This document shows positions 1-64,000 of a stretch of 64,000 bases of DNA, in pieces. The notes under the pieces were generated by a model. The model was not told the origin of the DNA. It worked only from the letters and a program-made list of their open reading frames with translations, and searched no databases. Numbering within the stretch: position 1 is the stretch's first letter; each line of letters starts with the position of its first letter. Both the position numbers and the translations under genes were made by a program. The stretch spans positions 1-64,000 of the forward strand of contig RFVC01000006.1 of the NCBI GenBank assembly GCA_009922595.1, read 5' to 3'. Source of the DNA: Gammaproteobacteria bacterium. Its GTDB lineage: Bacteria > Pseudomonadota > Gammaproteobacteria > Pseudomonadales > Pseudohongiellaceae.

Positions 1-1276
1 CATAGTCGTTGATCTGTGGCTGGTACTCATAACGACTTTGCCTAAAATCGGGCGACTCTCGTTTTGCCCTTGAATCGTTGTAATGCCAGTTTAAGGTGAG
101 CTCATTGAAGTCATAGAAGATGTGCTCTCCCTCAATTTGCTTAGAGAGAAGGTCTCTCTCAATCCACTCGAGTCTGTTGCTTAGAATTTCTGTAGCCTCT
201 GTTGCGAGAAAGCCGGTTTGCTGTCCAGCAAGGTCATCCATCTTTCTTATCTGGAGAAGGGTCCCTTTTAAAGAGTGAATATCGTTGTACTCAATTCCAC
301 CGGTTAGAAACATTGATGTATCCACACTCTGCTCCGTGGAGGTAAAATCCATGTCATCTCTCTGGGATAGCTCACCTTTTGAATTGGCTACATAGGTATT
401 TCGTGTCACTGTAATGGTATCCCAGCTGTTGCTGTAACTGAGGTTGGCCATTCCACCAATGCGATAATTGCTACCATACCAGGCGTTACCAAAGCTGGTG
501 CTAGCGCTTACATTTGGCTTAATTGATTGCTTATTAATGGAGTATATGTTGTTCAAGCTTTCACCAATCTCCTCAAGCTCCGCAGGTGAAAACCCTTCCT
601 TGTAGAAAATATTGTTCCTTCTTAGTTCTTTGTTACCTGAAGTTGCCTCTTTCAAGAGATCTGGTAGGTTACGCGTACCATCATCAACGCCCATCCAGTC
701 AGTGTCGCCACCTTCATATCCTAAGCCGTCAGAGAACGTTGTATTTCCGCTATAGCCCACACTACTTGAAAACTCAAAAAAGGGTTCATCAGGAACCACC
801 TTAGTGCGCATCTGGATGGCCCCACCGGCAAACTCTGCAGGGTACGCCGCGCTGAAAGTTTTTTGGACCAGAACACTATCAATTATGCTGGCTGGGAAGA
901 GGTCCAGCGGAACAACCCGGCGGATAGGTTCGGGGCTGGGAAGGGTAGAATTGTTAAGAATTGTGCTGGAATAACGTTCACCAAGTCCGCGTATATATAC
1001 AAATTTTCCCCCCTGAAGGTTAAGCCCTGATACGCGCTTCAAACCCTCGGCCACGTTGCTGTCTCCCGCCCTAGAGAAGGCTTCTGAATCGAGAACGTTA
1101 GCAACTGCGGCAGTAGCACGCTTCTCATCAGGAATATATTCGCCGAGCGTTACAATTTCGGTGATAACACTGCTTGACTCGCTCTGGGAGGTTTGCGTTT
1201 CATCGACCTGGGCGATTGACAGGTTTGGGGAGACTTGGGTGGCCGCCAAGGCCAAAATAATGAATTTTGATTTCAT
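1..1276 (-). CDS. TonB-dependent receptor, N-terminal part (runs off the window)
   Basis: This is an outer-membrane receptor for active, TonB-driven uptake; the substrate is unknown. The reading frame is open from an ATG at 1276 to the window edge, about 425 residues, so the C-terminal part of the barrel is missing. A signal peptide (MKSKFIILALAATQVSP...) is followed by a plug domain. The plug has the family hallmarks RGLGERYSS and PEPIRRVVPLDLFP, then VLVQKTFSAAYPAEFAGG, typical of a large group of proteobacterial receptors. The gene is more AT-rich than most neighbours, as are the other two receptors in the window. A secreted beta-helix protein gene lies just upstream on the same strand, with a terminator between them, so the receptor probably has its own promoter within 1277-1410. 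Confidence 0.9.
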   Translation of the reverse strand, partial: MKSKFIILALAATQVSPNLSIAQVDETQTSQSESSSVITEIVTLGEYIPDEKRATAAVANVLDSEAFSRAGDSNVAEGLKRVSGLNLQGGKFVYIRGLGERYSSTILNNSTLPSPEPIRRVVPLDLFPASIIDSVLVQKTFSAAYPAEFAGGAIQMRTKVVPDEPFFEFSSSVGYSGNTTFSDGLGYEGGDTDWMGVDDGTRNLPDLLKEATSGNKELRRNNIFYKEGFSPAELEEIGESLNNIYSINKQSIKPNVSASTSFGNAWYGSNYRIGGMANLSYSNSWDTITVTRNTYVANSKGELSQRDDMDFTSTEQSVDTSMFLTGGIEYNDIHSLKGTLLQIRKMDDLAGQQTGFLATEATEILSNRLEWIERDLLSKQIEGEHIFYDFNELTLNWHYNDSRAKRESPDFRQSRYEYQPQINDY

Positions 1277-1410
1277 AGTGTATGTAAGTTTTGTTAAGGG
1301 TCTTAATATTATCTTAACCTTAACTTAATAATATCCTTATAAATCAATAAGTTATGTAGTATTTTCAAAATTTGGCGGATCATAACATAGTTTTAATAAA
1401 TGTCTTAAAA

Positions 1411-1443
1411 AAAACGGGTAATCTTGGTGATTACCCGTTTTTA
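1411..1443 (-). terminator. Rho-independent terminator after the beta-helix gene
   Basis: A perfect stem AAACGGGTAATC / GATTACCCGTTT with a five-base loop is flanked by A-rich and T-rich tracts, so it could work in both directions. It sits between the end of the beta-helix gene (1492) and the start of the receptor gene (1276), both leftward, and so most likely ends the former. Confidence 0.85.
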
Positions 1444-1491
1444 ATTGTTGGCTGCACTATTTTGCAGCCCAGAGCTAACTTGTGGTGAATA

Positions 1492-3249
1492 TCAGAGGGG
1501 GCTAAAGGTCCAACCTTTCGTCCAGTCATCAGCGGAGGATTTTACCGCTCCCCTATGATCAACCGAGTCAAACCATGTATCTACGGTTGATGGGTCGACG
1601 GCATCCAGTTCGTTAACCGCATCAGAGTTTATGTAGTCTGACATGCCAGTCTCTAGTTCGACATTTCCTGTTCCAGCGTCAAACCATGCCTTAACAGTCC
1701 AAGGATCGCCGCTCTCTTCAATGAAATTCGTCTCGCACTCTACGATGGAGTGATCCATGGTCATGACACCTGTGAGGCTGTCAGGGGTGCCGGCTGCGGT
1801 AAATGTCTCTGTCTGATCGATGTCTATGCAACCATCGGCAAACCCTTTAACGATAAGGTTGTGGAAGTTAGCACCAGTGCCTTCACGAATTAGCAAGCCT
1901 ATGTCTGTGTTTGCATTTCCAATTACAGTGGCATTGGCAATTCGGGGTTGGGCGCGAGGTGTAGAGTCTGGGGCACTTCCATTGTTATCCATCTCGAAGC
2001 CCTGGTCACCGGTATCAGATCCCTGTACTACGATGACGTGCTGTGCATTGCCTCTCCAACCCTTTGTCCAGTCCAGCGAGTCGTCCCTGCTTCCCGTGAT
2101 GTAAATATGTTTTGCATTTGTTGTTCCGCCAAAGAACTCAATTCCATCATCCTGGCTGTTGTGAACCTGGACATAATCAACGATGGTCCCGGAACCTGTA
2201 CCCTGAAAGGCGATGCCGTTCAGCTCATCCAGGTCATTTATGAGAAACCCTGGATATTTAACACGTAGATAAGTCAGGCTTCCGCTGCTATCTGTGTCGT
2301 CGGAACCACCATACATTCCAGAATTCCCTTCACCTGCGGATTCGCACGGAGGTGTAGAACAACCGTTGATTACGGCATTTCCATTAATAACGAGGCCACC
2401 CCACTCACCACGCGTCGTTGCTGTAGCATCAGCATCATTAGCGCTGGTCATTGTGATCGGTTCTGAGGCTGTGCCATTCGCAAAAATCTTGGCGCCTCTG
2501 TCGATCCACAAGAAATCGTTTCCTGATTGACCGTAGGTAGTTACACCGGGGTCGATTGTCAGGGAAACGTCGGCTGTGTTGTCGTTACCGATACGCACGG
2601 CACCTGATAAGACGTAATCAAAGTTGTTAGTGAGGATCAAGTCTTCCTCATATGTGCCGCTTAGTGTGCAAACATTTTTCTGGCCAAGTGTCACGGTTTT
2701 AGGAGTTGAACCGTCCGGGCAAACATTAGTTGCGGGTGGATTTGCGACATCCACCTTGAGGGTCTTGTGGTAGCGGATGCTTCCGCCTGCTGGAGCGTAG
2801 CCCCAAACAACCCTCACTTTCTTGCCAGACAAATCTTGGCCAAGTGCCGTGCCGAGGTCGTCTTCGGAGTAAGAAATGGGGTCACCCAGAGTTAGGGTTG
2901 CAAAGGGAGTTATACCGAGGTCTGTGCTTGTGATGTCAAGCTTCAGGCTCTTCCATCCATCAGCAGTATGTTGGTAAAAACTGCTACCGACCTTAGCCAC
3001 CACTAAAATGTCACCCTCTTTGCCGATATCACCTGAGGCTGGGGTAATAGTACCCTTTAAGGCCAGAGTTTGGCCGTCCGGGATTCGTGATTGAAAGCTT
3101 GCGCCACCGTTTATGGTTGCGCCTGCTGCAAAGACCGCCCCAGATGAACCTATGGTTGCTAGTTTCTCCGGATCGGCAGCCTGGGTGCCAGCTGCCATTG
3201 AAAGGGCGCCAGCCAAGGCAGAAAGCCTTATTGCGTTGCTGAATTTCAT
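1492..3249 (-). CDS. Secreted right-handed beta-helix protein, probable partner of the TonB receptor
   Basis: The product is an exported protein of about 585 residues and unknown biochemical role. I place the start at the ATG at 3249, not five codons upstream, because GGAG stands at a good distance before it and the result is a clean signal peptide (MKFSNAIRLSALAGALSMAAGTQA). Residues about 30-165 form a beta-sandwich-like domain with DIGKEGDILVVAKVG. The rest is rich in short Gly/Asp/Asn turns such as YGGSDDTDSSGSLTYLRV, DDGIEFFGGT and SRDDSLDWTKGW, which I recognise from a widespread parallel beta-helix family encoded beside TonB receptors in marine bacteria. The N-terminal domain resembles that of the FG-GAP protein at 23758-25644. 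Surface or periplasmic ligand capture is an inference from the pairing only. Confidence 0.7.
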   Translation of the reverse strand: MKFSNAIRLSALAGALSMAAGTQAADPEKLATIGSSGAVFAAGATINGGASFQSRIPDGQTLALKGTITPASGDIGKEGDILVVAKVGSSFYQHTADGWKSLKLDITSTDLGITPFATLTLGDPISYSEDDLGTALGQDLSGKKVRVVWGYAPAGGSIRYHKTLKVDVANPPATNVCPDGSTPKTVTLGQKNVCTLSGTYEEDLILTNNFDYVLSGAVRIGNDNTADVSLTIDPGVTTYGQSGNDFLWIDRGAKIFANGTASEPITMTSANDADATATTRGEWGGLVINGNAVINGCSTPPCESAGEGNSGMYGGSDDTDSSGSLTYLRVKYPGFLINDLDELNGIAFQGTGSGTIVDYVQVHNSQDDGIEFFGGTTNAKHIYITGSRDDSLDWTKGWRGNAQHVIVVQGSDTGDQGFEMDNNGSAPDSTPRAQPRIANATVIGNANTDIGLLIREGTGANFHNLIVKGFADGCIDIDQTETFTAAGTPDSLTGVMTMDHSIVECETNFIEESGDPWTVKAWFDAGTGNVELETGMSDYINSDAVNELDAVDPSTVDTWFDSVDHRGAVKSSADDWTKGWTFSPL

Positions 3250-3497
3250 TCTCGTTAGCTCCAATATTGTAAGTAAATTACTAATACATAAGAGCTAGCG
3301 AGTGTAGGAACACTGTGTAAATTTTAGATAAATTGAATATTAAGCAAAGACAAGTTCAGATTAATAATATATTAAGGTGTGCCTTAAAAACGTGTTCTTA
3401 GTACTTTGGCAAAGTGCTACAAAGAAAGTCTTTTTACGATTTTCTGATCTGTTGATGCTTTCTAGATGACGTAAATACTAAAGAGTGGGAAATGTAA

Positions 3498-4238
3498 TTA
3501 CCCAGAATATTTTCTTTTCTCCCAGACATGCTTAAGGTAAACCCCGCCTTCGGGGGTCCGATATAAAGCGGCGCTGTCCCTGTTGCGCTGTTCAATTTCT
3601 TCCGAGAGTAACGATGTGTCGTACTCGGCCAACCAGTGTTCACGTCTGAAAGGAATGATCTGGGCGTAGGGCGTGCCGGCAGGAAGAATGCCGCGTGTGC
3701 CCCTGAGGACAAAGAAGGGCATGGTGCCGGGAAGTTTAACCTTGTCGTTGTCAACATTGCCGCTCATGGTGAGAAATGGCAGTTCGTGCCTGTTCAATGG
3801 CTGGGTGTAGAGTGCGCTGTAACCGTCCGGTAATTCCACGGTCCAGTCAGGCCACCAGGCAAAATGTTTTGCATGATAGCCTTGAGGAGGTGGAAAACGA
3901 TCCAGCGGCATGCGTTCTGTCAGGAAGTTTTCATAACGGGAATCGGCAAGCCTCGCCACGGGGTTGCCCTGCATGTCCTCCCCAAACTCGATATCACATG
4001 GGGTCTTGTAGGCATAACCGCTGCCCATGACATCGAAGATGGCCGGGCAGGCTTTCCATGTTGCAAACTTTCCGCCCTCTGGAGTACGCCAAGGCAGGCC
4101 GGTTTTGCGATCCTTAGCATGGCGGTCAGCTTTTCGGTACCAGTCTGGCAGGGTCTTCAGAATGGGCCCCGGTTTGCTCGGGCTCTCCTCAGTCAGCCAG
4201 GGGCGGTTGGCAACGAAACGAATTTTTTTGGTCTCCAT
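3498..4238 (-). CDS. Uncharacterised protein, second copy of a tandem pair
   Basis: This 246-residue soluble protein has no signal peptide or membrane segment, so it is probably cytoplasmic. It is clearly paralogous to the gene immediately upstream (4242-4982), the same length and roughly half identical. Both share the N-terminal pattern KIRF...LTE(E/D)SPSKP, KTxPxWYRxADR, TWKACPA and MGSGYxYxTPCDIEF, then FAWWPDW and, near the C-terminus, GTPxAQIxPFRREHW. Proteins with such an 'IPEWYK...GTPxAQxIPF' layout occur in marine bacteria and phages (possibly DUF6065-like), but I cannot assign a function. Only three bases separate the two genes, so they are co-transcribed. Confidence 0.75.
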   Translation of the reverse strand: METKKIRFVANRPWLTEESPSKPGPILKTLPDWYRKADRHAKDRKTGLPWRTPEGGKFATWKACPAIFDVMGSGYAYKTPCDIEFGEDMQGNPVARLADSRYENFLTERMPLDRFPPPQGYHAKHFAWWPDWTVELPDGYSALYTQPLNRHELPFLTMSGNVDNDKVKLPGTMPFFVLRGTRGILPAGTPYAQIIPFRREHWLAEYDTSLLSEEIEQRNRDSAALYRTPEGGVYLKHVWEKRKYSG

Positions 4239-4241
4239 GGC

Positions 4242-4982
4242 TTACTGATACTTTCTGCGTTCCCACACTTCCCGCAGATAGATGCCACCATCAGGTTTTC
4301 GGAAGCGTTCACTGTTGGCGATGTTTTTATCCTGCATTTCCTGCTCCGAAAGCGATACGTCGTACTCCGCTTCCCAGTGCTCGCGCCTAAAAGGAAGAAT
4401 TTGGGCTATAGGTGTACCTGCCGGCAGGATGCCGGTGATGCCTTTTAGAAAAAAGAAGGGCATGGAACCGGGAATATGATCCTTGTCGTTATCGATAATT
4501 CCGTTGGTGGTCAGGAAGGGCAGCTCAAAGCGGTTCAGCGGATGGGTATAAAGCGCACTGTAACCCTCTGGCAGCTCAACACCCCAGTCCGGCCACCAGG
4601 CAAAATGCTTGAGATGGTAACCCTCGGGATATACAAATTGTGCGAGGGGTTCTCGTTCAATAAGAAACTTTTCATGCCAGGGATCAAGTACGCGGGCCGT
4701 AACATTGCCCTGGTTATCATCGACAAACTCAATGTCGCAGGGCGTCTGGTAGGTGTATCCGCTTCCCATGATATCGTAGACAGCCGGACAGGCTTTCCAA
4801 GTGGGAATCTTGCCGCCGATGTCAGGCATTTCATAGTACTGCCCGGAACGGGGATCCTTGCCGTACCGGTCTGCCTGCCGGTACCACTCGGGAATAGTCT
4901 TACCAGCCGGCAGAGGTTTTGACGGGCTGTCTTCAGTGAGACCTGCCTGGTTAATGATGAACCGGATTTTTTCTGTATCCAC
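4242..4982 (-). CDS. Uncharacterised protein, first copy of a tandem pair
   Basis: This 246-residue soluble protein is paralogous to the product of the next gene (3498-4238). The start is a GTG at 4982: an in-frame stop lies about 25 bases upstream with no ATG between, and CCAGG sits a little before the GTG. Conserved landmarks are KTIPEWYRQADR (about residue 28), TWKACPAVYDIMGSGY, a CDIEF segment, HFAWWPDWGVELPEGYSALY, and GTPIAQILPFRREHW near residue 200. It follows the GAPDH gene by 133 bases on the same strand and may belong to the same transcript. No catalytic motif is recognisable. Confidence 0.75.
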   Translation of the reverse strand: MDTEKIRFIINQAGLTEDSPSKPLPAGKTIPEWYRQADRYGKDPRSGQYYEMPDIGGKIPTWKACPAVYDIMGSGYTYQTPCDIEFVDDNQGNVTARVLDPWHEKFLIEREPLAQFVYPEGYHLKHFAWWPDWGVELPEGYSALYTHPLNRFELPFLTTNGIIDNDKDHIPGSMPFFFLKGITGILPAGTPIAQILPFRREHWEAEYDVSLSEQEMQDKNIANSERFRKPDGGIYLREVWERRKYQ

Positions 4983-5114
4983 TCGTGGTACCTGGCTAGC
5001 ATTGAGTCAGGGCGGCTGACTTTTTCAAAAGCAAACAGCAAGAATAAACAGCTATGGACGGGGCGTCCAGCGTCAGTCGGGCAGAGAGTGGATAGTTCTA
5101 AAGTTTATATCAGA

Positions 5115-6110
5115 TCAGCTCTGCAACAGCTTCAGCACGTCACAGACGCGGTTGGAGTAGCCCCATTCGTTGTCATACCAGGCCAGTGCCTTCAGGTAGC
5201 GTCCCTCAATCAGCTGGGTGAAAGAAGCATCGAAAATGGAAGAGTGGGGATTGCCGATAATGTCGCTTGATACGATTGGGGCCTCCGAATATTCCAGTAC
5301 CCCTTTCATCGTACTCTCTGCCGCCTCTTTAATATCACAGTGTAAAGCCTCTACAGTGGTGTCACTTTCAAGCTCCACGAACAGGTCTACAACAGAGCCG
5401 TCTGGCACAGGCACGCGGGCGGCGATTCCATCCAGTTTGCCTTTCAGCTCTGGCATAACCTCACCGACAGCCTTCGCAGCCCCGGTGGAGGTAGGAATAA
5501 TATTTTCGGCGGCAGCACGGCTGCGTCTCCAGTCGCTATGCGGCACATCAGCAAGGCGCTGGTCGTTGGTATAGGCATGCACGGTATTGATCATTCCCTG
5601 GCGAATACCGGACTGATCACTCAGTATTTTAATTAGTGGTGCGATACAGTTGGTGGTGCAACTGGCATTTGAAATAATCTGGTGCTCGGGTTTAAGACCA
5701 TCATCGTTAACGCCAAGAACCACCGTGTAGTCGATGGCATCCTTGGCTGGCACGGTCAGCAGGGCGCGCTTGGCGCCTGCCTCTAGGTGTTTTGCCACTT
5801 GCTCCCTGGCACGGAATATCCCGGTGGCCTCTACTACTACATCCACTTCCAGTTCTTTCCAGGGCAGTGAAGCCGGATCTGAATGCTCCAGCATTAGGGT
5901 CTTACTTTTTTCAGTAACCATGTGATCGTCCTGGATGCTGACTCCACCTTCAAACCTGCCCATTACTGTGTCGTAATTCAGCAGGTAGCGGAGTGCTTCA
6001 GGGTCAAAGAGATCGTTGATGGCGACGATCTCTATATCTTCGATATTTTCGGCAACGCGAAAAACGGCGCGCCCAATTCTACCGAAACCGTTTATGGCAA
6101 CCCTGATCAT
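5115..6110 (-). CDS. gap: Glyceraldehyde-3-phosphate dehydrogenase, type I
   Basis: This enzyme oxidises glyceraldehyde-3-phosphate to 1,3-bisphosphoglycerate with NAD, the step that receives the triose made by the Entner-Doudoroff enzymes encoded at 18-23 kb. At 331 residues it has normal length. The Rossmann start VAINGFGRIGRAVFR, the catalytic cysteine motif ISNASCTTNCIAP, the active-site histidine in NTVHAYTNDQ, the phosphate-site arginine in ARVPVP and the nicotinamide-site WYDNEWGYSNRV are all intact. Its ATG overlaps the stop of the upstream paralogue by four bases (ATGA), indicating translational coupling. An erythrose-4-phosphate dehydrogenase role is possible but less likely in this sugar-catabolic setting. 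Confidence 0.93.
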   Translation of the reverse strand: MIRVAINGFGRIGRAVFRVAENIEDIEIVAINDLFDPEALRYLLNYDTVMGRFEGGVSIQDDHMVTEKSKTLMLEHSDPASLPWKELEVDVVVEATGIFRAREQVAKHLEAGAKRALLTVPAKDAIDYTVVLGVNDDGLKPEHQIISNASCTTNCIAPLIKILSDQSGIRQGMINTVHAYTNDQRLADVPHSDWRRSRAAAENIIPTSTGAAKAVGEVMPELKGKLDGIAARVPVPDGSVVDLFVELESDTTVEALHCDIKEAAESTMKGVLEYSEAPIVSSDIIGNPHSSIFDASFTQLIEGRYLKALAWYDNEWGYSNRVCDVLKLLQS

Positions 6111-7132
6111 GAGACTTCCTTTATGTTTTCAGCGGTGGCATCGAGTTGTGAATAATGCCGGATAATATCGAGTACTCGGCGTGCATGACCGTTCGATTCG
6201 TGCCAGCCCAGTAGCTTGATGGTGTTGGTGCCGGCCTTCAATGTGGCTGCCTTGTCTATGACCAGGGACTGGGTCGCGCCCTTAACATCCGACGACACGA
6301 TAGGATCGCCGGTTGTGGCAATGAGGTCAGGCGATTCGGCGGCTATCTGGTCGAATAGGTCTGTGATGTCTTCTGCCGACACTGATTTATCTTCAAGTAT
6401 TAGCGTCATGTCCAAGAGAGAACCGATCTGGACAGGAACATTCAGAGCGTAGGCAGAAAACTTGCCCCGCATTTCAGGCATGATCTGTTGCACCCATTTA
6501 GCGACAGGGCTGTGGTTGGGGATGATGTTTTCAGCCCCTGAACGGCTGCGCCGATAATCAGGGCCTGCATAGTCCTGGAGGCTCTGGTCCGAGGTGTAAG
6601 CATGCACGGAAGTCATGCTGGCATGAAGCAGTCCATATTTTGCCAGGATAGTAGAGAGGACGTGGGCCGTGGCGGTGGTGGAGGCTGAACCAGCGGACAC
6701 TAGCTGGTCGGTTGTCATGGCATCGCTTTCGTTGACGCCATACAAGATCACCCTGTCGAGGTTATCCTCCGGCAGCACGGTAGAGATAACCCTTTGTGCC
6801 CCGTTATCAAGGTGCGGCGCCAACTCGGCGGCATGGCGAAATTTCGCTGTCGCATCAATCACGTAATCCACGCCAAATACATCCCACGGTATTTCTCCTG
6901 GCTTGTCTGCTTCGAGGAGGCGTGATTTGCCCTTGTCCGTAATCAGGAACTTGCTATCCAGCGCGACCGGATTTTTCTTGCCCATGTGCATGGCCAGTAG
7001 ATGATGCAGGATTTCTGGTCTGCCCACATCAGAGATAGCGGCAACCTCGAATCCGTCATCCAGGTATGCGAGATTGAAAATTTGACGGCCTATACGTCCA
7101 AGGCCCATTAAGCCGATTCGTATTTTTTCCAT
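6107..7132 (-). CDS. GAPDH paralogue lacking the catalytic cysteine (probable pseudoenzyme)
   Basis: This 341-residue protein of the GAPDH fold contains no cysteine at all. The Rossmann motif IGLMGLGRIGRQIF is kept and so is the VHAYTSDQ histidine. The segment that should read SNASCTTN is replaced by SAGSASTTAT. The phosphate-binding arginine of ARVPVP is asparagine (LNVPVQ), and the nicotinamide-contacting WYDNEWGYSNRV has become WHESNGHARRV. Classical thioester catalysis is therefore impossible. The frame is intact and the gene is coupled to the active GAPDH by a four-base overlap, so it is not a decayed pseudogene. It may form hetero-oligomers with the active enzyme, act as a sensor, or use another chemistry; that is inference. 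The sugar symporter gene lies just upstream. Confidence 0.85.
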   Translation of the reverse strand: MEKIRIGLMGLGRIGRQIFNLAYLDDGFEVAAISDVGRPEILHHLLAMHMGKKNPVALDSKFLITDKGKSRLLEADKPGEIPWDVFGVDYVIDATAKFRHAAELAPHLDNGAQRVISTVLPEDNLDRVILYGVNESDAMTTDQLVSAGSASTTATAHVLSTILAKYGLLHASMTSVHAYTSDQSLQDYAGPDYRRSRSGAENIIPNHSPVAKWVQQIMPEMRGKFSAYALNVPVQIGSLLDMTLILEDKSVSAEDITDLFDQIAAESPDLIATTGDPIVSSDVKGATQSLVIDKAATLKAGTNTIKLLGWHESNGHARRVLDIIRHYSQLDATAENIKEVS

Positions 7133-7178
7133 GGTAAATTAGGGCGCCTCTTGGCGTTTTCCCTCATGCTTGATTAAG

Positions 7179-8627
7179 TCAGGCTGATCCCCTGATTTCT
7201 TCTAGGTAGGTTCTGATTTCATGAGCTTTTTCTTCTGTCAGTGAAAAGCTCCATACAGCCCAGATGGCGATTGCCGATGCGACAACCGGTACAAAGGCAT
7301 CAAGTAGACGAATGTAATGGATCGTCTGTGCTGACTGTTCACCCAGGCTGACATCAAACCCGGTGGCGTTGAGTATCAGTCCTCCACCTGCAATCGCGAT
7401 AGCCTGTCCAAGTTTGACCACCCACCAGAAAATTGAGCCGAACATGCCTTCGCGGCGCTCCTGGCTTATTGTTTCGTCATAATCTACAACGTCTGCCATC
7501 ATTGCTGGTGCAAGAGTAAAGAGTCCGCCGAAGCCAAATGCGATTAATGGCGCAGGAATCATGATTAACCAGGGCATTTCCGGTGTGTAAAGAAACCACT
7601 TGGAGGCGTAACCGATCATGGAGATCAAAGTTGCAACTATCAATGTTCGGCGTTTGCCAATGCGAGTAGCAAGCCAGGTGATAAAGACGATTATGCCGAA
7701 GGTAGCAATTGCTCTCAGTGAACCCTCATAGCCGGCATATTCAGCGCCCGCAACCATGTCACCATTAAAGACATAGTAAATAACCACATAGGCCTGAAGG
7801 GACGCCACGAGTATAAAGCCGTTAAAAATAAGGAAAGTCGCCAAGCAGAGCTTTAGGAATGGCTTTACTTTCAGCGCTTCCCAGAAGCCCTTGAAGAAAT
7901 TCTTTAGGTTATCCCTGATGATTTTATTCATCCCCCTGGACACATGTGAGTGCGCCTCGCCAGGTTCCTGGGTGGCAATATCCTGCAGGCGTTCCCGCAG
8001 GAAAACAGCAGGAGTAATACCGATTAGCATGACGGCGGCCGCGATAATGATGGAGAGGCCGGCTGCGCCATCCACCATGTCATCAAAGTAGTTTTCATTC
8101 TGCATGAAGAGCAGGAACCATGGACCGATGACGTATGCCAACTGGGCAATGAAATTCTGGGTCCCCATAAGCCTAGTGCGCTCATGATAATCTGGGGTCA
8201 TTTCATAACCAAAGGCTACCCATGGCGTCGCAAACATGGTGTAGGCAAGGTAGAAGATCATTGAACCGATCAAGAAATACCAAAAATAGTAGGATTCACT
8301 CTCCCCACTGGGTAGTTGCCATAACAGAGCAAACGTGACTCCGGCCAGGATGGCGCCACAGAATATATATGGTCTTCGTCGTCCCCAGCGCGAGCGCGTA
8401 TTGTCAGAGATGTACCCCATGATGGGATCGGTAATACTGTCAGTGAGGCGAGGCAGAGCGCCAAGAAGGCCTACCAGAGCTGGGTTCATGCCTAGCCCAA
8501 GATTCAGAACGATGACCATGCTGCCGATGGCATAGGCCAGCAGGTTGTTCACAAACCCACCCAACCCATAAATGATTTTCCCAAAAAAAGGGATGCGGTC
8601 TTCCGGCTTGGTCTCGTAATGTTCCAT
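7179..8627 (-). CDS. MFS sugar:cation symporter, GPH (melibiose-carrier-like) family
   Basis: This 482-residue inner-membrane carrier probably imports a sugar or oligosaccharide with a cation. The family signature is visible as YGLGGFVNNLLAYAIGS at the N-terminus, RLTDSITDPIMGYISDNTRSRWGRRRPYI around residue 60, and PWVAFGYEMTPDYHERTRLMG around residue 135; about twelve hydrophobic segments follow. A LacI-type operator lies 21 bases upstream of its ATG. The two GAPDH-family genes follow on the same strand (46-base gap). The glucosidase gene diverges on the other side, which points to a beta-glucoside or gluco-oligosaccharide as substrate; this is contextual inference. Confidence 0.88.
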   Translation of the reverse strand: MEHYETKPEDRIPFFGKIIYGLGGFVNNLLAYAIGSMVIVLNLGLGMNPALVGLLGALPRLTDSITDPIMGYISDNTRSRWGRRRPYIFCGAILAGVTFALLWQLPSGESESYYFWYFLIGSMIFYLAYTMFATPWVAFGYEMTPDYHERTRLMGTQNFIAQLAYVIGPWFLLFMQNENYFDDMVDGAAGLSIIIAAAVMLIGITPAVFLRERLQDIATQEPGEAHSHVSRGMNKIIRDNLKNFFKGFWEALKVKPFLKLCLATFLIFNGFILVASLQAYVVIYYVFNGDMVAGAEYAGYEGSLRAIATFGIIVFITWLATRIGKRRTLIVATLISMIGYASKWFLYTPEMPWLIMIPAPLIAFGFGGLFTLAPAMMADVVDYDETISQERREGMFGSIFWWVVKLGQAIAIAGGGLILNATGFDVSLGEQSAQTIHYIRLLDAFVPVVASAIAIWAVWSFSLTEEKAHEIRTYLEEIRGSA

Positions 8628-8647
8628 GCTTTAATTAATCCATATAA

Positions 8648-8663
8648 TTGACAGCGCTGTCAA
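8648..8663. promoter_or_regulatory. LacI-family operator between symporter and GH3 genes
   Basis: The sequence TTGACAGCGCTGTCAA is a perfect 16-base palindrome with the central CG typical of LacI-family sites. It nearly matches the two sites before the TonB receptor gene (TGACAACGCTGTCA core). It is the only such site in the symporter/GH3 intergenic region and can serve both divergent genes. Confidence 0.85.
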
Positions 8664-8676
8664 ATATAGATATAAA
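8648..8676 (+). promoter_or_regulatory. Predicted sigma-70 promoter for the GH3 gene, overlapped by the operator
   Basis: TTGACA at 8648-8653 and TATAAA at 8671-8676 are separated by exactly 17 bases. The -35 hexamer is the left arm of the operator palindrome, so repressor binding should block polymerase. Transcription would start near 8683, giving a leader of about 170 bases before the GH3 ATG. Confidence 0.7.
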
Positions 8677-8852
8677 CCGTCCATTGCCTGGCTAGAAGGG
8701 TTGAGAAAACAGATTGGCACCAGTAAAGCACTCCAAATTGACTGGTCAGAATCATACTTTTTATTAGTGAAAATGTAGTTGTACAGCAATGGTGATCAAC
8801 AGCCTCAAAAGCTGGCTGTGTAAAACACTTTCACAACGGAGGGGTAAGTAAT

Positions 8853-11063
8853 ATGGCAGCAACCAGTGCCGCCGCAATAGATAAATCTGCCATGGTAAAG
8901 CAGCGTATTGCTGTACTTATCGGGGAAATGACGCTCGAGGAAAAAATTGGGCAGATGTGCCAGGTAGACGCTGGCATGGACGAAGTGTCGGAAACGCTCG
9001 CAGAAGACATACGCAAGGGAAAGATCGGTTCGGTGCTTAATCAAGTCGATGCCAGGCTTGTCAGTGAGCTCCAACGTATTGCCATAGAGGAGTCCCGCCT
9101 AAATATTCCACTCTTGATAGGCCGTGATGTGGTTCATGGATTTTCGGTAATCATGCCAATTCCGCTGGGTCAGGCTGCAAGCTGGAATCCCGGCCTTGTT
9201 GAGGCATGTGCAAAATCGGCGTCCATAGAAGCGGCGGCCCACGGTGTTAATTGGACGTTTGCGCCGATGCTCGATATCTCCAGGGATCCACGCTGGGGAA
9301 GAATCGCCGAAAGTCTTGGAGAGGATCCTTTTCTGGCCGCGAGTCTAGGTGTTTCCATGACCAAGGGTTTTCAGGGTGAGAACTGCTACGGAGTAAGCAA
9401 TATTGCGGCATGTGCCAAGCACTTTGTTGGCTATGGTGCAGTTGAAGGAGGCCGTGATTATGCCACCACCAATATCCCAGAAAATGAATTGCGGAACATC
9501 TACCTTGAGCCATTCAAGGCCGTGGTGGAAGCTGGCATCACTACTGTCATGACGTCCTTTAGTGACATAGACGGCGTACCGGCTACAGGAAATGAATACT
9601 TGCTGCGAAACGTCCTCCGAGACGAGTGGGGTTTTGAAGGTCTCGTAATAAGTGACTGGAATTCAATTGGCGAACTTGAAACGCATGGCTTTGCTGAAAA
9701 CAAGGAGCAGGCCGCCTTTCAGGCTGTTGCAGCCGGAGTGTCCATGGAAATGGCTGGCGATGCATATGCAAGCAGCCTTGCTGCACTGGTAAAAAAAGGC
9801 GAGCTTGATATAGATATTATTGATGAAGCGGTAAGCAATGTTCTGAGTATCAAGTTCCAGTTGGGGCTTTTTGACAACCCCTACAGTGACCCGGGCATTT
9901 TTGCTGAAACTGAATTCAATGATGCACTTAAGATTTCACACCAGGCTGCATTGGAAAGCACTGTTCTTCTGAAAAACAATGGTGTGCTCCCTCTGGCAAA
10001 GCAGGAACAGAAAAAAATCGCAGTTATAGGTCCCATGGCTGATGACCCTTACGAACAGCTTGGGACATGGATATTTGATGGCAATCCAGATTTAAGTGTC
10101 ACAGGACTTCAGGGTATTTGTCGCGCTGCTGAACCGGAGACAGAGGTTGCTTACTGCCAGGCCATGAAAACGACTAGGGACGCAGAGGCGGATATCGCCG
10201 TGGCTGTGCAGCTGGCAGCAGCCAGTGATGCTGTCATTCTGTTTTTAGGCGAAGAATCTATTCTCTCAGGTGAAGCCCATTGCCGGGCTGACATCAATTT
10301 GCCTGGCTGTCAGGAGGAACTAGTCAAAAGTGTTAGTGCTGCCGGCAAACCTGTCATCGCCGTTATCATGGCAGGCAGACCACTCACACTGAACAACATA
10401 CTCGATGATGTGGATGCCCTGCTCTATGCTTGGCACCCCGGAACCATGGGTGGCCAAGCCATAGCGGAGTTGATATTCGGTGATGCCGTCCCTTCTGGGA
10501 AATTACCGGTGACATTCCCGCGCCACGTTGGGCAGGTCCCGATTTACTACAATCACAAGAACTCAGGTAAACCGCCCTCTAAAGAAAAGGTGGTTCATAT
10601 AGATACAATTGAAGCAAAAACGCCGCAAACATCGCTTGGAATGTGCGTATTTCATCTTGATGAAGGCTACGAACCGCTGTTCCCGTTTGGCTTTGGGCTT
10701 TCCTATACCCGCTTTTCCTATTCCAACATTGAGTGCAGTAACAAAGAAATAAGCGCCGGAAATGCCGTAACCCTTAGCGCTGAGGTTACCAATGAGGGTG
10801 GTGTTGCCGCCACTGAGATAGTTCAGCTTTACATAAGGGACTTAGTTGGCAGTGTCACCCGGCCTGTACGTGAATTAAAAGGCTTCAGGCGAGTATTCCT
10901 TGAGCCGGGCCAGACCAAACGCATCAGTTTTGAGCTTGATTCCGCCGCTTTGTCTTTTTATGGCCGTAAACAGGAAAGGGTAATTGAGGCTGGAGAATTT
11001 TGCGCTTGGATCGGTGGTGATTCCAGGGCCGACCTAGAGACGAGGTTTAGACTGGTTCTTTAA
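8853..11063 (+). CDS. GH3 beta-glucosidase, cytoplasmic
   Basis: This 736-residue family GH3 enzyme hydrolyses terminal beta-glucosyl residues. The N-terminal TIM-barrel domain has MTLEEKIGQM, the substrate-binding IGRDVVHGF and WGRIAESLGEDP, KHFVGYG, and the nucleophile aspartate in VISDWNSIGEL near residue 270. The alpha/beta-sandwich domain starts around residue 370 (STVLLKNNGVLPL), and a C-terminal FnIII-like domain follows PFGFGLSYTRFSYS. No signal peptide is present, so it acts in the cytoplasm on imported oligosaccharides. The ribosome site GGAGGGG precedes the ATG. It leads a rightward operon with the MFS carrier and the GH-A hydrolase, and a LacI operator overlaps its promoter. Confidence 0.93.
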   Translation: MAATSAAAIDKSAMVKQRIAVLIGEMTLEEKIGQMCQVDAGMDEVSETLAEDIRKGKIGSVLNQVDARLVSELQRIAIEESRLNIPLLIGRDVVHGFSVIMPIPLGQAASWNPGLVEACAKSASIEAAAHGVNWTFAPMLDISRDPRWGRIAESLGEDPFLAASLGVSMTKGFQGENCYGVSNIAACAKHFVGYGAVEGGRDYATTNIPENELRNIYLEPFKAVVEAGITTVMTSFSDIDGVPATGNEYLLRNVLRDEWGFEGLVISDWNSIGELETHGFAENKEQAAFQAVAAGVSMEMAGDAYASSLAALVKKGELDIDIIDEAVSNVLSIKFQLGLFDNPYSDPGIFAETEFNDALKISHQAALESTVLLKNNGVLPLAKQEQKKIAVIGPMADDPYEQLGTWIFDGNPDLSVTGLQGICRAAEPETEVAYCQAMKTTRDAEADIAVAVQLAAASDAVILFLGEESILSGEAHCRADINLPGCQEELVKSVSAAGKPVIAVIMAGRPLTLNNILDDVDALLYAWHPGTMGGQAIAELIFGDAVPSGKLPVTFPRHVGQVPIYYNHKNSGKPPSKEKVVHIDTIEAKTPQTSLGMCVFHLDEGYEPLFPFGFGLSYTRFSYSNIECSNKEISAGNAVTLSAEVTNEGGVAATEIVQLYIRDLVGSVTRPVRELKGFRRVFLEPGQTKRISFELDSAALSFYGRKQERVIEAGEFCAWIGGDSRADLETRFRLVL

Positions 11064-11095
11064 CAAAAAAATGATGCGAGGCTGAATACGTCTTC

Positions 11096-12646
11096 ATGGT
11101 CGCTATAGCACTGATAATTGCCCTCGGCGGTTTTCTGATGGGTTTCGATACGTCAGTTATATCGGGCGTAATTGGTTTTGTAGAGAAGGAATTTTCACTG
11201 TCCAGTCTCGAGCTTGGGTGGTCAGTTTCATCCTTAACCTTAAGCGCTACGCTGGCTATGTTTTTTGCAGGTCCTCTAAGCGACAGATATGGCAGATTGG
11301 CCGTACTGAAAGTGGCGGCCATATTTTTTGCAGTCTCAGCGTTTGTTTCGGCGCTTGCGCCTACCTTCCTGCTGCTAGTTTTGGCGCGAATGCTGGGAGG
11401 ACTGGGTGTTGGCGCTTCGCTGATTGTGGCGCCAATGCTGATTGCCGAATTGGCGCCGGCATCCGAACGCGGCAAGCTGGTGTCCTTTAACCAATTCAAT
11501 ATTGTCATAGGTATCTCAGTTGCATTCTTTTCCAACTTTCTTATTCTAAAACTGGCTCAGGCTGATTTTCAGTGGGTGCAATCTATGAGACTGGACAGTC
11601 TCACCTGGCGCTGGATGTTAGGGATCGAACTGCTTCCTGCCGTACTTTATTTTGTATTTCTAGTCAGGGTGCCGGAAAGCCCGCGATGGCTCATTCTGCA
11701 AAACAGAGAGTCAGAAGCACTCTCTACGCTTGAAAAAATTGTCGGGCCAAGTGAAGCTGCGGCGGAAATTAAAGATCTTAAAGGCAGTATACATTCTGAG
11801 CAGCATGAGCCTGTTGTCCCTTGGAGCACATTAAAAGATCACTCGCTGCGACTGGTACTGATTATTGGCTTAAGCATTGGAGTGTTGCAGCAGATCACGG
11901 GCATTAACGCTGTTTTTTACTATGCTCCAATGATCTTTGCCCAGTCCGGTGTTGGGGAGGATGCGGCATTCATGCAGGCCGTTTTGGTGGGTTTGATTAA
12001 CGTGGTGTTTACGGTTGCCGCCATGCATCTTATAGACAGGCTTGGCAGAAAACAGCTGCTGGTTATTGGGCTTTCAGGGATCGTTTTTTTCATGGGACTG
12101 CTGTCCTTTGGGTTTGCCTCTGCAACCTATATCCTGAGCAGTTCAGCTTTTACAGGAATGGGAGATGACCTTAAGGTGCTGCAGGCCGCTGGTGTCGTTG
12201 GCGTTGTGTTTGATAGTGATATTGCCTTTCAAAGTGCACTTATGGACTCACTTGGTATGGAGCTTTATGAACAGTACAAGAATATTCTGCTCGAGTCCGC
12301 TGTAAACCTGCAGCCCATGCTTATTCTGACCGGTATTCTTGGTTTCGTGGCCAGTTTTGCCATTTCCCTGGGCCCGGTTATGTGGGTGCTGTTTTCCGAG
12401 TTGTTTCCCAACAGAATCAGGGGTAAGGCGATTTCCTTCGTGGGCCTGGTCAATTCAGCCATAGCCTTTCTGGTGACGCTGATATTTCCCTGGGAGCTTC
12501 AAAATCTCGGCAGCGCGACTACCTTTCTGGTCTACTGCCTATTTGCCGGAGTCGGCCTGATTATTGTGGTAAAAATTCTGCCAGAGACCAAGGGTAAATC
12601 ACTTGAACAAATCGAAGCGGATTTAGTGGGGCTACAAAATGCTTGA
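11096..12646 (+). CDS. MFS transporter, sugar porter family
   Basis: This 516-residue inner-membrane monosaccharide carrier resembles proton-coupled xylose/glucose/galactose porters. Visible signatures are GFLMGFDTSVISGVIGF in helix 1, GPLSDRYGR after helix 2, RVPESPRWLI and the QQITGINAVFYYAPMIF of helix 7. RLGRKQLL and PETKGKSLEQIEADL follow, the latter at the C-terminus. A family-typical insertion around residues 340-400 is longer than usual. The ATG at 11096 is the only usable start before an in-frame stop. It overlaps the following hydrolase gene by eight bases. Glucose released by the GH3 or GH-A enzyme is the simplest substrate guess. Confidence 0.92.
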   Translation: MVAIALIIALGGFLMGFDTSVISGVIGFVEKEFSLSSLELGWSVSSLTLSATLAMFFAGPLSDRYGRLAVLKVAAIFFAVSAFVSALAPTFLLLVLARMLGGLGVGASLIVAPMLIAELAPASERGKLVSFNQFNIVIGISVAFFSNFLILKLAQADFQWVQSMRLDSLTWRWMLGIELLPAVLYFVFLVRVPESPRWLILQNRESEALSTLEKIVGPSEAAAEIKDLKGSIHSEQHEPVVPWSTLKDHSLRLVLIIGLSIGVLQQITGINAVFYYAPMIFAQSGVGEDAAFMQAVLVGLINVVFTVAAMHLIDRLGRKQLLVIGLSGIVFFMGLLSFGFASATYILSSSAFTGMGDDLKVLQAAGVVGVVFDSDIAFQSALMDSLGMELYEQYKNILLESAVNLQPMLILTGILGFVASFAISLGPVMWVLFSELFPNRIRGKAISFVGLVNSAIAFLVTLIFPWELQNLGSATTFLVYCLFAGVGLIIVVKILPETKGKSLEQIEADLVGLQNA

Positions 12647-13919
12647 CCGAATACTAACGGCACTCATCACAATGACATTTTCTATTGGTGTATTCGGTGC
12701 AGAACCAGGCCCGACAAAAATTGAAATAGAAAAGCTGGATGACAGTTACCGGCTGCTGCGTGACGGTGAGCCATTTTTTATCAAGGGTGCTGGCCTCGAG
12801 TACGGAGACATTCGACTGTTAGCCGCTCACGGCGGTAATGCTATTCGCAACTGGTCAACTGAAAATGCCCAGGAGGTGCTGGATACGGCTTTTGCCAACG
12901 GGGTCATGGTGGCTCTGGGTTTGCCTGTTGCACCAGAGCGCTTGGGATTTGATTACAACGATGAGCAGGAGGTATCGCTGCAGAAGGAACTAGTCCGCGG
13001 TGAAATTCTGAAGTACCGCAATCACCCCGCATTGCTGGCCTGGATCATCGGCAATGAGCTGAATTTCGATTACACCAATTCAAAAGTCTATGAAGCAGTG
13101 AATGATATAGCCGTCATGATCCATGAGCTTGACCCCAATCATCCTGCTACTACAACAGTCGCCGGCTTAGGCATGGACGTGGTAGAAGATCTGAAAATTT
13201 TGGCGCCTGACCTCGACATCCTCAGCTTCCAGGTTTACGGAGAGCTCTTTAATGTGCCCGATTTTCTGAAAAAAGCCGACCTGAACAGGCCAGTGTGGAT
13301 TACGGAGTGGGGTGCCATCGGCTACTGGGAAATGCCTGAAACGGAATGGAAGGCGCCTATTGAAATGACTAGTACCGAGAAAGCGGATGTGTATATGGAG
13401 GGCTATAGCAAAAATATTAAGCCGCATCTAGATGTCATCATTGGCTCGTTTGCCTTTCTCTGGGGGCAGAAACAGGAAAGAACGCCTACCTGGTTTGGCA
13501 TGTTTACCGAGGCCGGAGAGGAAACCCAGGTGGTGGACAATATGCACTACATCTGGAACGGTGAATGGCCCGAAAACCGTTCCCCTGAAATTCGTTCTTT
13601 TACGCTGGATGCCCGTACCGCTCATGACGGTGTAATTTTGTCGCCCGGCAGAAAAGTCTCGGCGCGCGTGCGCCTCAGAGACCGGGACAAGGATGAATTA
13701 CATATTGCCTGGGAGCTAAAGCCGGAAAGCAGGGCATTGGAAGTAGGGGGTGACAGGGAAGCTCGGATTGGCAACTTGCCTCTGGAGATTGTCAGCGAAA
13801 AAAATGGGAGGATAGAATTCATTGTGCCGGAAATGAGGGGTGACTTCCGCCTGTATGTTTACGCCTATGACGGTAACAACCATGCGGCGCATGCCAATAT
13901 ACCGTTCAGGGTCAGGTAA
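12639..13919 (+). CDS. Exported glycoside hydrolase, clan GH-A (GH2/GH5-like catalytic barrel)
   Basis: This 426-residue periplasmic enzyme has an N-terminal signal peptide ending near VFGA. The barrel begins with FIKGAGLEYGDIRLLAAHGGNAIRNWS. The acid/base candidate is the Glu of WIIGNELNF (about residue 137), the Asn-Glu pair that defines clan GH-A. The nucleophile candidate is the Glu of VWITEWGAIGYWE (about residue 221). A C-terminal beta-sandwich of some 100 residues follows (about 310-426). The closest fold family I recognise is the GH2 catalytic domain, but the usual GH2 N-terminal domains are absent, so it may belong to a smaller GH-A beta-glucanase family. The ATG lies inside the end of the transporter gene, implying coupled translation. 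Confidence 0.75.
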   Translation: MLDRILTALITMTFSIGVFGAEPGPTKIEIEKLDDSYRLLRDGEPFFIKGAGLEYGDIRLLAAHGGNAIRNWSTENAQEVLDTAFANGVMVALGLPVAPERLGFDYNDEQEVSLQKELVRGEILKYRNHPALLAWIIGNELNFDYTNSKVYEAVNDIAVMIHELDPNHPATTTVAGLGMDVVEDLKILAPDLDILSFQVYGELFNVPDFLKKADLNRPVWITEWGAIGYWEMPETEWKAPIEMTSTEKADVYMEGYSKNIKPHLDVIIGSFAFLWGQKQERTPTWFGMFTEAGEETQVVDNMHYIWNGEWPENRSPEIRSFTLDARTAHDGVILSPGRKVSARVRLRDRDKDELHIAWELKPESRALEVGGDREARIGNLPLEIVSEKNGRIEFIVPEMRGDFRLYVYAYDGNNHAAHANIPFRVR

Positions 13920-13940
13920 TGAAATGACCTGTAGCGGCGC

Positions 13941-14978
13941 TTAGTACTCAGGTACTCGCCCAGTAGATTCCCTTATCTGAAGCGTGCCGGGGATTATTTC
14001 AAGGCGCTGGACCGCTTCCTTGCTCGTAGCTCCCTCGATAACAATCTTAGCGGCGTGCTCTGCCATCTTAGCAAGGGGTTGGGTAATAGTGGTTAGGGTG
14101 GGGTAAACCTGCTTGGCCAGTGCGATGTCATCGTAACCGGCCACTGACAACTCGTCAGGTATGACAATACCGAGCCTTTTGGCCGCCCGCATCACACCAA
14201 CGGCCATATCATCATTTGCTGCAAAAATAGCCGTTGGTGGGGACTTTCTGGCCATAAGTTTTTCCGTGGCTGTTTCACCTGCGCCGACGGAGTTGTCACC
14301 CTGAAGAATGAGGGCCTCCTGGATTTTAAGCCCGCATTCCTGCATACCCTTGCGAAAACCTGATAGCCGATTGGCGACGGCCTTGTGGCTGGGCTCACCG
14401 GCAATAAAGGCAATAGATTTATGTCCCAGGGAATGCAGGTGATGGACCATCATGCCACTGATCTCCTGATCATTGGTAGATATGGTGCTATGCTTGGGGT
14501 CCTTCTTGCCAGGTGACAGGCAAACAACTGTTGTACCGGCAGATTCGATTGTCCTAATGATTTTAGGCATGTTGGAGAGCGGTGCGGCCACTATTATGCC
14601 GTCAGGCCGGGCATGATCTATGAGCGATTTGATTTCTCTGATGATATTCCGGTTCTTAGGTCTGCAGGGATGAATTAGAAGGTCATAATTATTTTCCCGG
14701 CAGGCCTTGAGCACGCCTTCCTGCATATTAATAATGTAGCCTGAGGAGGGGAGCTCATAGGCGGCCGGATCGTCGTAGAGCAGAGCTATGAGATGCGAGC
14801 GTTGGCTGGCAAGATTGCGGGCAGAGACGTTTGGCCTGTAGTTCAGCTCCTCAATAGCTCTAGATACTCTTTTCTGAGTATCCTCGCGTACATTAGGCTC
14901 ATTATTAACGACACGCGAAACAGTCTTTATCGATACACCAGCACTCTTAGCAACGTCTTCAAGTGTAGATCTATACAT
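13941..14978 (-). CDS. LacI-family transcriptional repressor of the sugar island
   Basis: This 345-residue regulator has an N-terminal helix-turn-helix and hinge (TLEDVAKSAGVSIKTVSRVVN, then ELNYRPNVSARNLA). A periplasmic-binding-protein-like sensor domain follows (residues about 60-335), with HLHSLGHKSIAFIAGEPSHKA and AIFAANDDMAVGVMRAAKRLG. It diverges from the TonB receptor gene across a 300-base region holding two of the three operator palindromes, so it likely represses that receptor and perhaps itself. The third operator suggests it also controls the symporter/GAPDH and GH3 transcripts. The inducer is probably a gluco-oligosaccharide or glucose derivative, by context only. Confidence 0.9.
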   Translation of the reverse strand: MYRSTLEDVAKSAGVSIKTVSRVVNNEPNVREDTQKRVSRAIEELNYRPNVSARNLASQRSHLIALLYDDPAAYELPSSGYIINMQEGVLKACRENNYDLLIHPCRPKNRNIIREIKSLIDHARPDGIIVAAPLSNMPKIIRTIESAGTTVVCLSPGKKDPKHSTISTNDQEISGMMVHHLHSLGHKSIAFIAGEPSHKAVANRLSGFRKGMQECGLKIQEALILQGDNSVGAGETATEKLMARKSPPTAIFAANDDMAVGVMRAAKRLGIVIPDELSVAGYDDIALAKQVYPTLTTITQPLAKMAEHAAKIVIEGATSKEAVQRLEIIPGTLQIRESTGRVPEY

Positions 14979-15118
14979 TTAATACCTTAAAAAAACCTCA
15001 ATTTTCAGTCTGCACCCTTTCAGATGACATTTTATTGCCCAATAGATCAAAAGGGCAGGAAGGATTTTAACTCCCTTATAAAATTAAATATCTAGCGGCA
15101 AATAATTATAGCGAATAG

Positions 15119-15134
15119 TTGACAACGCTGTCAG
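15119..15134. promoter_or_regulatory. LacI-family operator 1 before the TonB receptor gene
   Basis: TTGACAACGCTGTCAG, a near-perfect palindrome with the same core as the site at 8648-8663. It covers the -35 hexamer of the receptor promoter. Confidence 0.85.
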
Positions 15135-15147
15135 GTTATCATATAAA
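15119..15147 (+). promoter_or_regulatory. Predicted promoter of the TonB receptor gene
   Basis: TTGACA at 15119-15124 and TATAAA at 15142-15147 are 17 bases apart. Predicted transcription start is near 15154, leaving a leader of about 125 bases before the ATG at 15279. The spacing and operator overlap copy the arrangement at 8648. Confidence 0.75.
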
Positions 15148-15155
15148 TTTCCTTA

Positions 15156-15171
15156 ATGACAACGCTGTCAA
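15156..15171. promoter_or_regulatory. LacI-family operator 2 before the TonB receptor gene
   Basis: ATGACAACGCTGTCAA, a second site 37 bases from operator 1 (centre to centre), lying at or just after the predicted transcription start. Dual sites flanking a promoter are typical of tight LacI-type repression. Confidence 0.85.
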
Positions 15172-15278
15172 TGTGATTTAAGTGTTGTATTCAATCAATT
15201 AAACACTCATTAGATTAAGAATCTACCTCAAGAAAGAGTAAGTGTGGGTACTTAAATTTAGAGGGGAAAGAAAACACG

Positions 15279-18086
15279 ATGATTAAACTGAAAAAATTAA
15301 GTTACATTGTTTCTGCTTTAGTGGCTCTGCCTGCGCAACAAGTTTTTGCACAAGAGCAGCTTGAGGAAAGCACAGAGATTGAAACGATCACTGTGACTGC
15401 AACTAGGCGTGAAACAGACATTATGACAACTCCGCTTGCCATATCGGCTATGCAGGGGGATCAACTACAAAACCTTGGTTTGGACAATGTCAAAGACCTT
15501 AGTTATGCCTTGCCCGCCTTGTCAATTCAAAATACAGATACCAGTGCTCCAATAATTACGCTCAGAGGTGTCCGTTCAACTAACGTTACAGAAGTTGGTG
15601 ATCCTGCCGTTGGAATACATGTTGATGGGATTTATGTCCCAAGGCCGCAAGGCGCAAATGCTTTAATGTTTGACATAGAGAGAGCAGAGCTTGCCAGGGG
15701 TCCTCAAGGCACTCTATTCGGCAGAAACTCTATAGTTGGTACCTTAAACATAATCACGGCAAAACCGGATCCTAACGAACAGTCGGCATCTATGACTTTG
15801 AATGCTGGACGTTTCAATGAAGAAGCCATACGCGGTCATTTTAATTTACCTATTAACGATCGTTTTGCTCTCAGGTTTGCCTTTATGACCGAGGAAAAGG
15901 ATTCCTTTCTTGATGGATACTATGACGGCTCTCAGCCGGATTGGCGCTTTCTTCCCCAGTCCGTTCGAAATCAATTTCAGCCTATAACTGATCAAAGTCA
16001 GAAAGTTACTGCCACCGATTATTCCTGGTATATGGGATGTCAGGTTTGGCAGACAGGTTGCTGGGCTGACCCGGGTTGGCAGATTGGCTTGCCACAGACA
16101 AAAGTAAAGGCTGATTCTTCTACTTTTTACAACAACATTAATCAGCACGCTTATAGGGTCAGTGGTAGGTACATGTTTGATGAAACAAGCGACCTAACAT
16201 TGCAGTATGAAGTTTTTCAAGATGATGGCGCTGGCTGGCAGAATATGTACTCATGTGAGCAAATGGCACTCCGCGACAATAAGCTTTTGGGCGATCCTCC
16301 GGTGTACCCTGGTAATACCTGCTCAGATATTCAGGGAACAGACAATCGATATACTTCTTATGTAAATGTACCAGGGGAAGTTGATATGGAAATCAGGTCT
16401 GCAAGAGCAATCTTTACTAAAGACTTTGGAAACTTAGCTCTTACAGCCAGGTACGGAAATCAACAATTAGAACAATACTCACAGTGGGATACTGATGGTG
16501 GTGCAAATGCGGCGTACGATATGGCATTGATCATCAATGACTACAAAGCCCAATCGAATGTTGTCGATATTGAGATAAAAAATAATTCTGGCGACCTCGC
16601 TTGGGTGGCAGGTGCTTTCTGGATGAAAGAGGACAATGACATGGAAGCTTTCTTCCATGCAACATTAAATGGAGACAGCTTATTTGTTCAGCCTGATAGG
16701 GTTGTGGAATCAAAGGCGGTGTTTGGTCAAGTTACTTACCCGCTTAGAGACGATATCTTTTTGACACTGGGAGCGAGGTATACCGAAGATAAGAAGTCTG
16801 ACGTGGGCGGTGCAAACTATGACTGCAGTGTTTGGAACAGTTGTTATCCCTCCACTGAAATATGGGGCCAAAGGTTTGCATTTACTGAAAATCTTAATGC
16901 TTTAGCCCCAGATTTTCACCTAGCTGGAGGAAAGATTGCCGGTGTAAATTGTGAGGCTCAGGGAGGTCCCTATGGCGGCGGACCATACTTTGGTGGCACA
17001 GGGTGTTATGTTCAAACATCAGAAAATGACGCTAAAGCCTCTTTTGACAGCACTGATTGGCGTATAGGCTTAGATTGGGATGTGAGTGATACTACCTTTG
17101 CATACGGCTATGTCGCTTCAGGTTTTAAGTCTGGAAGTATTGCAGATCAGTATGTAAGGGGAGCCAATACTACTCACCCAGAAGGACCAGGTTCTCGAGT
17201 TGACACATCTTATGACACAGAAGACGCCATCACTGCCGAAATTGGTATCAAGACTAGGCTTCTTGATGGACGTCTAAACTTATCAGCAAACTATTATCAT
17301 ACTAAATATGACGGTAAGCAGTTTACTGGTAATGTCCCGGTCGATACTGTCTTCGCTACTGAGTACAACCGTGAGACTGAACAGGTTGAGGAAGTGCAGC
17401 AGGTGGTTACTATTTGGGGCACTCAGAATTTTGGTAACCAGGTAATGCAGGGTTTAGAGCTTGAGTTCGATTGGATAGCTTATGAGGGGGGCAGGATAAA
17501 CGGATGGGCCACCTTCATGGATACCGAGATTACAGATGATTTTATAACTCAATGGTACTATGGAATGGACGCTCAATTTGGTCGTGCCGGCTACAATGAG
17601 TCAATCGCAAACGTTCCTGAAAATGCCGTTAATCTCAAAGGAAATGAGGCGCCTTTTTCACCCGATATTGCTTTCACAATTAGATGGGAACATAACTTTA
17701 ATCTTGGCGATTTCGGCATCCTGACATCTTCCCTAAATTATCACTGGCAGTCCGAGGATTACTTGACGATCTGGAATGCTGACAAGCATGTCAATGATCC
17801 AGGTGGTTACGGCACTGGTTTCAGTCCGAATGGCGACTACGTTGACCTGCCTGGATACTTCATGGATGACGTAGAAACCTTTGGTGACCACAGGGACAGC
17901 TGGTACATGGCCGACCTGCTACTGACCTACAAGACTGCACAAGACGCTCCGTGGTACCTGCAGGCCTACGGCTACAACATCACCGACGAGGAAGTGGCCT
18001 GGTGGCGTCAGGTAGAAGCCGGACAGCCACGCGGTTCCTACTCTGCACCAGCCCAGTACGGTCTGCGCTTCGCTTACTACTGGTAA
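15279..18086 (+). CDS. TonB-dependent receptor, LacI-controlled, probable gluco-oligosaccharide uptake
   Basis: This 935-residue outer-membrane receptor has a signal peptide (MIKLKKLSYIVSALVALPAQQVFA), a TonB-box-like ETITVTATRRE, and a plug with LARGPQGTLFGRNSIVGTLNIITAKP. A large barrel with a SusC-free proteobacterial layout ends in an aromatic residue (FAYYW). Placement between a LacI regulator gene and the Entner-Doudoroff operon, with the regulator's operators at its promoter, suggests import of the glucan fragments that the GH3/GH-A enzymes degrade. The last roughly 300 bases switch to G/C-ending codons, unlike the A/T-ending bulk, which hints at a recombinant 3' end. A strong terminator follows. 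Confidence 0.92.
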   Translation: MIKLKKLSYIVSALVALPAQQVFAQEQLEESTEIETITVTATRRETDIMTTPLAISAMQGDQLQNLGLDNVKDLSYALPALSIQNTDTSAPIITLRGVRSTNVTEVGDPAVGIHVDGIYVPRPQGANALMFDIERAELARGPQGTLFGRNSIVGTLNIITAKPDPNEQSASMTLNAGRFNEEAIRGHFNLPINDRFALRFAFMTEEKDSFLDGYYDGSQPDWRFLPQSVRNQFQPITDQSQKVTATDYSWYMGCQVWQTGCWADPGWQIGLPQTKVKADSSTFYNNINQHAYRVSGRYMFDETSDLTLQYEVFQDDGAGWQNMYSCEQMALRDNKLLGDPPVYPGNTCSDIQGTDNRYTSYVNVPGEVDMEIRSARAIFTKDFGNLALTARYGNQQLEQYSQWDTDGGANAAYDMALIINDYKAQSNVVDIEIKNNSGDLAWVAGAFWMKEDNDMEAFFHATLNGDSLFVQPDRVVESKAVFGQVTYPLRDDIFLTLGARYTEDKKSDVGGANYDCSVWNSCYPSTEIWGQRFAFTENLNALAPDFHLAGGKIAGVNCEAQGGPYGGGPYFGGTGCYVQTSENDAKASFDSTDWRIGLDWDVSDTTFAYGYVASGFKSGSIADQYVRGANTTHPEGPGSRVDTSYDTEDAITAEIGIKTRLLDGRLNLSANYYHTKYDGKQFTGNVPVDTVFATEYNRETEQVEEVQQVVTIWGTQNFGNQVMQGLELEFDWIAYEGGRINGWATFMDTEITDDFITQWYYGMDAQFGRAGYNESIANVPENAVNLKGNEAPFSPDIAFTIRWEHNFNLGDFGILTSSLNYHWQSEDYLTIWNADKHVNDPGGYGTGFSPNGDYVDLPGYFMDDVETFGDHRDSWYMADLLLTYKTAQDAPWYLQAYGYNITDEEVAWWRQVEAGQPRGSYSAPAQYGLRFAYYW

Positions 18087-18099
18087 ACACCAAGATGTG

Positions 18100-18132
18100 A
18101 TGGCAGGGTTCTCCCCCTTCTAGTCCTGCCAT
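18100..18132 (+). other. Inverted repeat in the receptor-zwf spacer
   Basis: ATGGCAGG and CCTGCCAT can form an eight-base stem with a loop of about 17 bases. No T-tract follows, so it is not a terminator. It could protect the receptor mRNA 3' end together with the downstream hairpin. Confidence 0.4.
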
Positions 18133-18165
18133 TACATGCTTAGCTGGCAGATGGTGCTAGTGGAT

Positions 18166-18197
18166 AATTAATGCCCTCTCTAGGGCATTAATTTTTT
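18166..18197 (+). terminator. Rho-independent terminator after the TonB receptor gene
   Basis: AATTAATGCCCT and AGGGCATTAATT form a perfect twelve-base stem around CTCT, followed by TTTT. It ends the receptor transcript only about 22 bases before the zwf start codon. Confidence 0.85.
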
Positions 18198-18219
18198 AAA
18201 CACCTAAAAAGGACAATGC

Positions 18220-19686
18220 ATGGCCGAGTTGATTCCTGTAGAGGCATTTGACCTGATTATTTTTGGGGGCAATGGTGACCTGGCGTCACGCAAGCTCCTT
18301 CCCGCTCTATTTCATCGATTCTGTGACGGTCAGATAACCAATGACAGTCGCATTATTGGGGTGGGCAGGGAGGAACTCGACCAGGCTGCTTTCATCGGTA
18401 ATGTGAAGCAGGCATTTGAAACCATCAATCCCCTGGCCGTCGATAAAAAATTCCAGCCCTTTTCTGCACTCATCGACTACGTGCAGCTCGATGCGCTTGA
18501 TCATGGCAGCTGGAAGAAACTTGTCGAGAGACTCAAGGGTCATGAACACAAGGCTACCACTGTCTACCTGGCAACCCATCCCACGCTGTTTGGCTCCATA
18601 GCAAATGGACTGAGCAAGAATGGTCTCATCCATGATCAAATGCGCATAGTGCTCGAAAAACCGGTAGGTCATGACTACGAGTCAGCCAGTAATATCAATG
18701 ATGAGGTCGGGACGTGTTTCAGGGAAAACCAGGTCTTTCGTATCGACCATTATTTAGGCAAGGAAACCGTCCAGAACCTGCTGGCTCTGCGCTTTGGCAA
18801 TTCCCTCTTTGAGCCGTTATGGCGTAGAGAAGTGATTGATCATGTCCAGATCACAGTGGCAGAAGACCTCGGTGTGGAAAGTCGTCTTGATTTCTATAAT
18901 AGGACGGGCGCCCTGCGCGATATGGTGCAGAATCATCTTATGCAGCTGGTTTGCCTGGTAGCCATGGAACCTCCGAGCAGCCTCAGTGATGATTCTGTCA
19001 GGGATGAAAAAATCAAAGTGTTGAGAGCCCTGAAGCCCATTGGTGCTGGTGAAGTGAAAACCCATACCGTGAGAGGGCAATACACAGCCGGAGCCGTGGC
19101 GGGTGAAGCGGTTAACGGGTATGCCGAGCAGCTTAAAGATGGAGAGTCTTCACAGACTGAGACCTTTGTCGCCATTAAGCTCGAGGTAGATAACTGGCGC
19201 TGGTCTGGTATTCCTTTTTACCTGCGCACTGGCAAACGACTAGAAAGAAAGCACTCGGAAATTCTGATCCAGTTCAAACAGGTGCCGCATTCCATTTTTG
19301 ATACGGAACATTTCTCCACGCTGCCCAACAGGCTTTCGATCATGCTGCAGCCAGATGAAGGAATGAAGCTGAATATTATGGCCAAGGAGCCAGGGCCCGG
19401 GGGGTTTAAACTTAAGCCGGTATCATTGGATCTCAGTTTCGAGCAGACCTTCGGAGTGAAATACCCGGACTCCTACGAGCGGCTGCTGATGGAAATTTTC
19501 AGGGGCAACCAGGCGCTCTTTATGCGCCGCGATGAAATTGAAACTGCTTGGCAGTGGACGGACAGCATCCTGGAAGGTTGGGAATCTGCCAGCCAGTCAC
19601 TGGAATACTACAAGGCGGGATCGTGGGGCCCGACAGGGGCGTTCCTAATGCTGGATCGCGATGACAGGCACTGGGCAACAGGCTAG
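18220..19686 (+). CDS. zwf: Glucose-6-phosphate 1-dehydrogenase
   Basis: This enzyme oxidises glucose-6-phosphate to 6-phosphogluconolactone, the entry step of the Entner-Doudoroff and oxidative pentose routes. It is 488 residues long, as usual. Visible motifs are the nucleotide-binding IIFGGNGDLASRKLLPALF near the N-terminus, VLEKPVGHDYESA, the active-site RIDHYLGKETVQNLL and FYLRTGKRL. The start codon is preceded by AAAAGGA. It heads a tight five-gene set (gaps of 11, 12 and 1 bases, then a 17-base overlap). No separate promoter is obvious in the short gap after the receptor terminator. Confidence 0.96.
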   Translation: MAELIPVEAFDLIIFGGNGDLASRKLLPALFHRFCDGQITNDSRIIGVGREELDQAAFIGNVKQAFETINPLAVDKKFQPFSALIDYVQLDALDHGSWKKLVERLKGHEHKATTVYLATHPTLFGSIANGLSKNGLIHDQMRIVLEKPVGHDYESASNINDEVGTCFRENQVFRIDHYLGKETVQNLLALRFGNSLFEPLWRREVIDHVQITVAEDLGVESRLDFYNRTGALRDMVQNHLMQLVCLVAMEPPSSLSDDSVRDEKIKVLRALKPIGAGEVKTHTVRGQYTAGAVAGEAVNGYAEQLKDGESSQTETFVAIKLEVDNWRWSGIPFYLRTGKRLERKHSEILIQFKQVPHSIFDTEHFSTLPNRLSIMLQPDEGMKLNIMAKEPGPGGFKLKPVSLDLSFEQTFGVKYPDSYERLLMEIFRGNQALFMRRDEIETAWQWTDSILEGWESASQSLEYYKAGSWGPTGAFLMLDRDDRHWATG

Positions 19687-19697
19687 GAGTTCGGCTA

Positions 19698-20312
19698 ATG
19701 CAGGTTTTCAGTGATAGGACAGAAGCCTCGGAGGCGCTTACAGATCACATTCAATCCAGGCTTAAGCTAGAGTTAGCGGTTAAAGAGCGAGTGCTGTTTG
19801 TGGCCAGCGGTGGAACAAGCCCGATGCAGTTTTTTGACCTGCTTTCGGACAGAGACCTTGCCTGGGAGCGCGTTATGGTGTCGCTCTCCGATGAACGCTG
19901 TGTGCCCGCCAACCATCCGGAGAGTAATGAAAAACTGGTCCGCGATCACATGCTGAGAAATAAAGCCTTTGTAGCTGGCTTTATCTCTCCCGATGACAAT
20001 GCACTTGCCGCCTTGATGCCAGCTGCCTGTACTTTGCTAGGTATGGGTGAGGACGGTCATTTTGCTTCACTGTTTCCCGATTCAGAACAGCTTAAGCAGG
20101 GACTGACCAGCAACAGCCAGACACTAAGGGTAGCCACTCCCTCAAGTGAGTTCGAGCGTATTAGTATGACACTTCCAACACTTTTGAACAGTAAGGACAT
20201 TGTCTTGCTGGTTTTTGGAGAAAAGAAAAAGCAGGTACTGGAGAATTCACAGGGGTTGCCGATTGAACGTTTGCTAAAGGCAGCCGACATAAAAATCTTC
20301 TGGGCTCCTTAG
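19698..20312 (+). CDS. pgl: 6-phosphogluconolactonase, short form
   Basis: This enzyme hydrolyses 6-phosphogluconolactone to 6-phosphogluconate. Motifs: VASGGTSPMQFFDLL, VSLSDERCVPANHPESNEKLVR, and LGMGEDGHFASLFPDS. At 204 residues it is about 30 shorter than usual. The missing part lies between FISPDDNAL and the LGMGEDGH motif, where other family members have an extra helix-strand segment, so this is an internal shortening and not a truncation. The frame is clean and the position between zwf and edd fits. I expect it to be active. Confidence 0.92.
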   Translation: MQVFSDRTEASEALTDHIQSRLKLELAVKERVLFVASGGTSPMQFFDLLSDRDLAWERVMVSLSDERCVPANHPESNEKLVRDHMLRNKAFVAGFISPDDNALAALMPAACTLLGMGEDGHFASLFPDSEQLKQGLTSNSQTLRVATPSSEFERISMTLPTLLNSKDIVLLVFGEKKKQVLENSQGLPIERLLKAADIKIFWAP

Positions 20313-20324
20313 AGGGTCAATCCA

Positions 20325-22127
20325 ATGCATTCAGTAATTGAACAAGTCACGGAAGCCGTCAGCCAGCGCAGTGCTGAATCTCGGCAGCAATACCTGGATA
20401 AGATTTACAGGGCGGCCCAGGATGGGCCTGGCCGCAACCAAATGCCATGCAGCAACTTTGCGCACGGTATCGCCGCCTGTTCTTCGGCAAACAAGTCACG
20501 GCTTCAGGACCCCAGTGTTACTAATATTGGCATCGTTTCTGCCTACAACGATATGCTGAGTGCGCACCAGCCCTACGAGCAATACCCTGCGCAAATTCGA
20601 GCTTTTGCCGAGGAGCTTGGCGCCGTAGCACAATTTGCCGGCGGCGTCCCTGCCATGTGTGACGGTGTCACCCAAGGCCAGGATGGTATGGACCTGTCCC
20701 TATTCAGCCGCGACGTCATTGCTCTTTCTACGGCAGTGGCCCTGTCGCATAACATGTTTAACGGCGTGGCCTGTCTCGGAATCTGCGACAAGATTGTCCC
20801 CGGTCTGATGATTGGTTCACTGGCCTTTGGTCATCTTCCAACTATTTTTATTCCTGCAGGCCCGATGCCTTCAGGTCTTGGCAACAAGGAAAAGGCTAAG
20901 GTCAGGGAAGCCTTTGCTGCAGGAGAGGCGAGCCGCGGTGATCTGCTTGCGGCTGAATCAGCTGCCTATCACAGTCCCGGTACCTGCACTTTCTACGGTA
21001 CTGCAAACACTAACCAGATGCTGATGGAATTCATGGGACTGCAGCTGCCGGGCAGCTCATTTATCAATCCGAGAACCGAGTTGCGTGAAGCCCTGACCAG
21101 GGAAGCCGTGCGTCAGCTCGTTGCCAATGCTGAAGAAGGTGAGCTACTGCACGGGCGCAATGTTGATGAGAAAGTCGTTATCAATGGCATCATTGGGCTA
21201 CTTGCAACGGGTGGCTCAAGCAATCACACGCTGCATCTTGTTGCTATCGCCAGGGCTGCTGGCATCAAAATTCTCTGGGAGGATTTTGCGGCCTTGTCCG
21301 AGGTGATTCCGCTTATGACCCGCGTGTATCCAAACGGCGTCGCTGATGTGAATCATTTCAATGCCGCCGGCGGCCTAGCTTTTATTATTCGCGACTTGCT
21401 GGCCGAAGGGCTGCTGCATGATGATGTTGCTACGATCGTAGGCAAGGGCATGGAAAAATATACACATGTTCCCAGTCTCGATATTGACAAGGTTGCCTGG
21501 CGCCCTGTTGAAACCACCTCGGGGGATTACAGTGTCCTGCGATCTGTAAAAGAGGCCTTCCATCCAACTGGGGGCCTGCAGCTTGTCACTGGCAACCTAG
21601 GCAAGGCTATTATCAAAACTTCCGCGGTGGAGGAAAAATTTCGTAAAATTAAAGCCCCGGCTAAAGTCTTTGCAAGTCAGAAAGCTGTGCTCGAGTCATT
21701 TTATGCAGGTGAGCTGGAGCAGGACATGGTGCTCGTCCTGATACACCAGGGTCCCATGGCTAACGGTATGCCCGAACTGCATAAACTCACCCCCTGTCTT
21801 GGTGTTTTGCAGAACCGGGGTTTCAAAGTGGCGCTTTTAACCGATGGCAGAATGTCAGGTGCTTCCGGTAAAGTGCTCTCGGCCATTCACGTTTCACCTG
21901 AAGCGCATGCTGGCGGCAATATCGGTCTCATTAAGGATGGAGATATGATTACCATTGATGCCATGGGGGGAAGCTTTGGGGTTGAAGCCGACCTGGATGC
22001 ACGACAGACCTCTGCGGATAAGGTCATGCAACCCACGGAAGGTATGGGCAGGGAACTATTTTCCGTTTTCAGAAACCAGGTGGCTTCAGCCGAGGAAGGA
22101 GCTTCAATTTTTTTCAGTGAAGAATAA
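20325..22127 (+). CDS. edd: 6-phosphogluconate dehydratase
   Basis: This enzyme converts 6-phosphogluconate to 2-keto-3-deoxy-6-phosphogluconate, the committed Entner-Doudoroff step, using an iron-sulfur cluster. It is 600 residues, normal for the family. IlvD/Edd hallmarks include [68 protein letters not shown] and [18 protein letters not shown]. Cluster-ligand cysteines in the PAMCDG and GICDK segments are present. The stop codon is one base from the eda start. Confidence 0.96.
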
Positions 22128-22128
22128 T

Positions 22129-22755
22129 ATGGATGCCCTGAGTCTGCTTGAAGAGTTTAAACTGGTCCCCGTGTTGGTCATCAATAATGCCCAAACTGCA
22201 ATTGATCTCGCCAGGTGCTTGCAGGATGGCGGTATCGGCGCCCTGGAAATTACACTTCGCACACCTGCAGCTTTGTCTGCCTTAGAGGCAATCGCTAACA
22301 GTGTAGAGGGCATGTTGCTGGGTGCGGGAAGTATTCGCCAGGCCGGGCAGTTTGAATCAGTCAAAAATGCCGGCGCCAGTTTTGCTGTTAGCCCTGGGGC
22401 TACTGACACACTTGTGGACGCGGCTAAAAAGCTTGCCATGCCTTTTGTGCCCGGCGCTGTGACCCCAAATGAAATGCTAGCCTTGTATGAAAAGGGTTAT
22501 ACGCTGCAGAAATTTTTTCCGGCTGAATTATCGGGCGGTGCGTCGCTTCTTAAGGCTGTAGCAGCGCCTATCCCGGAGCTACGTTTTTTTCCGACCGGTG
22601 GTATCAATGCCGCCCTTGTAACTGAATACTCCAAACTTCCTAATGTGGTCAGTATTGGTGGCAGCTGGTTTGCCCCTGCCGAGCTGATTGCAGAAAAGAA
22701 ATTTTCACAAATCACCAAAAAAGCTAAGGAAGCCTTAAGTGTCTTTAACAACTGA
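22129..22755 (+). CDS. eda: KDPG aldolase (2-dehydro-3-deoxyphosphogluconate aldolase)
   Basis: This enzyme cleaves 2-keto-3-deoxy-6-phosphogluconate to pyruvate and glyceraldehyde-3-phosphate. I take the ATG at 22129 (208 residues) although the frame is open further upstream inside edd; MDALSLLEEFKLVPVLVI is the normal N-terminus and it starts one base after the edd stop. The Schiff-base lysine is in GYTLQKFFPAE, the catalytic glutamate in GALEITLRT, and the phosphate-binding FFPTGGIN is present. The 3' end overlaps the glk start by 17 bases. Confidence 0.95.
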   Translation: MDALSLLEEFKLVPVLVINNAQTAIDLARCLQDGGIGALEITLRTPAALSALEAIANSVEGMLLGAGSIRQAGQFESVKNAGASFAVSPGATDTLVDAAKKLAMPFVPGAVTPNEMLALYEKGYTLQKFFPAELSGGASLLKAVAAPIPELRFFPTGGINAALVTEYSKLPNVVSIGGSWFAPAELIAEKKFSQITKKAKEALSVFNN

Positions 22756-23740
22756 CAGCGTCCTACTTGTAGGAGATATCGGCGGGACCAATGCGAGGTT
22801 CGCACTTGCCGAGCCGGAGGGGCATGCCTACCTGCAGGAAAAAGTGCTGCAATGTGCTGAATACAACACTCCCGAACTGGCAATACGCGCCTACCTGGAC
22901 AGTATCGAGGCACCAATGCCATCAGCGATATGTCTTGCCGCGGCGGGACCGGTTCGTGAAGGCAGCGTCGACCTGACCAATAACAACTGGCATATCCGTG
23001 AGACCTCGCTAAATCAGGAATTTGGTATCTCTACGTCCTGTCTTCTTAACGATTTTGAAGCGATTGCTTCCAGCCTACCTGAGTTGTTGCCGGAAGAAAT
23101 GATTACCTTTGGTCTGTATGAGCCAAGGAACCTTGATACCCAGGCATTTAATGTGGCCGTGATAGGACCGGGCACTGGGCTAGGCGCTGCAGGTCTCATC
23201 AAGCGCGATGATGCAGTCATTCCGGTTATTACCGAGGCGGGTCACGTTGGTTTTGCGCCGGAGAATGCGCTGCAGCGAGCGGTTTGGGAAATTCTTAGGC
23301 ATCGTTTTGGGCGCGTTTCAGATGAAAGGCTAGTGTCAGGCAGCGGCCTGGAAAATATCTACACTTCACTTTCTGAAATACATGATTCTCCAAGCCATCC
23401 GCTCAAGGCACCCGAAATTTTTAAAAATGTGAATAGCAATACCCTGGCAGCAGAGTCGGTGAATCTGTTCTTTGAAATCCTCGGCCAGGTTGCGGGCAAT
23501 TTTGTGCTGGCCACTGGTGCTTTCGACGGGCTTTACATTGCGGGTGGGATTGTACAGCGCTATCCCGATTTGCTAGCCAATAGTTCATTTCGCGCCAGCT
23601 TTGAAAACAAGGGCCGTCATCGCCATCTACTGGAAAAAGTCCCTACTGTTCTCATAAACCATGCGCATCCAGGTTTATTGGGCGCATGTATGAAAGTAAA
23701 AAACTTGCTTGGAAAAGATGTAAAGAAAAATTTAAATTAA
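22739..23740 (+). CDS. glk: Glucokinase
   Basis: This enzyme phosphorylates intracellular glucose with ATP, feeding zwf. It is 333 residues long, with a GTG start inside eda preceded by AAGGAAG. Hallmarks of the proteobacterial glucokinase group are VGDIGGTNARFAL near the N-terminus, LNDFEAIA, GPGTGLGAAGLI, and EAGHVGFAPEN with the catalytic-loop aspartate upstream. It completes the zwf-pgl-edd-eda-glk set, which suits free glucose released by the glucosidases. The next gene starts only 17 bases later but is very different in composition. Confidence 0.95.
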   Translation: MSLTTDSVLLVGDIGGTNARFALAEPEGHAYLQEKVLQCAEYNTPELAIRAYLDSIEAPMPSAICLAAAGPVREGSVDLTNNNWHIRETSLNQEFGISTSCLLNDFEAIASSLPELLPEEMITFGLYEPRNLDTQAFNVAVIGPGTGLGAAGLIKRDDAVIPVITEAGHVGFAPENALQRAVWEILRHRFGRVSDERLVSGSGLENIYTSLSEIHDSPSHPLKAPEIFKNVNSNTLAAESVNLFFEILGQVAGNFVLATGAFDGLYIAGGIVQRYPDLLANSSFRASFENKGRHRHLLEKVPTVLINHAHPGLLGACMKVKNLLGKDVKKNLN

Positions 23741-23757
23741 TTATCAAGGCTTTAGTC

Positions 23758-25644
23758 ATGCAGAAACCTAAAAAAATATTTCTTGGAAACGTAATTGCAA
23801 TGACTTTAGTACTTTTTCCTTGTCTATCCAGCGGCGAAATAGAAAAAATAAAACTCTTAAAGCAGTCAACTATTATGCAGACCGATGGCAACAAATCATC
23901 CGCGAGCATATATATAGGAGCATCATCCGATGATGGAGTCACAACTTCTCAGCAGTTTTTTTATACAAAAGATGTAAGGATCGAGTCGGTGATAGAGGTT
24001 CAGGCTGAAGATGTGGGCAAACCTGGTTCAATTTTTGCTGTTATGAGGAAAGGGTCTGGAAAAAATAAAGCTTTCTATGCTTTGAATGAATCCGGACTGT
24101 GGGAAAAGTGGGCTGGAAGTCTTAAGGCTCTTCCTGTTGCACAAGAACTTGAAAAATTTCAAGAAAGCGAGAGAGTAACAGTATTTTCAGGAAAGTTAGA
24201 TTTAGGTGAAATTGCAATTTATGTTGGTTATTCAACGTTGACCAAAGAAGCGAAACCAATAATTCACGTTAATACTGCTCCTCAAAAATTTAAATCCGAG
24301 GATTTTCCCATAGAAGCTTCGTTTTCCTTTAAAGAAGAGTTTAGCGAACTAATTGTCGACTTGGAAGATTATCCAGAAGCTGATAACCCACTACTCACGC
24401 TACAAATGGTGAACTTTGTCGATTTAAATATGGATGGAAAAAAAGATCTCATCGCTCACTATTGGCATAATAATTTCAGCGCAGGCTCGGATTTTTACGA
24501 ACCAGTGCCGAATAACCTAGTCGTCTTTCTGCAAAATGAGGATAGAAAATTTAACCAGTCAAACATTCAAATATTTGGAACAGAAAAAGTTGACTTGTCC
24601 GGTGGTGCAAGTAGAAAACAGGCTATTGGTGATTTTAATTCCGACGGTTTCTTAGATATAGCTTATGCAATGAACCGGGAAGATGGGCGCCCAGGAGTTT
24701 ATCCTGGAACTCCTAACTGGGGCTCTCTACCAGTAGTAATGCTCTCTAATGGTGACGGTACATATGACATTTCAAACCCTGGTCCTGAAAGCATCTGGTA
24801 TCACGCCGTTGCGAGCGTTCCAAATGATCTTGGATTTGATGATGTACTCTATCGGCCTGCTAATGTTGGTGTGGGAGAGGAACCACTTGCATATAGGTTT
24901 ATAGATAAAGTTTGGACTTATGTTTCAGGTTATCCAGAGATTAATGGATGGGAGATACAAGCTGACAAAAATGTCATATGGTCTACAGAAGTTTCTGCAG
25001 TTGAGCTTTACTTAAAAAATAATAATGCGTGGGCCAAATCAGGTAGGATTGAATTTGAGGCTTCCGATTTAAAGGTCCAAGTTGAAACTTGGAACGGAGA
25101 TTTATCTAATCAGAGAATTCGTAAAATACTAGGTTTTGATAGAGTTGCGACTGCATTTAGTGAAAGCTGCATAATAGATGGCGGCAACTACTTCATAGCA
25201 CAGTTAGATAGCAGGTTGCTGCCCTCAGACTGGCAAGAATTTGATCAAGTCTCAGAGACTCAATTGAAGCAGGATATGCCCTTTATGATATTTGAGCAAA
25301 ACGATAAGGAAATTTTTCAAAGAGATGGCCTCATAAAAGAACAAATATCATCAAAGCATTCATACCGATACAGTTGTGCTGACTATAACAATGATTCGCT
25401 GGATGATATTTTTGTTTCTACTAATGATGGCGCGAGCTTACTTTATCTGCAAACGCTTGAGAAAGGTTTCTCGCTGCAAAGTGAAAGCATATTTCCTGCT
25501 GCACAGTCGTTCCGAAACAAAAACGCAGTGAGATCCTTGATTAAAGATATCGATGAAGATGGTATCTTGGACCTGATTTATTACAATAATTCGCCTTCCA
25601 CCTATCAAAAGGAAGTAAATTTTGAAATCCACTGGGGCGAATAG
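23758..25644 (+). CDS. Secreted FG-GAP/VCBS-repeat protein with an N-terminal beta-sandwich-like domain
   Basis: This exported protein of about 628 residues is of unknown role. The ATG at 23758 is chosen over an earlier in-frame one inside glk because AAGG precedes it and a signal peptide results (MQKPKKIFLGNVIAMTLVLFPCLSSG). Residues about 50-170 carry a domain with EDVGKPGSIFAVMRKG, ESGLWEKWAG and IAIYVGYS that resembles the N-terminal domain of the beta-helix protein at 1492-3249. At least four calcium-binding-like FG-GAP motifs follow: DLNMDGKKDLI, DFNSDGFLDIA, DYNNDSLDDIF and DIDEDGILDLI. It is markedly AT-rich compared with the adjoining Entner-Doudoroff genes, suggesting separate acquisition. 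Confidence 0.75.
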   Translation: MQKPKKIFLGNVIAMTLVLFPCLSSGEIEKIKLLKQSTIMQTDGNKSSASIYIGASSDDGVTTSQQFFYTKDVRIESVIEVQAEDVGKPGSIFAVMRKGSGKNKAFYALNESGLWEKWAGSLKALPVAQELEKFQESERVTVFSGKLDLGEIAIYVGYSTLTKEAKPIIHVNTAPQKFKSEDFPIEASFSFKEEFSELIVDLEDYPEADNPLLTLQMVNFVDLNMDGKKDLIAHYWHNNFSAGSDFYEPVPNNLVVFLQNEDRKFNQSNIQIFGTEKVDLSGGASRKQAIGDFNSDGFLDIAYAMNREDGRPGVYPGTPNWGSLPVVMLSNGDGTYDISNPGPESIWYHAVASVPNDLGFDDVLYRPANVGVGEEPLAYRFIDKVWTYVSGYPEINGWEIQADKNVIWSTEVSAVELYLKNNNAWAKSGRIEFEASDLKVQVETWNGDLSNQRIRKILGFDRVATAFSESCIIDGGNYFIAQLDSRLLPSDWQEFDQVSETQLKQDMPFMIFEQNDKEIFQRDGLIKEQISSKHSYRYSCADYNNDSLDDIFVSTNDGASLLYLQTLEKGFSLQSESIFPAAQSFRNKNAVRSLIKDIDEDGILDLIYYNNSPSTYQKEVNFEIHWGE

Positions 25645-25746
25645 TTTTATTTCATGCTAATTGCATACTCTATTTGCATAATTAAAAATGTCTAGAGTCT
25701 GCCCCTCACCGTTGTTTTGCTCGCCCTGATATACGTGCAGATTTTC

Positions 25747-27378
25747 TCAGAGGTTCAGCGAGTAGGCTGTTTCTAATTCGAGACAGTGGGCCTGGCTTTC
25801 CTCTGCCAGTACTGACCCTTCGCAGACGGAAGCAATATTCGAGTAGAGTGCTTCCAGGCCGGCAGCTGTGCCATCTTCAACTTCTGTTGTTTTCTGCCAC
25901 TGCTCAAGACTGTCTAGCAGCATTTGCAGGCGGGCAAAGTTGCGGCCCGAGAGCATGTTTTCGGCCTCACTAAATTCGGATAGCAACTGCTCCGAGATGC
26001 CGAGGATGACTTCGCTTTGTTCAGGCACAAGGCGAACTAAAGTGTCAACGTACTGATACCCCCACTGGAAGCGGGTAGCTTCCCCCGAGGCGCCTTCCCA
26101 GGCCTTCCTGTTCCACTCCACGGCCAGCTCAATGTTGCCCGCATTCTCTTCGATGCCGCCGAGACTGCTCATGAAGTAGTAAGGGGCATGGGATTTTTCC
26201 AGTTCCTTTAGCAGCAGTTCCCGGGCCAGGTCAGCGCGGCCGGCTTCCTCCAAAAGCTGGTAGCTGGTATTGATGACATTCTGACGGGCTTCGCCGCGGG
26301 TATCTTGGTCAACAGCATCAATGAAGGCAATGATTTCCTGCTCCAGGTCTGCCGGCAGTGTGGTTGCCTCCGGATTGTTCATCCTGAAATTGCCTACCAC
26401 GGGATACCAGCTGGCAATATGCTCAGCGCCCGACAGCTGCGATGCGTCGCGCAGCGTGTCCATGGCCGCTATCCATTTCTCTACCAGCTTGTCCCTGCTG
26501 GCGCCCTGATCGGTCAGCATCGGTACAAGGTCTTCAAAGTAAAGCAGCGCGTAGTCGCTGTTGGCCAGAACTAGTTCAGGATTGGTAAAGACAGTTTCCA
26601 TGGCGCTCAGTGCTGCAGTTTTTTCTGCATCACTTAAGCCGGTAAAGTCTTTCTGGCTGCCCTTTGCATAAAGCGAATGGAAAAACAGGCGTGACCAGGC
26701 CACGTGGTTGCCAGCCTGGCGGGACTGCTCTGCCAGCGTCGCATAAAGAGTGCCTTTCATTTCCAGGTCTTCGGGTAGTGTTGCCTGTTCCCAGGAATAA
26801 AAGGCCAGGCGGGTGTAGGCGTCAGGTGCCATGGCATCGGGTTCGTGAATGGCCAGCTTTAGCAGGTCAAGTGTACTGGTGAGGTCATCCAGTGCCAGTT
26901 GCAGGACGTTCAGGTATTGTTCGCTGTCTATCCAGCCGGGAATACGGGTTATCTCTTCACCCTCGGGTGAAAACACAATCATGGTGGGATAGCCGGCAAC
27001 GTCGAAATGCTGTCCCCATGACTGGGCTCTTTCGGTATCCCCATCCAGGTAGACAGGAATAAACAGGCTGGTCTTGGCCAGGAATGCCGGATGCTTGAAT
27101 ACGGTGGCCTTGATCTGTTCACAGGGTGGACACCAGATAGCACCCCAGTAGAAAAAGAGCGGCTTGTTATAGGTCTCGGCCAGGGCAAAGGCTTCTTCAA
27201 TAGTGCCGTCGTACCATTCAATGGCCTTGTGTCCTTCTTCAACAACTAGTGCTGTTTCAGAGACTGGCTCCTGGACAGTCCCGGCAGTGTCCTGTGACTG
27301 ACCACAGGCTACGACACCGGCAACGCCCGCAAGCAGTGTCGCCAGGATGAGAGGGTTATACGACGAATGCTTACTCAT
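25747..27378 (-). CDS. Thioredoxin-fold lipoprotein with CPPC motif
   Basis: This 543-residue envelope lipoprotein has a signal peptide ending in VVAC, with lipidation expected at Cys25. A thioredoxin-like domain (about residues 50-165) contains WCPPCEQIK at 83-86, with VDLDGD-like YLDGDTERA and the cis-proline segment AGYPTMIVFSPEGEEITRIPG, as in DsbD C-terminal and thioredoxin-like proteins. The remaining 370 residues are alpha-helical, resembling TPR-type repeats. It is the last gene of the five-gene leftward operon starting at 33757, 15 bases after the ankyrin gene. Disulfide reduction of a partner, perhaps the CxxC-containing ankyrin protein, is a plausible inference. Confidence 0.8.
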   Translation of the reverse strand: MSKHSSYNPLILATLLAGVAGVVACGQSQDTAGTVQEPVSETALVVEEGHKAIEWYDGTIEEAFALAETYNKPLFFYWGAIWCPPCEQIKATVFKHPAFLAKTSLFIPVYLDGDTERAQSWGQHFDVAGYPTMIVFSPEGEEITRIPGWIDSEQYLNVLQLALDDLTSTLDLLKLAIHEPDAMAPDAYTRLAFYSWEQATLPEDLEMKGTLYATLAEQSRQAGNHVAWSRLFFHSLYAKGSQKDFTGLSDAEKTAALSAMETVFTNPELVLANSDYALLYFEDLVPMLTDQGASRDKLVEKWIAAMDTLRDASQLSGAEHIASWYPVVGNFRMNNPEATTLPADLEQEIIAFIDAVDQDTRGEARQNVINTSYQLLEEAGRADLARELLLKELEKSHAPYYFMSSLGGIEENAGNIELAVEWNRKAWEGASGEATRFQWGYQYVDTLVRLVPEQSEVILGISEQLLSEFSEAENMLSGRNFARLQMLLDSLEQWQKTTEVEDGTAAGLEALYSNIASVCEGSVLAEESQAHCLELETAYSLNL

Positions 27379-27393
27379 GGCGATGTCCTTGAA

Positions 27394-28986
27394 TCAGTTC
27401 GCGGCAGTTTCAGAATCCACCAGGATGGTGCCCAGCAGTTCGGCCACTTTCTGTCGGCCCTCTACGTTGGGCCGACGACCCGGGCGTGTGCTCTCAACCA
27501 CTTCGGCCAGGGCCAGGTCCAGGGGTGTCTTGCCTTCATTATCCACAATGGTTGGATCAGCGCCACGCTCGATTAATACAGCAGCAACTTTCTCCCAGCC
27601 GAGTTCGGCGACTGAATGAAGTGCCGTGCGACCTTCATTGTCTTTCCATGCAATGTAGGTATCCAGCTTGGCGGTAAAGGTATGGCTGTCGTTTACCTGG
27701 GCGTTAACATCCGCGCCGGAATCCAGCAGCATGTTAATCGTCTTGATGGCGCGGTCCTGGATATCTTCGCCGTTGGAACCGGTTGGACCACGGCCGTTGC
27801 CGCTCATGCCTGCCGCATACATTAAGGGAGTAATCCTGAAGACGTTACGGAGGTCTACCTCAGCGCCGTTTTCAAGCAGCACCTCAATCATGTCATAGTC
27901 GTGAGTGAACACGGCGATCATCAGGGCATGTGCGCCGCCGCGCATGTCATAGTCGGCAAAACGGCCGCGGCCTGGGCCATTAGGGCGCATGCGTGTAAGC
28001 TGGTGATTGACATCAACGCCCATATCGATCAGGCGCTTTACAATATCCATTGCCGTAATAGAGCGTTCAGTGCTGGCCAGCGGATTAAAAACATCACCAA
28101 AGCTGCCAAAGGATCTTGGCACAAATGAATTCATGTCCACGGCCAAGTAGAGCGGCGTACGACCAGTCATGTCCCAAACGTCCACCTTGGCTCCCTGGTC
28201 AATCAGGAACATGGCAATATCAAAACTCTTGTTGTCGATAGCGTTCAGCAGCGGCGTGACACCGTCCGGATTGGGCTGGTTGATGTTGGCTCCGGCTTCC
28301 ACAATTGATACGGCACAGCGATAGCAGCCTGAACGTGTCGCGTAAAGCAGGGCTGTGAGACCGCCGGTTGGACGGAACTGGGCGCGCGGCTCTGAAGTCA
28401 TTTGCCTGGGCCAGTCGTCGTACACGGCTTTCACGGAGACATCTGCACCACTGGCAACCAGCAGTTCTGCAATCTCGGGATGGTTTTCTGCAGAGGCCCA
28501 CATCAGCGCAGTCTGTCCACGGAATGTTTCGATCACGTTCACATCAGCACCGGCATTCAGGAGCATCTCGACAATTTCCAGGTTGCCAATATAGGAAGCC
28601 AGCATCAGCGGGGTCTGGTTATCCAGGTTGGGAGAATCGGGATCAGCGCCGGCATTCAGCAGCTTGCGTACCAGTTCAGCGTCGTTGAGCTTGGTGGCTT
28701 CTGCCAGAGGTGAAGATCCATAGTTGTTGGTGACGTCAGCATCAGCGCCAGCGGCAAGTAGGGCATCGACCAACTCATGGTTAACATTGTAGGTTGCATA
28801 CATGAGGGCAGTGGAGCCATCAGGCTGCGCGGAATTTACATCAACACCGGAAGCGATCAATTCAAGGGCATCGGCGCTGCGCTTATCCTTGATCAGTTCA
28901 ACCAATGATTCCTGAGCACTGGTAGCAACGGAAAAAATAGAGGCAAAAGCAATGAGAGCAGTGCTCCGGAGAATTCGTGTAATCAT
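27394..28986 (-). CDS. Secreted ankyrin-repeat protein with a single CxxC pair
   Basis: This exported protein has about 530 residues. The start at 28986 is chosen because its ATG overlaps the TGA of the MBL gene (TGATG) and gives a signal peptide (MITRILRSTALIAFASIFSVATSA). A dozen or so ankyrin repeats follow (for example GSTALMYATYNVNHELVDALL and DNQTPLMLASYIGNLEIVEML). The only two cysteines are in SGCYRCAVS, within one repeat; the paralogue at 46454-48058 has GCTECIKV at the matching place. Ankyrin repeats mediate protein binding. Co-translation with an MBL protein and a downstream thioredoxin-fold lipoprotein suggests a periplasmic complex with redox control. Confidence 0.85.
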   Translation of the reverse strand: MITRILRSTALIAFASIFSVATSAQESLVELIKDKRSADALELIASGVDVNSAQPDGSTALMYATYNVNHELVDALLAAGADADVTNNYGSSPLAEATKLNDAELVRKLLNAGADPDSPNLDNQTPLMLASYIGNLEIVEMLLNAGADVNVIETFRGQTALMWASAENHPEIAELLVASGADVSVKAVYDDWPRQMTSEPRAQFRPTGGLTALLYATRSGCYRCAVSIVEAGANINQPNPDGVTPLLNAIDNKSFDIAMFLIDQGAKVDVWDMTGRTPLYLAVDMNSFVPRSFGSFGDVFNPLASTERSITAMDIVKRLIDMGVDVNHQLTRMRPNGPGRGRFADYDMRGGAHALMIAVFTHDYDMIEVLLENGAEVDLRNVFRITPLMYAAGMSGNGRGPTGSNGEDIQDRAIKTINMLLDSGADVNAQVNDSHTFTAKLDTYIAWKDNEGRTALHSVAELGWEKVAAVLIERGADPTIVDNEGKTPLDLALAEVVESTRPGRRPNVEGRQKVAELLGTILVDSETAAN

Positions 28987-29951
28987 CAAACTACGTTGCC
29001 TCCAAAGTTTGTGTAATGCGCCCACAAACCTTTTGCGGCGTCATATAAGAACTTGTATGGATCATCAAATGTACGATCAATCTCATCCATCACGCCGGCA
29101 TCGAGAATGTCCTGTGCACTGCGCCCATTATTGACGAGCGTCGAACAGCGCTCCCATAGGTACCACATCATGGCGTGCTCAGCCCTGAAATCCTCAAGGG
29201 TCATGACCGGACCGTAGGCAGGAACAATCAGCGTGTCGTCGTTGGTGATTTCAAGGATGTCATCCATGGCATCGACACGGCCGCCGAGCCAGCCGCCGGC
29301 ATACCAGTCGAGGGAAGGATCCCTCAATGGAGAAGCCACATCACCAACGGCAATAACATTGGCTTCCTGCAGATGCACATAAGCATCACCGCGTGTATGG
29401 GCTTCCAACAGGTACCCAAATTCTATGCTTTCATTGCCAATGGTCAGTGCTTCTTTTTCCCTGAATGTATGTGTCGGTCGCCCAATCTCAGGCAGGGCTG
29501 AGGTCCAGTAGTCCTCGAAGGGTACATAATGGTCAGCGCTGAGCCACTGACGCGTTATTTCATGCGCATGGATGGCTGCTCCGGCTTCACCGAACAGGGC
29601 ATTACCACCGGACTGGTCAGCGTGATAGTGCGTATTGATAAGCGTATGGACTGGGGTATCCCCAAGCGTCAGCTGCACAGAGGGCGCCAGGGAGGCAGAG
29701 CCACTATCCACCAGCATGTGACCTGAGTTAGTAGTCAGGACCAGGATATTGCCCGGCGCACCATTGATGACACTGACGTTTTCGCGAATCGTTTCCATGG
29801 CCAGCCGGGTTGGGGCCCGCATAGCTTTTACAACTGCAGGATTTTCCTGCGCCCGTTCCTCGCTGGAGCAGCCGGTAAGGCCGGCCAGTATGGGAGCAGA
29901 GGCCAGGCAAACGCCCGCCTTGAGTAAATTTCTGCGTTCGTACTTCTTCAT
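28986..29951 (-). CDS. MBL-fold hydrolase, Tat lipoprotein, altered metal site
   Basis: The product has about 321 residues. I take the ATG at 29951, because the longer frame would run into the preceding gene and this start gives a Tat-like signal (YERRNLLKAG) ending in a lipobox LTGC. The metallo-beta-lactamase fold is shown by MLVDSGSAS, INTHYHADQSGGN, EAHTRGDAYVH, VIAVGDVAS and IVPAYGPVM. The usual HxHxDH is HYHADQ and the usual GHG histidine is Tyr, so two ligands of the second zinc site are absent while the first site is intact. A mononuclear or non-hydrolytic enzyme is likely. It is third in the five-gene operon, and the truncated gene at 63202 is a relative. Confidence 0.85.
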   Translation of the reverse strand: MKKYERRNLLKAGVCLASAPILAGLTGCSSEERAQENPAVVKAMRAPTRLAMETIRENVSVINGAPGNILVLTTNSGHMLVDSGSASLAPSVQLTLGDTPVHTLINTHYHADQSGGNALFGEAGAAIHAHEITRQWLSADHYVPFEDYWTSALPEIGRPTHTFREKEALTIGNESIEFGYLLEAHTRGDAYVHLQEANVIAVGDVASPLRDPSLDWYAGGWLGGRVDAMDDILEITNDDTLIVPAYGPVMTLEDFRAEHAMMWYLWERCSTLVNNGRSAQDILDAGVMDEIDRTFDDPYKFLYDAAKGLWAHYTNFGGNVV

Positions 29952-29991
29952 AAATGACTTCTGATAATTCTTGTTACTTTTCTTACCCGGA

Positions 29992-31332
29992 TCAGACTTC
30001 AGAAAGAATGCCTGTGCTGTTGCCAAAGTTTTCCTGCGGAATTCCGAGTTTGTCGAGAATTGTCAGGTGGATATTGGCAAGCGGTGTTCGTTCCGGTGGC
30101 GTGACATTTTTGCCGCCTTTGTGTGCGCCGCTTGCACCACCCACCAGAATTTCCGGCAGTGGGTAGTTGTCATGCTGATTACTGTTGCCCATGTTTGATC
30201 CGTACAGGAAAAGAGAGTGATCAAGAATGCTACCGTCACCATCTGGTGTGTCAGCCAGTTTCTGTACAAAGCGGGCAAAGTGCTCCATGTGGTAAGTCTG
30301 AACCTTGATCAGTTCCTCAATGCGCACCCGGTCATTAGTGTGATGACTGGTTGGGTGGAAGCCGCCGTTCATGCCGACATGAGGATAAGTGCGGTCAGTG
30401 CCTTCGGCGGCCATAACCAGTGTTAGGACGCGGGTCAGGTCAGCCTGGTAGGCAAGGGCTGCCAGGTCAAACATCATGGTGATCTGCTCATCGAAATCTT
30501 CAAATACGCCAACAGGTGCCGCAGGGACATCAATACCTGACATGTCCTGGTTGCTGGCAATCTGCACGCGGCGTTCTATCTCGCGCACGGTATCCAGATA
30601 GTTGGAAAGAATTTCGCGGTCGCCTGAACCCAGCTCGTTCTGCAGAGCCTTTGTACGGTCAGCAATCATGTCGAGGATGCTGCTGTTCTTGTCCAGGATC
30701 ATGGCTCGCTCTTCCTGCGAATCGTAGGGACCCATCAGCTGGATAAAGACCTTGCGTGGATTGAACTCCATCGGCAGCGGCTGGTTGGGTGAGGCGAACG
30801 AGGTAGTTACTGCATAAAAACCGCCGTTGCCCGCAGCCACCTGCACGGTGGTTTCGGTAGCCATTTCCAGTGAAGGCAGGGCCGTTTCCTGTCCCAATTG
30901 CTGGGCAATCACTTGGTCGAGCGTAGTGGCCAGTTCAGGAATGGAGCCTTCACCCGGTCTTACACAGGACAGCCATGTGGCTGGATTGAAAGTATGGACA
31001 GAACCCAGTGCGGCATTGTTCTCAATGTTTTCAAACGTGGTGACGTAATTCTTGAATGGCTCCAGCGTCTGCATCATCCTGCCGAGCTGGAAAGAGTCAC
31101 CTGAACCGGAACTGGTCCAGTGGTCCACTTCTTTACCAAATGGCGTGTTGTTCATAATGGTGCCATGCGGCAGGTAGAAAAAGCCGGCACGTTTTTTCGG
31201 CATGGCTTCTACCTGGGCAAGCGCCGTACCTGCTGGCACCATGGCATCAAGGAATGGAAGTGCCAGCGCAACGCCGCTACCTCGCAAGACTTCTCGACGC
31301 GACAAGTATTTCTTGGTTAGAAATTTAGCCAT
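29992..31332 (-). CDS. DUF1552 (HXXSHH) protein, Tat-exported
   Basis: This 446-residue protein belongs to the DUF1552/HXXSHH family, named for a histidine motif visible here as HPTSHH near residue 330. The N-terminus KKYLSRREVLRGSGVALALPFLDAM is a twin-arginine signal, so the protein is folded before export. The family is related to the sulfatase-like DUF1501 group and typically sits beside DUF1592 genes in Planctomycetes and Myxobacteria; here the DUF1592 gene is four bases upstream. The biochemical role is unknown. A metal-dependent exported enzyme working with a c-type haem protein is a reasonable inference. Confidence 0.85.
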   Translation of the reverse strand: MAKFLTKKYLSRREVLRGSGVALALPFLDAMVPAGTALAQVEAMPKKRAGFFYLPHGTIMNNTPFGKEVDHWTSSGSGDSFQLGRMMQTLEPFKNYVTTFENIENNAALGSVHTFNPATWLSCVRPGEGSIPELATTLDQVIAQQLGQETALPSLEMATETTVQVAAGNGGFYAVTTSFASPNQPLPMEFNPRKVFIQLMGPYDSQEERAMILDKNSSILDMIADRTKALQNELGSGDREILSNYLDTVREIERRVQIASNQDMSGIDVPAAPVGVFEDFDEQITMMFDLAALAYQADLTRVLTLVMAAEGTDRTYPHVGMNGGFHPTSHHTNDRVRIEELIKVQTYHMEHFARFVQKLADTPDGDGSILDHSLFLYGSNMGNSNQHDNYPLPEILVGGASGAHKGGKNVTPPERTPLANIHLTILDKLGIPQENFGNSTGILSEV

Positions 31333-31336
31333 TTTG

Positions 31337-33757
31337 TTATCTCCCGGTTGCTACAGACGCCATTTCGTGCGACTGGCCGTGGTGTTCCTCTGAGCCCTGC
31401 ATGCGAAATACATCGTGATTTACTAGTGCAGTAATAATTGAGGTAAAAGTGTAATTATCTTCGGCGGCCTTGCGAACGATCTCGCGGACAAACGGCATGT
31501 CGAAATATTCCACTTCCCTGTTAAGGCCATACATCATTAATTTCTTGGTGATGGTCATGGGTAACTGGTCCTTCTTACTGAGCAAGAATTCGCGTAGCTC
31601 AATGGGACCATCAATTTCTAGGCCGCTGGTCAGCACTGTTGAAGCATCGATAGCCTCACCAGCCTGCGCATCTTCGTCACGCCAGGTGCCGATTACGGTG
31701 TAATTTTCCAGTGCAAGTCCCGGCGGGTCGATAATGCCGTGACAGGACATGCAGTTTGGATTCTGGCGATGCTCTTCGAGGCGGGCTCGAATAGTCGTTG
31801 GTTTTTCACCCTCGCGAATCGATAGGTCCACTTCGACATTGGGCGGAGGTGGAGTCGGTGGTGTTCCCATGATGCGGTCAAGCACCCAGGCGCCGCGCAG
31901 TACGGGTGAAGTGCGGTCACCATAGGACGTTCTCAGCAGTGTTGCCCCTTTGCCGAGCAGTCCCCAGCGGTTTTCATCTTCCAATCTGATGCGGCGGAAC
32001 TGCGGTCCGTAAATTCCCTCAATGCCGTAGTGACTTGCCAGTGAATCATTGACGAACGTCCAGTCTGCTGTAAGCAGCTCACTTACTGGGCGGTCCTCCA
32101 GCAGGACGCTGCTTAGGAACAGGCGAATTTCTTTTTCAAAGTTGGTGCGTGTGCCGTCATTGAAGCGGCGATCAACAGGTTGTATCTGCTCCAGCTCATC
32201 AAGGTTCAGCCATGCTAGCGCAAAATTTTCAATCAGAGCTTCTGCACGATTGTCATCAAGCATCCTCTTCACCTGTTGTGCCATGATTTCAGGGTCAGAC
32301 AGCGAACCATTAGATGCCAAAGCGATCAGTTCCTCATCAGGTCCCTGGCTCCACAGGAAAAAGGCCAGGCGCGTAGCCAACTCGAGGTCGTTCAGCTGAC
32401 GCGGGCTCTCTTCGATGATGCGCATGGAGCGATACAGGAAATCCGGGCTGGACAGGATGGCCGTTGTCATTTCGATAATGCCCGCATCGAAACCGCCTTC
32501 CTCGGCACGGCCCACTTTATAGAAAGGCATAATCCAGTCTAGATCATCATCAGAGATAGGGCGTCGGAATGCTCGGGCGGCCAGGTTCCGGGCAATTTCT
32601 TCAGCGCAGGGCTGTTCCTCGGCAATTTCCAAGGGCTGGCAGATCAGAAGTTTTTCGCGGCTTTTGCTCATGGACAGCCCACTTGGATTGTAAGGGCCCT
32701 CAACCTGTACGCCCAGGCCAACAATTGGCATGCCGGTGACACGCCCGTTGCCGGTGGCGTTATTGCTGGCTGCCCAGGATCGCTCTATAAATGTAACCAC
32801 CACTTCACGGGTACCCACCTCAATGTCTGCAGACAGTCCGGCAATCTTGGCTAAAATGACGTCACCCCCAACTACACCGTCACGAGTAGCAATAGCTAGG
32901 TCTTGGGGTCCGCCAATGTCAACGCGGTTTACCTCAACGCCATCAACGAATATGACCATCGTTGCTGATGTCTCCATACCGCGTGGGTAGAGACCAGCAT
33001 CAATATCCAGAATACTGAATCGGTATTCACCATCAGCCGGGAAGAAATGTTTGAATTTCATGCCGCCGCGTGTGCCCAGCGGAAAGCCGTCAATGTGGTT
33101 GCGCGATGCACTATTGCCGGCCATGAAGCCGATGTTGCGGTTGGGCAGTTCATGAAAGACGCTTGCAAACTTAGGCACCGGCTGACCGATAGCCTCGGTC
33201 GCCACGGCGCGGGTCGCCGTGATGTATTGTTCCAGGAATGCAGGGGACGCGCCAAGCGCATTAGCGATGTTGTCGAAGCCCTCGACTTCTATTTCACTCG
33301 GCAGAATCTGAACGGGATCAACATCAACGCCGAGTAGGTCACCGACGATTGTTGCAAACTCAGTTCTGTTTAGGCGCTGTATCGGTACGTGTCCGATAAC
33401 ATGATCGCTGGACCCGGTATCAATGGAATTTTCCAGGTAGCTGACAACTTGGTCTACGATTTCCTGGTCAGGCTGTGGCTGTCCTGCAGGGGGCATTAGC
33501 CTTCCACGCAGCTTGTTGATGGCTTCTTCCCATACAGCCGGATCATTGGTGACATGATTGATATCCATGAGGTCAAAGGCGAGTCCACCGGAGTAGTCCT
33601 CGTAGTTATGACAATTAACACAGAAATCCTGTATCAGGCGGGCGGCATCCTGGCTGCTACCAAGTGCTGAGGTGGACTGGGCAGAGGTGCCCTGAATTGC
33701 AATGGCCATGAAGAATGTCGCCATGGCTTTCAATGAAAAAACTGCTTTGCCGTTCAT
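31337..33757 (-). CDS. Exported c-type haem protein with DUF1587/1595/1592/1588/1585 domains
   Basis: The start is taken at the ATG at 33757 (806 residues), which gives a signal peptide ending near GTSAQS; a longer in-frame start exists upstream. Domain order: cytochrome-c-like segment with CVNCH at 46-50; DUF1587 (IQRLNRTEFATIVGDLLGV); a carbohydrate-binding-like beta-sandwich insert (about 235-355); DUF1595 (ARAFRRPISDDDL); DUF1592 (ATAILSSPDFLYRSM and LATRLAFFLWSQGPDEEL, in part); DUF1588 with a second haem motif CMSCHGIIDPPG at 669-673; and a DUF1585 C-terminus. This layout is known from planctomycete-type secreted proteins of unknown function. It is the first gene of the exported five-gene operon, and electron transfer is suggested by the two haem motifs. 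Confidence 0.85.
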   Translation of the reverse strand: MNGKAVFSLKAMATFFMAIAIQGTSAQSTSALGSSQDAARLIQDFCVNCHNYEDYSGGLAFDLMDINHVTNDPAVWEEAINKLRGRLMPPAGQPQPDQEIVDQVVSYLENSIDTGSSDHVIGHVPIQRLNRTEFATIVGDLLGVDVDPVQILPSEIEVEGFDNIANALGASPAFLEQYITATRAVATEAIGQPVPKFASVFHELPNRNIGFMAGNSASRNHIDGFPLGTRGGMKFKHFFPADGEYRFSILDIDAGLYPRGMETSATMVIFVDGVEVNRVDIGGPQDLAIATRDGVVGGDVILAKIAGLSADIEVGTREVVVTFIERSWAASNNATGNGRVTGMPIVGLGVQVEGPYNPSGLSMSKSREKLLICQPLEIAEEQPCAEEIARNLAARAFRRPISDDDLDWIMPFYKVGRAEEGGFDAGIIEMTTAILSSPDFLYRSMRIIEESPRQLNDLELATRLAFFLWSQGPDEELIALASNGSLSDPEIMAQQVKRMLDDNRAEALIENFALAWLNLDELEQIQPVDRRFNDGTRTNFEKEIRLFLSSVLLEDRPVSELLTADWTFVNDSLASHYGIEGIYGPQFRRIRLEDENRWGLLGKGATLLRTSYGDRTSPVLRGAWVLDRIMGTPPTPPPPNVEVDLSIREGEKPTTIRARLEEHRQNPNCMSCHGIIDPPGLALENYTVIGTWRDEDAQAGEAIDASTVLTSGLEIDGPIELREFLLSKKDQLPMTITKKLMMYGLNREVEYFDMPFVREIVRKAAEDNYTFTSIITALVNHDVFRMQGSEEHHGQSHEMASVATGR

Positions 33758-34274
33758 TAAATTGTCGTAAATTCCGTTAGTTATGAATATGTTGCTAGTA
33801 AACTGTCTAATTTTGCCATACCAGCATACCAAAAGGGGAATGAAGGTTCCCTGAATACGAAAATTTCCACAATTGAGACCAAAGCCCTCTGTTTATGCGG
33901 CTTCTAGCGCTTCTATAGTGTAAACAGGGGTGGAGCACAATTTACCGATTACTGACATTTATCAAGGCGCAATAATTTTATAACTTACTAAAATTAATGA
34001 TTTTCAGGAATTCTGGGAAAGAAATGACAGTGGGGTTTTAGCCATCCTTAAACCAAATATGCAGTATTTCTATAAAGGCAATATAAGAGGGGGTCTGACA
34101 TATCATCTTTTACCATTCGTTTTGATGGACAGCACCAAACACTTGGCGTCATGATTACGGCGTTTCTTATTCGTAATAGATGGGATTTTGGGCAAAGCCA
34201 CTCGCGGAGCAATCGAGAGGGGCATCGAAGATATCAAAATTCAAACTGAAAAACTTGCGGTTTAATCGCTTAAT
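33758..34274. other. Gene-free stretch between divergent genes
   Basis: About 517 bases separate the DUF1592 gene and the DUF2272 gene. It should hold both promoters. It is AT-rich. A fragment AGGGGGTCTGACA near 34090 resembles half of a REP-like GGGGTCTGACCCC palindrome, but the other half is missing. A short open stretch near 34180-34264 could encode some 30 residues ending in KIQTEKLAV, without a credible start. I see no further structure. Confidence 0.5.
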
Positions 34275-35213
34275 ATGAATATGCATCCACTCATACACAA
34301 ATCACTATTTTCGCTATTGATGTTCTCCCTGCCATTCACAGGGCAGGCCCAGCAGGGCGAAATGATTATCAAGGAGCGTCTTCCTAGTGAAGCCTTCGAT
34401 GTGATGGCGCCCTCTGCCAGGGTGGCGGGCTTGCCAGGAAAAATGCAGGTTGTGGACCGAAGCTGTAAGCAGTATCCATTGGCGCAGGTGCGCCAGCGCA
34501 TAGTCAATATATCAAGACAGGAATGGGAGTGGTTTGGCTCAACTGTGATTGACATGACGGATCAGCAGGAGCTCGACAGGAACGAAGGCAGACTCTCTCG
34601 GTGGTGGCGGACCAACTGGATGGATGCGGCCGAGGCAGAGCGCCTGGCCGATGACGTGGCAGGGTACTGGGCAGCAGCACCCAACAGCAGCTGGATCTTG
34701 GAAAAACAGAACCGGCGTTGGAATGAACTTGGCATCACGGCGCGCTGGCGCGACTTCTGGTCGGCCGCTTTCATTTCCTGGGTGATGTGTGAGGCAGGGC
34801 TGGGTAAGCCAGAGCAGTTCCAGCGAGCAATTGCGCATCACACTTATATCGATCAGGCCATTCGAGCGCGCGATGGTCAGGAACCCAAAGCGGTTTATGT
34901 AGCCTACGATATAGGTGAAAAAGACATTCAGCCCGGTGACATGCTTTGCCGGGGCAGCCGGCCTGCTTACCGTAATCTCAGCGAGCGCCGCTCACAGATG
35001 GGGCAGGGAGCCAGGACCCATTGCGACATTGTGATTGAACTGGATAACACAACTAGCCAGATCAAGGTGATAGGAGGTAATGTTCGGGGGTCGGTAAGGA
35101 TGAAGTATTTGCCGGCAAGCCAGAAGGGCAACATGCTGGTCCCTGCCCCCTATGGATCGCGCGCGTTCTTTTCACACCTTAAATTTAACCTGGCAGATTC
35201 CGACCCCGTTTAG
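34275..35213 (+). CDS. DUF2272-like exported protein
   Basis: This 312-residue protein has a signal peptide (MNMHPLIHKSLFSLLMFSLPFTGQA). The central region matches my memory of DUF2272: WRDFWSAAFISWVMCEAGLG, then HHTYIDQAIRARDG, IQPGDMLCRGSR and a later HCDIVIELD. The Cys-His pattern with a later His resembles a papain/NlpC-like hydrolase arrangement (candidate nucleophile in the MCEAG or DMLCRG segment), but catalysis is not proven. A second in-frame ATG lies two codons downstream and no strong ribosome site is seen. It converges with the acylphosphatase gene, with no clear terminator between. Confidence 0.6.
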   Translation: MNMHPLIHKSLFSLLMFSLPFTGQAQQGEMIIKERLPSEAFDVMAPSARVAGLPGKMQVVDRSCKQYPLAQVRQRIVNISRQEWEWFGSTVIDMTDQQELDRNEGRLSRWWRTNWMDAAEAERLADDVAGYWAAAPNSSWILEKQNRRWNELGITARWRDFWSAAFISWVMCEAGLGKPEQFQRAIAHHTYIDQAIRARDGQEPKAVYVAYDIGEKDIQPGDMLCRGSRPAYRNLSERRSQMGQGARTHCDIVIELDNTTSQIKVIGGNVRGSVRMKYLPASQKGNMLVPAPYGSRAFFSHLKFNLADSDPV

Positions 35214-35240
35214 TCCTTTTTTACAAGAAAAATTTAGAAC

Positions 35241-35510
35241 CTAGCCTGTAATTTCAAAACCGGAATAATTTTGCAAAATGGCATGAGAGGTCTCGACTGA
35301 TTCCACCCTTGCCGCGGGCGGTCCTTCACTTAGCCAGCTCAGAAAAATATCCAGCTGCAAATCTTTACCCTCGGCTTCGACGTAGACGCTGCCGTCCTGC
35401 TCATTTCTGACCAGCCCGCATATGCCAAGCTGATCTGCATGTTCCTTGGTCGAAGCCCTGAAAAATACGCCCTGGACCACGCCTTTCACAGTAATGTTTA
35501 AATGCTTCAT
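35241..35510 (-). CDS. acyP: Acylphosphatase
   Basis: This 89-residue enzyme hydrolyses acyl phosphates. The two catalytic positions are visible: Arg in GVVQGVFFRAST near residue 18 and Asn in GLVRNEQDGSV near residue 36. Length and beta-alpha-beta pattern match the family. The ATG overlaps the stop of the MFS gene upstream by four bases, so the pair is co-translated. No pathway link between the two is apparent. Confidence 0.93.
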   Translation of the reverse strand: MKHLNITVKGVVQGVFFRASTKEHADQLGICGLVRNEQDGSVYVEAEGKDLQLDIFLSWLSEGPPAARVESVETSHAILQNYSGFEITG

Positions 35511-36712
35511 GTTTCGTCATTCACTTTTGCATCGGTAAGTTTATCGAGATCCCTGAGCTTGGGGAAAAGTGCGTAGCCGCCAAAGGTCACTGCAAATGCC
35601 ATCACTGCACCGGCCAGTACGGTCATTACCGGGCCAACCAGTGCTGCTACCGCACCCCCCCTGAAGTCACCCATCTCGTTGGAGATGCCAATAAAAAGCA
35701 TGTTCACTGCGCTGACTCTGCCACGTAAATGATCCGGGGTGGCCAGTTGAATAAGGGATGAGCGAATATTGACGCTGATCATGTCAGAAGCACCGTATAC
35801 CCAGAGCGCGACGAGGCTGATCCATAAGGTTGCAGACCAAGCAAAGATCAGAATTGAGCAGGAGAAAATGGCGAGCGCTGTAAAAAGCAATTTGCCTGCC
35901 TGGCGCATGGGTGGCATCTTGGTAATCAGAATGCCCATCATTACCCCGCCCAGTGCCGGCATTGCCCGCATCAAGCCAAGCATTTTTTCATCCACATTCA
36001 ATACCTCGATGGCATAGACGGGAAGAAGAACCATGACGCTGCCGCAAAGTACTATCAACAGGTCCAGCGAAATACTGGGCAGCACAATTGGGCTGTCCTT
36101 TACATAACGAATGCCGCCGAGCAGTTGCTTGAGACCTCGGCCGCTGGGCTTGTCCACCTTGATGTTGGGTAGTATGAAAAATAACAGGCTGCCCAGGATG
36201 ACAATCCCTGAAAGCACCCAGTACAAATCGTAGTCAAGCCATGCCAGCAGCAGTCCGGCGGCAAGGGGGCCGAGGGTCTGTGCTGTGGTCCACATTGAAC
36301 TGGTTATGGCAACAGCGCGGGACAGGAATTCGTCGCTCACAAGATGAATGAGGATGGCATCAGATGCAGGGGAATAAAATGCCCGCACAGTGCCATGCAG
36401 CAGTATCAGCGTAAAGATCATCTGCCGGTTTAAGTCGCCATCATTCATGCTGTAACCAAGACCGATATACACCCCAGCTTCAAGCAGTGCGCAAGTGATT
36501 AGGATGTACTTGCGGGGAAAGTGATCTACCACCAGCCCGCTGATAATAAACAGCAAAATCAGCGGCGTGATTTGCAGCAAACCGACCAAGGCGAGGTCAA
36601 AGGGGTCGCCGCTATAGGTAAAAAGGTGCCAGCCAATGGCGACACTGAGCATCGAACTGGCGATGGAGACCAGTATCCTCGCCCCCAGGTAGGTATAAAA
36701 ATTGAGAAGCAT
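35507..36712 (-). CDS. MFS efflux transporter, EntS/MFS_3-like
   Basis: This 401-residue inner-membrane carrier has about twelve hydrophobic segments. The loop after helix 2 reads GLVVDHFPRKYIL, a variant of the MFS GxxxDRxxR motif, and helix 5 has SSMWTTAQTLGPLAAGLLLAWL. The LIQLATPDHLRGRVSAVNMLF segment is typical of enterobactin-exporter-like and related drug-efflux carriers. The substrate is unknown. It is coupled to the acylphosphatase gene and preceded closely by the RidA gene. Confidence 0.85.
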   Translation of the reverse strand: MLLNFYTYLGARILVSIASSMLSVAIGWHLFTYSGDPFDLALVGLLQITPLILLFIISGLVVDHFPRKYILITCALLEAGVYIGLGYSMNDGDLNRQMIFTLILLHGTVRAFYSPASDAILIHLVSDEFLSRAVAITSSMWTTAQTLGPLAAGLLLAWLDYDLYWVLSGIVILGSLLFFILPNIKVDKPSGRGLKQLLGGIRYVKDSPIVLPSISLDLLIVLCGSVMVLLPVYAIEVLNVDEKMLGLMRAMPALGGVMMGILITKMPPMRQAGKLLFTALAIFSCSILIFAWSATLWISLVALWVYGASDMISVNIRSSLIQLATPDHLRGRVSAVNMLFIGISNEMGDFRGGAVAALVGPVMTVLAGAVMAFAVTFGGYALFPKLRDLDKLTDAKVNDET

Positions 36713-36730
36713 TAATGACGTGCGGTGCCG

Positions 36731-37126
36731 TTACCTGGCCGCGGTAACTTCCATTTCCACCAGGGCGCCTGGTGAAGCCAGGGCAGTCACGCCAAGAAGG
36801 CATCCTGTGTGCTGGCACCCCCGCTGTTTAAGATTGGTGGTCATATGATCATGGGCTTGCATCATAGCCGCCATGTCTGTGGTAAAGATATTTAAGCGAA
36901 CTACATTGGTGAAATTCATGTCGCCCTGCTCTAGGATCTTGTCTATGTTGTCCAGAACCTGGTCGATTTGTTTTGCCATGTCACCTTGATGTAGGCACTC
37001 ACCGTTTTCATTACTTGCCGTTTGTCCGGCGAGAAAGAAAAGGGATTCTGCATTTTCCAGCTTGTTACCATGGACAAAGCCCAGTGCTTCCTGCCACGTC
37101 CATGGATTAATAATTTCGCGCTTCAT
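36731..37126 (-). CDS. RidA/YjgF-family protein
   Basis: The product has 131 residues from the ATG at 37126, preferred over one five codons earlier because AAGGAA stands six bases before it. The family fold is evident from ESLFFLAGQTASNENGE, VLDNIDKILEQGDMNFTNVVRLNIFTTD and the C-terminal GVTALASPGALVEMEVTA. RidA proteins deaminate reactive imines. The usual substrate arginine near the C-terminal third is not evident in TGCLLGVTALA, so this may be a divergent member with another activity. The gene lies 18 bases before the MFS gene. Confidence 0.85.
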   Translation of the reverse strand: MKREIINPWTWQEALGFVHGNKLENAESLFFLAGQTASNENGECLHQGDMAKQIDQVLDNIDKILEQGDMNFTNVVRLNIFTTDMAAMMQAHDHMTTNLKQRGCQHTGCLLGVTALASPGALVEMEVTAAR

Positions 37127-37339
37127 TGGTTTTCCTTTCATCGTTAAGCCGTTGGCTTTTTGCTGGTTGCAATTTCATTACCCAGCATACTACTGATTCG
37201 CTGTAACAGTACATTTTCTTCATAGGCTAAATGCTCCCCCGAATTTTGACTGATCCACATCAATAGAAGTAGTTTAGGGGTTAGGGTATATTAACTATGT
37301 TAAATTTCATTAATCAGCTTATAGCAGAATCCTATTACC

Positions 37340-38155
37340 ATGAATAAAAAAATCATTCTCATCTGCTGTATGTTGTTAACTCCGGTGGCTTCATTGGGCC
37401 AATGGATCGGTTATCCTTCCTCTGGCGTCCCGAGACTACAAAATGGTTCAGTCGACATGCGGGCTCCAACACCGAGGCATGTCGACGGCAGGCCTGACCT
37501 ATCCGGGATATGGATTTCCGACAACACGCCCGTTGATGAGCCTTCTCCTAGCGATCCATATAGTCTTCCTTCAGGCCGGCTGATGACCAATATGGGCGCC
37601 CAAATGGAGGGTGGACTTCCTTACCAGGAGTGGCTGGGGCCGATCGTGGCACGCCACACTAATAATCTTGCTATTGAAGATCCGCATATCCGCTGCCTGC
37701 CCGATAATTTTCTACGGGCCTATGGCCTTCCGCACCTGCTCAAGTTCGTCCACAAGGATGAGCTGCTGGTGGTGCTCAATGAAATGAATGCCGGCTATCG
37801 CCAGGTCTTTGTCGATGGGCGCGAATTGCCTGATGATCCTTCGCCTTCCTGGCAGGGGTATTCCTCTGCCGCCTGGGAAGGGGATACGCTGGTGATTGAA
37901 ACAATCGGCGTGCGCGATGGTACGTGGATCGATTGGAATGGAAGCCAGATCGGGGAAAAGGCGAGGATTAGGGAAGAGATTACCCGGCCTGACTATGGCC
38001 ACCTGGATATTCGTGTAACCGTAGATGATCCGGTTGCCTACACTCGGCCCTGGACGGTGAATCTGCGCGAGCGCATCGTGGTGGACGGTGAGTTAATTGA
38101 CGAAGTGTGTCTTGAGAATGAGCGTTTTGTTGAGCATATGAACCTGGAGTACTGA
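37340..38155 (+). CDS. Two-cysteine partner protein of DUF6152 (locus A)
   Basis: This 271-residue exported protein has signal peptide MNKKIILICCMLLTPVASLG. It belongs to an uncharacterised family, abundant in Acidobacteria and marine Proteobacteria, with the landmarks PDLSGIW (about residue 50), IRCLPDNF, YRQVFVDGREL, WEGDTLVIETIG and DDPVAYTRPW. The mature protein has exactly two cysteines, in IRCLPD and DEVCLEN. The other three relatives in this window keep both positions, so a disulfide is likely. The DUF6152 gene follows, its ribosome site GAGGA overlapping this stop codon. Function unknown. Confidence 0.75.
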   Translation: MNKKIILICCMLLTPVASLGQWIGYPSSGVPRLQNGSVDMRAPTPRHVDGRPDLSGIWISDNTPVDEPSPSDPYSLPSGRLMTNMGAQMEGGLPYQEWLGPIVARHTNNLAIEDPHIRCLPDNFLRAYGLPHLLKFVHKDELLVVLNEMNAGYRQVFVDGRELPDDPSPSWQGYSSAAWEGDTLVIETIGVRDGTWIDWNGSQIGEKARIREEITRPDYGHLDIRVTVDDPVAYTRPWTVNLRERIVVDGELIDEVCLENERFVEHMNLEY

Positions 38156-38159
38156 GGAA

Positions 38160-38558
38160 ATGAAAATACCTGGTTTTATCGTGTTTATTGTCGCCGCGTA
38201 TTTCCTGTCAACGGCAGCCTACGCCCATCATTCTTTTCCCGCGCAGTACGATATCAACCAGCCGGTCGCGCTCAACGGTACCGTGACGGAAGTGCAGTGG
38301 ACCAATCCTCATATCTTTATCGTTATGGATGTGCCCAATGAAGACAGCGGAGAAACCAAGGAATGGACATTAGAACTTGGCGGTCCGAATACTTTGCTCA
38401 GACTCGGATGGAAACGTGACGATCTGAAGCCGGGCGATGTCATAGCCGTTGACGGTAGTCTGGCGCGCAACGGCAGTCCACTGGTGAATGCCGAATCCAT
38501 AATCCTTGAGGCTACAGGCCGGCGCATGCTTGCCGGCTCCAGCCGCAACGACAATTAA
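38160..38558 (+). CDS. DUF6152 small periplasmic protein (locus A)
   Basis: This 132-residue protein has a signal peptide whose predicted cleavage after AYA (residue 22) leaves a mature N-terminus HHSFPAQYD. The family core is visible: LNGTVTEVQWTNPHIFIVMDV, WTLELGGPNTLLRLGW and LKPGDVIAVDG. The N-terminal His pair and the histidine of NPH recur in the three other copies in the window. The fold is probably a small beta-barrel; metal binding by the histidines is an inference. The 3' end overlaps the convergent MFS gene by four bases. Confidence 0.8.
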   Translation: MKIPGFIVFIVAAYFLSTAAYAHHSFPAQYDINQPVALNGTVTEVQWTNPHIFIVMDVPNEDSGETKEWTLELGGPNTLLRLGWKRDDLKPGDVIAVDGSLARNGSPLVNAESIILEATGRRMLAGSSRNDN

Positions 38559-39883
38559 CTGGCATTGGGCAGCGGCACTCCGGTAGACGGAGCAACTTCT
38601 TCCTTGGCTTCCCTCGGAGTCATAAAGGGAAGTATAACAATCGGAATGATTACCAGCACGGCATCCAGCCATAACACACTTGAGTAACTGACGTTTTCCG
38701 CCATCCATCCCTGCCAGTTGTTGGAGTAGGAGATGACTAGGTTATGAAGTGCCATGAAGCCTGTGAACTGTGTCGCCGCCACTGCCGGGTTGGTCAGGCT
38801 CATGAAGACGCCGGCGGCAATTCCGTAATGCAGCCCCGTGGTTAGCCCGGCGAATAGGAAGACGGCAAACATGGTCTCCCTTGAAATGGCCGGCAATGCC
38901 GGATTCGCTCCCCAACTCATGGCCAGGTAAATTCCGGGTAAGGCCGAGAGGGCATAAAACAGGGCAATCATTTTGCGCAGGCCAAACAGGTCGCCGAGGA
39001 AACCTCCAATGACACAGCCGGCCCCTGCAAGCACTGTGGAGTAAAGGCTGATCTGGGCTAGGTCATTATCTGAAAGCCCGTAATCCACCTGCAGTGTTGT
39101 GCCAATGGCATTGCTAAGTGCCATGGCGCCTATAGGCGTCAGCGCAAAAAGAAATCCCACCATTGGTCCTTTTCCCGACCGGAACATGCCGTTAAACAAC
39201 TCTATACCGATATGCTTGACTGCCTGCACAGCTTCCCGGACCGGATTAGCCGCGACTGGTTCAAGTTTGCTGCTGATGGCTGGGTCCTTAACAAAGAAGA
39301 GGGCGAAGAAAAGAATCACGGAGAGAAGCAGGCAGGCATATACAAGTGCGGCCTCGAATCCCCAGAAGCCAGCCACAAATAAAGCGCCGCCACCGCCGAG
39401 ACCCTGGCCGAGATAGGCGCCGCCGAACATAAAGCCGTTACCGGTGCCGCGTTCATCCTCCCTAAGGGTGTTTACGGCCAGGGCATCAATCGCGATGTCC
39501 TGCGTGGCAGCGAACACGTTATGAAAGAGAATCAGGGCTAACAGCAATTGGAAATTAGAGCTGTAATCCATCAGGCCAACCACTATCAGGGTGAGAATCA
39601 TCATGGCCTGGCAAATCACGATCCAGGCTTTACGTCCGCCAAACCGATCGAGTCGGAACATGTCGACCAGCGGCGCCCAGGCCCACTTGAAGCCCCAGGG
39701 CAGGTAAAGCATGCCGACGAAGGCGCCAATCTGGCTGACATCAAGGCCTTCGCGGCGCATATAGGCGGCCATCGCGGTTGCGGTGAAGCCAAGGGGCACG
39801 CCCTCGGCAATATACAGTGTGCCAAAAGTGAATAAGCGGCCGGCTTTGGTAGAGAGTGCGTTCTGCATCAAGGCAATGCCCAT
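38555..39883 (-). CDS. MFS transporter, AmpG/PAT-like
   Basis: This 442-residue inner-membrane carrier resembles the muropeptide permease AmpG and acetyl-CoA transporter group. Evidence: LYIAEGVPLGFTATAMAAYMR near the N-terminus, LPWGFKWAWAPLVDMF, and the characteristic ATQDIAIDALAVNTL around residue 150. The substrate is not certain. It is encoded upstream of nothing obvious on its strand and converges with the locus A DUF6152 gene. The thiolase gene precedes it by 62 bases on the same strand, so co-transcription with the thiolase and CoA transferase is possible. Confidence 0.8.
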   Translation of the reverse strand: MGIALMQNALSTKAGRLFTFGTLYIAEGVPLGFTATAMAAYMRREGLDVSQIGAFVGMLYLPWGFKWAWAPLVDMFRLDRFGGRKAWIVICQAMMILTLIVVGLMDYSSNFQLLLALILFHNVFAATQDIAIDALAVNTLREDERGTGNGFMFGGAYLGQGLGGGGALFVAGFWGFEAALVYACLLLSVILFFALFFVKDPAISSKLEPVAANPVREAVQAVKHIGIELFNGMFRSGKGPMVGFLFALTPIGAMALSNAIGTTLQVDYGLSDNDLAQISLYSTVLAGAGCVIGGFLGDLFGLRKMIALFYALSALPGIYLAMSWGANPALPAISRETMFAVFLFAGLTTGLHYGIAAGVFMSLTNPAVAATQFTGFMALHNLVISYSNNWQGWMAENVSYSSVLWLDAVLVIIPIVILPFMTPREAKEEVAPSTGVPLPNAS

Positions 39884-39945
39884 TTATTATTGTTGGCGGG
39901 CAAGAATAGCAACATTTGAAATGTGTTAAATAACTGATTCTAGGA

Positions 39946-41154
39946 TTAGTTAACTGCTTCGAGCCCAATGGCGACGCCCTGGCCAACGCCTACGCACATG
40001 GCGGCAATGCCTTTTCCTGCGCCAGTGTTTTTCATCTGCAGGGCCAGGGTACCGGTGATCCTTGCGCCGGAAGCACCGAGAGGATGGCCAAGTGCAATGG
40101 CGCCCCCATTCGGATTAATGAAGTCGGCATCATCGGGCAGTCCCAGTGCGCGTGTTGAAGCGAGGACCTGACAGGCAAAGGCCTCGTTAAATTCAAACAG
40201 GTCGATGTCAGAAACCTCAAGCTGAAGACGTGCGCAGAGTTTCTGGGTGGCAGGAGCTGGGCCAAAACCCATGATGTGAGGGGATAGGCCAGCACTGGCG
40301 CCGCCGGAAATGCGGGCCAGCGGGTTAAGCCCATGCTGTCTGACTGCTGCATCCGAGGCGATGAGCAGGGCGGCAGCCCCGTCATTGATGCCCGAGGCAT
40401 TGCCGGCTGTGACTGAACCGCCCTCCCTGAAGGGGGTGCCGAGTTTGGCCAATGCCTCCAGCGAGGTGTCCTGTCGGGGATGCTCGTCTGTGTCTACAAT
40501 GACGTCATCACCCCTGCGCTGGGGAATACAAACTGCTGAAATTTCCTCTGCAAGGCGTCCACTCTCAATGGCGGCAGCGGCGCGCTGCTGGGAGCGCAGG
40601 GCAAAAGCGTCCTGGTCCTGTCTCGCAATATTAAAATCAGCGGCGACATTTTCGGCGGTTTCACCCATCGAGTCGGTGCCGTACATGGCCTGCATACTGG
40701 GATTAATAAAGCGCCATCCCAGAGAAGTCTCATAAATTTCTGCTTTGCAGCTGAAGGCTGATTCTGCCTTCGGCATCACCAGCGGGGCGCGGGACATGCT
40801 CTCCACACCGCCCGCGACAAATAGGTCGCCTTCGCCTGCCTTGATTTGGCGGCTGGCCATAAGCACGGCATCCATCCCGGAAGCACATAGCCTGTTAACT
40901 GTGAGACCTGGCACTTCTTTTGGGAGGCCGGCAAGCAGCAGTGCCATTCTTGCCACGTTTCGGTTGTCTTCACCCGCCTGGTTGGTGTTGCCAAGGATGA
41001 CATCGTCCAGGGCGTCCCAGTCAATTGACTCATGGCGTGCCATAAGTGCTTTAAGCGGTTCGGCTGCCAGGTCATCTGTGCGCACCATGGCAAGTGCGCC
41101 GCCATGGCGGCCAAAGGGAGTGCGAATATAGTCACATATATAGGCGTCAGTCAT
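39946..41154 (-). CDS. Thiolase, 3-oxoadipyl-CoA thiolase-like
   Basis: This 402-residue thiolase cleaves a 3-oxoacyl-CoA with CoA. The active cysteine is in VNRLCASGMDAV near residue 90, the histidine in NGGAIALGHPLGASGAR and the second cysteine in AMCVGVGQG. Strings such as NQAGEDNRNVARMALLLAG, ESMSRAPLVM and SLGWRFINP are those of PcaF-type enzymes of aromatic degradation, and a CoA transferase gene lies 65 bases upstream, as in the 3-oxoadipate pathway. No other pca genes are present, so acetoacetyl-CoA or another substrate remains possible. Confidence 0.9.
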   Translation of the reverse strand: MTDAYICDYIRTPFGRHGGALAMVRTDDLAAEPLKALMARHESIDWDALDDVILGNTNQAGEDNRNVARMALLLAGLPKEVPGLTVNRLCASGMDAVLMASRQIKAGEGDLFVAGGVESMSRAPLVMPKAESAFSCKAEIYETSLGWRFINPSMQAMYGTDSMGETAENVAADFNIARQDQDAFALRSQQRAAAAIESGRLAEEISAVCIPQRRGDDVIVDTDEHPRQDTSLEALAKLGTPFREGGSVTAGNASGINDGAAALLIASDAAVRQHGLNPLARISGGASAGLSPHIMGFGPAPATQKLCARLQLEVSDIDLFEFNEAFACQVLASTRALGLPDDADFINPNGGAIALGHPLGASGARITGTLALQMKNTGAGKGIAAMCVGVGQGVAIGLEAVN

Positions 41155-41219
41155 AGCTATGGTTTGTTCTTACCGTCAAAGAAAAAGATTTCCAGGTTAG
41201 CAGGCGACTTTGTATGTTT

Positions 41220-42569
41220 TCATGATTTCAGGTCCTCAGTGAAGTCGGCTTCGGTGCAGGCCCTGACGTCCTCGACAGAATGATCTCCCATGAGCCGCTT
41301 CAACACCATGCCGTTTTCAGTAAAGTGAAAGACGCCCATGTCGGTCACTAGGATATCTACCGCGCCTTTAGCCGTCAGCGGAAGAGAACATTCCTGCCTC
41401 ACCTTGCTGTTGCCCTCTCTGTCACACTGGGTCATGGTCACAATCAGGCGCTTGGCCCCGGAGGCTAGGTCCATGGCACCGCCGACACCGAGCAAGGGTT
41501 TGCCGGGGACAGCCCAGTTGGCGAGATTGCCGTGCTGGTCTACCTCTAGGCCGCCCATGACCGCAACATCAACATGCCCGCCGCGGATCATGCCGAAGGA
41601 CGCGCTGGAATCGAAGTAGCTGGCACCGGGCAGGGCAGTGACCGGAATCTTGCCGGCATTGACCGGGTAATTCATGGCGCCGCCGCTTTCCGGTTCGGGG
41701 CCGACGCCGAGCATACCATTTTCAGTGTGCATGATGATGCCGGATTCCGGTGTGATGAGATCGGCGATGAGGGTGGGGATACCAATTCCCAGGTTAACCA
41801 CCTCACCCTGGCTGATCTCATCCAGGACCGCCTTGGCCATTGCCATTCGCGCCTCATCCACTTTCTTCTGGCTAGCGGAAACAGAGGCTGAAGAGCCCAG
41901 GTCTTCTTTCGTGGTATGTGCTTGGACCAGGTAATCTACAAAACACCCCGGGGTATGAATAGCTTCGGGCTCTATATCGCCAACTGGAACAATTTCTTCT
42001 ACTTCTGCGATCACCAGGCGCGAAGCCGTAGCCGCCGCCTGGTTGAAATTGTTCTCCGTCATTCGATATTGCAGGTTGCCAGCGGTGTCAGCTCTCCATG
42101 CGCGGATCAGACTGACATCGCCCCTAATCGGCTTGATGAACACCATATCCTTGCCGTCAATAGTTTTTGTTTCCCTGCCTTCTGCTAGGGGCGTTCCGGC
42201 TGATGTGGGAGTGTAGAAACCGCCCAGTCCGGCGCCGCCAGCGCGAATGGCCTCGCCCAGCGTCCCTTGCGGCAGCAGTTCCACTTCCATCGATCCATCT
42301 TGCGCCGCTGCCACCGCTTCCGGGTTGCTTGTGAAAAAGGAGCCTATAGCTTTTTTAAGCTGACCGTTGCGAAGCAGCCTGCCACCGCCCAGACCAGGCT
42401 CACCAACATTGTTACCGATGTAGGTGAGGTCCTTTACGTCGGTTTTAGCGAGTGCATGTAGGAGATGAACCGGATTGCCGGTCATGCCGAATCCGCCGGC
42501 GATGAGTACATCACCAGATTGGATTTTTGTTGCAGCTTTCTCGGCAGAAATGACGGGAACCGTTTTCAT
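41220..42569 (-). CDS. Fused 3-oxoacid CoA-transferase (alpha and beta subunits in one chain)
   Basis: This 449-residue enzyme moves CoA from succinyl-CoA to a 3-oxoacid. Residues 1 to about 230 form the A subunit ([43 protein letters not shown]). A linker around 230-245 ([13 protein letters not shown]) leads to the B subunit with [14 protein letters not shown] and the catalytic glutamate in [11 protein letters not shown]. Most bacteria keep the subunits separate, so the fusion is notable. With the thiolase downstream it could work on 3-oxoadipate or acetoacetate. Confidence 0.9.
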
Positions 42570-42650
42570 GGGCTTTTTCCCTTAGATGTAGCCAAGCTTT
42601 AGATTGAACCATGGTTACCGCAAAAACTGAAACCGGCTTTTTGTGGCCGA

Positions 42651-42666
42651 ATTGACTGAGGTCAAT
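42651..42666. promoter_or_regulatory. Palindrome upstream of the CoA-transferase gene
   Basis: ATTGAC-TGAG-GTCAAT is a perfect inverted repeat with a four-base centre, about 82 bases before the CoA-transferase start codon. It could be an operator for an unlinked regulator of the thiolase/transferase pair. No regulator gene is adjacent, so this is tentative. Confidence 0.4.
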
Positions 42667-42759
42667 ACCAGTTTCCCTCAACGCTGTAGTTTTATCGCAG
42701 GAGTAGAAGGTATGGCGAGGCTATGAAAAAAATATTGGTTTTATTTGCAATGTAGTGCG

Positions 42760-43830
42760 TTACTGCGCTGAGATTTCGTCGCACTCAAAGGGCAGGATCT
42801 CAACTCCAGGGACGTGGATCCATTTCTTGGACAAATTCACCGGGGTGGTGAAATTGACCGGATCACTGACCACCATCTGGTAATCCATAAAGGCGCCGTC
42901 CTCGATCATGGTAAAACGTTCCTCGATATCTGCCTCAGGGCTAAGCGGAATACCGCGTTGATTCAGCCAGGGAAAATCGATGTGCGTGGTTCTCGCTACC
43001 AGTGTGCTTTCCGGCGCCCAGGCTTCACCTTCCCACCAGCCCCATGAGTAACCGAGCAGGCTGGCCAGTGTGCCGTCAGGTGCGCCATCTTCTCCCACGT
43101 GAATAGTGCGAGTTAGGTCATATTCCTCGATACGCAGCACCACGTTGCCGCCTTCGCGCAAGATTTCCATGGGCAGTGGCTGTTCCATGATCAGCGGCAT
43201 GCCCTTTGGCTGGCAGTTGTTTGTTGGGTTGTCGCGTGCCAGGTCGAAATTATCCAGCACTTTCATGGCTGCTGACGTCAGCGGGTACTGGGTCATGTCG
43301 TAATCGCGGTTGATGGACTCCGGAAACAAAAAGCCATCAGCACCGGTAAAAGTCCAAATGCGAAAAATACCCCATTCAGGATGGCTGCGATCTCCTTCAG
43401 TTCGGAAGCGGTAGGAAAAGTCACCGATAACCTCGTCCTTGAAATAGGCTTCCTGTCCAGTCTGCATCAGCAGTTCAGTGCCGTCTGTAAGCAGGACGTT
43501 GGTGGCAAAGGCCTCCACTTTATCTGTGAGGGGTGGCCATGCCGCGACGCGCACCGTCATGCCTTCCTGCAGCGAATCCCTGGGAATACCGGCACGCTGC
43601 ATCAGGGTGGGTGAGCCGCTTTCCAAATCCCACTCGGTTAAAGAGCCGTCTTCATTAGTGACTTCTAGGAAGATATGAATATGAGGATTTTCCCAGTGCA
43701 GGCTCGTAATTACCCCTTCCAGCTCGATATGGGCTCTGTTGTCAAAACGACCAAAGAAGCTGTGATGGGCGTAACCTGCCAGCGGTATGCACAACGCCAT
43801 AGTGGCCAGCAGACGAATGGGTAAAGACAT
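42760..43830 (-). CDS. Fusion of DUF6152 with its two-cysteine partner (locus B)
   Basis: This 356-residue exported protein joins in one chain the two families that are separate genes at loci A, C and D. The signal peptide is predicted to be cut after GYA (residue 21), leaving HHSFFGRFD. Residues 22 to about 125 are DUF6152 (LEGVITSLHWENPHIHIFLEV, WDLESGSPTLMQRAG). From about 140 onward is the partner family: FRIWTF, Cys206 in NNCQPKGMP, LLGYSWGWWEG, STLVARTTHIDFPW, SDPVNFTTP, and Cys350 in PFECDEIS. The natural fusion argues that the separate proteins bind each other. The gene diverges from the TVP38 gene; function unknown. Confidence 0.8.
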   Translation of the reverse strand: MSLPIRLLATMALCIPLAGYAHHSFFGRFDNRAHIELEGVITSLHWENPHIHIFLEVTNEDGSLTEWDLESGSPTLMQRAGIPRDSLQEGMTVRVAAWPPLTDKVEAFATNVLLTDGTELLMQTGQEAYFKDEVIGDFSYRFRTEGDRSHPEWGIFRIWTFTGADGFLFPESINRDYDMTQYPLTSAAMKVLDNFDLARDNPTNNCQPKGMPLIMEQPLPMEILREGGNVVLRIEEYDLTRTIHVGEDGAPDGTLASLLGYSWGWWEGEAWAPESTLVARTTHIDFPWLNQRGIPLSPEADIEERFTMIEDGAFMDYQMVVSDPVNFTTPVNLSKKWIHVPGVEILPFECDEISAQ

Positions 43831-43977
43831 GGAAATTCCCTATGCAGTGATGCTTTTCTTTTTATTTGGACAATCATATTTCATTAAGGCAGTAAGGTGG
43901 AAGTGGCAGTTATTCCGGAGCCTTGGAATGGGGCTCCTGTGTTAAGCTTCAGATATATCTTTTATTAAGCCGACGCT

Positions 43978-44658
43978 TTGAAAAAAATTAATCCCGTTAT
44001 TCTGCTCGTATTTTTCAGCGTGCTGGTGTTCATCCTGCGGAGGACGTTTTATCCGGAGTTCTCCGATGAATCGCTTGTCGCAGCACTAGAGCAGTTCCTG
44101 GGCTCTTTTGGCGTGGCCAGCATCGTCACCCTGTTTGTCATTTATTTTTTCTGCTCCTTCTTTTTTATACCCATTCTCATTCCACTGAATATTGCCTGCG
44201 GTGCCTTGTATGGCCCCATATTGGGAGCATTGGCAGCGCTGGCAGGTGTGCTGATTAGCTGCTTCGCTTCTACAGTTTCCGTACGTTATGTATTCAGGGG
44301 AATGGGAAATTTCGCCATGCGTCATCCCGAGATCAAGAATTATCTCGTGGATATCTCGCGTCGCGGCAGTGTCATGGTCATTATCGTACGCCTGGCATTC
44401 GTGGTGCCGTACCTGTTTCAGAACATTGTGCTCGCCTTGACTCAGTTGAACCTGGGAAAGTTAATGCTGCTGACAATACCGGGGGCTGTCCCTGGCGTGC
44501 TGAGCTACAGCTATCTTGGGGCAGGGTTGGTAAGCCTAGAGGCCACTCAATCATTTGTATTTTATCTATCAGTACCGCTGTTTATGCTGGTAGGAATTAC
44601 ATTCATGATCAGATATTTACGCGATAGAATCGAAAATGTTGGCCAAGATGATCACTAG
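43978..44658 (+). CDS. TVP38/TMEM64-family (VTT domain) membrane protein
   Basis: This 226-residue inner-membrane protein has about five to six hydrophobic segments. The VTT-domain core is visible as FIPILIPLNIACGALYGPILGALAALAG and VIIVRLAFVVPYLFQNIVLALTQL, then IPGAVPGVLSYSYLGAG. The family is linked to lipid scrambling or small-solute transport, without a settled role in bacteria. The start is TTG at 43978: an in-frame stop lies 12 bases upstream with no other start, and the MKKINPVILLVFF sequence is a normal beginning. Confidence 0.85.
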   Translation: MKKINPVILLVFFSVLVFILRRTFYPEFSDESLVAALEQFLGSFGVASIVTLFVIYFFCSFFFIPILIPLNIACGALYGPILGALAALAGVLISCFASTVSVRYVFRGMGNFAMRHPEIKNYLVDISRRGSVMVIIVRLAFVVPYLFQNIVLALTQLNLGKLMLLTIPGAVPGVLSYSYLGAGLVSLEATQSFVFYLSVPLFMLVGITFMIRYLRDRIENVGQDDH

Positions 44659-44695
44659 GACAATAAATTAACTGCTTTAAAAAGAGGGCTGTACT

Positions 44696-45640
44696 ATGAA
44701 GATGCTGTCATTTTTCCTTATCTGGATATCTTTGAGCGATGCGCTGCTTGCCCAGGATGATTTGCTGCAAGCGGCATTTACTGGTGTTGCTGAGATAGGC
44801 AAGCAATGGAATGGTGAGGTCAATACGGCCACCCAAGCACTGTACACCCCTCTTCACCAGCAGGTGGATGATGGCGGTCTCCTAGTTCACCGCGATATTG
44901 CCTATGGTGACCATCCCCTGCAAACATTTGACCTCTGGGTGAGTGACCAAGATTTCAGGGAGGGAGGTCCGGTAGGCATTTACTTTCATGGCGGCGCCAT
45001 GGTCAGGGGAGACAAGGTCAGCGCCGCAACTGACAACCTCATCTATAGCAATATCGGCAAGGCTGTGGCTCGCATCGGTGGCATCGGCATCAATGCCAAC
45101 TATCGCCTGGCTCCTGAGGCCCAGTTTCCGGATGGTGCCAGAGACCTGCGAATGATCATCGAATGGGTTAAGGAGAATATTGCTGTCTACGGCGGCGATC
45201 CTGACAACATCTTCTTGTTTGGGAATTCAGCCGGTGCGACTCACGTGGCAAGCTATCTGTATCACGAGGAAAGCCAGCTCGAGGATGGACCGGGAATCAG
45301 GGCGGCCGTACTGAGTTCATGCGGCTGCGGCACGGGTCCGGAGGTGTACTACGGGGCAGACCCTGCGATGCGCGAAGCAAATTCACCGCTTGGGTTGGTT
45401 GAACGCTACACCGGGCAGTACGTGCCCGTATACCTCTGGAGTGCCGAATACGATCCCTCAAACATTGAATCCAGCGTGGCAGATCTATACGCGGCGCTTT
45501 GCCATAAGTATGCGGACTGTCCTATGTACACACAGTGGCAGGGATACAACCATGTCTCTCACGTGATGAGCATCGACACTGAAGACCGAACCATCACCAA
45601 CGGATTGATCCGCTTCTATCACGACGTCATCGGAGACTGA
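44696..45640 (+). CDS. Exported alpha/beta-hydrolase (esterase-like)
   Basis: This 314-residue protein has a signal peptide ending near ALLAQ. The hydrolase fold shows the oxyanion segment YFHGGAMVRGDK, the nucleophile elbow FLFGNSAGATH near residue 180, and a candidate catalytic histidine in WQGYNHVSHVM. It resembles HSL/carboxylesterase-type enzymes that hydrolyse small esters. Seven cysteines, including the CGCG cluster SSCGCGTGPE and CHKYADC, suggest disulfides. It ends one base before the convergent NTF2-like gene. Confidence 0.85.
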   Translation: MKMLSFFLIWISLSDALLAQDDLLQAAFTGVAEIGKQWNGEVNTATQALYTPLHQQVDDGGLLVHRDIAYGDHPLQTFDLWVSDQDFREGGPVGIYFHGGAMVRGDKVSAATDNLIYSNIGKAVARIGGIGINANYRLAPEAQFPDGARDLRMIIEWVKENIAVYGGDPDNIFLFGNSAGATHVASYLYHEESQLEDGPGIRAAVLSSCGCGTGPEVYYGADPAMREANSPLGLVERYTGQYVPVYLWSAEYDPSNIESSVADLYAALCHKYADCPMYTQWQGYNHVSHVMSIDTEDRTITNGLIRFYHDVIGD

Positions 45641-46195
45641 TTACTCCGGTTTCTGTCGTGTTCGGGGATCAATCTCGCCCAGCTCGGGATACCACAGGGC
45701 GCTGTTGTCGAAGGACTCGTTGTACACCTTGCGTACCTTGAAGAGCCACTTATCGTCGACCTTCACCAATTCATCGGCATAGTGCCCCATGTAGAGAATG
45801 CGGACTTCACCGTGGGGATTGTTATTGGTCATGGCAAACCAGTACGCGGTTGAGGTGGCCGTATCGCCATCAACGTCAATCACGTGATTGATAATCTGGT
45901 GGCGGGTTCGATCGCGCTTGGTAGCCCCCTCTGGAATTTCTACGTAGCGGGCACCCCCAAACCCTGACATGGCCGCGCGGATTTCATCCTTGCCATGCTC
46001 GTCTCCAAATACCCAGACCAGTCGGCCGTCTTCATGCCAGGTTTCCATCACGGTTTCTATGTCACCGGCATCTACCGCCACCATGTATTTATTAGAGATG
46101 TTTTCGATTTCGGCTCGATCATCGGCGTAGCCGGCAAGTGTTATCGCAGGAAGCAAAATTAAAAACGTTGAGAGTATATTGCGGAAAATTTGCAT
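45641..46195 (-). CDS. Exported SnoaL/NTF2-like protein 1
   Basis: This 184-residue protein has a signal peptide (MQIFRNILSTFLILLPAITLAGYA). The NTF2-like cone fold is suggested by IENISNKYMVAVDAGDIETVMETWHEDGRLVW, then HQIINHVIDVDGDTATSTAYWFAMTNN and DELVKVDDKWLFKVRKV. Members include isomerases, dehydratases and ligand-binding proteins; the specific role is unknown. It is one of three exported NTF2-like proteins in this window and is more diverged than the other two. Confidence 0.75.
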   Translation of the reverse strand: MQIFRNILSTFLILLPAITLAGYADDRAEIENISNKYMVAVDAGDIETVMETWHEDGRLVWVFGDEHGKDEIRAAMSGFGGARYVEIPEGATKRDRTRHQIINHVIDVDGDTATSTAYWFAMTNNNPHGEVRILYMGHYADELVKVDDKWLFKVRKVYNESFDNSALWYPELGEIDPRTRQKPE

Positions 46196-46414
46196 TGGTG
46201 TTCCCCCTTTAATAATTTTTTTAATTGTTTTTTATGATAAGCAAAAGAATACATGCAGAACAGGCACGCTGCACTTTATTGGTATTTATCATGCGCTACA
46301 GAAGAGTCATTGGCCAATCCGTATGCCGATTCAATGATTACGACCGATTCCGCTGTTGTTATTTAGCGCCATCATGGCCGTGTTTTGGGCTTCTGATATT
46401 TACAACCCTCGAAT

Positions 46415-46442
46415 AAAAACCCCGGCAAGTGCCGGGGTTTTT
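46415..46442 (-). terminator. Terminator after the second ankyrin gene
   Basis: AAAAACCCCGGC and GCCGGGGTTTTT form a perfect stem around AAGT, 12 bases after the ankyrin stop codon. The flanking A and T tracts make it potentially bidirectional. Confidence 0.9.
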
Positions 46443-46453
46443 ATCTCTGAATC

Positions 46454-48058
46454 TTAGGGTAGGGTCACATCCAACGGATCGGGAATCTTACAGCCGTCCA
46501 CCACGGCGCATTCCTCCTGCAGGTACTGAGCGGTATCGAAGAAAGGTTTTGGTGCTGAGTCATTGTAGGCAGGCGCATAGCGTCCCATGGCCAGGTCAAA
46601 GGGAGTTGTACCGCCATCATCAACCACCTGTTGGCGTGCACCGTTTGTAATAAGGAACCGTGCGACTTCGGTCCAGCCCTGCTTGCCGGCACCATGCAAT
46701 GCTGTCTGACCATGAATGACAACCTCGCCTTCATTGGCCGGGTGCAGATTCTTGTCTCGCTCATAATCTACCGGCCGTATGCCTGGCGGCAGCGCAGGGT
46801 CGCCGGACAGCGCATTGATGTCGGCACCATAGTCCAGCAGCAGCTGAATGGCCTGGATGCTTTCATCCTGGGTTCGATAGAGTCCGCGCGTTGGAGCCGA
46901 GGTATGACCCACACCGGCCACGATCATCATCGGCGTCTGGCCTTCCATGTTGGGCAGGTCAGGTAACGCACCGTGTTCGAGAAGCAGTCGTGTACTGGGA
47001 ATATCGCCGCCTTTTACAGCGCGCATTAGCGGGGTGGCACCCGTGGTGAGCACCTTGTCGTAACCACGGTCATAAATGGCGTTGCGCAAGGGTGGAACCA
47101 TTTTCAGCTGCATGTTGGGATTGGCACCCCGATCCAGCAGCATCGCTGCAATATCGTATCCGGTTAACGCGTCTTCTGACGGAATATCAGGACGTCCACC
47201 AATGGGAATAGTATGTAGGTCAATGGCATTGAAAAGCGGACTGCGGCCGTAAATGTCCCACTTGTTCACGTCGGCACCGGCATCTATTAATGCGGCGGCG
47301 GTGTTATAGTGAAAATTTAGCAGGGCGCCATTTAGAGGTGTGACCCGTTCCGGGTCGTGGGCATCCAGGTCGGCACCAGCATTGGCCAGAACCTTAATGC
47401 ACTCGGTGCAGCCCTCACGTGCCGCAAAGTGCAGCGCCGTGAAACCGCCCTTGTTCATATGCTTGGGGCGGGGTTCGTCCAGCGTGGTGCTCTCCCACAC
47501 CCTGATGATGCTTTGCTGGTTGATGTCGGCACCATTGTCTATAAGCAGCTGAAGCATTTCCGGCTGGCTTTGTGCGGCAGCCCAGAGCAGGGCGGTCTGT
47601 CCGCCCCAGTGTTCAACGGCATGGATGTCGGCACCATGCTCAAGCAGTAATTGAGCTCCCTCCAGGTTGCCGGCCCTGGCCACATTCATAAGGGCCGTTT
47701 CCCCTCCAGGATTGGACCAGTTGGCATCGGCACCGGCCTCAAGCAGCAGGGCCATAACTTCATTAGCGCCAATGATAGCGGCCTCCTGAATTGCCGTGGT
47801 GCCGTAATCATTTTCAACAGCGGGGTCGGCCCCGGCTTTCAGAAGGGCCTCGGTCAGTTCGGCGTCGCCCAGATATGCAGCATACATAAGGGCGCTGGTC
47901 CCATCTGAGTGCGGGGCAGATACATCTGCACCCTCGCTGATCAGGGCAAGGGCTGAAGCCCGGTCACCGCGGGCCACTGCATTGACCACATCACTGGCCA
48001 GGACGGGGGCCAGACTGAAAAGACCTAGAAAAATCCAGATTATGCGGTAAGGTTTCAT
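46454..48058 (-). CDS. Secreted ankyrin-repeat protein, second paralogue
   Basis: This 534-residue exported protein has a signal peptide ending at VLAS. Repeats include GTSALMYAAYLGDAELTEALL, GGQTALLWAAAQSQPEMLQLL and GFTALHFAAREGCTECIKVL. The architecture parallels the ankyrin protein at 27394-28986, including long inserts between repeats and the CxxC pair (GCTEC). It has two more cysteines at the C-terminus (EECAVVDGCK). Here it stands alone, without the DUF1552/DUF1592 genes, and ends at a strong terminator. Confidence 0.85.
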   Translation of the reverse strand: MKPYRIIWIFLGLFSLAPVLASDVVNAVARGDRASALALISEGADVSAPHSDGTSALMYAAYLGDAELTEALLKAGADPAVENDYGTTAIQEAAIIGANEVMALLLEAGADANWSNPGGETALMNVARAGNLEGAQLLLEHGADIHAVEHWGGQTALLWAAAQSQPEMLQLLIDNGADINQQSIIRVWESTTLDEPRPKHMNKGGFTALHFAAREGCTECIKVLANAGADLDAHDPERVTPLNGALLNFHYNTAAALIDAGADVNKWDIYGRSPLFNAIDLHTIPIGGRPDIPSEDALTGYDIAAMLLDRGANPNMQLKMVPPLRNAIYDRGYDKVLTTGATPLMRAVKGGDIPSTRLLLEHGALPDLPNMEGQTPMMIVAGVGHTSAPTRGLYRTQDESIQAIQLLLDYGADINALSGDPALPPGIRPVDYERDKNLHPANEGEVVIHGQTALHGAGKQGWTEVARFLITNGARQQVVDDGGTTPFDLAMGRYAPAYNDSAPKPFFDTAQYLQEECAVVDGCKIPDPLDVTLP

Positions 48059-48261
48059 AGCTTCGCCGTGTTGATCAATGCTTGTTTTACAGGATATCCA
48101 AGTGTATTACCGCGAAGAAAGAGATTTCAATAAAAGTGAGGGGTGAAAAGTGGAGAAATTCAGGCTTCTGGAGCCCGTGCCGTTATTTCCCTTGTTGATA
48201 CCGCTGTGCTAAGTTGCATGGCCCCTTACAATTCCAACATTAGCGAATAAATTTTTACGTT

Positions 48262-49731
48262 ATGCGTGTTTCTGGTTCAATCCTGCTCACCGTTCTGGCC
48301 GTCCTTGCACCAGCAGGTCTCTTAGCTCAGGCAGCCATACCCTTCACTGACACCGAGGCAGCACCGGGTCGGGAAATCTACCGAATGCAGGTTCAGCCCC
48401 GGGCTAGTAAGTCTTTTCTTACCTTGGCCAGCAATCAGGCCCCGTTTGAAGGTTACGGTGTCGGCATCACCCAGCGCCGTTCCTCGTTAATCATGATGAA
48501 CACCAACTTTGTGACGAGTGAGCTTAGCAACCCTGTCACAGGAGAATTCGAGTACGAACTTGAGACGATTGCAGCTTTCAGGGCCGGCGTTGATATTGAA
48601 AACATTACTTACTACGTGGAATTCGGCGGCGACTATGATGTTGTGCTGACCATTGTGAATGATAATTTTGTCCCCGCATCCGTCGAATTTGTCCTGAACA
48701 AGGCAGATGGCGAAAGCGAGGAGGCTAGCCGAACCATCCTTTCCACCAACCAGTTAAGCCTGAATGTCTCCGAGCTGTTCGTGGACGACGAAGGTGCTGG
48801 TGTGCTTGCCATAGAAAGCAGCCAGCCCGTTTTTATCCAGGGCCAGTTTGAGGTCGACAACGGCAAGGGGCGTACTATCCTGGCACCCGCGCCAGTCGTC
48901 TTTGAAAACCAGGCAGCGACAGAGGAAATGGCGAGCAGAAGAATTCTGCCGTATGTGAAGGCAGGGGCAGGATCCTTTCTGCGCCTGATACTCATCAACA
49001 CGGAGCAAGAGACCAGCACTGGTCTGCTTGAGATTACCGGACAGGAAGCCACTCCATACAGCATTGAGCCCGGTCAGAGTTTTGTCCTGAACATTCCGCC
49101 TGATGCACGGGCACCCCTGGAAGGCAAGGCTGTAGTCCGAGCGATTAGCGGGTCTGCACCGCATGCCTTTGCGATCGTCGCAGAACTGACCCGGGACAAT
49201 TCCATCAGCAGTATGTTTACCGTGAATTCCTATCAGGAGGGGACCCTGTTCTGGGCGCCAGTAAATACCAAAGCCAGCGCTCGTCACCAGGGCGATATTG
49301 ATGCCACCCTCTATGCGGTCAATGAACTGGATGAAGCTGCAACGCTCTATATGGTCTGGTTCGATGTTGAGGGTAATTCGGTGGGTTCATACGACCATAT
49401 GATCAACCGGGGCGAACGCGTGGTGCTGGATCTCGAGGAAGTCTTCGGTCAGAGCCCGGTCCAGGGCATCCTGAGACTTTTTGCCGATCCCGGCGTCAGC
49501 CTTACACTCTTGGAATCCACGCGGACAATCATGGGTAGAAGGGTAGTGATGGATATACCGCTGCTAACTGTTCCGGAGGGCAGCAAAACACGCTTTATCT
49601 TTCCGCTTTTCCGTCAGGGGCAGGGCGCGGCGACTGAGTTTCTCACTATCAACACAGACCGCTCCGTACAGGAAGGCAGCATGCGGGTACTGCAGCCTAA
49701 CGGCTCACCCATAGCCACCAACCTTGAGTAA
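48262..49731 (+). CDS. Secreted repeat-containing protein of unknown function
   Basis: This 489-residue protein has a signal peptide (MRVSGSILLTVLAVLAPAGLLA). The body is beta-rich and appears to contain three or more related segments. Each is centred on an aromatic-Pro entry followed by a stretch like SFLRLILINTEQETSTGLLEITGQEA (shown only in part: FLRLILINTEQET), FWAPVNTKA and FIFPLFRQGQGAATEFLTIN. Comparable repeats occur in secreted proteins of Acidobacteria and marine bacteria. No catalytic motif is seen. It converges with an NTF2-like gene eight bases downstream. Confidence 0.6.
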   Translation: MRVSGSILLTVLAVLAPAGLLAQAAIPFTDTEAAPGREIYRMQVQPRASKSFLTLASNQAPFEGYGVGITQRRSSLIMMNTNFVTSELSNPVTGEFEYELETIAAFRAGVDIENITYYVEFGGDYDVVLTIVNDNFVPASVEFVLNKADGESEEASRTILSTNQLSLNVSELFVDDEGAGVLAIESSQPVFIQGQFEVDNGKGRTILAPAPVVFENQAATEEMASRRILPYVKAGAGSFLRLILINTEQETSTGLLEITGQEATPYSIEPGQSFVLNIPPDARAPLEGKAVVRAISGSAPHAFAIVAELTRDNSISSMFTVNSYQEGTLFWAPVNTKASARHQGDIDATLYAVNELDEAATLYMVWFDVEGNSVGSYDHMINRGERVVLDLEEVFGQSPVQGILRLFADPGVSLTLLESTRTIMGRRVVMDIPLLTVPEGSKTRFIFPLFRQGQGAATEFLTINTDRSVQEGSMRVLQPNGSPIATNLE

Positions 49732-49739
49732 GCCCTGGT

Positions 49740-50264
49740 TCAGCGAGGCTTGTAGGTGCTAAAGTAAGCCGGCGGTAATCCGCCATCCTGGGTAATCAGG
49801 CGCTCAGTGATGTACCAGGTCCCGTTAATCTTCCTGAACTTGGTATCCTCCCGGCCCTGCTCAATAAGGCGCGGCGCCAGGTAAACCGAGTCGTTCATTG
49901 TTTCGGTGTAAATCATGTGCGCGGTAGCCGTGTCACCCTCAACAATTATGCGCGGGTTGGTCATGAGCACGTGCACTTTGCCCGGGACATTTTCCTCGGG
50001 TGAAATTTCAGCATAGTTATCGTAAAGCCCCTGGATGGCGGCCTTGCCCGTATAAACCTGTCCGTTGATATCGAGGACGGCATCATCGGTGTACATGGCG
50101 GTCCAGTCGTGGCCTTCATCCACTTCGAACCCGTAGTAATAGGCAAGCAGCATATCCTCGATCTGAATGCGGTCTAGCAGCGTTTCTTGGGTGGTGATTG
50201 GTACCTGGGCCGATGCAGAAAAAGACATTCCGACTACCAGGATCAGAGTGATAATTCTTGTCAT
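49740..50264 (-). CDS. Exported SnoaL/NTF2-like protein 2
   Basis: The product has about 174 residues from the ATG at 50264, chosen because AGGGGA precedes it and MTRIITLILVVGMSFSASA is a proper signal peptide. The NTF2-like region begins TLLDRIQIEDMLLAYYYGFE and ends KINGTWYITERLITQDGG. The TLLDRIQIED string is shared with protein 3 at 60562-61116, so the two are close paralogues. It diverges from the locus C partner gene, a second link between this family and the DUF6152 modules. Function unknown. Confidence 0.75.
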   Translation of the reverse strand: MTRIITLILVVGMSFSASAQVPITTQETLLDRIQIEDMLLAYYYGFEVDEGHDWTAMYTDDAVLDINGQVYTGKAAIQGLYDNYAEISPEENVPGKVHVLMTNPRIIVEGDTATAHMIYTETMNDSVYLAPRLIEQGREDTKFRKINGTWYITERLITQDGGLPPAYFSTYKPR

Positions 50265-50416
50265 GGTTTTCCCCTTCATGATGATCAAAGCATTGTAGGC
50301 ATGGGATTATAGGTCTTTTTCTTACTCAGGCCAGGCAAAGGTGTTTGCATTGTTTGCGTGCTGCTTCCTATACTCGCCTGATTAACATTACGTGATAAAT
50401 GCAGATTGGAGGAGAT

Positions 50417-51052
50417 ATGAAAGGAGTTATTGCTGGGCTGACGCTTCTGTTATCCATACAGGCGCTTGCTCAAACCTCTCCTGATTTTTCAGGCACCTGG
50501 GAAATGGAAGGCTGGTCTGCAGATGCCTGGGATGTGGAAGTTCCTTACACCGAGCCCGGCCAGGCGGCCTTTGATGCCTGGGTAGCCGATCCTCTTGGCG
50601 ATCCGGCTCACCAGTGTATTTTCAGTCTCGTTCGCATAACTACCGCGCCGATGCTGCATGAGATTATCCAGGAAGAAGATCGCATCGTGCTGCTTTATGA
50701 ATACGAGCACCAGGTGAGGCGGGCCTTCCTTGATCGTCCCCACCCTGAAAATCCCTATCCCACCCGCATGGGCTATTCGAATGCGACCTGGGAAGGAGAC
50801 ACGCTTGTTATCGAGGCCGTGGGTTTGCAGCCGGGCTACCTGAGGCCGCAGGGAGTTCCGCACTCAAACCAGCTCAAGGTTGTTGAAAAACGCACGATGC
50901 TGGATGACGGTAATACCAAGCGGCTCGAAACCATTATCGATGACCCGGTATTTTTCACAAAGCCCTGGAGTGTCACTACACAGTGGAAGCGTTCGGATTT
51001 TGAAATCATGGACTATGACTGTGTTGTCAGGCCGCACATAGAAGATGAATAG
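50417..51052 (+). CDS. Two-cysteine partner protein of DUF6152 (locus C)
   Basis: The product has 211 residues from the ATG at 50417, preferred because GGAGGA lies just before it and MKGVIAGLTLLLSIQALA is a signal peptide. Family landmarks: PDFSGTWEME, YTEPGQAAFDAW, Cys in AHQCIFSL, YEYEHQVRRAF, WEGDTLVIEAVG, DDPVFFTKPWS and Cys in DYDCVVRP. It shares with the other copies the two cysteines and the DDPxxxxxPW segment. The DUF6152 gene follows after about 70 bases. Confidence 0.75.
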   Translation: MKGVIAGLTLLLSIQALAQTSPDFSGTWEMEGWSADAWDVEVPYTEPGQAAFDAWVADPLGDPAHQCIFSLVRITTAPMLHEIIQEEDRIVLLYEYEHQVRRAFLDRPHPENPYPTRMGYSNATWEGDTLVIEAVGLQPGYLRPQGVPHSNQLKVVEKRTMLDDGNTKRLETIIDDPVFFTKPWSVTTQWKRSDFEIMDYDCVVRPHIEDE

Positions 51053-51121
51053 ACACAGCCGCAAGCCACAAGCAGTAAGCTTGGGGCTAGAAGCTTGAAG
51101 CTGATAAAAAGGTTGATAAAC

Positions 51122-51508
51122 ATGAAAAAAATATTCTTAGCCCTCTTGTTTATAGTTATCGCGATTCCTGTAGGCGCCCATCATTCCTTCTTATCTATCT
51201 ACGATCAGGATTCCGTCAGCACCATCGAGGGTGTTGTGACTGAAGTCTGGTTTGAGAATCCTCACAGCCGCGTCTATATAGAAGTCACCAACGCTGATGG
51301 CTTCAGAACTGTTTGGGAAAGTGAAACCTATCCGCGCAATATCCTGGTGCGCCGAGGCTGGAATCATGATGACCTGAAGGTTGGTGATGAGGTCGTGCTG
51401 ACTGGCAGGAAGGCCAAGAACGGATCCAACCGAATGCAGATGCTGACACTAGTGCGTCCCTCGGATGGCTGGGAAGGTATCGGCTTTGCTCCGGATTCTA
51501 TCGACTGA
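51122..51508 (+). CDS. DUF6152 small periplasmic protein (locus C)
   Basis: The product has 128 residues from the ATG at 51122, giving signal peptide MKKIFLALLFIVIAIPVGA and a predicted mature start HHSFLSIYD after residue 19. Core family segments are EGVVTEVWFENPHSRVYIEV, WESETYPRNILVRRGW and LKVGDEVVLTGR. An earlier ATG would add nine residues and is not preferred. Paired with the partner gene at 50417. Confidence 0.78.
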   Translation: MKKIFLALLFIVIAIPVGAHHSFLSIYDQDSVSTIEGVVTEVWFENPHSRVYIEVTNADGFRTVWESETYPRNILVRRGWNHDDLKVGDEVVLTGRKAKNGSNRMQMLTLVRPSDGWEGIGFAPDSID

Positions 51509-51572
51509 ATAGTACTTAGATAGCTCACACGAAGTACGACTGCACACCTTCTTTAGAGTAAACTTCCCATCC

Positions 51573-52994
51573 ATGGGAAAACGAACAGCCATTCTAATCC
51601 TCATCACTCTGGGGCTTACCAGTCAGTTAGTCTTTGCGCAGGCCATTCCTGAGCGTATCCAGCGCATCGTGGACGGGCACAACCTGCCGGTAAACAGTTT
51701 CAGTTTCGTCGTGCAGGAAGTGGGGGCCAATGTCATCACTGTTGAGCATAATCCCCGGGAGCCGATGAACCCAGCCTCGGCGGTGAAAATCATAACCACC
51801 CTTGCCGCCCTTGAGTCTCTTGGTCCTGCTTTTGACTGGCAAACAGAGCTTTATCCGCTCGGTCCGATCACCGACGGGGTATTGAACGGCGACTTGCTTA
51901 TGAAAGGAGGGGGTGACCCTTTCCTAGTCGAGGACCAGCTTCGCAACATGCTCAAGTCGCTGCAGCGTGCCGGGGTGGAGCATATTAACGGCAACCTGGT
52001 GCTGGATGGATCCTACTTTGATTCTTCCGTGGCAAACGGTGAATTGATCGACAATCAGGGCGGGCGCGCCTACAACACGCGGCCCAATGCCATCATCTCT
52101 AATTTTCAGGCAATGACCTTTTTTTTCTACCCGCATCCTAATGGGCGCGACGTCATTATTCATTCTGACCCGCGCCTGCCCAATGTGAAAATTACCAACC
52201 GACTGAAACTGGCAAATCGTTCCTGCAGCGGCTACCAGCGCGGTATCAGTTTCAACTTCAACCCCGAGGATCAATCCGAGGTTATCTTTGAAGGGAATTT
52301 CCCTTCACGCTGCGACCGCTACAGCATGGTCAGGGAAGTGCTAAATGCACCGGATTACACCCACGGCCTTTTTTCCACGCTCTGGTCAGAACTGGGCGGC
52401 GAGTTTAACGGTGATGTTCGCCTTGGAGCTGTCCCTGATGATATAGAGCCGTCGGTGATTTGGAATTCGTTACCCTTGTCAGACATCATCAAGTCCATTA
52501 ACAAGTACAGCAACAATGTCATGACGCGTCATCTCTTGCTGACACTAGGCGCGGAGATTCTTGGTCCCCCGGCAACAGTGGCAAAGGGTATCGAGGCGGT
52601 CAACAGTTACCTGGAAGTGAAAAGCCTGGACTCAACCGCGCTGACGATGAGCAACGGGGCAGGTTTGTCTCGGGACACCCGCGTGACTACAGACCTGTTG
52701 AACAAGGTTTTACAAATTGCTTGGCTCAGTCCCTACATGCCTGAATTCGTGGCCTCACTGCCAATCAATGGAATGGACGGTACCATGCGTAATCGTGCCA
52801 GGGGATCGGACCTGTCCGGCAGAATGCATGTGAAAACCGGCTCGCTTGATGAAGTGGCCGCAGTGGCAGGTTACGTGCACGCGCAGAGCGGAAAAATTTA
52901 CAGCGTGGCGGCCATCGTCAATCATGAGCTTGCCGATCGGGGACCGGGCACAGAATTGCTGGATGAGATTCTCATCTGGACGTATTGGCAATAA
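51573..52994 (+). CDS. dacB: D-alanyl-D-alanine carboxypeptidase/endopeptidase, PBP4 family
   Basis: This 473-residue periplasmic peptidoglycan hydrolase of family S13 trims or cleaves peptide cross-links. Signal peptide ends near VFAQ. The three penicillin-binding motifs are present: SAVK at residues 69-72, SNN in KYSNNVMTRHLL, and KTG in HVKTGSLDEVAAVAGY. The large insertion domain between the first two motifs is typical. The neighbouring genes have no evident functional link. Confidence 0.92.
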   Translation: MGKRTAILILITLGLTSQLVFAQAIPERIQRIVDGHNLPVNSFSFVVQEVGANVITVEHNPREPMNPASAVKIITTLAALESLGPAFDWQTELYPLGPITDGVLNGDLLMKGGGDPFLVEDQLRNMLKSLQRAGVEHINGNLVLDGSYFDSSVANGELIDNQGGRAYNTRPNAIISNFQAMTFFFYPHPNGRDVIIHSDPRLPNVKITNRLKLANRSCSGYQRGISFNFNPEDQSEVIFEGNFPSRCDRYSMVREVLNAPDYTHGLFSTLWSELGGEFNGDVRLGAVPDDIEPSVIWNSLPLSDIIKSINKYSNNVMTRHLLLTLGAEILGPPATVAKGIEAVNSYLEVKSLDSTALTMSNGAGLSRDTRVTTDLLNKVLQIAWLSPYMPEFVASLPINGMDGTMRNRARGSDLSGRMHVKTGSLDEVAAVAGYVHAQSGKIYSVAAIVNHELADRGPGTELLDEILIWTYWQ

Positions 52995-53031
52995 GCGACA
53001 GAATCAAGACTTACAGAAAAGAGACAAACCT

Positions 53032-53751
53032 ATGAAGCATCACCTATTTAAAATAACCGCGATAATTTTTCTCACCGGCTGCGAAGGAGACAACAACGGT
53101 GGGTCAGCCATGACTGAGACGGCTGCTGATTCAGCTCCTGTTGAGGCGATGCAGGAAACAGCTCCCGAAGCCATTCATGACCTCGTAGCCCTGCCCGGTA
53201 TGGAAGACACTGCGCCGAAAATCACCCAGAAAACGACGGTGCTGATGCGCACAGGCAGCGGTGATATCTCGATCGATATTTTCCCTGAAGCGGCTCCCAA
53301 TGCAGCAGCCCGCTTTGTTGAACTGGTTGAGGCCGGGTTTTACAACAACACGCCCGTCTTCAGGGTGGTCCCCGGCTTCGTGGCCCAGTTCGGCATTAAC
53401 TGGCGTGGAGAATACCCGGCCTGGCAGGAAAATAATTTTGACGATGATCCCTCACTGTTTGCCCTGGAGAGAGGCACGCTTGCCTTTGCCAAGGCGGGGC
53501 CCAATACCAACTCTACCCAGGTCTTCATCAACTACGTGGAAAACAACCGTCTAGCTGATCCGCAATTTAATTTCACCGTGTTCGGCAAGGTAGTCACTGG
53601 AATGGAAGCTGTGGATGCCTTTGTTCCGGTGGGAGACCCGAACATGGGTCTTGACCAGGGGCAACTTTGGAATGACGGCGGCAGCTACCTGGATTCACTG
53701 GAAGACAAACCAGTGATGATCGAGTCAGCTGCAGTGCTTGCGGCCCCCTGA
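53032..53751 (+). CDS. Cyclophilin-type peptidyl-prolyl isomerase, lipoprotein
   Basis: The product has 239 residues from the ATG at 53032, with a short lipoprotein signal (lipobox LTGC, Cys17) and a Thr/Ala/Glu-rich linker. The cyclophilin domain starts near residue 62 and shows SGDISIDIFPEAAPNAAARF, FYNNTPVFRVVPGFVAQFG with the catalytic arginine, GTLAFAKAGPNTNSTQVFIN and FTVFGKVVTGMEAVDAF. It catalyses proline isomerisation in envelope proteins. A longer in-frame start lies inside the PBP4 gene and is not credible. Confidence 0.9.
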   Translation: MKHHLFKITAIIFLTGCEGDNNGGSAMTETAADSAPVEAMQETAPEAIHDLVALPGMEDTAPKITQKTTVLMRTGSGDISIDIFPEAAPNAAARFVELVEAGFYNNTPVFRVVPGFVAQFGINWRGEYPAWQENNFDDDPSLFALERGTLAFAKAGPNTNSTQVFINYVENNRLADPQFNFTVFGKVVTGMEAVDAFVPVGDPNMGLDQGQLWNDGGSYLDSLEDKPVMIESAAVLAAP

Positions 53752-53753
53752 TA

Positions 53754-54476
53754 TTAAACCCCACCGTTCAGGCTGCCGTGAATAGCGGCCAGGGCATCGG
53801 GTTCACCAGGCCTGCCGGTTATGTTCAGGTGTTTTTCAGCTAGCAGCCTCTTGAAAGTGCTGGCACCCGGACTTTCATCGTAAAAGGCTGCAAGCACGTC
53901 CAGTTCCTCGAAACTTACGTGATCGTCAAAGGTAAGCCTGATCATGTCGAGCCCTTCCCAGAGAACGGCATCGGACGCCATCACGGGCCTGTCCTGGAGA
54001 CCATCAAGCCACTGCCATTCAGTCAGCGTCTGGTTGAACGTTGCCAAGTGCATCGATATGCGCCGTTTTAGAATTGCAGTCGTGGCGGGGACATTGGCTC
54101 CCGGATGAAATATATCGCTCCAGATTAAATTGATGCAGGCCACGACGAGGTCAAGAAAGGCACTGGACGTCACCTGTCGGTGCTGGACCCAGGCAGTTTC
54201 GTCAAGATCATTTGGGCCAAGCTGCTTGTCCAGGAATTCAAGGATCACCAGAGTTTCATTAAGCCGAAATTCGCCCCAGTGCAGGAAAGGGATTTTCTGG
54301 AAGTCACCTGTGATAAGCCTTTTGTTGCGGATTTCTGGCCAGTTGCTGTTGTCCTTTGCCAGGACAATGCGGTTATCTTTAAAGGGTACCCCGTGATGCT
54401 CCAGCATGGCGCGGATAAACTGTCCGCGTCCTCGCAGGTCAAAGTAGTTGAACGTAATCTCGGGATAATCGGCCAT
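53754..54476 (-). CDS. Glutathione S-transferase-like protein
   Basis: This 240-residue cytoplasmic protein has a thioredoxin-like N-terminal GST domain: FNYFDLRGRGQFIRAMLEHHGVPF, then FQKIPFLHW and LNETLVILEFLDKQLG with the glutathione-binding SNAIL-like segment replaced by NETLVIL. An alpha-helical C-terminal domain follows. It resembles sigma/omega-like GSTs. Activity on a specific substrate cannot be predicted. It diverges from the Rieske ferredoxin gene. Confidence 0.8.
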   Translation of the reverse strand: MADYPEITFNYFDLRGRGQFIRAMLEHHGVPFKDNRIVLAKDNSNWPEIRNKRLITGDFQKIPFLHWGEFRLNETLVILEFLDKQLGPNDLDETAWVQHRQVTSSAFLDLVVACINLIWSDIFHPGANVPATTAILKRRISMHLATFNQTLTEWQWLDGLQDRPVMASDAVLWEGLDMIRLTFDDHVSFEELDVLAAFYDESPGASTFKRLLAEKHLNITGRPGEPDALAAIHGSLNGGV

Positions 54477-54542
54477 GGTATTGGAGCTCTTGTCTGCTTA
54501 GGGCGTAAAATAGAGAATGAAGATTTCCCCCGTCACCCCTGA

Positions 54543-54860
54543 ATGATAATGCAATATTACCCGCTGGAAAAAATTGCTAATCTCGATTCTAACTACCGCC
54601 GGATCTTTCGACTGGCAGGACATCATCTGCTGTTGCTGGTTCATGAAGATAAACCGCGGCTTGTCGACAATATCTGTCCCCATGCCGGCTATCCAATGAA
54701 TGAGGGCCTGGTGTTAGACGGCCAGCTGCGTTGTCCAATGCACGGCTACCTGTTTGACCTTGAAAATGGTAAATGCATGGCTTCCTACGAGGGGCCTTGC
54801 GAAGGAATCAGAGTTTACGAACTGGTAGAAAGAGACAGTGAGCTTGGTGTTTATCTCTAA
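54543..54860 (+). CDS. Rieske [2Fe-2S] ferredoxin
   Basis: This 105-residue soluble electron carrier has a Rieske cluster. Ligands are visible as CPHAG near residue 41 and CPMHGYLFD near residue 61 (Cys-x-His and Cys-x-x-His). No signal peptide. Such small Rieske proteins serve oxygenases, but no oxygenase gene lies nearby, so its partner is unknown. Confidence 0.9.
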   Translation: MIMQYYPLEKIANLDSNYRRIFRLAGHHLLLLVHEDKPRLVDNICPHAGYPMNEGLVLDGQLRCPMHGYLFDLENGKCMASYEGPCEGIRVYELVERDSELGVYL

Positions 54861-55018
54861 AAAGGTTTGTAATCGGGCCTCCTTGCTCCGTCAAAAATGT
54901 TGTTTTCCTGAGGCAAAGTCGTTAAACAAAGACCCGGTTCTTATGCAAAAAAAATACTAATCCAGTAAATTTCGATAGTGGTTCAGGATAAAGGCTCTAA
55001 CCCACCCATCTTTTAGTA

Positions 55019-55055
55019 TTTTGATTTACCTATTGACCAGATAGGTAGATCCGAT
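55019..55055 (+). promoter_or_regulatory. Candidate OxyR-binding site before katG
   Basis: The core CTAT-N7-ATAG (55030-55033 and 55041-55044) is exact, and GATTTACCTAT / ATAGGTAGATC form a 10-of-11 inverted repeat around TGACCAG. By my count 14 of the 20 defined positions of the OxyR consensus match. It lies immediately upstream of the expected -35 position of the katG promoter, the place used by OxyR as an activator. Confidence 0.65.
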
Positions 55056-55079
55056 GGGTAACATTGTGAAAGACCACCA

Positions 55080-55085
55080 TATAAT
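55080..55085 (+). promoter_or_regulatory. katG promoter -10 element
   Basis: A perfect TATAAT stands about 34 bases before the katG start codon. The -35 position (around 55057-55062) is poor, which is usual for promoters that need an activator. Confidence 0.6.
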
Positions 55086-55118
55086 CGCTTGTGAATCATA
55101 AATGGAGGTAGTCCCCCA

Positions 55119-57335
55119 ATGTACAAACCTAAGAAATTGATATTAGCAGTGGCGATTGCTGTATCGTCAGCAATCGCAGTATCAGCTGTCACTGCCCAGG
55201 CCGAGATGCCTGACAACGAATACTGGTGGCCAAACGCACTGGACCTGAAGGCTCTGCGCGATAACTCCGTCGAGTCAGATCCTTTTGGTGGTGAGTTTGA
55301 TTATGCCGAAGCTTTCGAAAGCCTCGACATGGATGTCCTGAAAGCTGATCTGGCTGCAGTGATGACCACTTCGCAGGACTGGTGGCCAGCAGACTACGGC
55401 CATTATGGACCATTCTTCATCCGCATGGCCTGGCACGCTGCCGGTACTTACCGCATCAGCGATGGCCGTGGTGGTTCAGATGGCGGCATGCAGCGTTTCG
55501 CACCACTTAACAGCTGGCCTGACAATGCCAACCTCGACAAGGCTCGCCGCCTGTTGCTGCCCATCAAGCAGAAATACGGCAACAGCATTTCCTGGGCCGA
55601 CCTGATGATCCTCGCCGGTACAGTGGCCATGGAAGACATGGGTTTTGAAACATATGGTTTCGCCGGTGGTCGTGTCGACCTCTGGGAGCCTGAAATGGTC
55701 AACTGGGGTTCAGAGGGTGAGTGGCTTGCCTCAAACCGTCATGGTAGTAATGGTGAGCTGGAGCGCCCATTCGGTGCCTCGCAGATGGGTCTCATATACG
55801 TTAACCCACAGGGCCCAGGTGGTGTGCCCGATCCGCTGGCCTCTGCACAGCGTATTCGCCAAACCTTTGGCAACATGGCAATGAAGGATGAAGAAACACT
55901 AGCGCTTATTGCCGGTGGTCATACCTTTGGTAAGGCTCACGGCGCCCGCCCCTCTGAGGAGTGCGTCGGCGTTGAGCCGGAAGCAGCCGCAATTGAAGAG
56001 CAGGGTTTTGGTTGGACCAACAACTGTGGGAGCGGCAACGGTGCAGATACTATCACCAGTGGTCTCGAAGGTGCCTGGACGGTAAGCCCAGCGCAGTGGA
56101 CTCACAATTATCTGCAGAATCTTTACAGCTACGAATGGGAACAGACACGCAGCCCGGCTGGAGCAATCCAGTGGAAACCCACTGATCCTGCGGCGGCAAA
56201 CCTCGTGCCTGACGCCCACGACCCAAGCGTGCGCCATGCGCCTGTAATGTTCACCACTGACCTGGCGCTCAAAGAGGACCCAGCCTTCCGGGAAATCACT
56301 ACTCGCTGGCTGAACAACCCAGAAGAGTTTGAAGATGCATTCGCACATGCCTGGTTCAAGCTTACTCATCGTGATCTTGGTCCTAAGACCCGCTATCTGG
56401 GTGATGATGTCCCCGTGGGTGATCTGATCTGGCAAGATCCGATTCCTGAAATTGATTACCAGCTGGTCAATGCTCGTGATATCAATAGACTCAAGAGCAC
56501 TATCCTGGATTCCGGTGTCAGCGTTCCGGACCTGGTCAGGACTGCATGGGCCTCAGCAGCAAGCTATCGAGGTACGGACATGCGCGGCGGAGCCAATGGT
56601 GCCCGCATCCGCCTGGCCCCACAGAACGGCTGGGCTGTAAATGACCCGCAAAACCTGTCAGAGGTATTAGATGTCTTGGAAGGTATCCAGAGCGACTTCA
56701 ATGACAGGAACCGCAGGCAGATTTCATTAGCGGATCTGATCGTACTGGCCGGTGCAGCAGCTATTGAACAGGCTGCAGCTGATGCAGGCTTCGATGTCGA
56801 GGTGCCTTTTGTGCCAGGTCGCAACGACACTACACAGGAACTGACTGATGTTGATTCCTTTGCAGTACTCGAGCCAAAAGCTGATGGTTTTCGCAACTAC
56901 TTCAGCAGCGAGAGCCTGCTTCCCCCTGCAGAAGCGCTTGTTGAAAAAGCAGATATGATGGGACTGACCGTTCCTGAAATGACTGTGCTAGTAGGCGGTA
57001 TGCGTACACTGAATGCCAATGCCGATAGCTCCTCGCACGGCATATTTACTGACCGTCCGGGCACCCTGAGCACTGACTTCTTTGTCAATCTGCTGGATAT
57101 GTCCATTGCCTGGCAGAAGTCAGACATGGAAGGTGTCTATGAAGGTGTTGATCGTGAGAGCGGCGAAGTTGTATACACCGGCACCACAGTAGACCTGCTC
57201 TTCGGCTCCAATTCCGAGTTAAGGAATGTTGCTGAACTGTATGCGCAGGACGACATGCAGGAACAATTTGTGCAGGACTTCGTTGAAGCCTGGACCAAGG
57301 TCATGCAGCTTGATCGTTTTGATCTCGATTCGTAG
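55119..57335 (+). CDS. katG: Catalase-peroxidase, exported form
   Basis: This 738-residue haem enzyme destroys hydrogen peroxide. The N-terminal domain carries the distal triad R102, W105, H106 ([12 protein letters not shown]), the adduct tyrosine in [12 protein letters not shown], the adduct methionine in NMAMKDEE, and the proximal histidine in [14 protein letters not shown] degenerate C-terminal repeat domain follows. Unusually for KatG, residues 1-29 form a signal peptide ([20 protein letters not shown]...), so it works in the periplasm, like the minor class of exported KatG/KatP enzymes. GGAGG precedes the ATG. A candidate OxyR site and a perfect -10 box are upstream, and a terminator follows. 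Confidence 0.95.
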
Positions 57336-57356
57336 AAGGCACTGACATTGTGGAAA

Positions 57357-57387
57357 AAAAAAGGAGGCTCAACGGGCCTCCTTTTTT
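57357..57387 (+). terminator. Terminator after katG
   Basis: GGAGGC and GCCTCC pair around a seven-base loop, with an A-tract before and a T-tract after, starting about 20 bases past the katG stop codon. Confidence 0.85.
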
Positions 57388-57495
57388 GTGCCTAAAAATT
57401 ATGGTTAATTTGAAAAGTTAGAATTTATTTTTGCTCTTATATCTCTATTATATTGAATTTATTATAAATTTTAGGTTCCGACAGGGGGGGTTGTC

Positions 57496-59934
57496 ATGAA
57501 AACGCTAAACTTATCGAAAATATTTCTGGGAGTAACTGCAGGAGTTGTATGTCTAACAGGTGGAAATAATTTGTATGCCCAGCAATCCGCATTAGAAGAA
57601 ATAATTATAACTGCGCAAAGAAGGGAAACTAACCTACAAGAGACACCAATGTCCGTGCAGGCATTTTCCGCTTCTGAGTTGCAAGAGGCAAATATCCAGA
57701 CTGGGAGTGAGCTAGGTATTATGGTTCCCAATGTGGTGTTAAATCCTGGTACTGGGCAGGGGCAGTCACAATTTTTTATCAGAGGGCTGCCAGGTGTGGG
57801 AATATATGTTGATGGTGTCTGGCAAGGAGGCTTTGGTTTTCAGCAGACTAACTTCGCCGAAATGGAGAGGGTTGAGGTTTTGCGTGGGCCTCAAGGAACA
57901 TTATTTGGAAGAAATACCAATGGCGGCGCTATAAACATCACTACGCGCAAACCTGCCGACACATTCGGATCAAGAATTAGCTTGGGTGTTGGTGAATTCA
58001 ACAGGCGTGATTTTACCGCTGCAATGGATATCCCCATATCGGATACTTTGAAATCAAAAATAATGGTTTCAAGCTTTCAAAACGATGGTTTTCTTGAGGG
58101 ATTAACTAGGGATCATGATTTTGGCGGACAAGATGATCTCATTCTGCGTGGCGATTTGCTGTGGGAGCCTAGTGATAACTTCTCCTTACGTTTCACAGTG
58201 AACGATGAAGACAAGTCAAGTTCTGACGCAAGAATAGTTAGGTTTACAAATACAAACCACCCTCGGTTCAAAGCTCAAAATATTATTGCTGGTAACCCAG
58301 ACTACCTGGCAACGGTCAGGGCAATTGACCCATCTTTTCCTGATTCTCCAGTGACAACAGTTGCAAACAGATTTGGTCCCCTAACCCATGAGCCAGGGTA
58401 TCCCGGCGGACAGGTAGGTAAATGGCAGTCTAAGTCTGATGGAGATGAGGACGGAATTAGAACAGATCTTAGTTACTACACTCTAACAATGGATTGGAGT
58501 CCAAGTGACCTATTCTCTGTTACAGCAATTGTTTCAGATTGGGAAATGGATAGAAGACAAGTCATTGACTTTGATGGTTCAGATTTCGTTATAACCACCG
58601 ATGACATAAGAAATTTTGATGAAAACACAACGATGGAGTTTCGCTTCACAGGGTCACTTTTTGATGATCGTGCAAATTGGCTCCTAGGTTACTACTCTCT
58701 GGATCAAGAAAGTACACAGCGTTTTTATCGTTGGGGTTTGTGGGATTTTGCAATTCCTAACACTGGGCCTACAGATCCACCTTTAAACGGGGCGGCACTG
58801 GGATATGTTAGAAGCTATGGTGCGACAGTAGGAGATCCTTCTCTAGCAGCTTATTTCCCTATAGTTTTAATAACTGATGATGCACTAACGGGGCTTGTTG
58901 ATGAAGACTCTGCCTGGTACGGCGAGTTTTCTTATCAGATGACTGATAAGATAGAAGCGACAGTTGGATTTCGTATTACGAACGATGACGGAAGGGCTAT
59001 TCAATACTCGCCGAGCGGTGCATTTAGAACCAGCGATGCAAGAAATGCGCCGGAGGGTGATGTTTTCTCTGGAACTGTAACAAATGTTGCAGAAGACCCT
59101 GACCTTGGGAGCATTACCACCAATAAATTCGCAATCACCTACCAACACACTGATGACATAATGTTTTACGCGAACTGGGGGGAGGGATTTACTTCAGGTG
59201 GTCGAACCAATGTTAATAATGTTGGGATAGTGACACTTGATCCTGAAATAGTGACCACATGGGAGTTAGGTATTAGATCTGACTGGCTAGATGGTAGGTT
59301 GCGATTTAATGGCACTTATTTTGATTCCGATTGGGAGGGCATGAGGGTTCAACAGCTACCACCTGATCCAAACAACCCCGGAGCTTCTCTACCTTTTCCC
59401 TACCCGACCAGCGATGGCAAAGGAGAAGCATCAGGGTTTGAATTTGACATTACATACATACCAATTGACGAGTTAGTGCTGACATTAAATATTGGCTTGA
59501 TCGACACTGCATACATTGAAAGAGGTGTTTTTGATGGAGTGAATGGAATCTCTCCAAATTCCCCTTTCGCTTATGCAGCAGATGAGAGCTTTTCCTTAGG
59601 GGCCGTTTACGATTACAACCTGGCTAATGGTGGCACCCTTTCATTCTCAGGAAAGTATGGATGGATGGGAGATTACGCTCGAGATTCAGCTTATCAGAGA
59701 ACCCGAATAGACAGTAGCGGCAATATAATAAAAGAGCCATCCTATGGGATACTAAATGGCAGGGTCACATACACTCCGCAGGATGGAAATTGGTCAGCAA
59801 GTCTTTGGGGTAATAACCTAACTGATGAGCTCTACATAAACGGTGGTTTTGATACTAGAAATGTTTGGGGTTATGACTTCTCCGTTATTGGAAGGTCACG
59901 GGAGGTTGGTTTCACCGTCAACATGGAATTCTAG
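57496..59934 (+). CDS. TonB-dependent receptor
   Basis: This 812-residue outer-membrane receptor has a signal peptide ending near LYAQ, a TonB-box-like EEIIITAQRRE, and a plug with VEVLRGPQGTLFGRNTNGGAINITTRKP. The barrel ends in VGFTVNMEF with the expected terminal phenylalanine. The substrate is unknown; no sugar or siderophore enzymes are adjacent. It is AT-rich compared with katG upstream. AGGGGGGG precedes the ATG. Flanked by terminators on both sides, it is probably a single-gene transcript. Confidence 0.92.
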   Translation: MKTLNLSKIFLGVTAGVVCLTGGNNLYAQQSALEEIIITAQRRETNLQETPMSVQAFSASELQEANIQTGSELGIMVPNVVLNPGTGQGQSQFFIRGLPGVGIYVDGVWQGGFGFQQTNFAEMERVEVLRGPQGTLFGRNTNGGAINITTRKPADTFGSRISLGVGEFNRRDFTAAMDIPISDTLKSKIMVSSFQNDGFLEGLTRDHDFGGQDDLILRGDLLWEPSDNFSLRFTVNDEDKSSSDARIVRFTNTNHPRFKAQNIIAGNPDYLATVRAIDPSFPDSPVTTVANRFGPLTHEPGYPGGQVGKWQSKSDGDEDGIRTDLSYYTLTMDWSPSDLFSVTAIVSDWEMDRRQVIDFDGSDFVITTDDIRNFDENTTMEFRFTGSLFDDRANWLLGYYSLDQESTQRFYRWGLWDFAIPNTGPTDPPLNGAALGYVRSYGATVGDPSLAAYFPIVLITDDALTGLVDEDSAWYGEFSYQMTDKIEATVGFRITNDDGRAIQYSPSGAFRTSDARNAPEGDVFSGTVTNVAEDPDLGSITTNKFAITYQHTDDIMFYANWGEGFTSGGRTNVNNVGIVTLDPEIVTTWELGIRSDWLDGRLRFNGTYFDSDWEGMRVQQLPPDPNNPGASLPFPYPTSDGKGEASGFEFDITYIPIDELVLTLNIGLIDTAYIERGVFDGVNGISPNSPFAYAADESFSLGAVYDYNLANGGTLSFSGKYGWMGDYARDSAYQRTRIDSSGNIIKEPSYGILNGRVTYTPQDGNWSASLWGNNLTDELYINGGFDTRNVWGYDFSVIGRSREVGFTVNMEF

Positions 59935-59976
59935 ATTCTAAATAAATCGTGTAGCGACCTATAAATTAAAGTAACC

Positions 59977-60005
59977 AAAATGGCGGCCTTTGGGTCGCCA
60001 TTTTT
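59977..60005 (+). terminator. Terminator after the TonB receptor
   Basis: AAAATGGCG and CGCCATTTT pair (with extra pairing inside the loop region), followed by a T-tract, about 45 bases after the receptor stop codon. Confidence 0.8.
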
Positions 60006-60063
60006 GCTTCAGAAGTTCAAGTATTCTTATTAAGTGTATTTTTGAATAAAGTTTAACCAAAAA

Positions 60064-60528
60064 GTGCTAGAAAAATTTGGTATGGGAACATTGATTGCAC
60101 TTGCAGTACTGCTCGCAGTTTTTATCGCGCTGTTATATTTTCAGGCATTTAAGAGCCGCACTATGAACGTGGTATCTGGCCATGAGAATGGGCTGCTCAA
60201 ATTTTGCCCGACTTCGCCTAACTGTGTCTCCAGCCAAGTTGAACCTGAAGACAAACATTTTATAAAACCCATTGCTGACCCTAGTGGTGATAAATGGGGA
60301 CAATTAACAAATTTCCTTGATAGTCACGAAAAAACTGAGAGGCAGTTGGTGGAAGATAATTATATTCACTATACCTTCCGAACGCCTATGATGGGTTTCG
60401 TGGATGACGTTGAGTTTTACCATGATGGTGAGAACGGGCTCATTCATGTTCGTTCGGCGTCCCGCGTGGGATACAGTGATGGAGGAACTAATAAGAAGCG
60501 TGTTGAGATGATACGCAGTAAGCTTTAA
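60064..60528 (+). CDS. DUF1499 protein with one membrane anchor
   Basis: The product has up to 154 residues and belongs to DUF1499, recognised by FCPTSPNCVSSQ near residue 50 and the C-terminal SASRVGYSDGGTNKKRVEMIR. An N-terminal hydrophobic segment (GTLIALAVLLAVFIALLYF) anchors it. The start is uncertain: a GTG at 60064 or the ATG at 60082, neither with a clear ribosome site. The family has no defined function. The NTF2-like gene follows after 33 bases. Confidence 0.8.
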   Translation: MLEKFGMGTLIALAVLLAVFIALLYFQAFKSRTMNVVSGHENGLLKFCPTSPNCVSSQVEPEDKHFIKPIADPSGDKWGQLTNFLDSHEKTERQLVEDNYIHYTFRTPMMGFVDDVEFYHDGENGLIHVRSASRVGYSDGGTNKKRVEMIRSKL

Positions 60529-60561
60529 GGAAATCATAATTTTGGAGGGGGAGAAATCACA

Positions 60562-61116
60562 GTGAAGAATAGAGTTTTAGCGATGGCTGCGATTGTTGCT
60601 ACAGTTCTTTTTGGCGGACATGCTGCCGCTCAAGAGGTGACAATGGAGACGCTTCTTGATCGCATCCAGATTGAGGATTTGCTCGTGCGTTATTACTACG
60701 AACTGACGACTGGTGACGCCCATGACATGTCGGAGTATTTCATCGAGGATGCTTTGCTAGATGTAGACAGTACGATTGCCAACGGCCGAGAGGAAATCCA
60801 GGCACTGTACGGTGGCGGCTCGGGGCGTGATCCCAACGCTGACCCTCGTCCGCAGAATCACATGCTGCTGACTAACCCTGTCATTACAATAGACCCGGAT
60901 GGTAGGCGAGCCGAGGCTCACGTCGTCTGGACCGGCATCAAAAATGACGGCGTGGGGGAGCCACCCAGTCTTTACGAGCAGGGGCGTGAAGATACGGAAC
61001 TGGTGAAGGTTAATGGCAAGTGGATGATCAGCAAGCGTTATATCAGTTCTGATTCCGGGACACCCGATAGATTTGATGAGACCTATGTCCCGCGTGGTAA
61101 TCCGCTCGCCAATTAA
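60562..61116 (+). CDS. Exported SnoaL/NTF2-like protein 3
   Basis: This 184-residue protein starts at a GTG preceded by GGAGGGGGAG. Signal peptide: VKNRVLAMAAIVATVLFGGHAAA (approximate). The NTF2-like domain begins METLLDRIQIEDLLVRYYYEL and ends VKVNGKWMISKRYISSDSG. It is a close paralogue of protein 2 at 49740-50264. It sits between DUF1499 and a lectin-like gene, converging with the locus D DUF6152 pair. Function unknown. Confidence 0.78.
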   Translation: MKNRVLAMAAIVATVLFGGHAAAQEVTMETLLDRIQIEDLLVRYYYELTTGDAHDMSEYFIEDALLDVDSTIANGREEIQALYGGGSGRDPNADPRPQNHMLLTNPVITIDPDGRRAEAHVVWTGIKNDGVGEPPSLYEQGREDTELVKVNGKWMISKRYISSDSGTPDRFDETYVPRGNPLAN

Positions 61117-61152
61117 CAAAAAATAAAGCTAACTTAACCAGAGGGGAATTCA

Positions 61153-61815
61153 ATGAAAATAAAAACACTCGCGTTACTTATCCCTGCAGCACTGATGAGC
61201 ATGCAGTTACTGGCAGCACAGCCAGATGAAGGAGCAGAACTGCCGAAAATGGGATTCTTTGTGACCAGCCGTGGCATCGGTAACGGTGCTGATCTTGGCG
61301 GGCTAGAGGGTGCGGATGCCCATTGCCAGGCCCTGGCTGAAGCGGTAGGCTCTGATAGAGCCTGGGCTGCCTACCTTAGCACTCAGGGCCCTGATGCTGT
61401 GAATGCCCGCGATAGGATCGGCAGCGGTCCTTGGGCCAACGCGAAAGGTGTAGTCATGGCCACCAGCGTTGAAAGCCTGCATTACGACAATTCCAACTTT
61501 AACTGGATCCATGCACGGGATGAAAACGGCCACCAGTTCGCCTCGCGTATTGATGGTAACCCCGACTTCAGTGAACACGATATCCTCACCGGGACCCAGC
61601 TGGATGGGACAGCTTTTCCTCCAGAGCAAGATCGCACCTGCAGCAACTGGACAAGCGATGATGAAGGCAGCGCCTGGGTTGGACATGGCGACCGCTATTC
61701 ATTTACCACGCCTGGATCTCCATGGAACTCTTCGCATGCAACGCCGGGGTGTGACCAGCAGTCACTGATCCAGGTGGGAGGTGCCGGCCTGCTGTACTGT
61801 TTTGCCATAGACTGA
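61153..61815 (+). CDS. Exported lectin-like (endostatin/DUF1554-type) protein
   Basis: This 220-residue protein has a signal peptide ending near LLAAQ. The sequence MGFFVTSRGIGNGADLGGLEGADAHCQALA followed (in shorter terms) by AWAAYLSTQ, RIGSGPWANAKG and a late SWNSSHATPGC-like Cys-containing end (NSSHATPGCDQQS, LLYCFAID) matches a secreted C-type-lectin-like family found in many marine bacteria. Four cysteines could form two disulfides. A sugar- or protein-binding role is likely but not shown. It ends at a bidirectional terminator. Confidence 0.65.
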   Translation: MKIKTLALLIPAALMSMQLLAAQPDEGAELPKMGFFVTSRGIGNGADLGGLEGADAHCQALAEAVGSDRAWAAYLSTQGPDAVNARDRIGSGPWANAKGVVMATSVESLHYDNSNFNWIHARDENGHQFASRIDGNPDFSEHDILTGTQLDGTAFPPEQDRTCSNWTSDDEGSAWVGHGDRYSFTTPGSPWNSSHATPGCDQQSLIQVGGAGLLYCFAID

Positions 61816-61836
61816 CAGACTGCAAAACACAGGCAT

Positions 61837-61875
61837 AAAAAAGGGCAGGTAGCTCAAAGGTATCTGCCCTTTTTC
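61837..61875. terminator. Bidirectional terminator between convergent genes
   Basis: AAAGGGCAG and CTGCCCTTT form a nine-base stem, extended by GTA/TAT pairing, with A and T tracts on the two sides. It serves the lectin-like gene (rightward) and the locus D partner gene (leftward). Confidence 0.85.
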
Positions 61876-61888
61876 TTTATCGGTGTAA

Positions 61889-62650
61889 CTACTCTTCGAT
61901 TTCGTAGGTATGCCAGTTTTCGTAATCAGGCAGCTTGATCCTGTTTTCCCAGAAACCCTTGTTGTTTTCGTTACAGGAATATTCCAGCAATCCGAAATCG
62001 CCCTGCATACGCGTGAACAGGCGTTTGTTGCTCCATGGCTCCGAATAGTAGATCGGATCATCAACAGTGATTTCATAGTCGATGTTATCGGCATCGCGCA
62101 GGGTGAAACGTTCAGTCACGGTAATCATGTGGCTGTGGGGATGACCCACCGTATCCAGCCTGGTTTTACCGTTGTAGTTGCGCGTGGTAACGACCAGCGT
62201 GTCGCCGTCCCATTCCCCATGCGAGCTACCGTACCAGGTTAGCGGCATCATGGAGGAATTATCTGTGCCGCCGATCTTGAACGCGTGGTGCCAGGTATTC
62301 ACTTCAAACAGGTAAGCAAAATCAGTGTCCGTGTGAATGAACTGAACAGGGTTGGGCGAGTTCATGGAACGTACATGACCAAAAGGCAGGCATGCCCCGG
62401 TGTAATCACCGTCTGAAGAATTGTAGCGTTCAAAGTTAAGTCTGCCGGCTTCGGTATAGGGTAGCTCGCCAGGACCGAACTGGTTACGATTGTTGCTGCG
62501 CGCCATGTCCGGCACGTAGGGAAACTCCCAGACGCCGTTAAGGTTTGGTTTACCGCTGGCCAAGCGAGGGATGTCGTCTTCTTGCGCATTCAGGCTCAAA
62601 GAGAGCAGGCTGCCAAGGACAAAAGTACAGGATACTTTGATCAGGTTCAT
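61889..62650 (-). CDS. Two-cysteine partner protein of DUF6152 (locus D)
   Basis: The product has 253 residues from the ATG at 62650; a longer frame would overlap the DUF6152 gene and has no ribosome site, while GGGGG lies before this ATG. Signal peptide: MNLIKVSCTFVLGSLLSLSLNA. Landmarks: PNLNGVWEFPYVPD, YTEAGRLNFERYN, Cys in TGACLPFGH, WDGDTLVVTTRNY, DDPIYYSEPWSN and Cys in EYSCNENN. It shares the two cysteines and the DDPxxYxxPW element with loci A to C. It is 11 bases after the DUF6152 gene. Confidence 0.77.
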   Translation of the reverse strand: MNLIKVSCTFVLGSLLSLSLNAQEDDIPRLASGKPNLNGVWEFPYVPDMARSNNRNQFGPGELPYTEAGRLNFERYNSSDGDYTGACLPFGHVRSMNSPNPVQFIHTDTDFAYLFEVNTWHHAFKIGGTDNSSMMPLTWYGSSHGEWDGDTLVVTTRNYNGKTRLDTVGHPHSHMITVTERFTLRDADNIDYEITVDDPIYYSEPWSNKRLFTRMQGDFGLLEYSCNENNKGFWENRIKLPDYENWHTYEIEE

Positions 62651-62661
62651 GATGATGCCCC

Positions 62662-63057
62662 CTAGCGGTTGCCGGTGCGGGAGAAAACGGGCGTGCCGTC
62701 TTCCAGGGTGATGACGCGAGTACTGCACGTATTGGAACCGTCTCGGGCAGGGTTGGCCTGGGCGACAATCACTGTGCCAATGGGAAGATCCTGCTCACGC
62801 CAGCCTAGTCTGAAGAGCTGGTTGGGAGAGCCCATTTCACATTCCCATTTGCTGACCTCGCCGTCCTGATCCGTGACATCCATGTAGAGCCAGATATGGG
62901 GATTGGTCCACTCCAGGTCTGTGATGGTGCCAGTCAGTTCGAAGCCAACCGAGGTATCAAATTCACCAACCAGTGAATGGTGTGCCATGCCGGGGCTGCT
63001 GGCTGCTGCAATTGAGAAAAAAGCGAGAGAAATTAATTGCTTGGCTCTTGTTTTCAT
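62662..63057 (-). CDS. DUF6152 small periplasmic protein (locus D)
   Basis: This 131-residue protein has a predicted signal cleavage after GMA (residue 25), leaving HHSLVGEFD. Core segments: LTGTITDLEWTNPHIWLYMDV, WECEMGSPNQLFRLGW and LPIGTVIVAQANPARDGS. It contains two cysteines not seen in the other copies (WECEM and NTCSTR). It heads the leftward pair with the partner gene at 61889-62650. Confidence 0.8.
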   Translation of the reverse strand: MKTRAKQLISLAFFSIAAASSPGMAHHSLVGEFDTSVGFELTGTITDLEWTNPHIWLYMDVTDQDGEVSKWECEMGSPNQLFRLGWREQDLPIGTVIVAQANPARDGSNTCSTRVITLEDGTPVFSRTGNR

Positions 63058-63201
63058 AATTTTTCCTCTATTAATTCAGCCAAAAAAAGACACCTGGCTA
63101 CTCAAATATGATAAAAATCTTTATCACAATAAAGGGGTATTAAATAACACACTAAGAGTTCAGGTCTAGTTGGACTTGAAGCCGCTAAACTCTCACAAAC
63201 C

Positions 63202-64000
63202 ATGACCCGATACAATTCAGTTATTATTTCAAGACAGCCTATGAGTATTTTTTTACTTGCGCTGCTTCCTGTCCTGGCTCTGGTGGCCAGCACTGCCTGG
63301 GCCCAGTCAATAGATATTTCAACCAGGCTGCTCTCCGAAAATGTGCTGTTTATCCAGGGGCCTGAATCCAACGTGCTCGCCGTAAAAAGTGATGAGGGTC
63401 TGATACTCGTGGACGGCGGTCATGCCGACTGGTACCCGCAGCTGCAGTCAGCCCTGGCCACGCATTTTACGGACGTGTCTGTCCGTGCCCTGATCAATAC
63501 GCACTGGCATGCCGATCAAACGGGCGCCAACGTACCGCTTGGCGAATCCGGAGTCGAAATTATTGCCCACGAAAATACCTGGCTGTGGCTTGGCACCGAG
63601 GTGTGGCAGCGCTGGTCGGGTAAGACTTACCAGCCGCTTGAGGAGGCGGGCCTGCCGGACACCATAGTGCGCGACGATGAAGTCCTAGAAATCGGAGGGC
63701 AGACCATTCACATCGGTTTTATCTGGAACGCCCACACCGACGGCGATCTATGGGTCTACTTTGAAAACGAGGACGTGCTGGCCACGGGCGGAATAGTCGC
63801 CAACGGGCGCTGGCCCGAGATTGACTGGTGGACCGGAGGTTATATTGGCGGCCTGCTGGACAGTTTCATATCACTGCTTACAGTCCCTACTGAGAGCACA
63901 ATGATTATTCCTGCCTATGGTGAGGTCATGACGCGGGACGAGCTTAAGAGCCAGAACCAGATGTACCTGACCATATTTGACCGTCTGCATGCCGCCTTTA
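63202..64000 (+). CDS. MBL-fold hydrolase, exported, truncated by the window end
   Basis: The reading frame is open to the window edge, about 266 residues. A signal peptide follows either the ATG at 63202 or the one at 63241 (MSIFLLALLPVLALVASTAWAQ); the start is uncertain. The metallo-beta-lactamase fold shows LILVDGGHADW, INTHWHADQTGAN, NAHTDGDLWVYF and IIPAYGEVM. As in the operon copy at 28986-29951, HxHxDH is HWHADQ and GHG is AYG; in addition the bridging Asp segment reads ATGG instead of AxGD. Both therefore belong to a subfamily with a reduced second metal site. Confidence 0.8.
   Translation, partial: MTRYNSVIISRQPMSIFLLALLPVLALVASTAWAQSIDISTRLLSENVLFIQGPESNVLAVKSDEGLILVDGGHADWYPQLQSALATHFTDVSVRALINTHWHADQTGANVPLGESGVEIIAHENTWLWLGTEVWQRWSGKTYQPLEEAGLPDTIVRDDEVLEIGGQTIHIGFIWNAHTDGDLWVYFENEDVLATGGIVANGRWPEIDWWTGGYIGGLLDSFISLLTVPTESTMIIPAYGEVMTRDELKSQNQMYLTIFDRLHAAF

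Follow-up and report, generated by a model that had tools for sequence, protein, structure and literature searches.

Organization of the locus

In the window, that is, the whole 64,000-nucleotide stretch of DNA analysed, five minus-strand genes at positions 33757-25747 are separated by 4, 40, -1 and 15 bases (Table 1), as claimed in a first-pass annotation of this DNA. The 4-base gap lies between the DUF1592 and DUF1552 genes, and the overlap of the genes for the MBL-fold protein (MBL) and the ankyrin protein (ANK) amounts to one base, the A of the MBL stop codon TGA being the A of the ANK start codon ATG. That every product is exported, as previously claimed, is borne out by the N-termini read from the sequence, which are of Sec type in the DUF1592 protein and ANK, carry a Tat twin arginine in the DUF1552 and MBL proteins (with a lipobox, LTGC, in the latter) and identify the thioredoxin-fold protein, which contains a CPPC motif, as a Sec lipoprotein (lipobox VVAC). 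A simple open-frame caller supplied the gene starts, and a hydrophobicity/RR heuristic rather than SignalP was used to assess export. The two CxxCH haem motifs ascribed to the first product, CVNCH and CMSCH, are both present, as is a gene for the cytochrome maturation protein CcmH. Counts of promoter-like sites (5 vs 7.4 expected) and terminator-like sites (14 vs 7.6, sd 3.4) were uninformative.

Table 1. Genes and sequence features of the cassette locus, with positions in the window
Feature	Position	Strand	Remarks
DUF1592-type dihaem c-type cytochrome protein	31337..33757	-	806 aa, Sec signal
First haem motif, CVNCH (residues 46-50)	33608..33622	-	C46/C49/H50 in 58/60 rows (2 gaps)
Second haem motif, CMSCH (residues 669-673)	31739..31753	-	60/60 rows
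DUF1552 protein (PF07586 HXXSHH), predicted Tat export	29992..31332	-	Pfam
H113 of DUF1552	30994..30996	-	Invariant, 150/150 rows
HXXSHH motif of DUF1552 (H326, S329, H330, H331)	30340..30357	-	H326, H330 in 150/150; H331 in 145/150
H387 of DUF1552	30172..30174	-	Invariant, 150/150 rows
MBL-fold protein, Tat signal and lipobox	28986..29951	-	PF00753
First zinc-site motif of MBL, HYH	29622..29630	-	His in 51/56 and 52/56 members at the two positions
Exported ankyrin-repeat protein (ANK), Sec signal	27394..28986	-	PF00023/PF12796
CYRC (CxxC) pair of ANK	28315..28326	-	Each Cys in 65/115 aligned cassette ankyrins
Accessory thioredoxin-fold lipoprotein	25747..27378	-	PF13098/PF13899
CPPC of thioredoxin-fold lipoprotein	27121-27132	-	Outside conserved core

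Composition and distribution of the cassette

The first-pass annotation had treated all five genes as one system and had named beforehand a lack of conserved order in relatives as its refutation. Ten orthologues are known, one of which (G012, a 4.3-kb piece) lies outside the count of nine operons inspected; in all nine the order DUF1592-DUF1552-MBL-ANK is kept, so that four of the five genes hold their places. A defined exported, haem-containing system is thereby upheld, while the thioredoxin gene falls outside it, and a five-gene unit was rejected because this gene is found in only one of the nine operons. The true unit is a core of DUF1592, DUF1552 and an exported ankyrin protein, often accompanied by MBL. 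Searches of the open-licence PMC literature, covering articles without their supplements, found no description of this cassette.

Beyond what the first-pass annotation had envisaged, the locus is one of many paralogous copies. The source genome has 11 further DUF1552 genes, with DUF1592 beside 10, ANK beside eight and MBL beside six, and a count over 20 genomes gave 3 to 59 DUF1552 copies in each. Among the 88 DUF1552 genes of 80 loci retrieved by similarity from four phyla, 81 have DUF1592 beside them, 79 ANK and 39 MBL; since these loci are the best 80 of 581 from a scan with an alignment (A1) built mostly on ANK-linked copies (16 of its 19 rows), 79 of 88 represents an upper figure for ANK. 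A second sample consisted of 60 loci picked by Pfam score from the listed matches in 11 of the A1-found genomes, of which four (L206, L213, L217 and L236), all with ANK, duplicated the first set and were dropped, changing the ANK count from 29/60 to 25/56. DUF1592 is located beside 54 of these 56 genes and MBL beside one, and ANK accompanies 13 of 20 in genome G366, two of five in G363, and none of the eight, five and four in G364, G362 and G367, respectively. Pairs of DUF1592 and DUF1552 frequently lack ANK, which is missing beside 31 of the 56 genes (including all 17 from the planctomycete/verrucomicrobial G362, G364 and G367) and is therefore not needed by every such pair. Some fetched loci are cut by contig ends. 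The DUF1592-DUF1552-ANK triple was detected at least once in each of Pseudomonadota, Acidobacteriota, Planctomycetota and Verrucomicrobiota, although the sampled genomes of planctomycetes and Verrucomicrobia rarely have it. MBL is common in Proteobacteria and occurs in some Acidobacteriota.

Joint divergence of the partners

DUF1552, DUF1592 and ANK vary together. Within the source genome, DUF1552 distances correlate with those of ANK (r 0.93, n 9) and DUF1592 (0.75, n 9), as they do within G366 (0.70, n 13, and 0.76, n 20, respectively), and none of 5000 permutations gave values as high. MBL and DUF1552 distances are uncorrelated in the source genome (r 0.01, n 7). Across genomes, five pairs of partners gave correlations of 0.82-0.89 with duplicates removed, and four pairs gave 0.73-0.87 with the orthologue group left out and four duplicate loci included, both ranges still containing shared ancestry. 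On a DUF1552 tree (FastTree only, four duplicates included), linkage to ANK changes 12 times, compared with a mean of 31.8 after shuffling.

A cluster of functionally unrelated exported proteins, assembled by chance or kept adjacent only through shared expression, would account for the confinement of the thioredoxin gene to two orthologous operons and for the variable position and presence of MBL among cassettes. In the fetched loci with duplicates removed, however, the 1,478 kb of sequence close to DUF1552/DUF1592 genes contain 130 ANK matches, compared with 2 in the 586 kb farther away, which, together with the single four-gene order of the orthologous loci, shows that the association is not a matter of chance. 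The correlated divergence within single genomes likewise speaks against an explanation that we regard as very improbable.

The DUF1592 protein

The domains of this protein follow the order cytochrome c, DUF1587, beta-sandwich and DUF1595/1592/1588/1585, and Pfam places five PSD/PSCyt3 domains (PSD3/PSD5/PSD4/PSCyt3/PSD2) above cut-off in addition to the N-terminal cytochrome c domain. Met88, invariant throughout a 60-row alignment (59 distinct genes, L110 and L213 being the same gene), is likely the axial ligand of the first haem, and an invariant H663 is situated close to the second haem motif. In the predicted model (pLDDT 88.9), a similarity to beta-sandwiches of CBM35/36/6 (Z up to 7.9) covers residues 193-360; the remainder of the undivided model matched no PDB structure convincingly (best Foldseek E 0.022). 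PDB sequence searches yielded no useful match for the protein and no significant cytochrome match for its first haem domain.

The DUF1552 and MBL proteins

The DUF1552 protein (PF07586, E 1.2e-71) is predicted to adopt the alkaline-phosphatase/sulfatase fold, its model (mean pLDDT 69.8) matching the sulfatase/NPP fold with a Foldseek E of 5.1e-5 and a Z of 16.9 (rmsd 3.4, 238 residues aligned). Against PDB sequences the DUF1552 profile reached no better than E 0.77, and direct comparison with sulfatase profiles was weak (p 0.0035, 0.0065 and 0.015). The family alignment, which comprises 150 rows (146 distinct) and only frames of 401-559 aa, has the twin arginine (RR12-13) in every row. H113 perhaps occupies the position of the sulfatase nucleophile, where it was placed by nearly full-length profile alignments through DUF1501 (14 and 8 sequences); with other selections (11 and 13 sequences) only the C-terminal part aligned and the placement was not reproduced, and a shared Tat signal alone yields a similar p (0.0017, DUF1552 vs MBL). 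Position 380, mostly N, G or S across the rows (duplicates included), aligns beside an Asp that binds metal in sulfatases. DUF1501 (PF07394) is a separate family, with a profile link to sulfatases (E 2e-13, or 2.2e-7 over the C-terminal part with the other selection), a His in its 'NH.PA' motif in 10 of 11 rows and weak similarity to DUF1552 (p 7e-4, or 1e-3 for the C-terminal part). Its partner cytochromes differ from those of DUF1552. DUF1552 probably belongs with the sulfatases as a histidine-rich relative.

Among 56 MBL members, the first zinc site is kept and the second eroded: at the position of the last zinc ligand the window protein has Y, and most members have Y, S, N, A or T. The protein scores below the cut-offs for class B metallo-beta-lactamases (bla_class_B_core, 58.7 bits vs 100) and for the quinoprotein relay zinc hydrolases TIGR04559 and TIGR04558 (49.9 vs 280 and 43.1 vs 300 bits).

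The predicted superfamily fold could also mean that DUF1552 still acts as a phosphatase, sulfatase or phosphodiesterase with a His nucleophile, in which case the cytochrome would be a regulator or an electron sink for a later step and MBL would cut a second bond; the report that sulfatase genes of Verrucomicrobia occur in the vicinity of PSCyt genes (He et al., 2017; PMC5615132) agrees with such a hydrolase cassette. The strict retention of H113, H326, H330 and H387, while position 380 has mostly become N, G or S, argues against it, as does the loss of most of the second zinc site in MBL members, and we consider it rather unlikely.

The ankyrin and thioredoxin-fold proteins

A hydrophobic N-terminus was detected heuristically in 104 of 126 cassette ankyrins, compared with nine of 123 in an internal control (duplicates included). 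Full-length relatives of the thioredoxin-fold lipoprotein were found in only two of 54 genomes. That of G003 (59%) belongs to the same operon, behind an extra GSDH-type dehydrogenase gene, and is the single match of this family in 160 fetched loci with a cassette-family match; that of G038 (35%) has no cassette gene near it, in a genome without any DUF1552 match.

Proposed function

We infer, with a probability of roughly 40%, that the locus belongs to a multiplied set of periplasmic or envelope cassettes for catabolic oxidation in which ANK is a dedicated partner, the substrate and the chemistry being deduced. Electrons would be taken up or delivered by the dihaem DUF1592 protein, whose two haem domains flank a sugar-binding-like beta-sandwich, and Tat-exported DUF1552, its active site having turned histidine-rich, would be the metal-containing catalytic partner. 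ANK may serve the pair in assembly or docking, as reported for AnkB and a haem catalase, and one-zinc MBL could be an exchangeable addition with a role in processing or binding a product such as an oxidised ester or lactone. The thioredoxin lipoprotein, an apparent downstream addition in the source genome, perhaps keeps the ANK cysteines or the haem motifs in shape. Separate copies would handle separate substrates, much as different polysaccharide loci do, and the cassette versions probably oxidise different organic materials outside the cytoplasm.

Of 189 co-directional neighbours collected around ANK-linked cassettes, 113 were scanned and the 25 commonest of 123 families listed. Genes neighbouring the cassettes include PQQ dehydrogenases (5 of the 113 scanned), a GSDH and a tannase. 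The most frequent families account for only five of the 113 neighbours each, and a uniform substrate was rejected on this basis, the neighbour genes pointing to no single compound.

A bolder and rather doubtful extension would make the cassette a new class of exported oxidative enzyme, in which a sulfatase-type fold had exchanged its nucleophile and acidic ligands for histidines, formed a redox-metal centre and been coupled to a dihaem cytochrome and a dedicated exported ankyrin, the whole being multiplied and diversified in the manner of polysaccharide utilisation loci, of which it would be the oxidative equivalent.

DUF1592/DUF1552 pairs were known before, and some environmental bacteria have greatly expanded numbers of these genes; an exported ankyrin that regularly joins the pair in Proteobacteria and Acidobacteriota, together with DUF1552 as a probable histidine-rich sulfatase relative, provides a concrete complex and active site for testing. 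If the cassette does oxidise polymers or recalcitrant carbon, a missing piece of carbon cycling would be added.

Comparison with known systems

In freshwater Verrucomicrobia, PSCyt3 genes are described as numerous in some genomes and usually located beside one unknown family (He et al., 2017; PMC5615132), which is taken here to be DUF1552; according to that study, nothing was known of the function of PSCyt genes and their neighbours. The cytochrome domain family is the same as in the window, where the lineage is proteobacterial. The word 'ankyrin' does not occur in the main text of He et al., and an MBL partner is absent from the passages of it drawn on here (PMC5615132).

As its domains are described, Cbp2D of Cellvibrio japonicus is an exported protein in which DUF1587 lies between two CxxCH domains (PMC8981238), an order shared by the window DUF1592 protein, which in this respect resembles the redox half of Cbp2D. 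The Cellvibrio protein is reported to be required for growth on insoluble cellulose (PMC12542752). Cbp2D carries CBM2, X158 and FN3 parts, whereas the window protein has, by Pfam, none of these and contains a CBM-like sandwich instead. No molecule named X183 or Cbp2D was among the PDB sequence matches of the first haem domain, and homology to the Cbp2D cytochrome is unsupported, given the lack of a significant PDB cytochrome match for that domain. TERTU_2913 of Teredinibacter, which is also exported, likewise has a CxxCH domain. The X183 domains of this organism are reported to have given no electrons to its LPMO (PMC10916295). A search limited to the AA10 family of LPMOs (PF03067) found none in 11 genomes (the source genome and 10 relatives), and a role as AA10 donor was rejected for the two genera covered; in view of both results, a function as LPMO donor cannot be transferred to the present cassette. 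For a straw culture, Table 1 of PMC6004670 lists within the biotin-labelled fraction a CBM2 protein of Cellvibrio named as DUF1592 domain-containing (best match WP_007644728.1).

Ankyrin partners of haem catalases have been reported, one of them periplasmic (PMC10294975; PMC2830190), and the AnkB-KatB pair resembles the present cassette in that an ankyrin protein, exported in both, is encoded beside a haem protein. By this likeness the cassette might serve against oxidative stress, the dihaem protein being peroxidase-like and ANK its activator, and an exported-looking catalase-peroxidase is indeed encoded within the window. Up to 59 DUF1552 copies per genome, however, seem beyond any need of stress defence, and no match to a catalase or peroxidase family was found in the DUF1592 protein or in the 25 commonest neighbour families, making this improbable as the function of the cassette. 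No catalase gene lies beside ANK, whose neighbours are the MBL and thioredoxin-fold genes here and DUF1552 in most cassettes. In the catabolic oxidation cassette proposed above, unlike AnkB-KatB, the haem protein is a dihaem c-type cytochrome and not a catalase, and DUF1552 is a constant third member.

Gene Organization of the Operon and its Orthologs

The genes of the minus-strand cluster (see table) were assigned to families by Pfam and are separated, in order, by gaps of 4, 40, -1 and 15 bases, the first gene encoding a dihaem c-type cytochrome with the haem motifs CVNCH and CMSCH. The description given in the first-pass annotation (five genes, their spacing, export signals and two haem motifs) was right at every point checked. 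The further proposal of a five-gene unit was borne out for four genes. Among the 57 genomes searched (the window's own and relatives), 25 contain DUF1552 (PF07586, HXXSHH) matches, with 12–19 copies each in the 11 genomes of the window's genus and a related genus and at most five in the other matching genomes. Orthologs of the window DUF1552 protein (72–90% identity) occur in ten genomes, and the order DUF1592-DUF1552-metallo-beta-lactamase-fold protein (MBL)-ankyrin protein (ANK) is kept in all nine neighborhoods examined, in one of which (L053) a contig end cuts the DUF1592 gene. The thioredoxin gene is found downstream in only one of the nine, that of genome G003, where it follows a GSDH-type dehydrogenase gene. 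Full-length relatives of its product were detected only in G003 (59%) and G038 (35%) among 54 genomes searched, and G038 contains no DUF1552 match, nor any other cassette-family match in the 18 kb surrounding the thioredoxin relative. The real unit of the window operon is not five genes.

Features of the operon and of other genes in the window
Feature	Position	Strand	Remarks
Five-gene cluster	33757-25747	minus	Gene calls and sequence reading
DUF1592 protein, 806 aa		minus	First gene; Sec-type N-terminus
DUF1552 protein, 446 aa		minus	Second gene; twin arginines at N-terminus
MBL	ATG start 29951	minus	Third gene; twin arginines and lipobox
ANK	ATG start 28986	minus	Fourth gene; Sec-type N-terminus
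Thioredoxin-fold lipoprotein, 543 aa		minus	Fifth gene; lipobox
Two similar 246-aa genes	3498-4982		Beside the following pair; no Pfam match for the one searched
Two adjoining genes	5115-7132	minus	Both N-termini glyceraldehyde-3-phosphate dehydrogenase-like
Stretch beside the cassette	8853-23740		Includes a GH3 gene
TonB receptor	15279-18086		Within the same stretch
Putative transporter, regulator and glucose/Entner-Doudoroff-like genes	18220-23740		Judged by N-termini
Further ankyrin protein, 534 aa	46454-48058	minus	Signal-like N-terminus; no adjoining DUF1592/DUF1552 gene
Catalase-peroxidase-like protein	55119-57335	plus	Two PF00141 stretches; signal-peptide-like N-terminus
TonB-dependent receptor	57496-59934		After the catalase-peroxidase-like gene
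Second full cassette (MBL-DUF1592-DUF1552-ANK)	63202-64000		Begins at window end, continues along contig (locus L041)

Distribution and Multiplication of the Cassette

The window's genome contains 12 PF07627 matches and 12 DUF1552 genes. Same-strand neighbors of the 11 further DUF1552 genes include DUF1592 in ten cases, ANK in eight and MBL in six, the most frequent order being MBL-DUF1592-DUF1552-ANK (4/11); given this variation, the window cassette is one member of a family with changing gene order. At L041 the second full cassette is followed by a convergent DUF1552/DUF1592 pair.

Scanning of named genomes with a DUF1552 alignment (A1) yielded 581 loci, the best 80 of which span Gammaproteobacteria, Alphaproteobacteria, Acidobacteriota, Planctomycetota, and Verrucomicrobiota and contain 88 DUF1552 genes, linked to DUF1592 in 81, ANK in 79 and MBL in 39 cases. 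Because A1 had been built mostly from ANK-linked copies, 60 more neighborhoods were drawn from Pfam matches in 11 of the same genomes; four duplicated genes of the first set, and the remaining 56 gave DUF1592 in 54, ANK in 25 and MBL in one. With duplicates dropped, 13/20 second-set genes of the Vicinamibacterales genome G366 were ANK-linked, and 0/17 in three genomes of Planctomycetota and Verrucomicrobiota (G362, G364, and G367). Both sets therefore indicate that the DUF1592-DUF1552 pair is nearly constant, and that ANK is usual among the copies from Proteobacteria and among several from Acidobacteriota, and exceptional in Planctomycetota and Verrucomicrobiota. Since PF07586 was found in only six of 299 sampled genomes of the window's phylum (its own included) and copy number ranged from 3 to 59 across the 20 genomes counted, the DUF1552 family is rare, yet multiplied where it occurs. 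A full cassette is also present in L096, a record titled as a Klebsiella pneumoniae metagenome-assembled genome, which is probably a misassigned bin.

Linkage, Correlated Divergence and Export

After removal of duplicates, 130 ankyrin profile matches lay near DUF1552/DUF1592 genes (up to 3.5 kb away; 1,478 kb in total), versus two in the other 586 kb; the association of the cassette genes is not due to chance. The partners' pairwise distances, likewise without duplicates, were correlated far above permutations for DUF1552-DUF1592 (0.87, n = 144), DUF1552-ANK (0.82, n = 115), DUF1592-ANK (0.84, n = 99), DUF1552-MBL (0.89, n = 54), and ANK-MBL (0.83, n = 50). Species history cannot account for such correlations inside one genome, where they were found for DUF1552-ANK (0.93, n = 9, in the window's genome; 0.70, n = 13, in G366) and DUF1552-DUF1592 (0.75, n = 9, and 0.76, n = 20, respectively), with none of 5000 permutations as high; for DUF1552-MBL the value in the window's genome was 0.01 (n = 7). 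ANK therefore travels with its own DUF1552, whereas MBL need not. Position 56 of DUF1552 is His or Met in 96/115 ANK-linked versus 6/34 unlinked genes (duplicates included), in which Asn prevails, a difference that may reflect shared ancestry.

Export was called by an N-terminal heuristic (hydrophobic stretch or RR motif). By this measure a hydrophobic N-terminus is carried by 114/158 DUF1592 proteins (internal control 9/156) and 104/126 ANK proteins (internal control 9/123), and an RR motif by 141/169 DUF1552 and 42/56 MBL proteins, both arginines being invariant in a DUF1552 alignment of 150 rows (146 distinct). Export is thus predicted to be general for the cassette products.

Properties of the Encoded Proteins

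The AlphaFold2 model of DUF1552 (mean pLDDT 69.8, pTM 0.73) retrieved LtaS (E = 5.1e-5) and sulfatases in Foldseek, and VIA-align matched it to nucleotide pyrophosphatase (Z = 16.9, rmsd 3.4, 238 residues) and sulfatases (Z ∼16), so that the predicted fold matches the alkaline-phosphatase superfamily. Four histidines (H113, H326, H330, and H387) occur in every one of the 150 rows, and H331 in 145. In profile comparisons most of DUF1501 (PF07394) could be aligned with sulfatases (E = 2e-13), its NHAPA His falling on their Cys nucleophile; DUF1552 matched DUF1501 over two colinear segments (p = 7e-4 and p = 2e-3) that pair H113 with the NHAPA His. The C-terminal links were kept when other sequence selections were used (DUF1501-sulfatase 2.2e-7, DUF1552-DUF1501 0.001); the N-terminal link containing H113 was absent from this repeat, and in a control a shared Tat signal by itself yielded p = 0.0017. 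Replacement of the nucleophile by His in DUF1552 is therefore only plausible. DUF1501 itself has from 48 to at least 106 matches each in G362, G364, G365, and G367, which are planctomycete or verrucomicrobial.

The DUF1592 protein model is confident (pLDDT 88.9, pTM 0.87) and includes, at residues ∼193–360, a beta-sandwich resembling carbohydrate-binding module (CBM) families 35, 36, and 6 at a middling level (Z up to 7.9). An alignment of 60 rows shows complete or almost complete conservation of both haem motifs, M88, H663, and further residues. Cassette ankyrins have a CxxC site with Cys in 65/115 at each of its two positions. The first zinc site of MBL is kept (HxH 51/56 and 52/56, third His 54/56), while second-site positions vary in the 56 members (113 Asp/Glu, 205 Asp/Gly, 247 without consistent His; numbering is the ATG count plus one), and MBL does not reach the NCBIfam cut-offs set for beta-lactamases or for quinoprotein relay hydrolases.

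Neighboring Genes and Proposed Role

PQQ dehydrogenases and ABC-2 transporters (five each) were the most frequent families among 113 co-directional neighbors scanned, and in the L044 copy the genes flanking ANK encode a small cytochrome-like protein and a tannase. The neighbors suggest oxidation of organic matter and point to no one substrate. In L049, L066, L118, and L126 ANK is followed by genes of ∼254 and ∼361–365 aa, and in L048 (G000:C14) a gene for the cytochrome c maturation protein CcmH lies ∼4 kb upstream of a cassette.

The system is a conserved, multiplied cassette of predicted exported proteins with a DUF1592-DUF1552-ANK core, frequently joined by MBL in Proteobacteria. Its likeliest role is to oxidize organic substrates at some stage of their breakdown or conversion beyond the cytoplasm, ANK serving as a dedicated partner; the oxidation, its substrate and the metal are all inferred.

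Comparison with Known Systems

No description of the DUF1592-DUF1552-ANK(-MBL) set was found in the open-licence PMC papers searched. Ankyrin proteins that raise catalase activity are reported, and AnkB, partner of a haem catalase, is periplasmic (PMC2830190, PMC10294975). For a straw-degrading culture, a CBM2 protein whose best match, from Cellvibrio, is named DUF1592 domain-containing is listed in the biotin-labelled fraction, and a second protein with the same best match in both fractions (PMC6004670, Table 1). Growth of Cellvibrio japonicus on insoluble cellulose is reported to need the redox protein Cbp2D (PMC12542752), the isolated X183 domain of which can reduce lytic polysaccharide monooxygenases (LPMOs; PMC8981238); X183 domains of Teredinibacter did not reduce its LPMO (PMC10916295). 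PDB sequence searches detected no homology between X183 and the first cytochrome domain of the DUF1592 protein, and AA10 LPMOs are absent from the 11 genomes of the window's genus and its related genus. The order of a CxxCH domain, DUF1587 and a second CxxCH domain is common to the window DUF1592 protein and Cbp2D, as the latter is described in PMC8981238.
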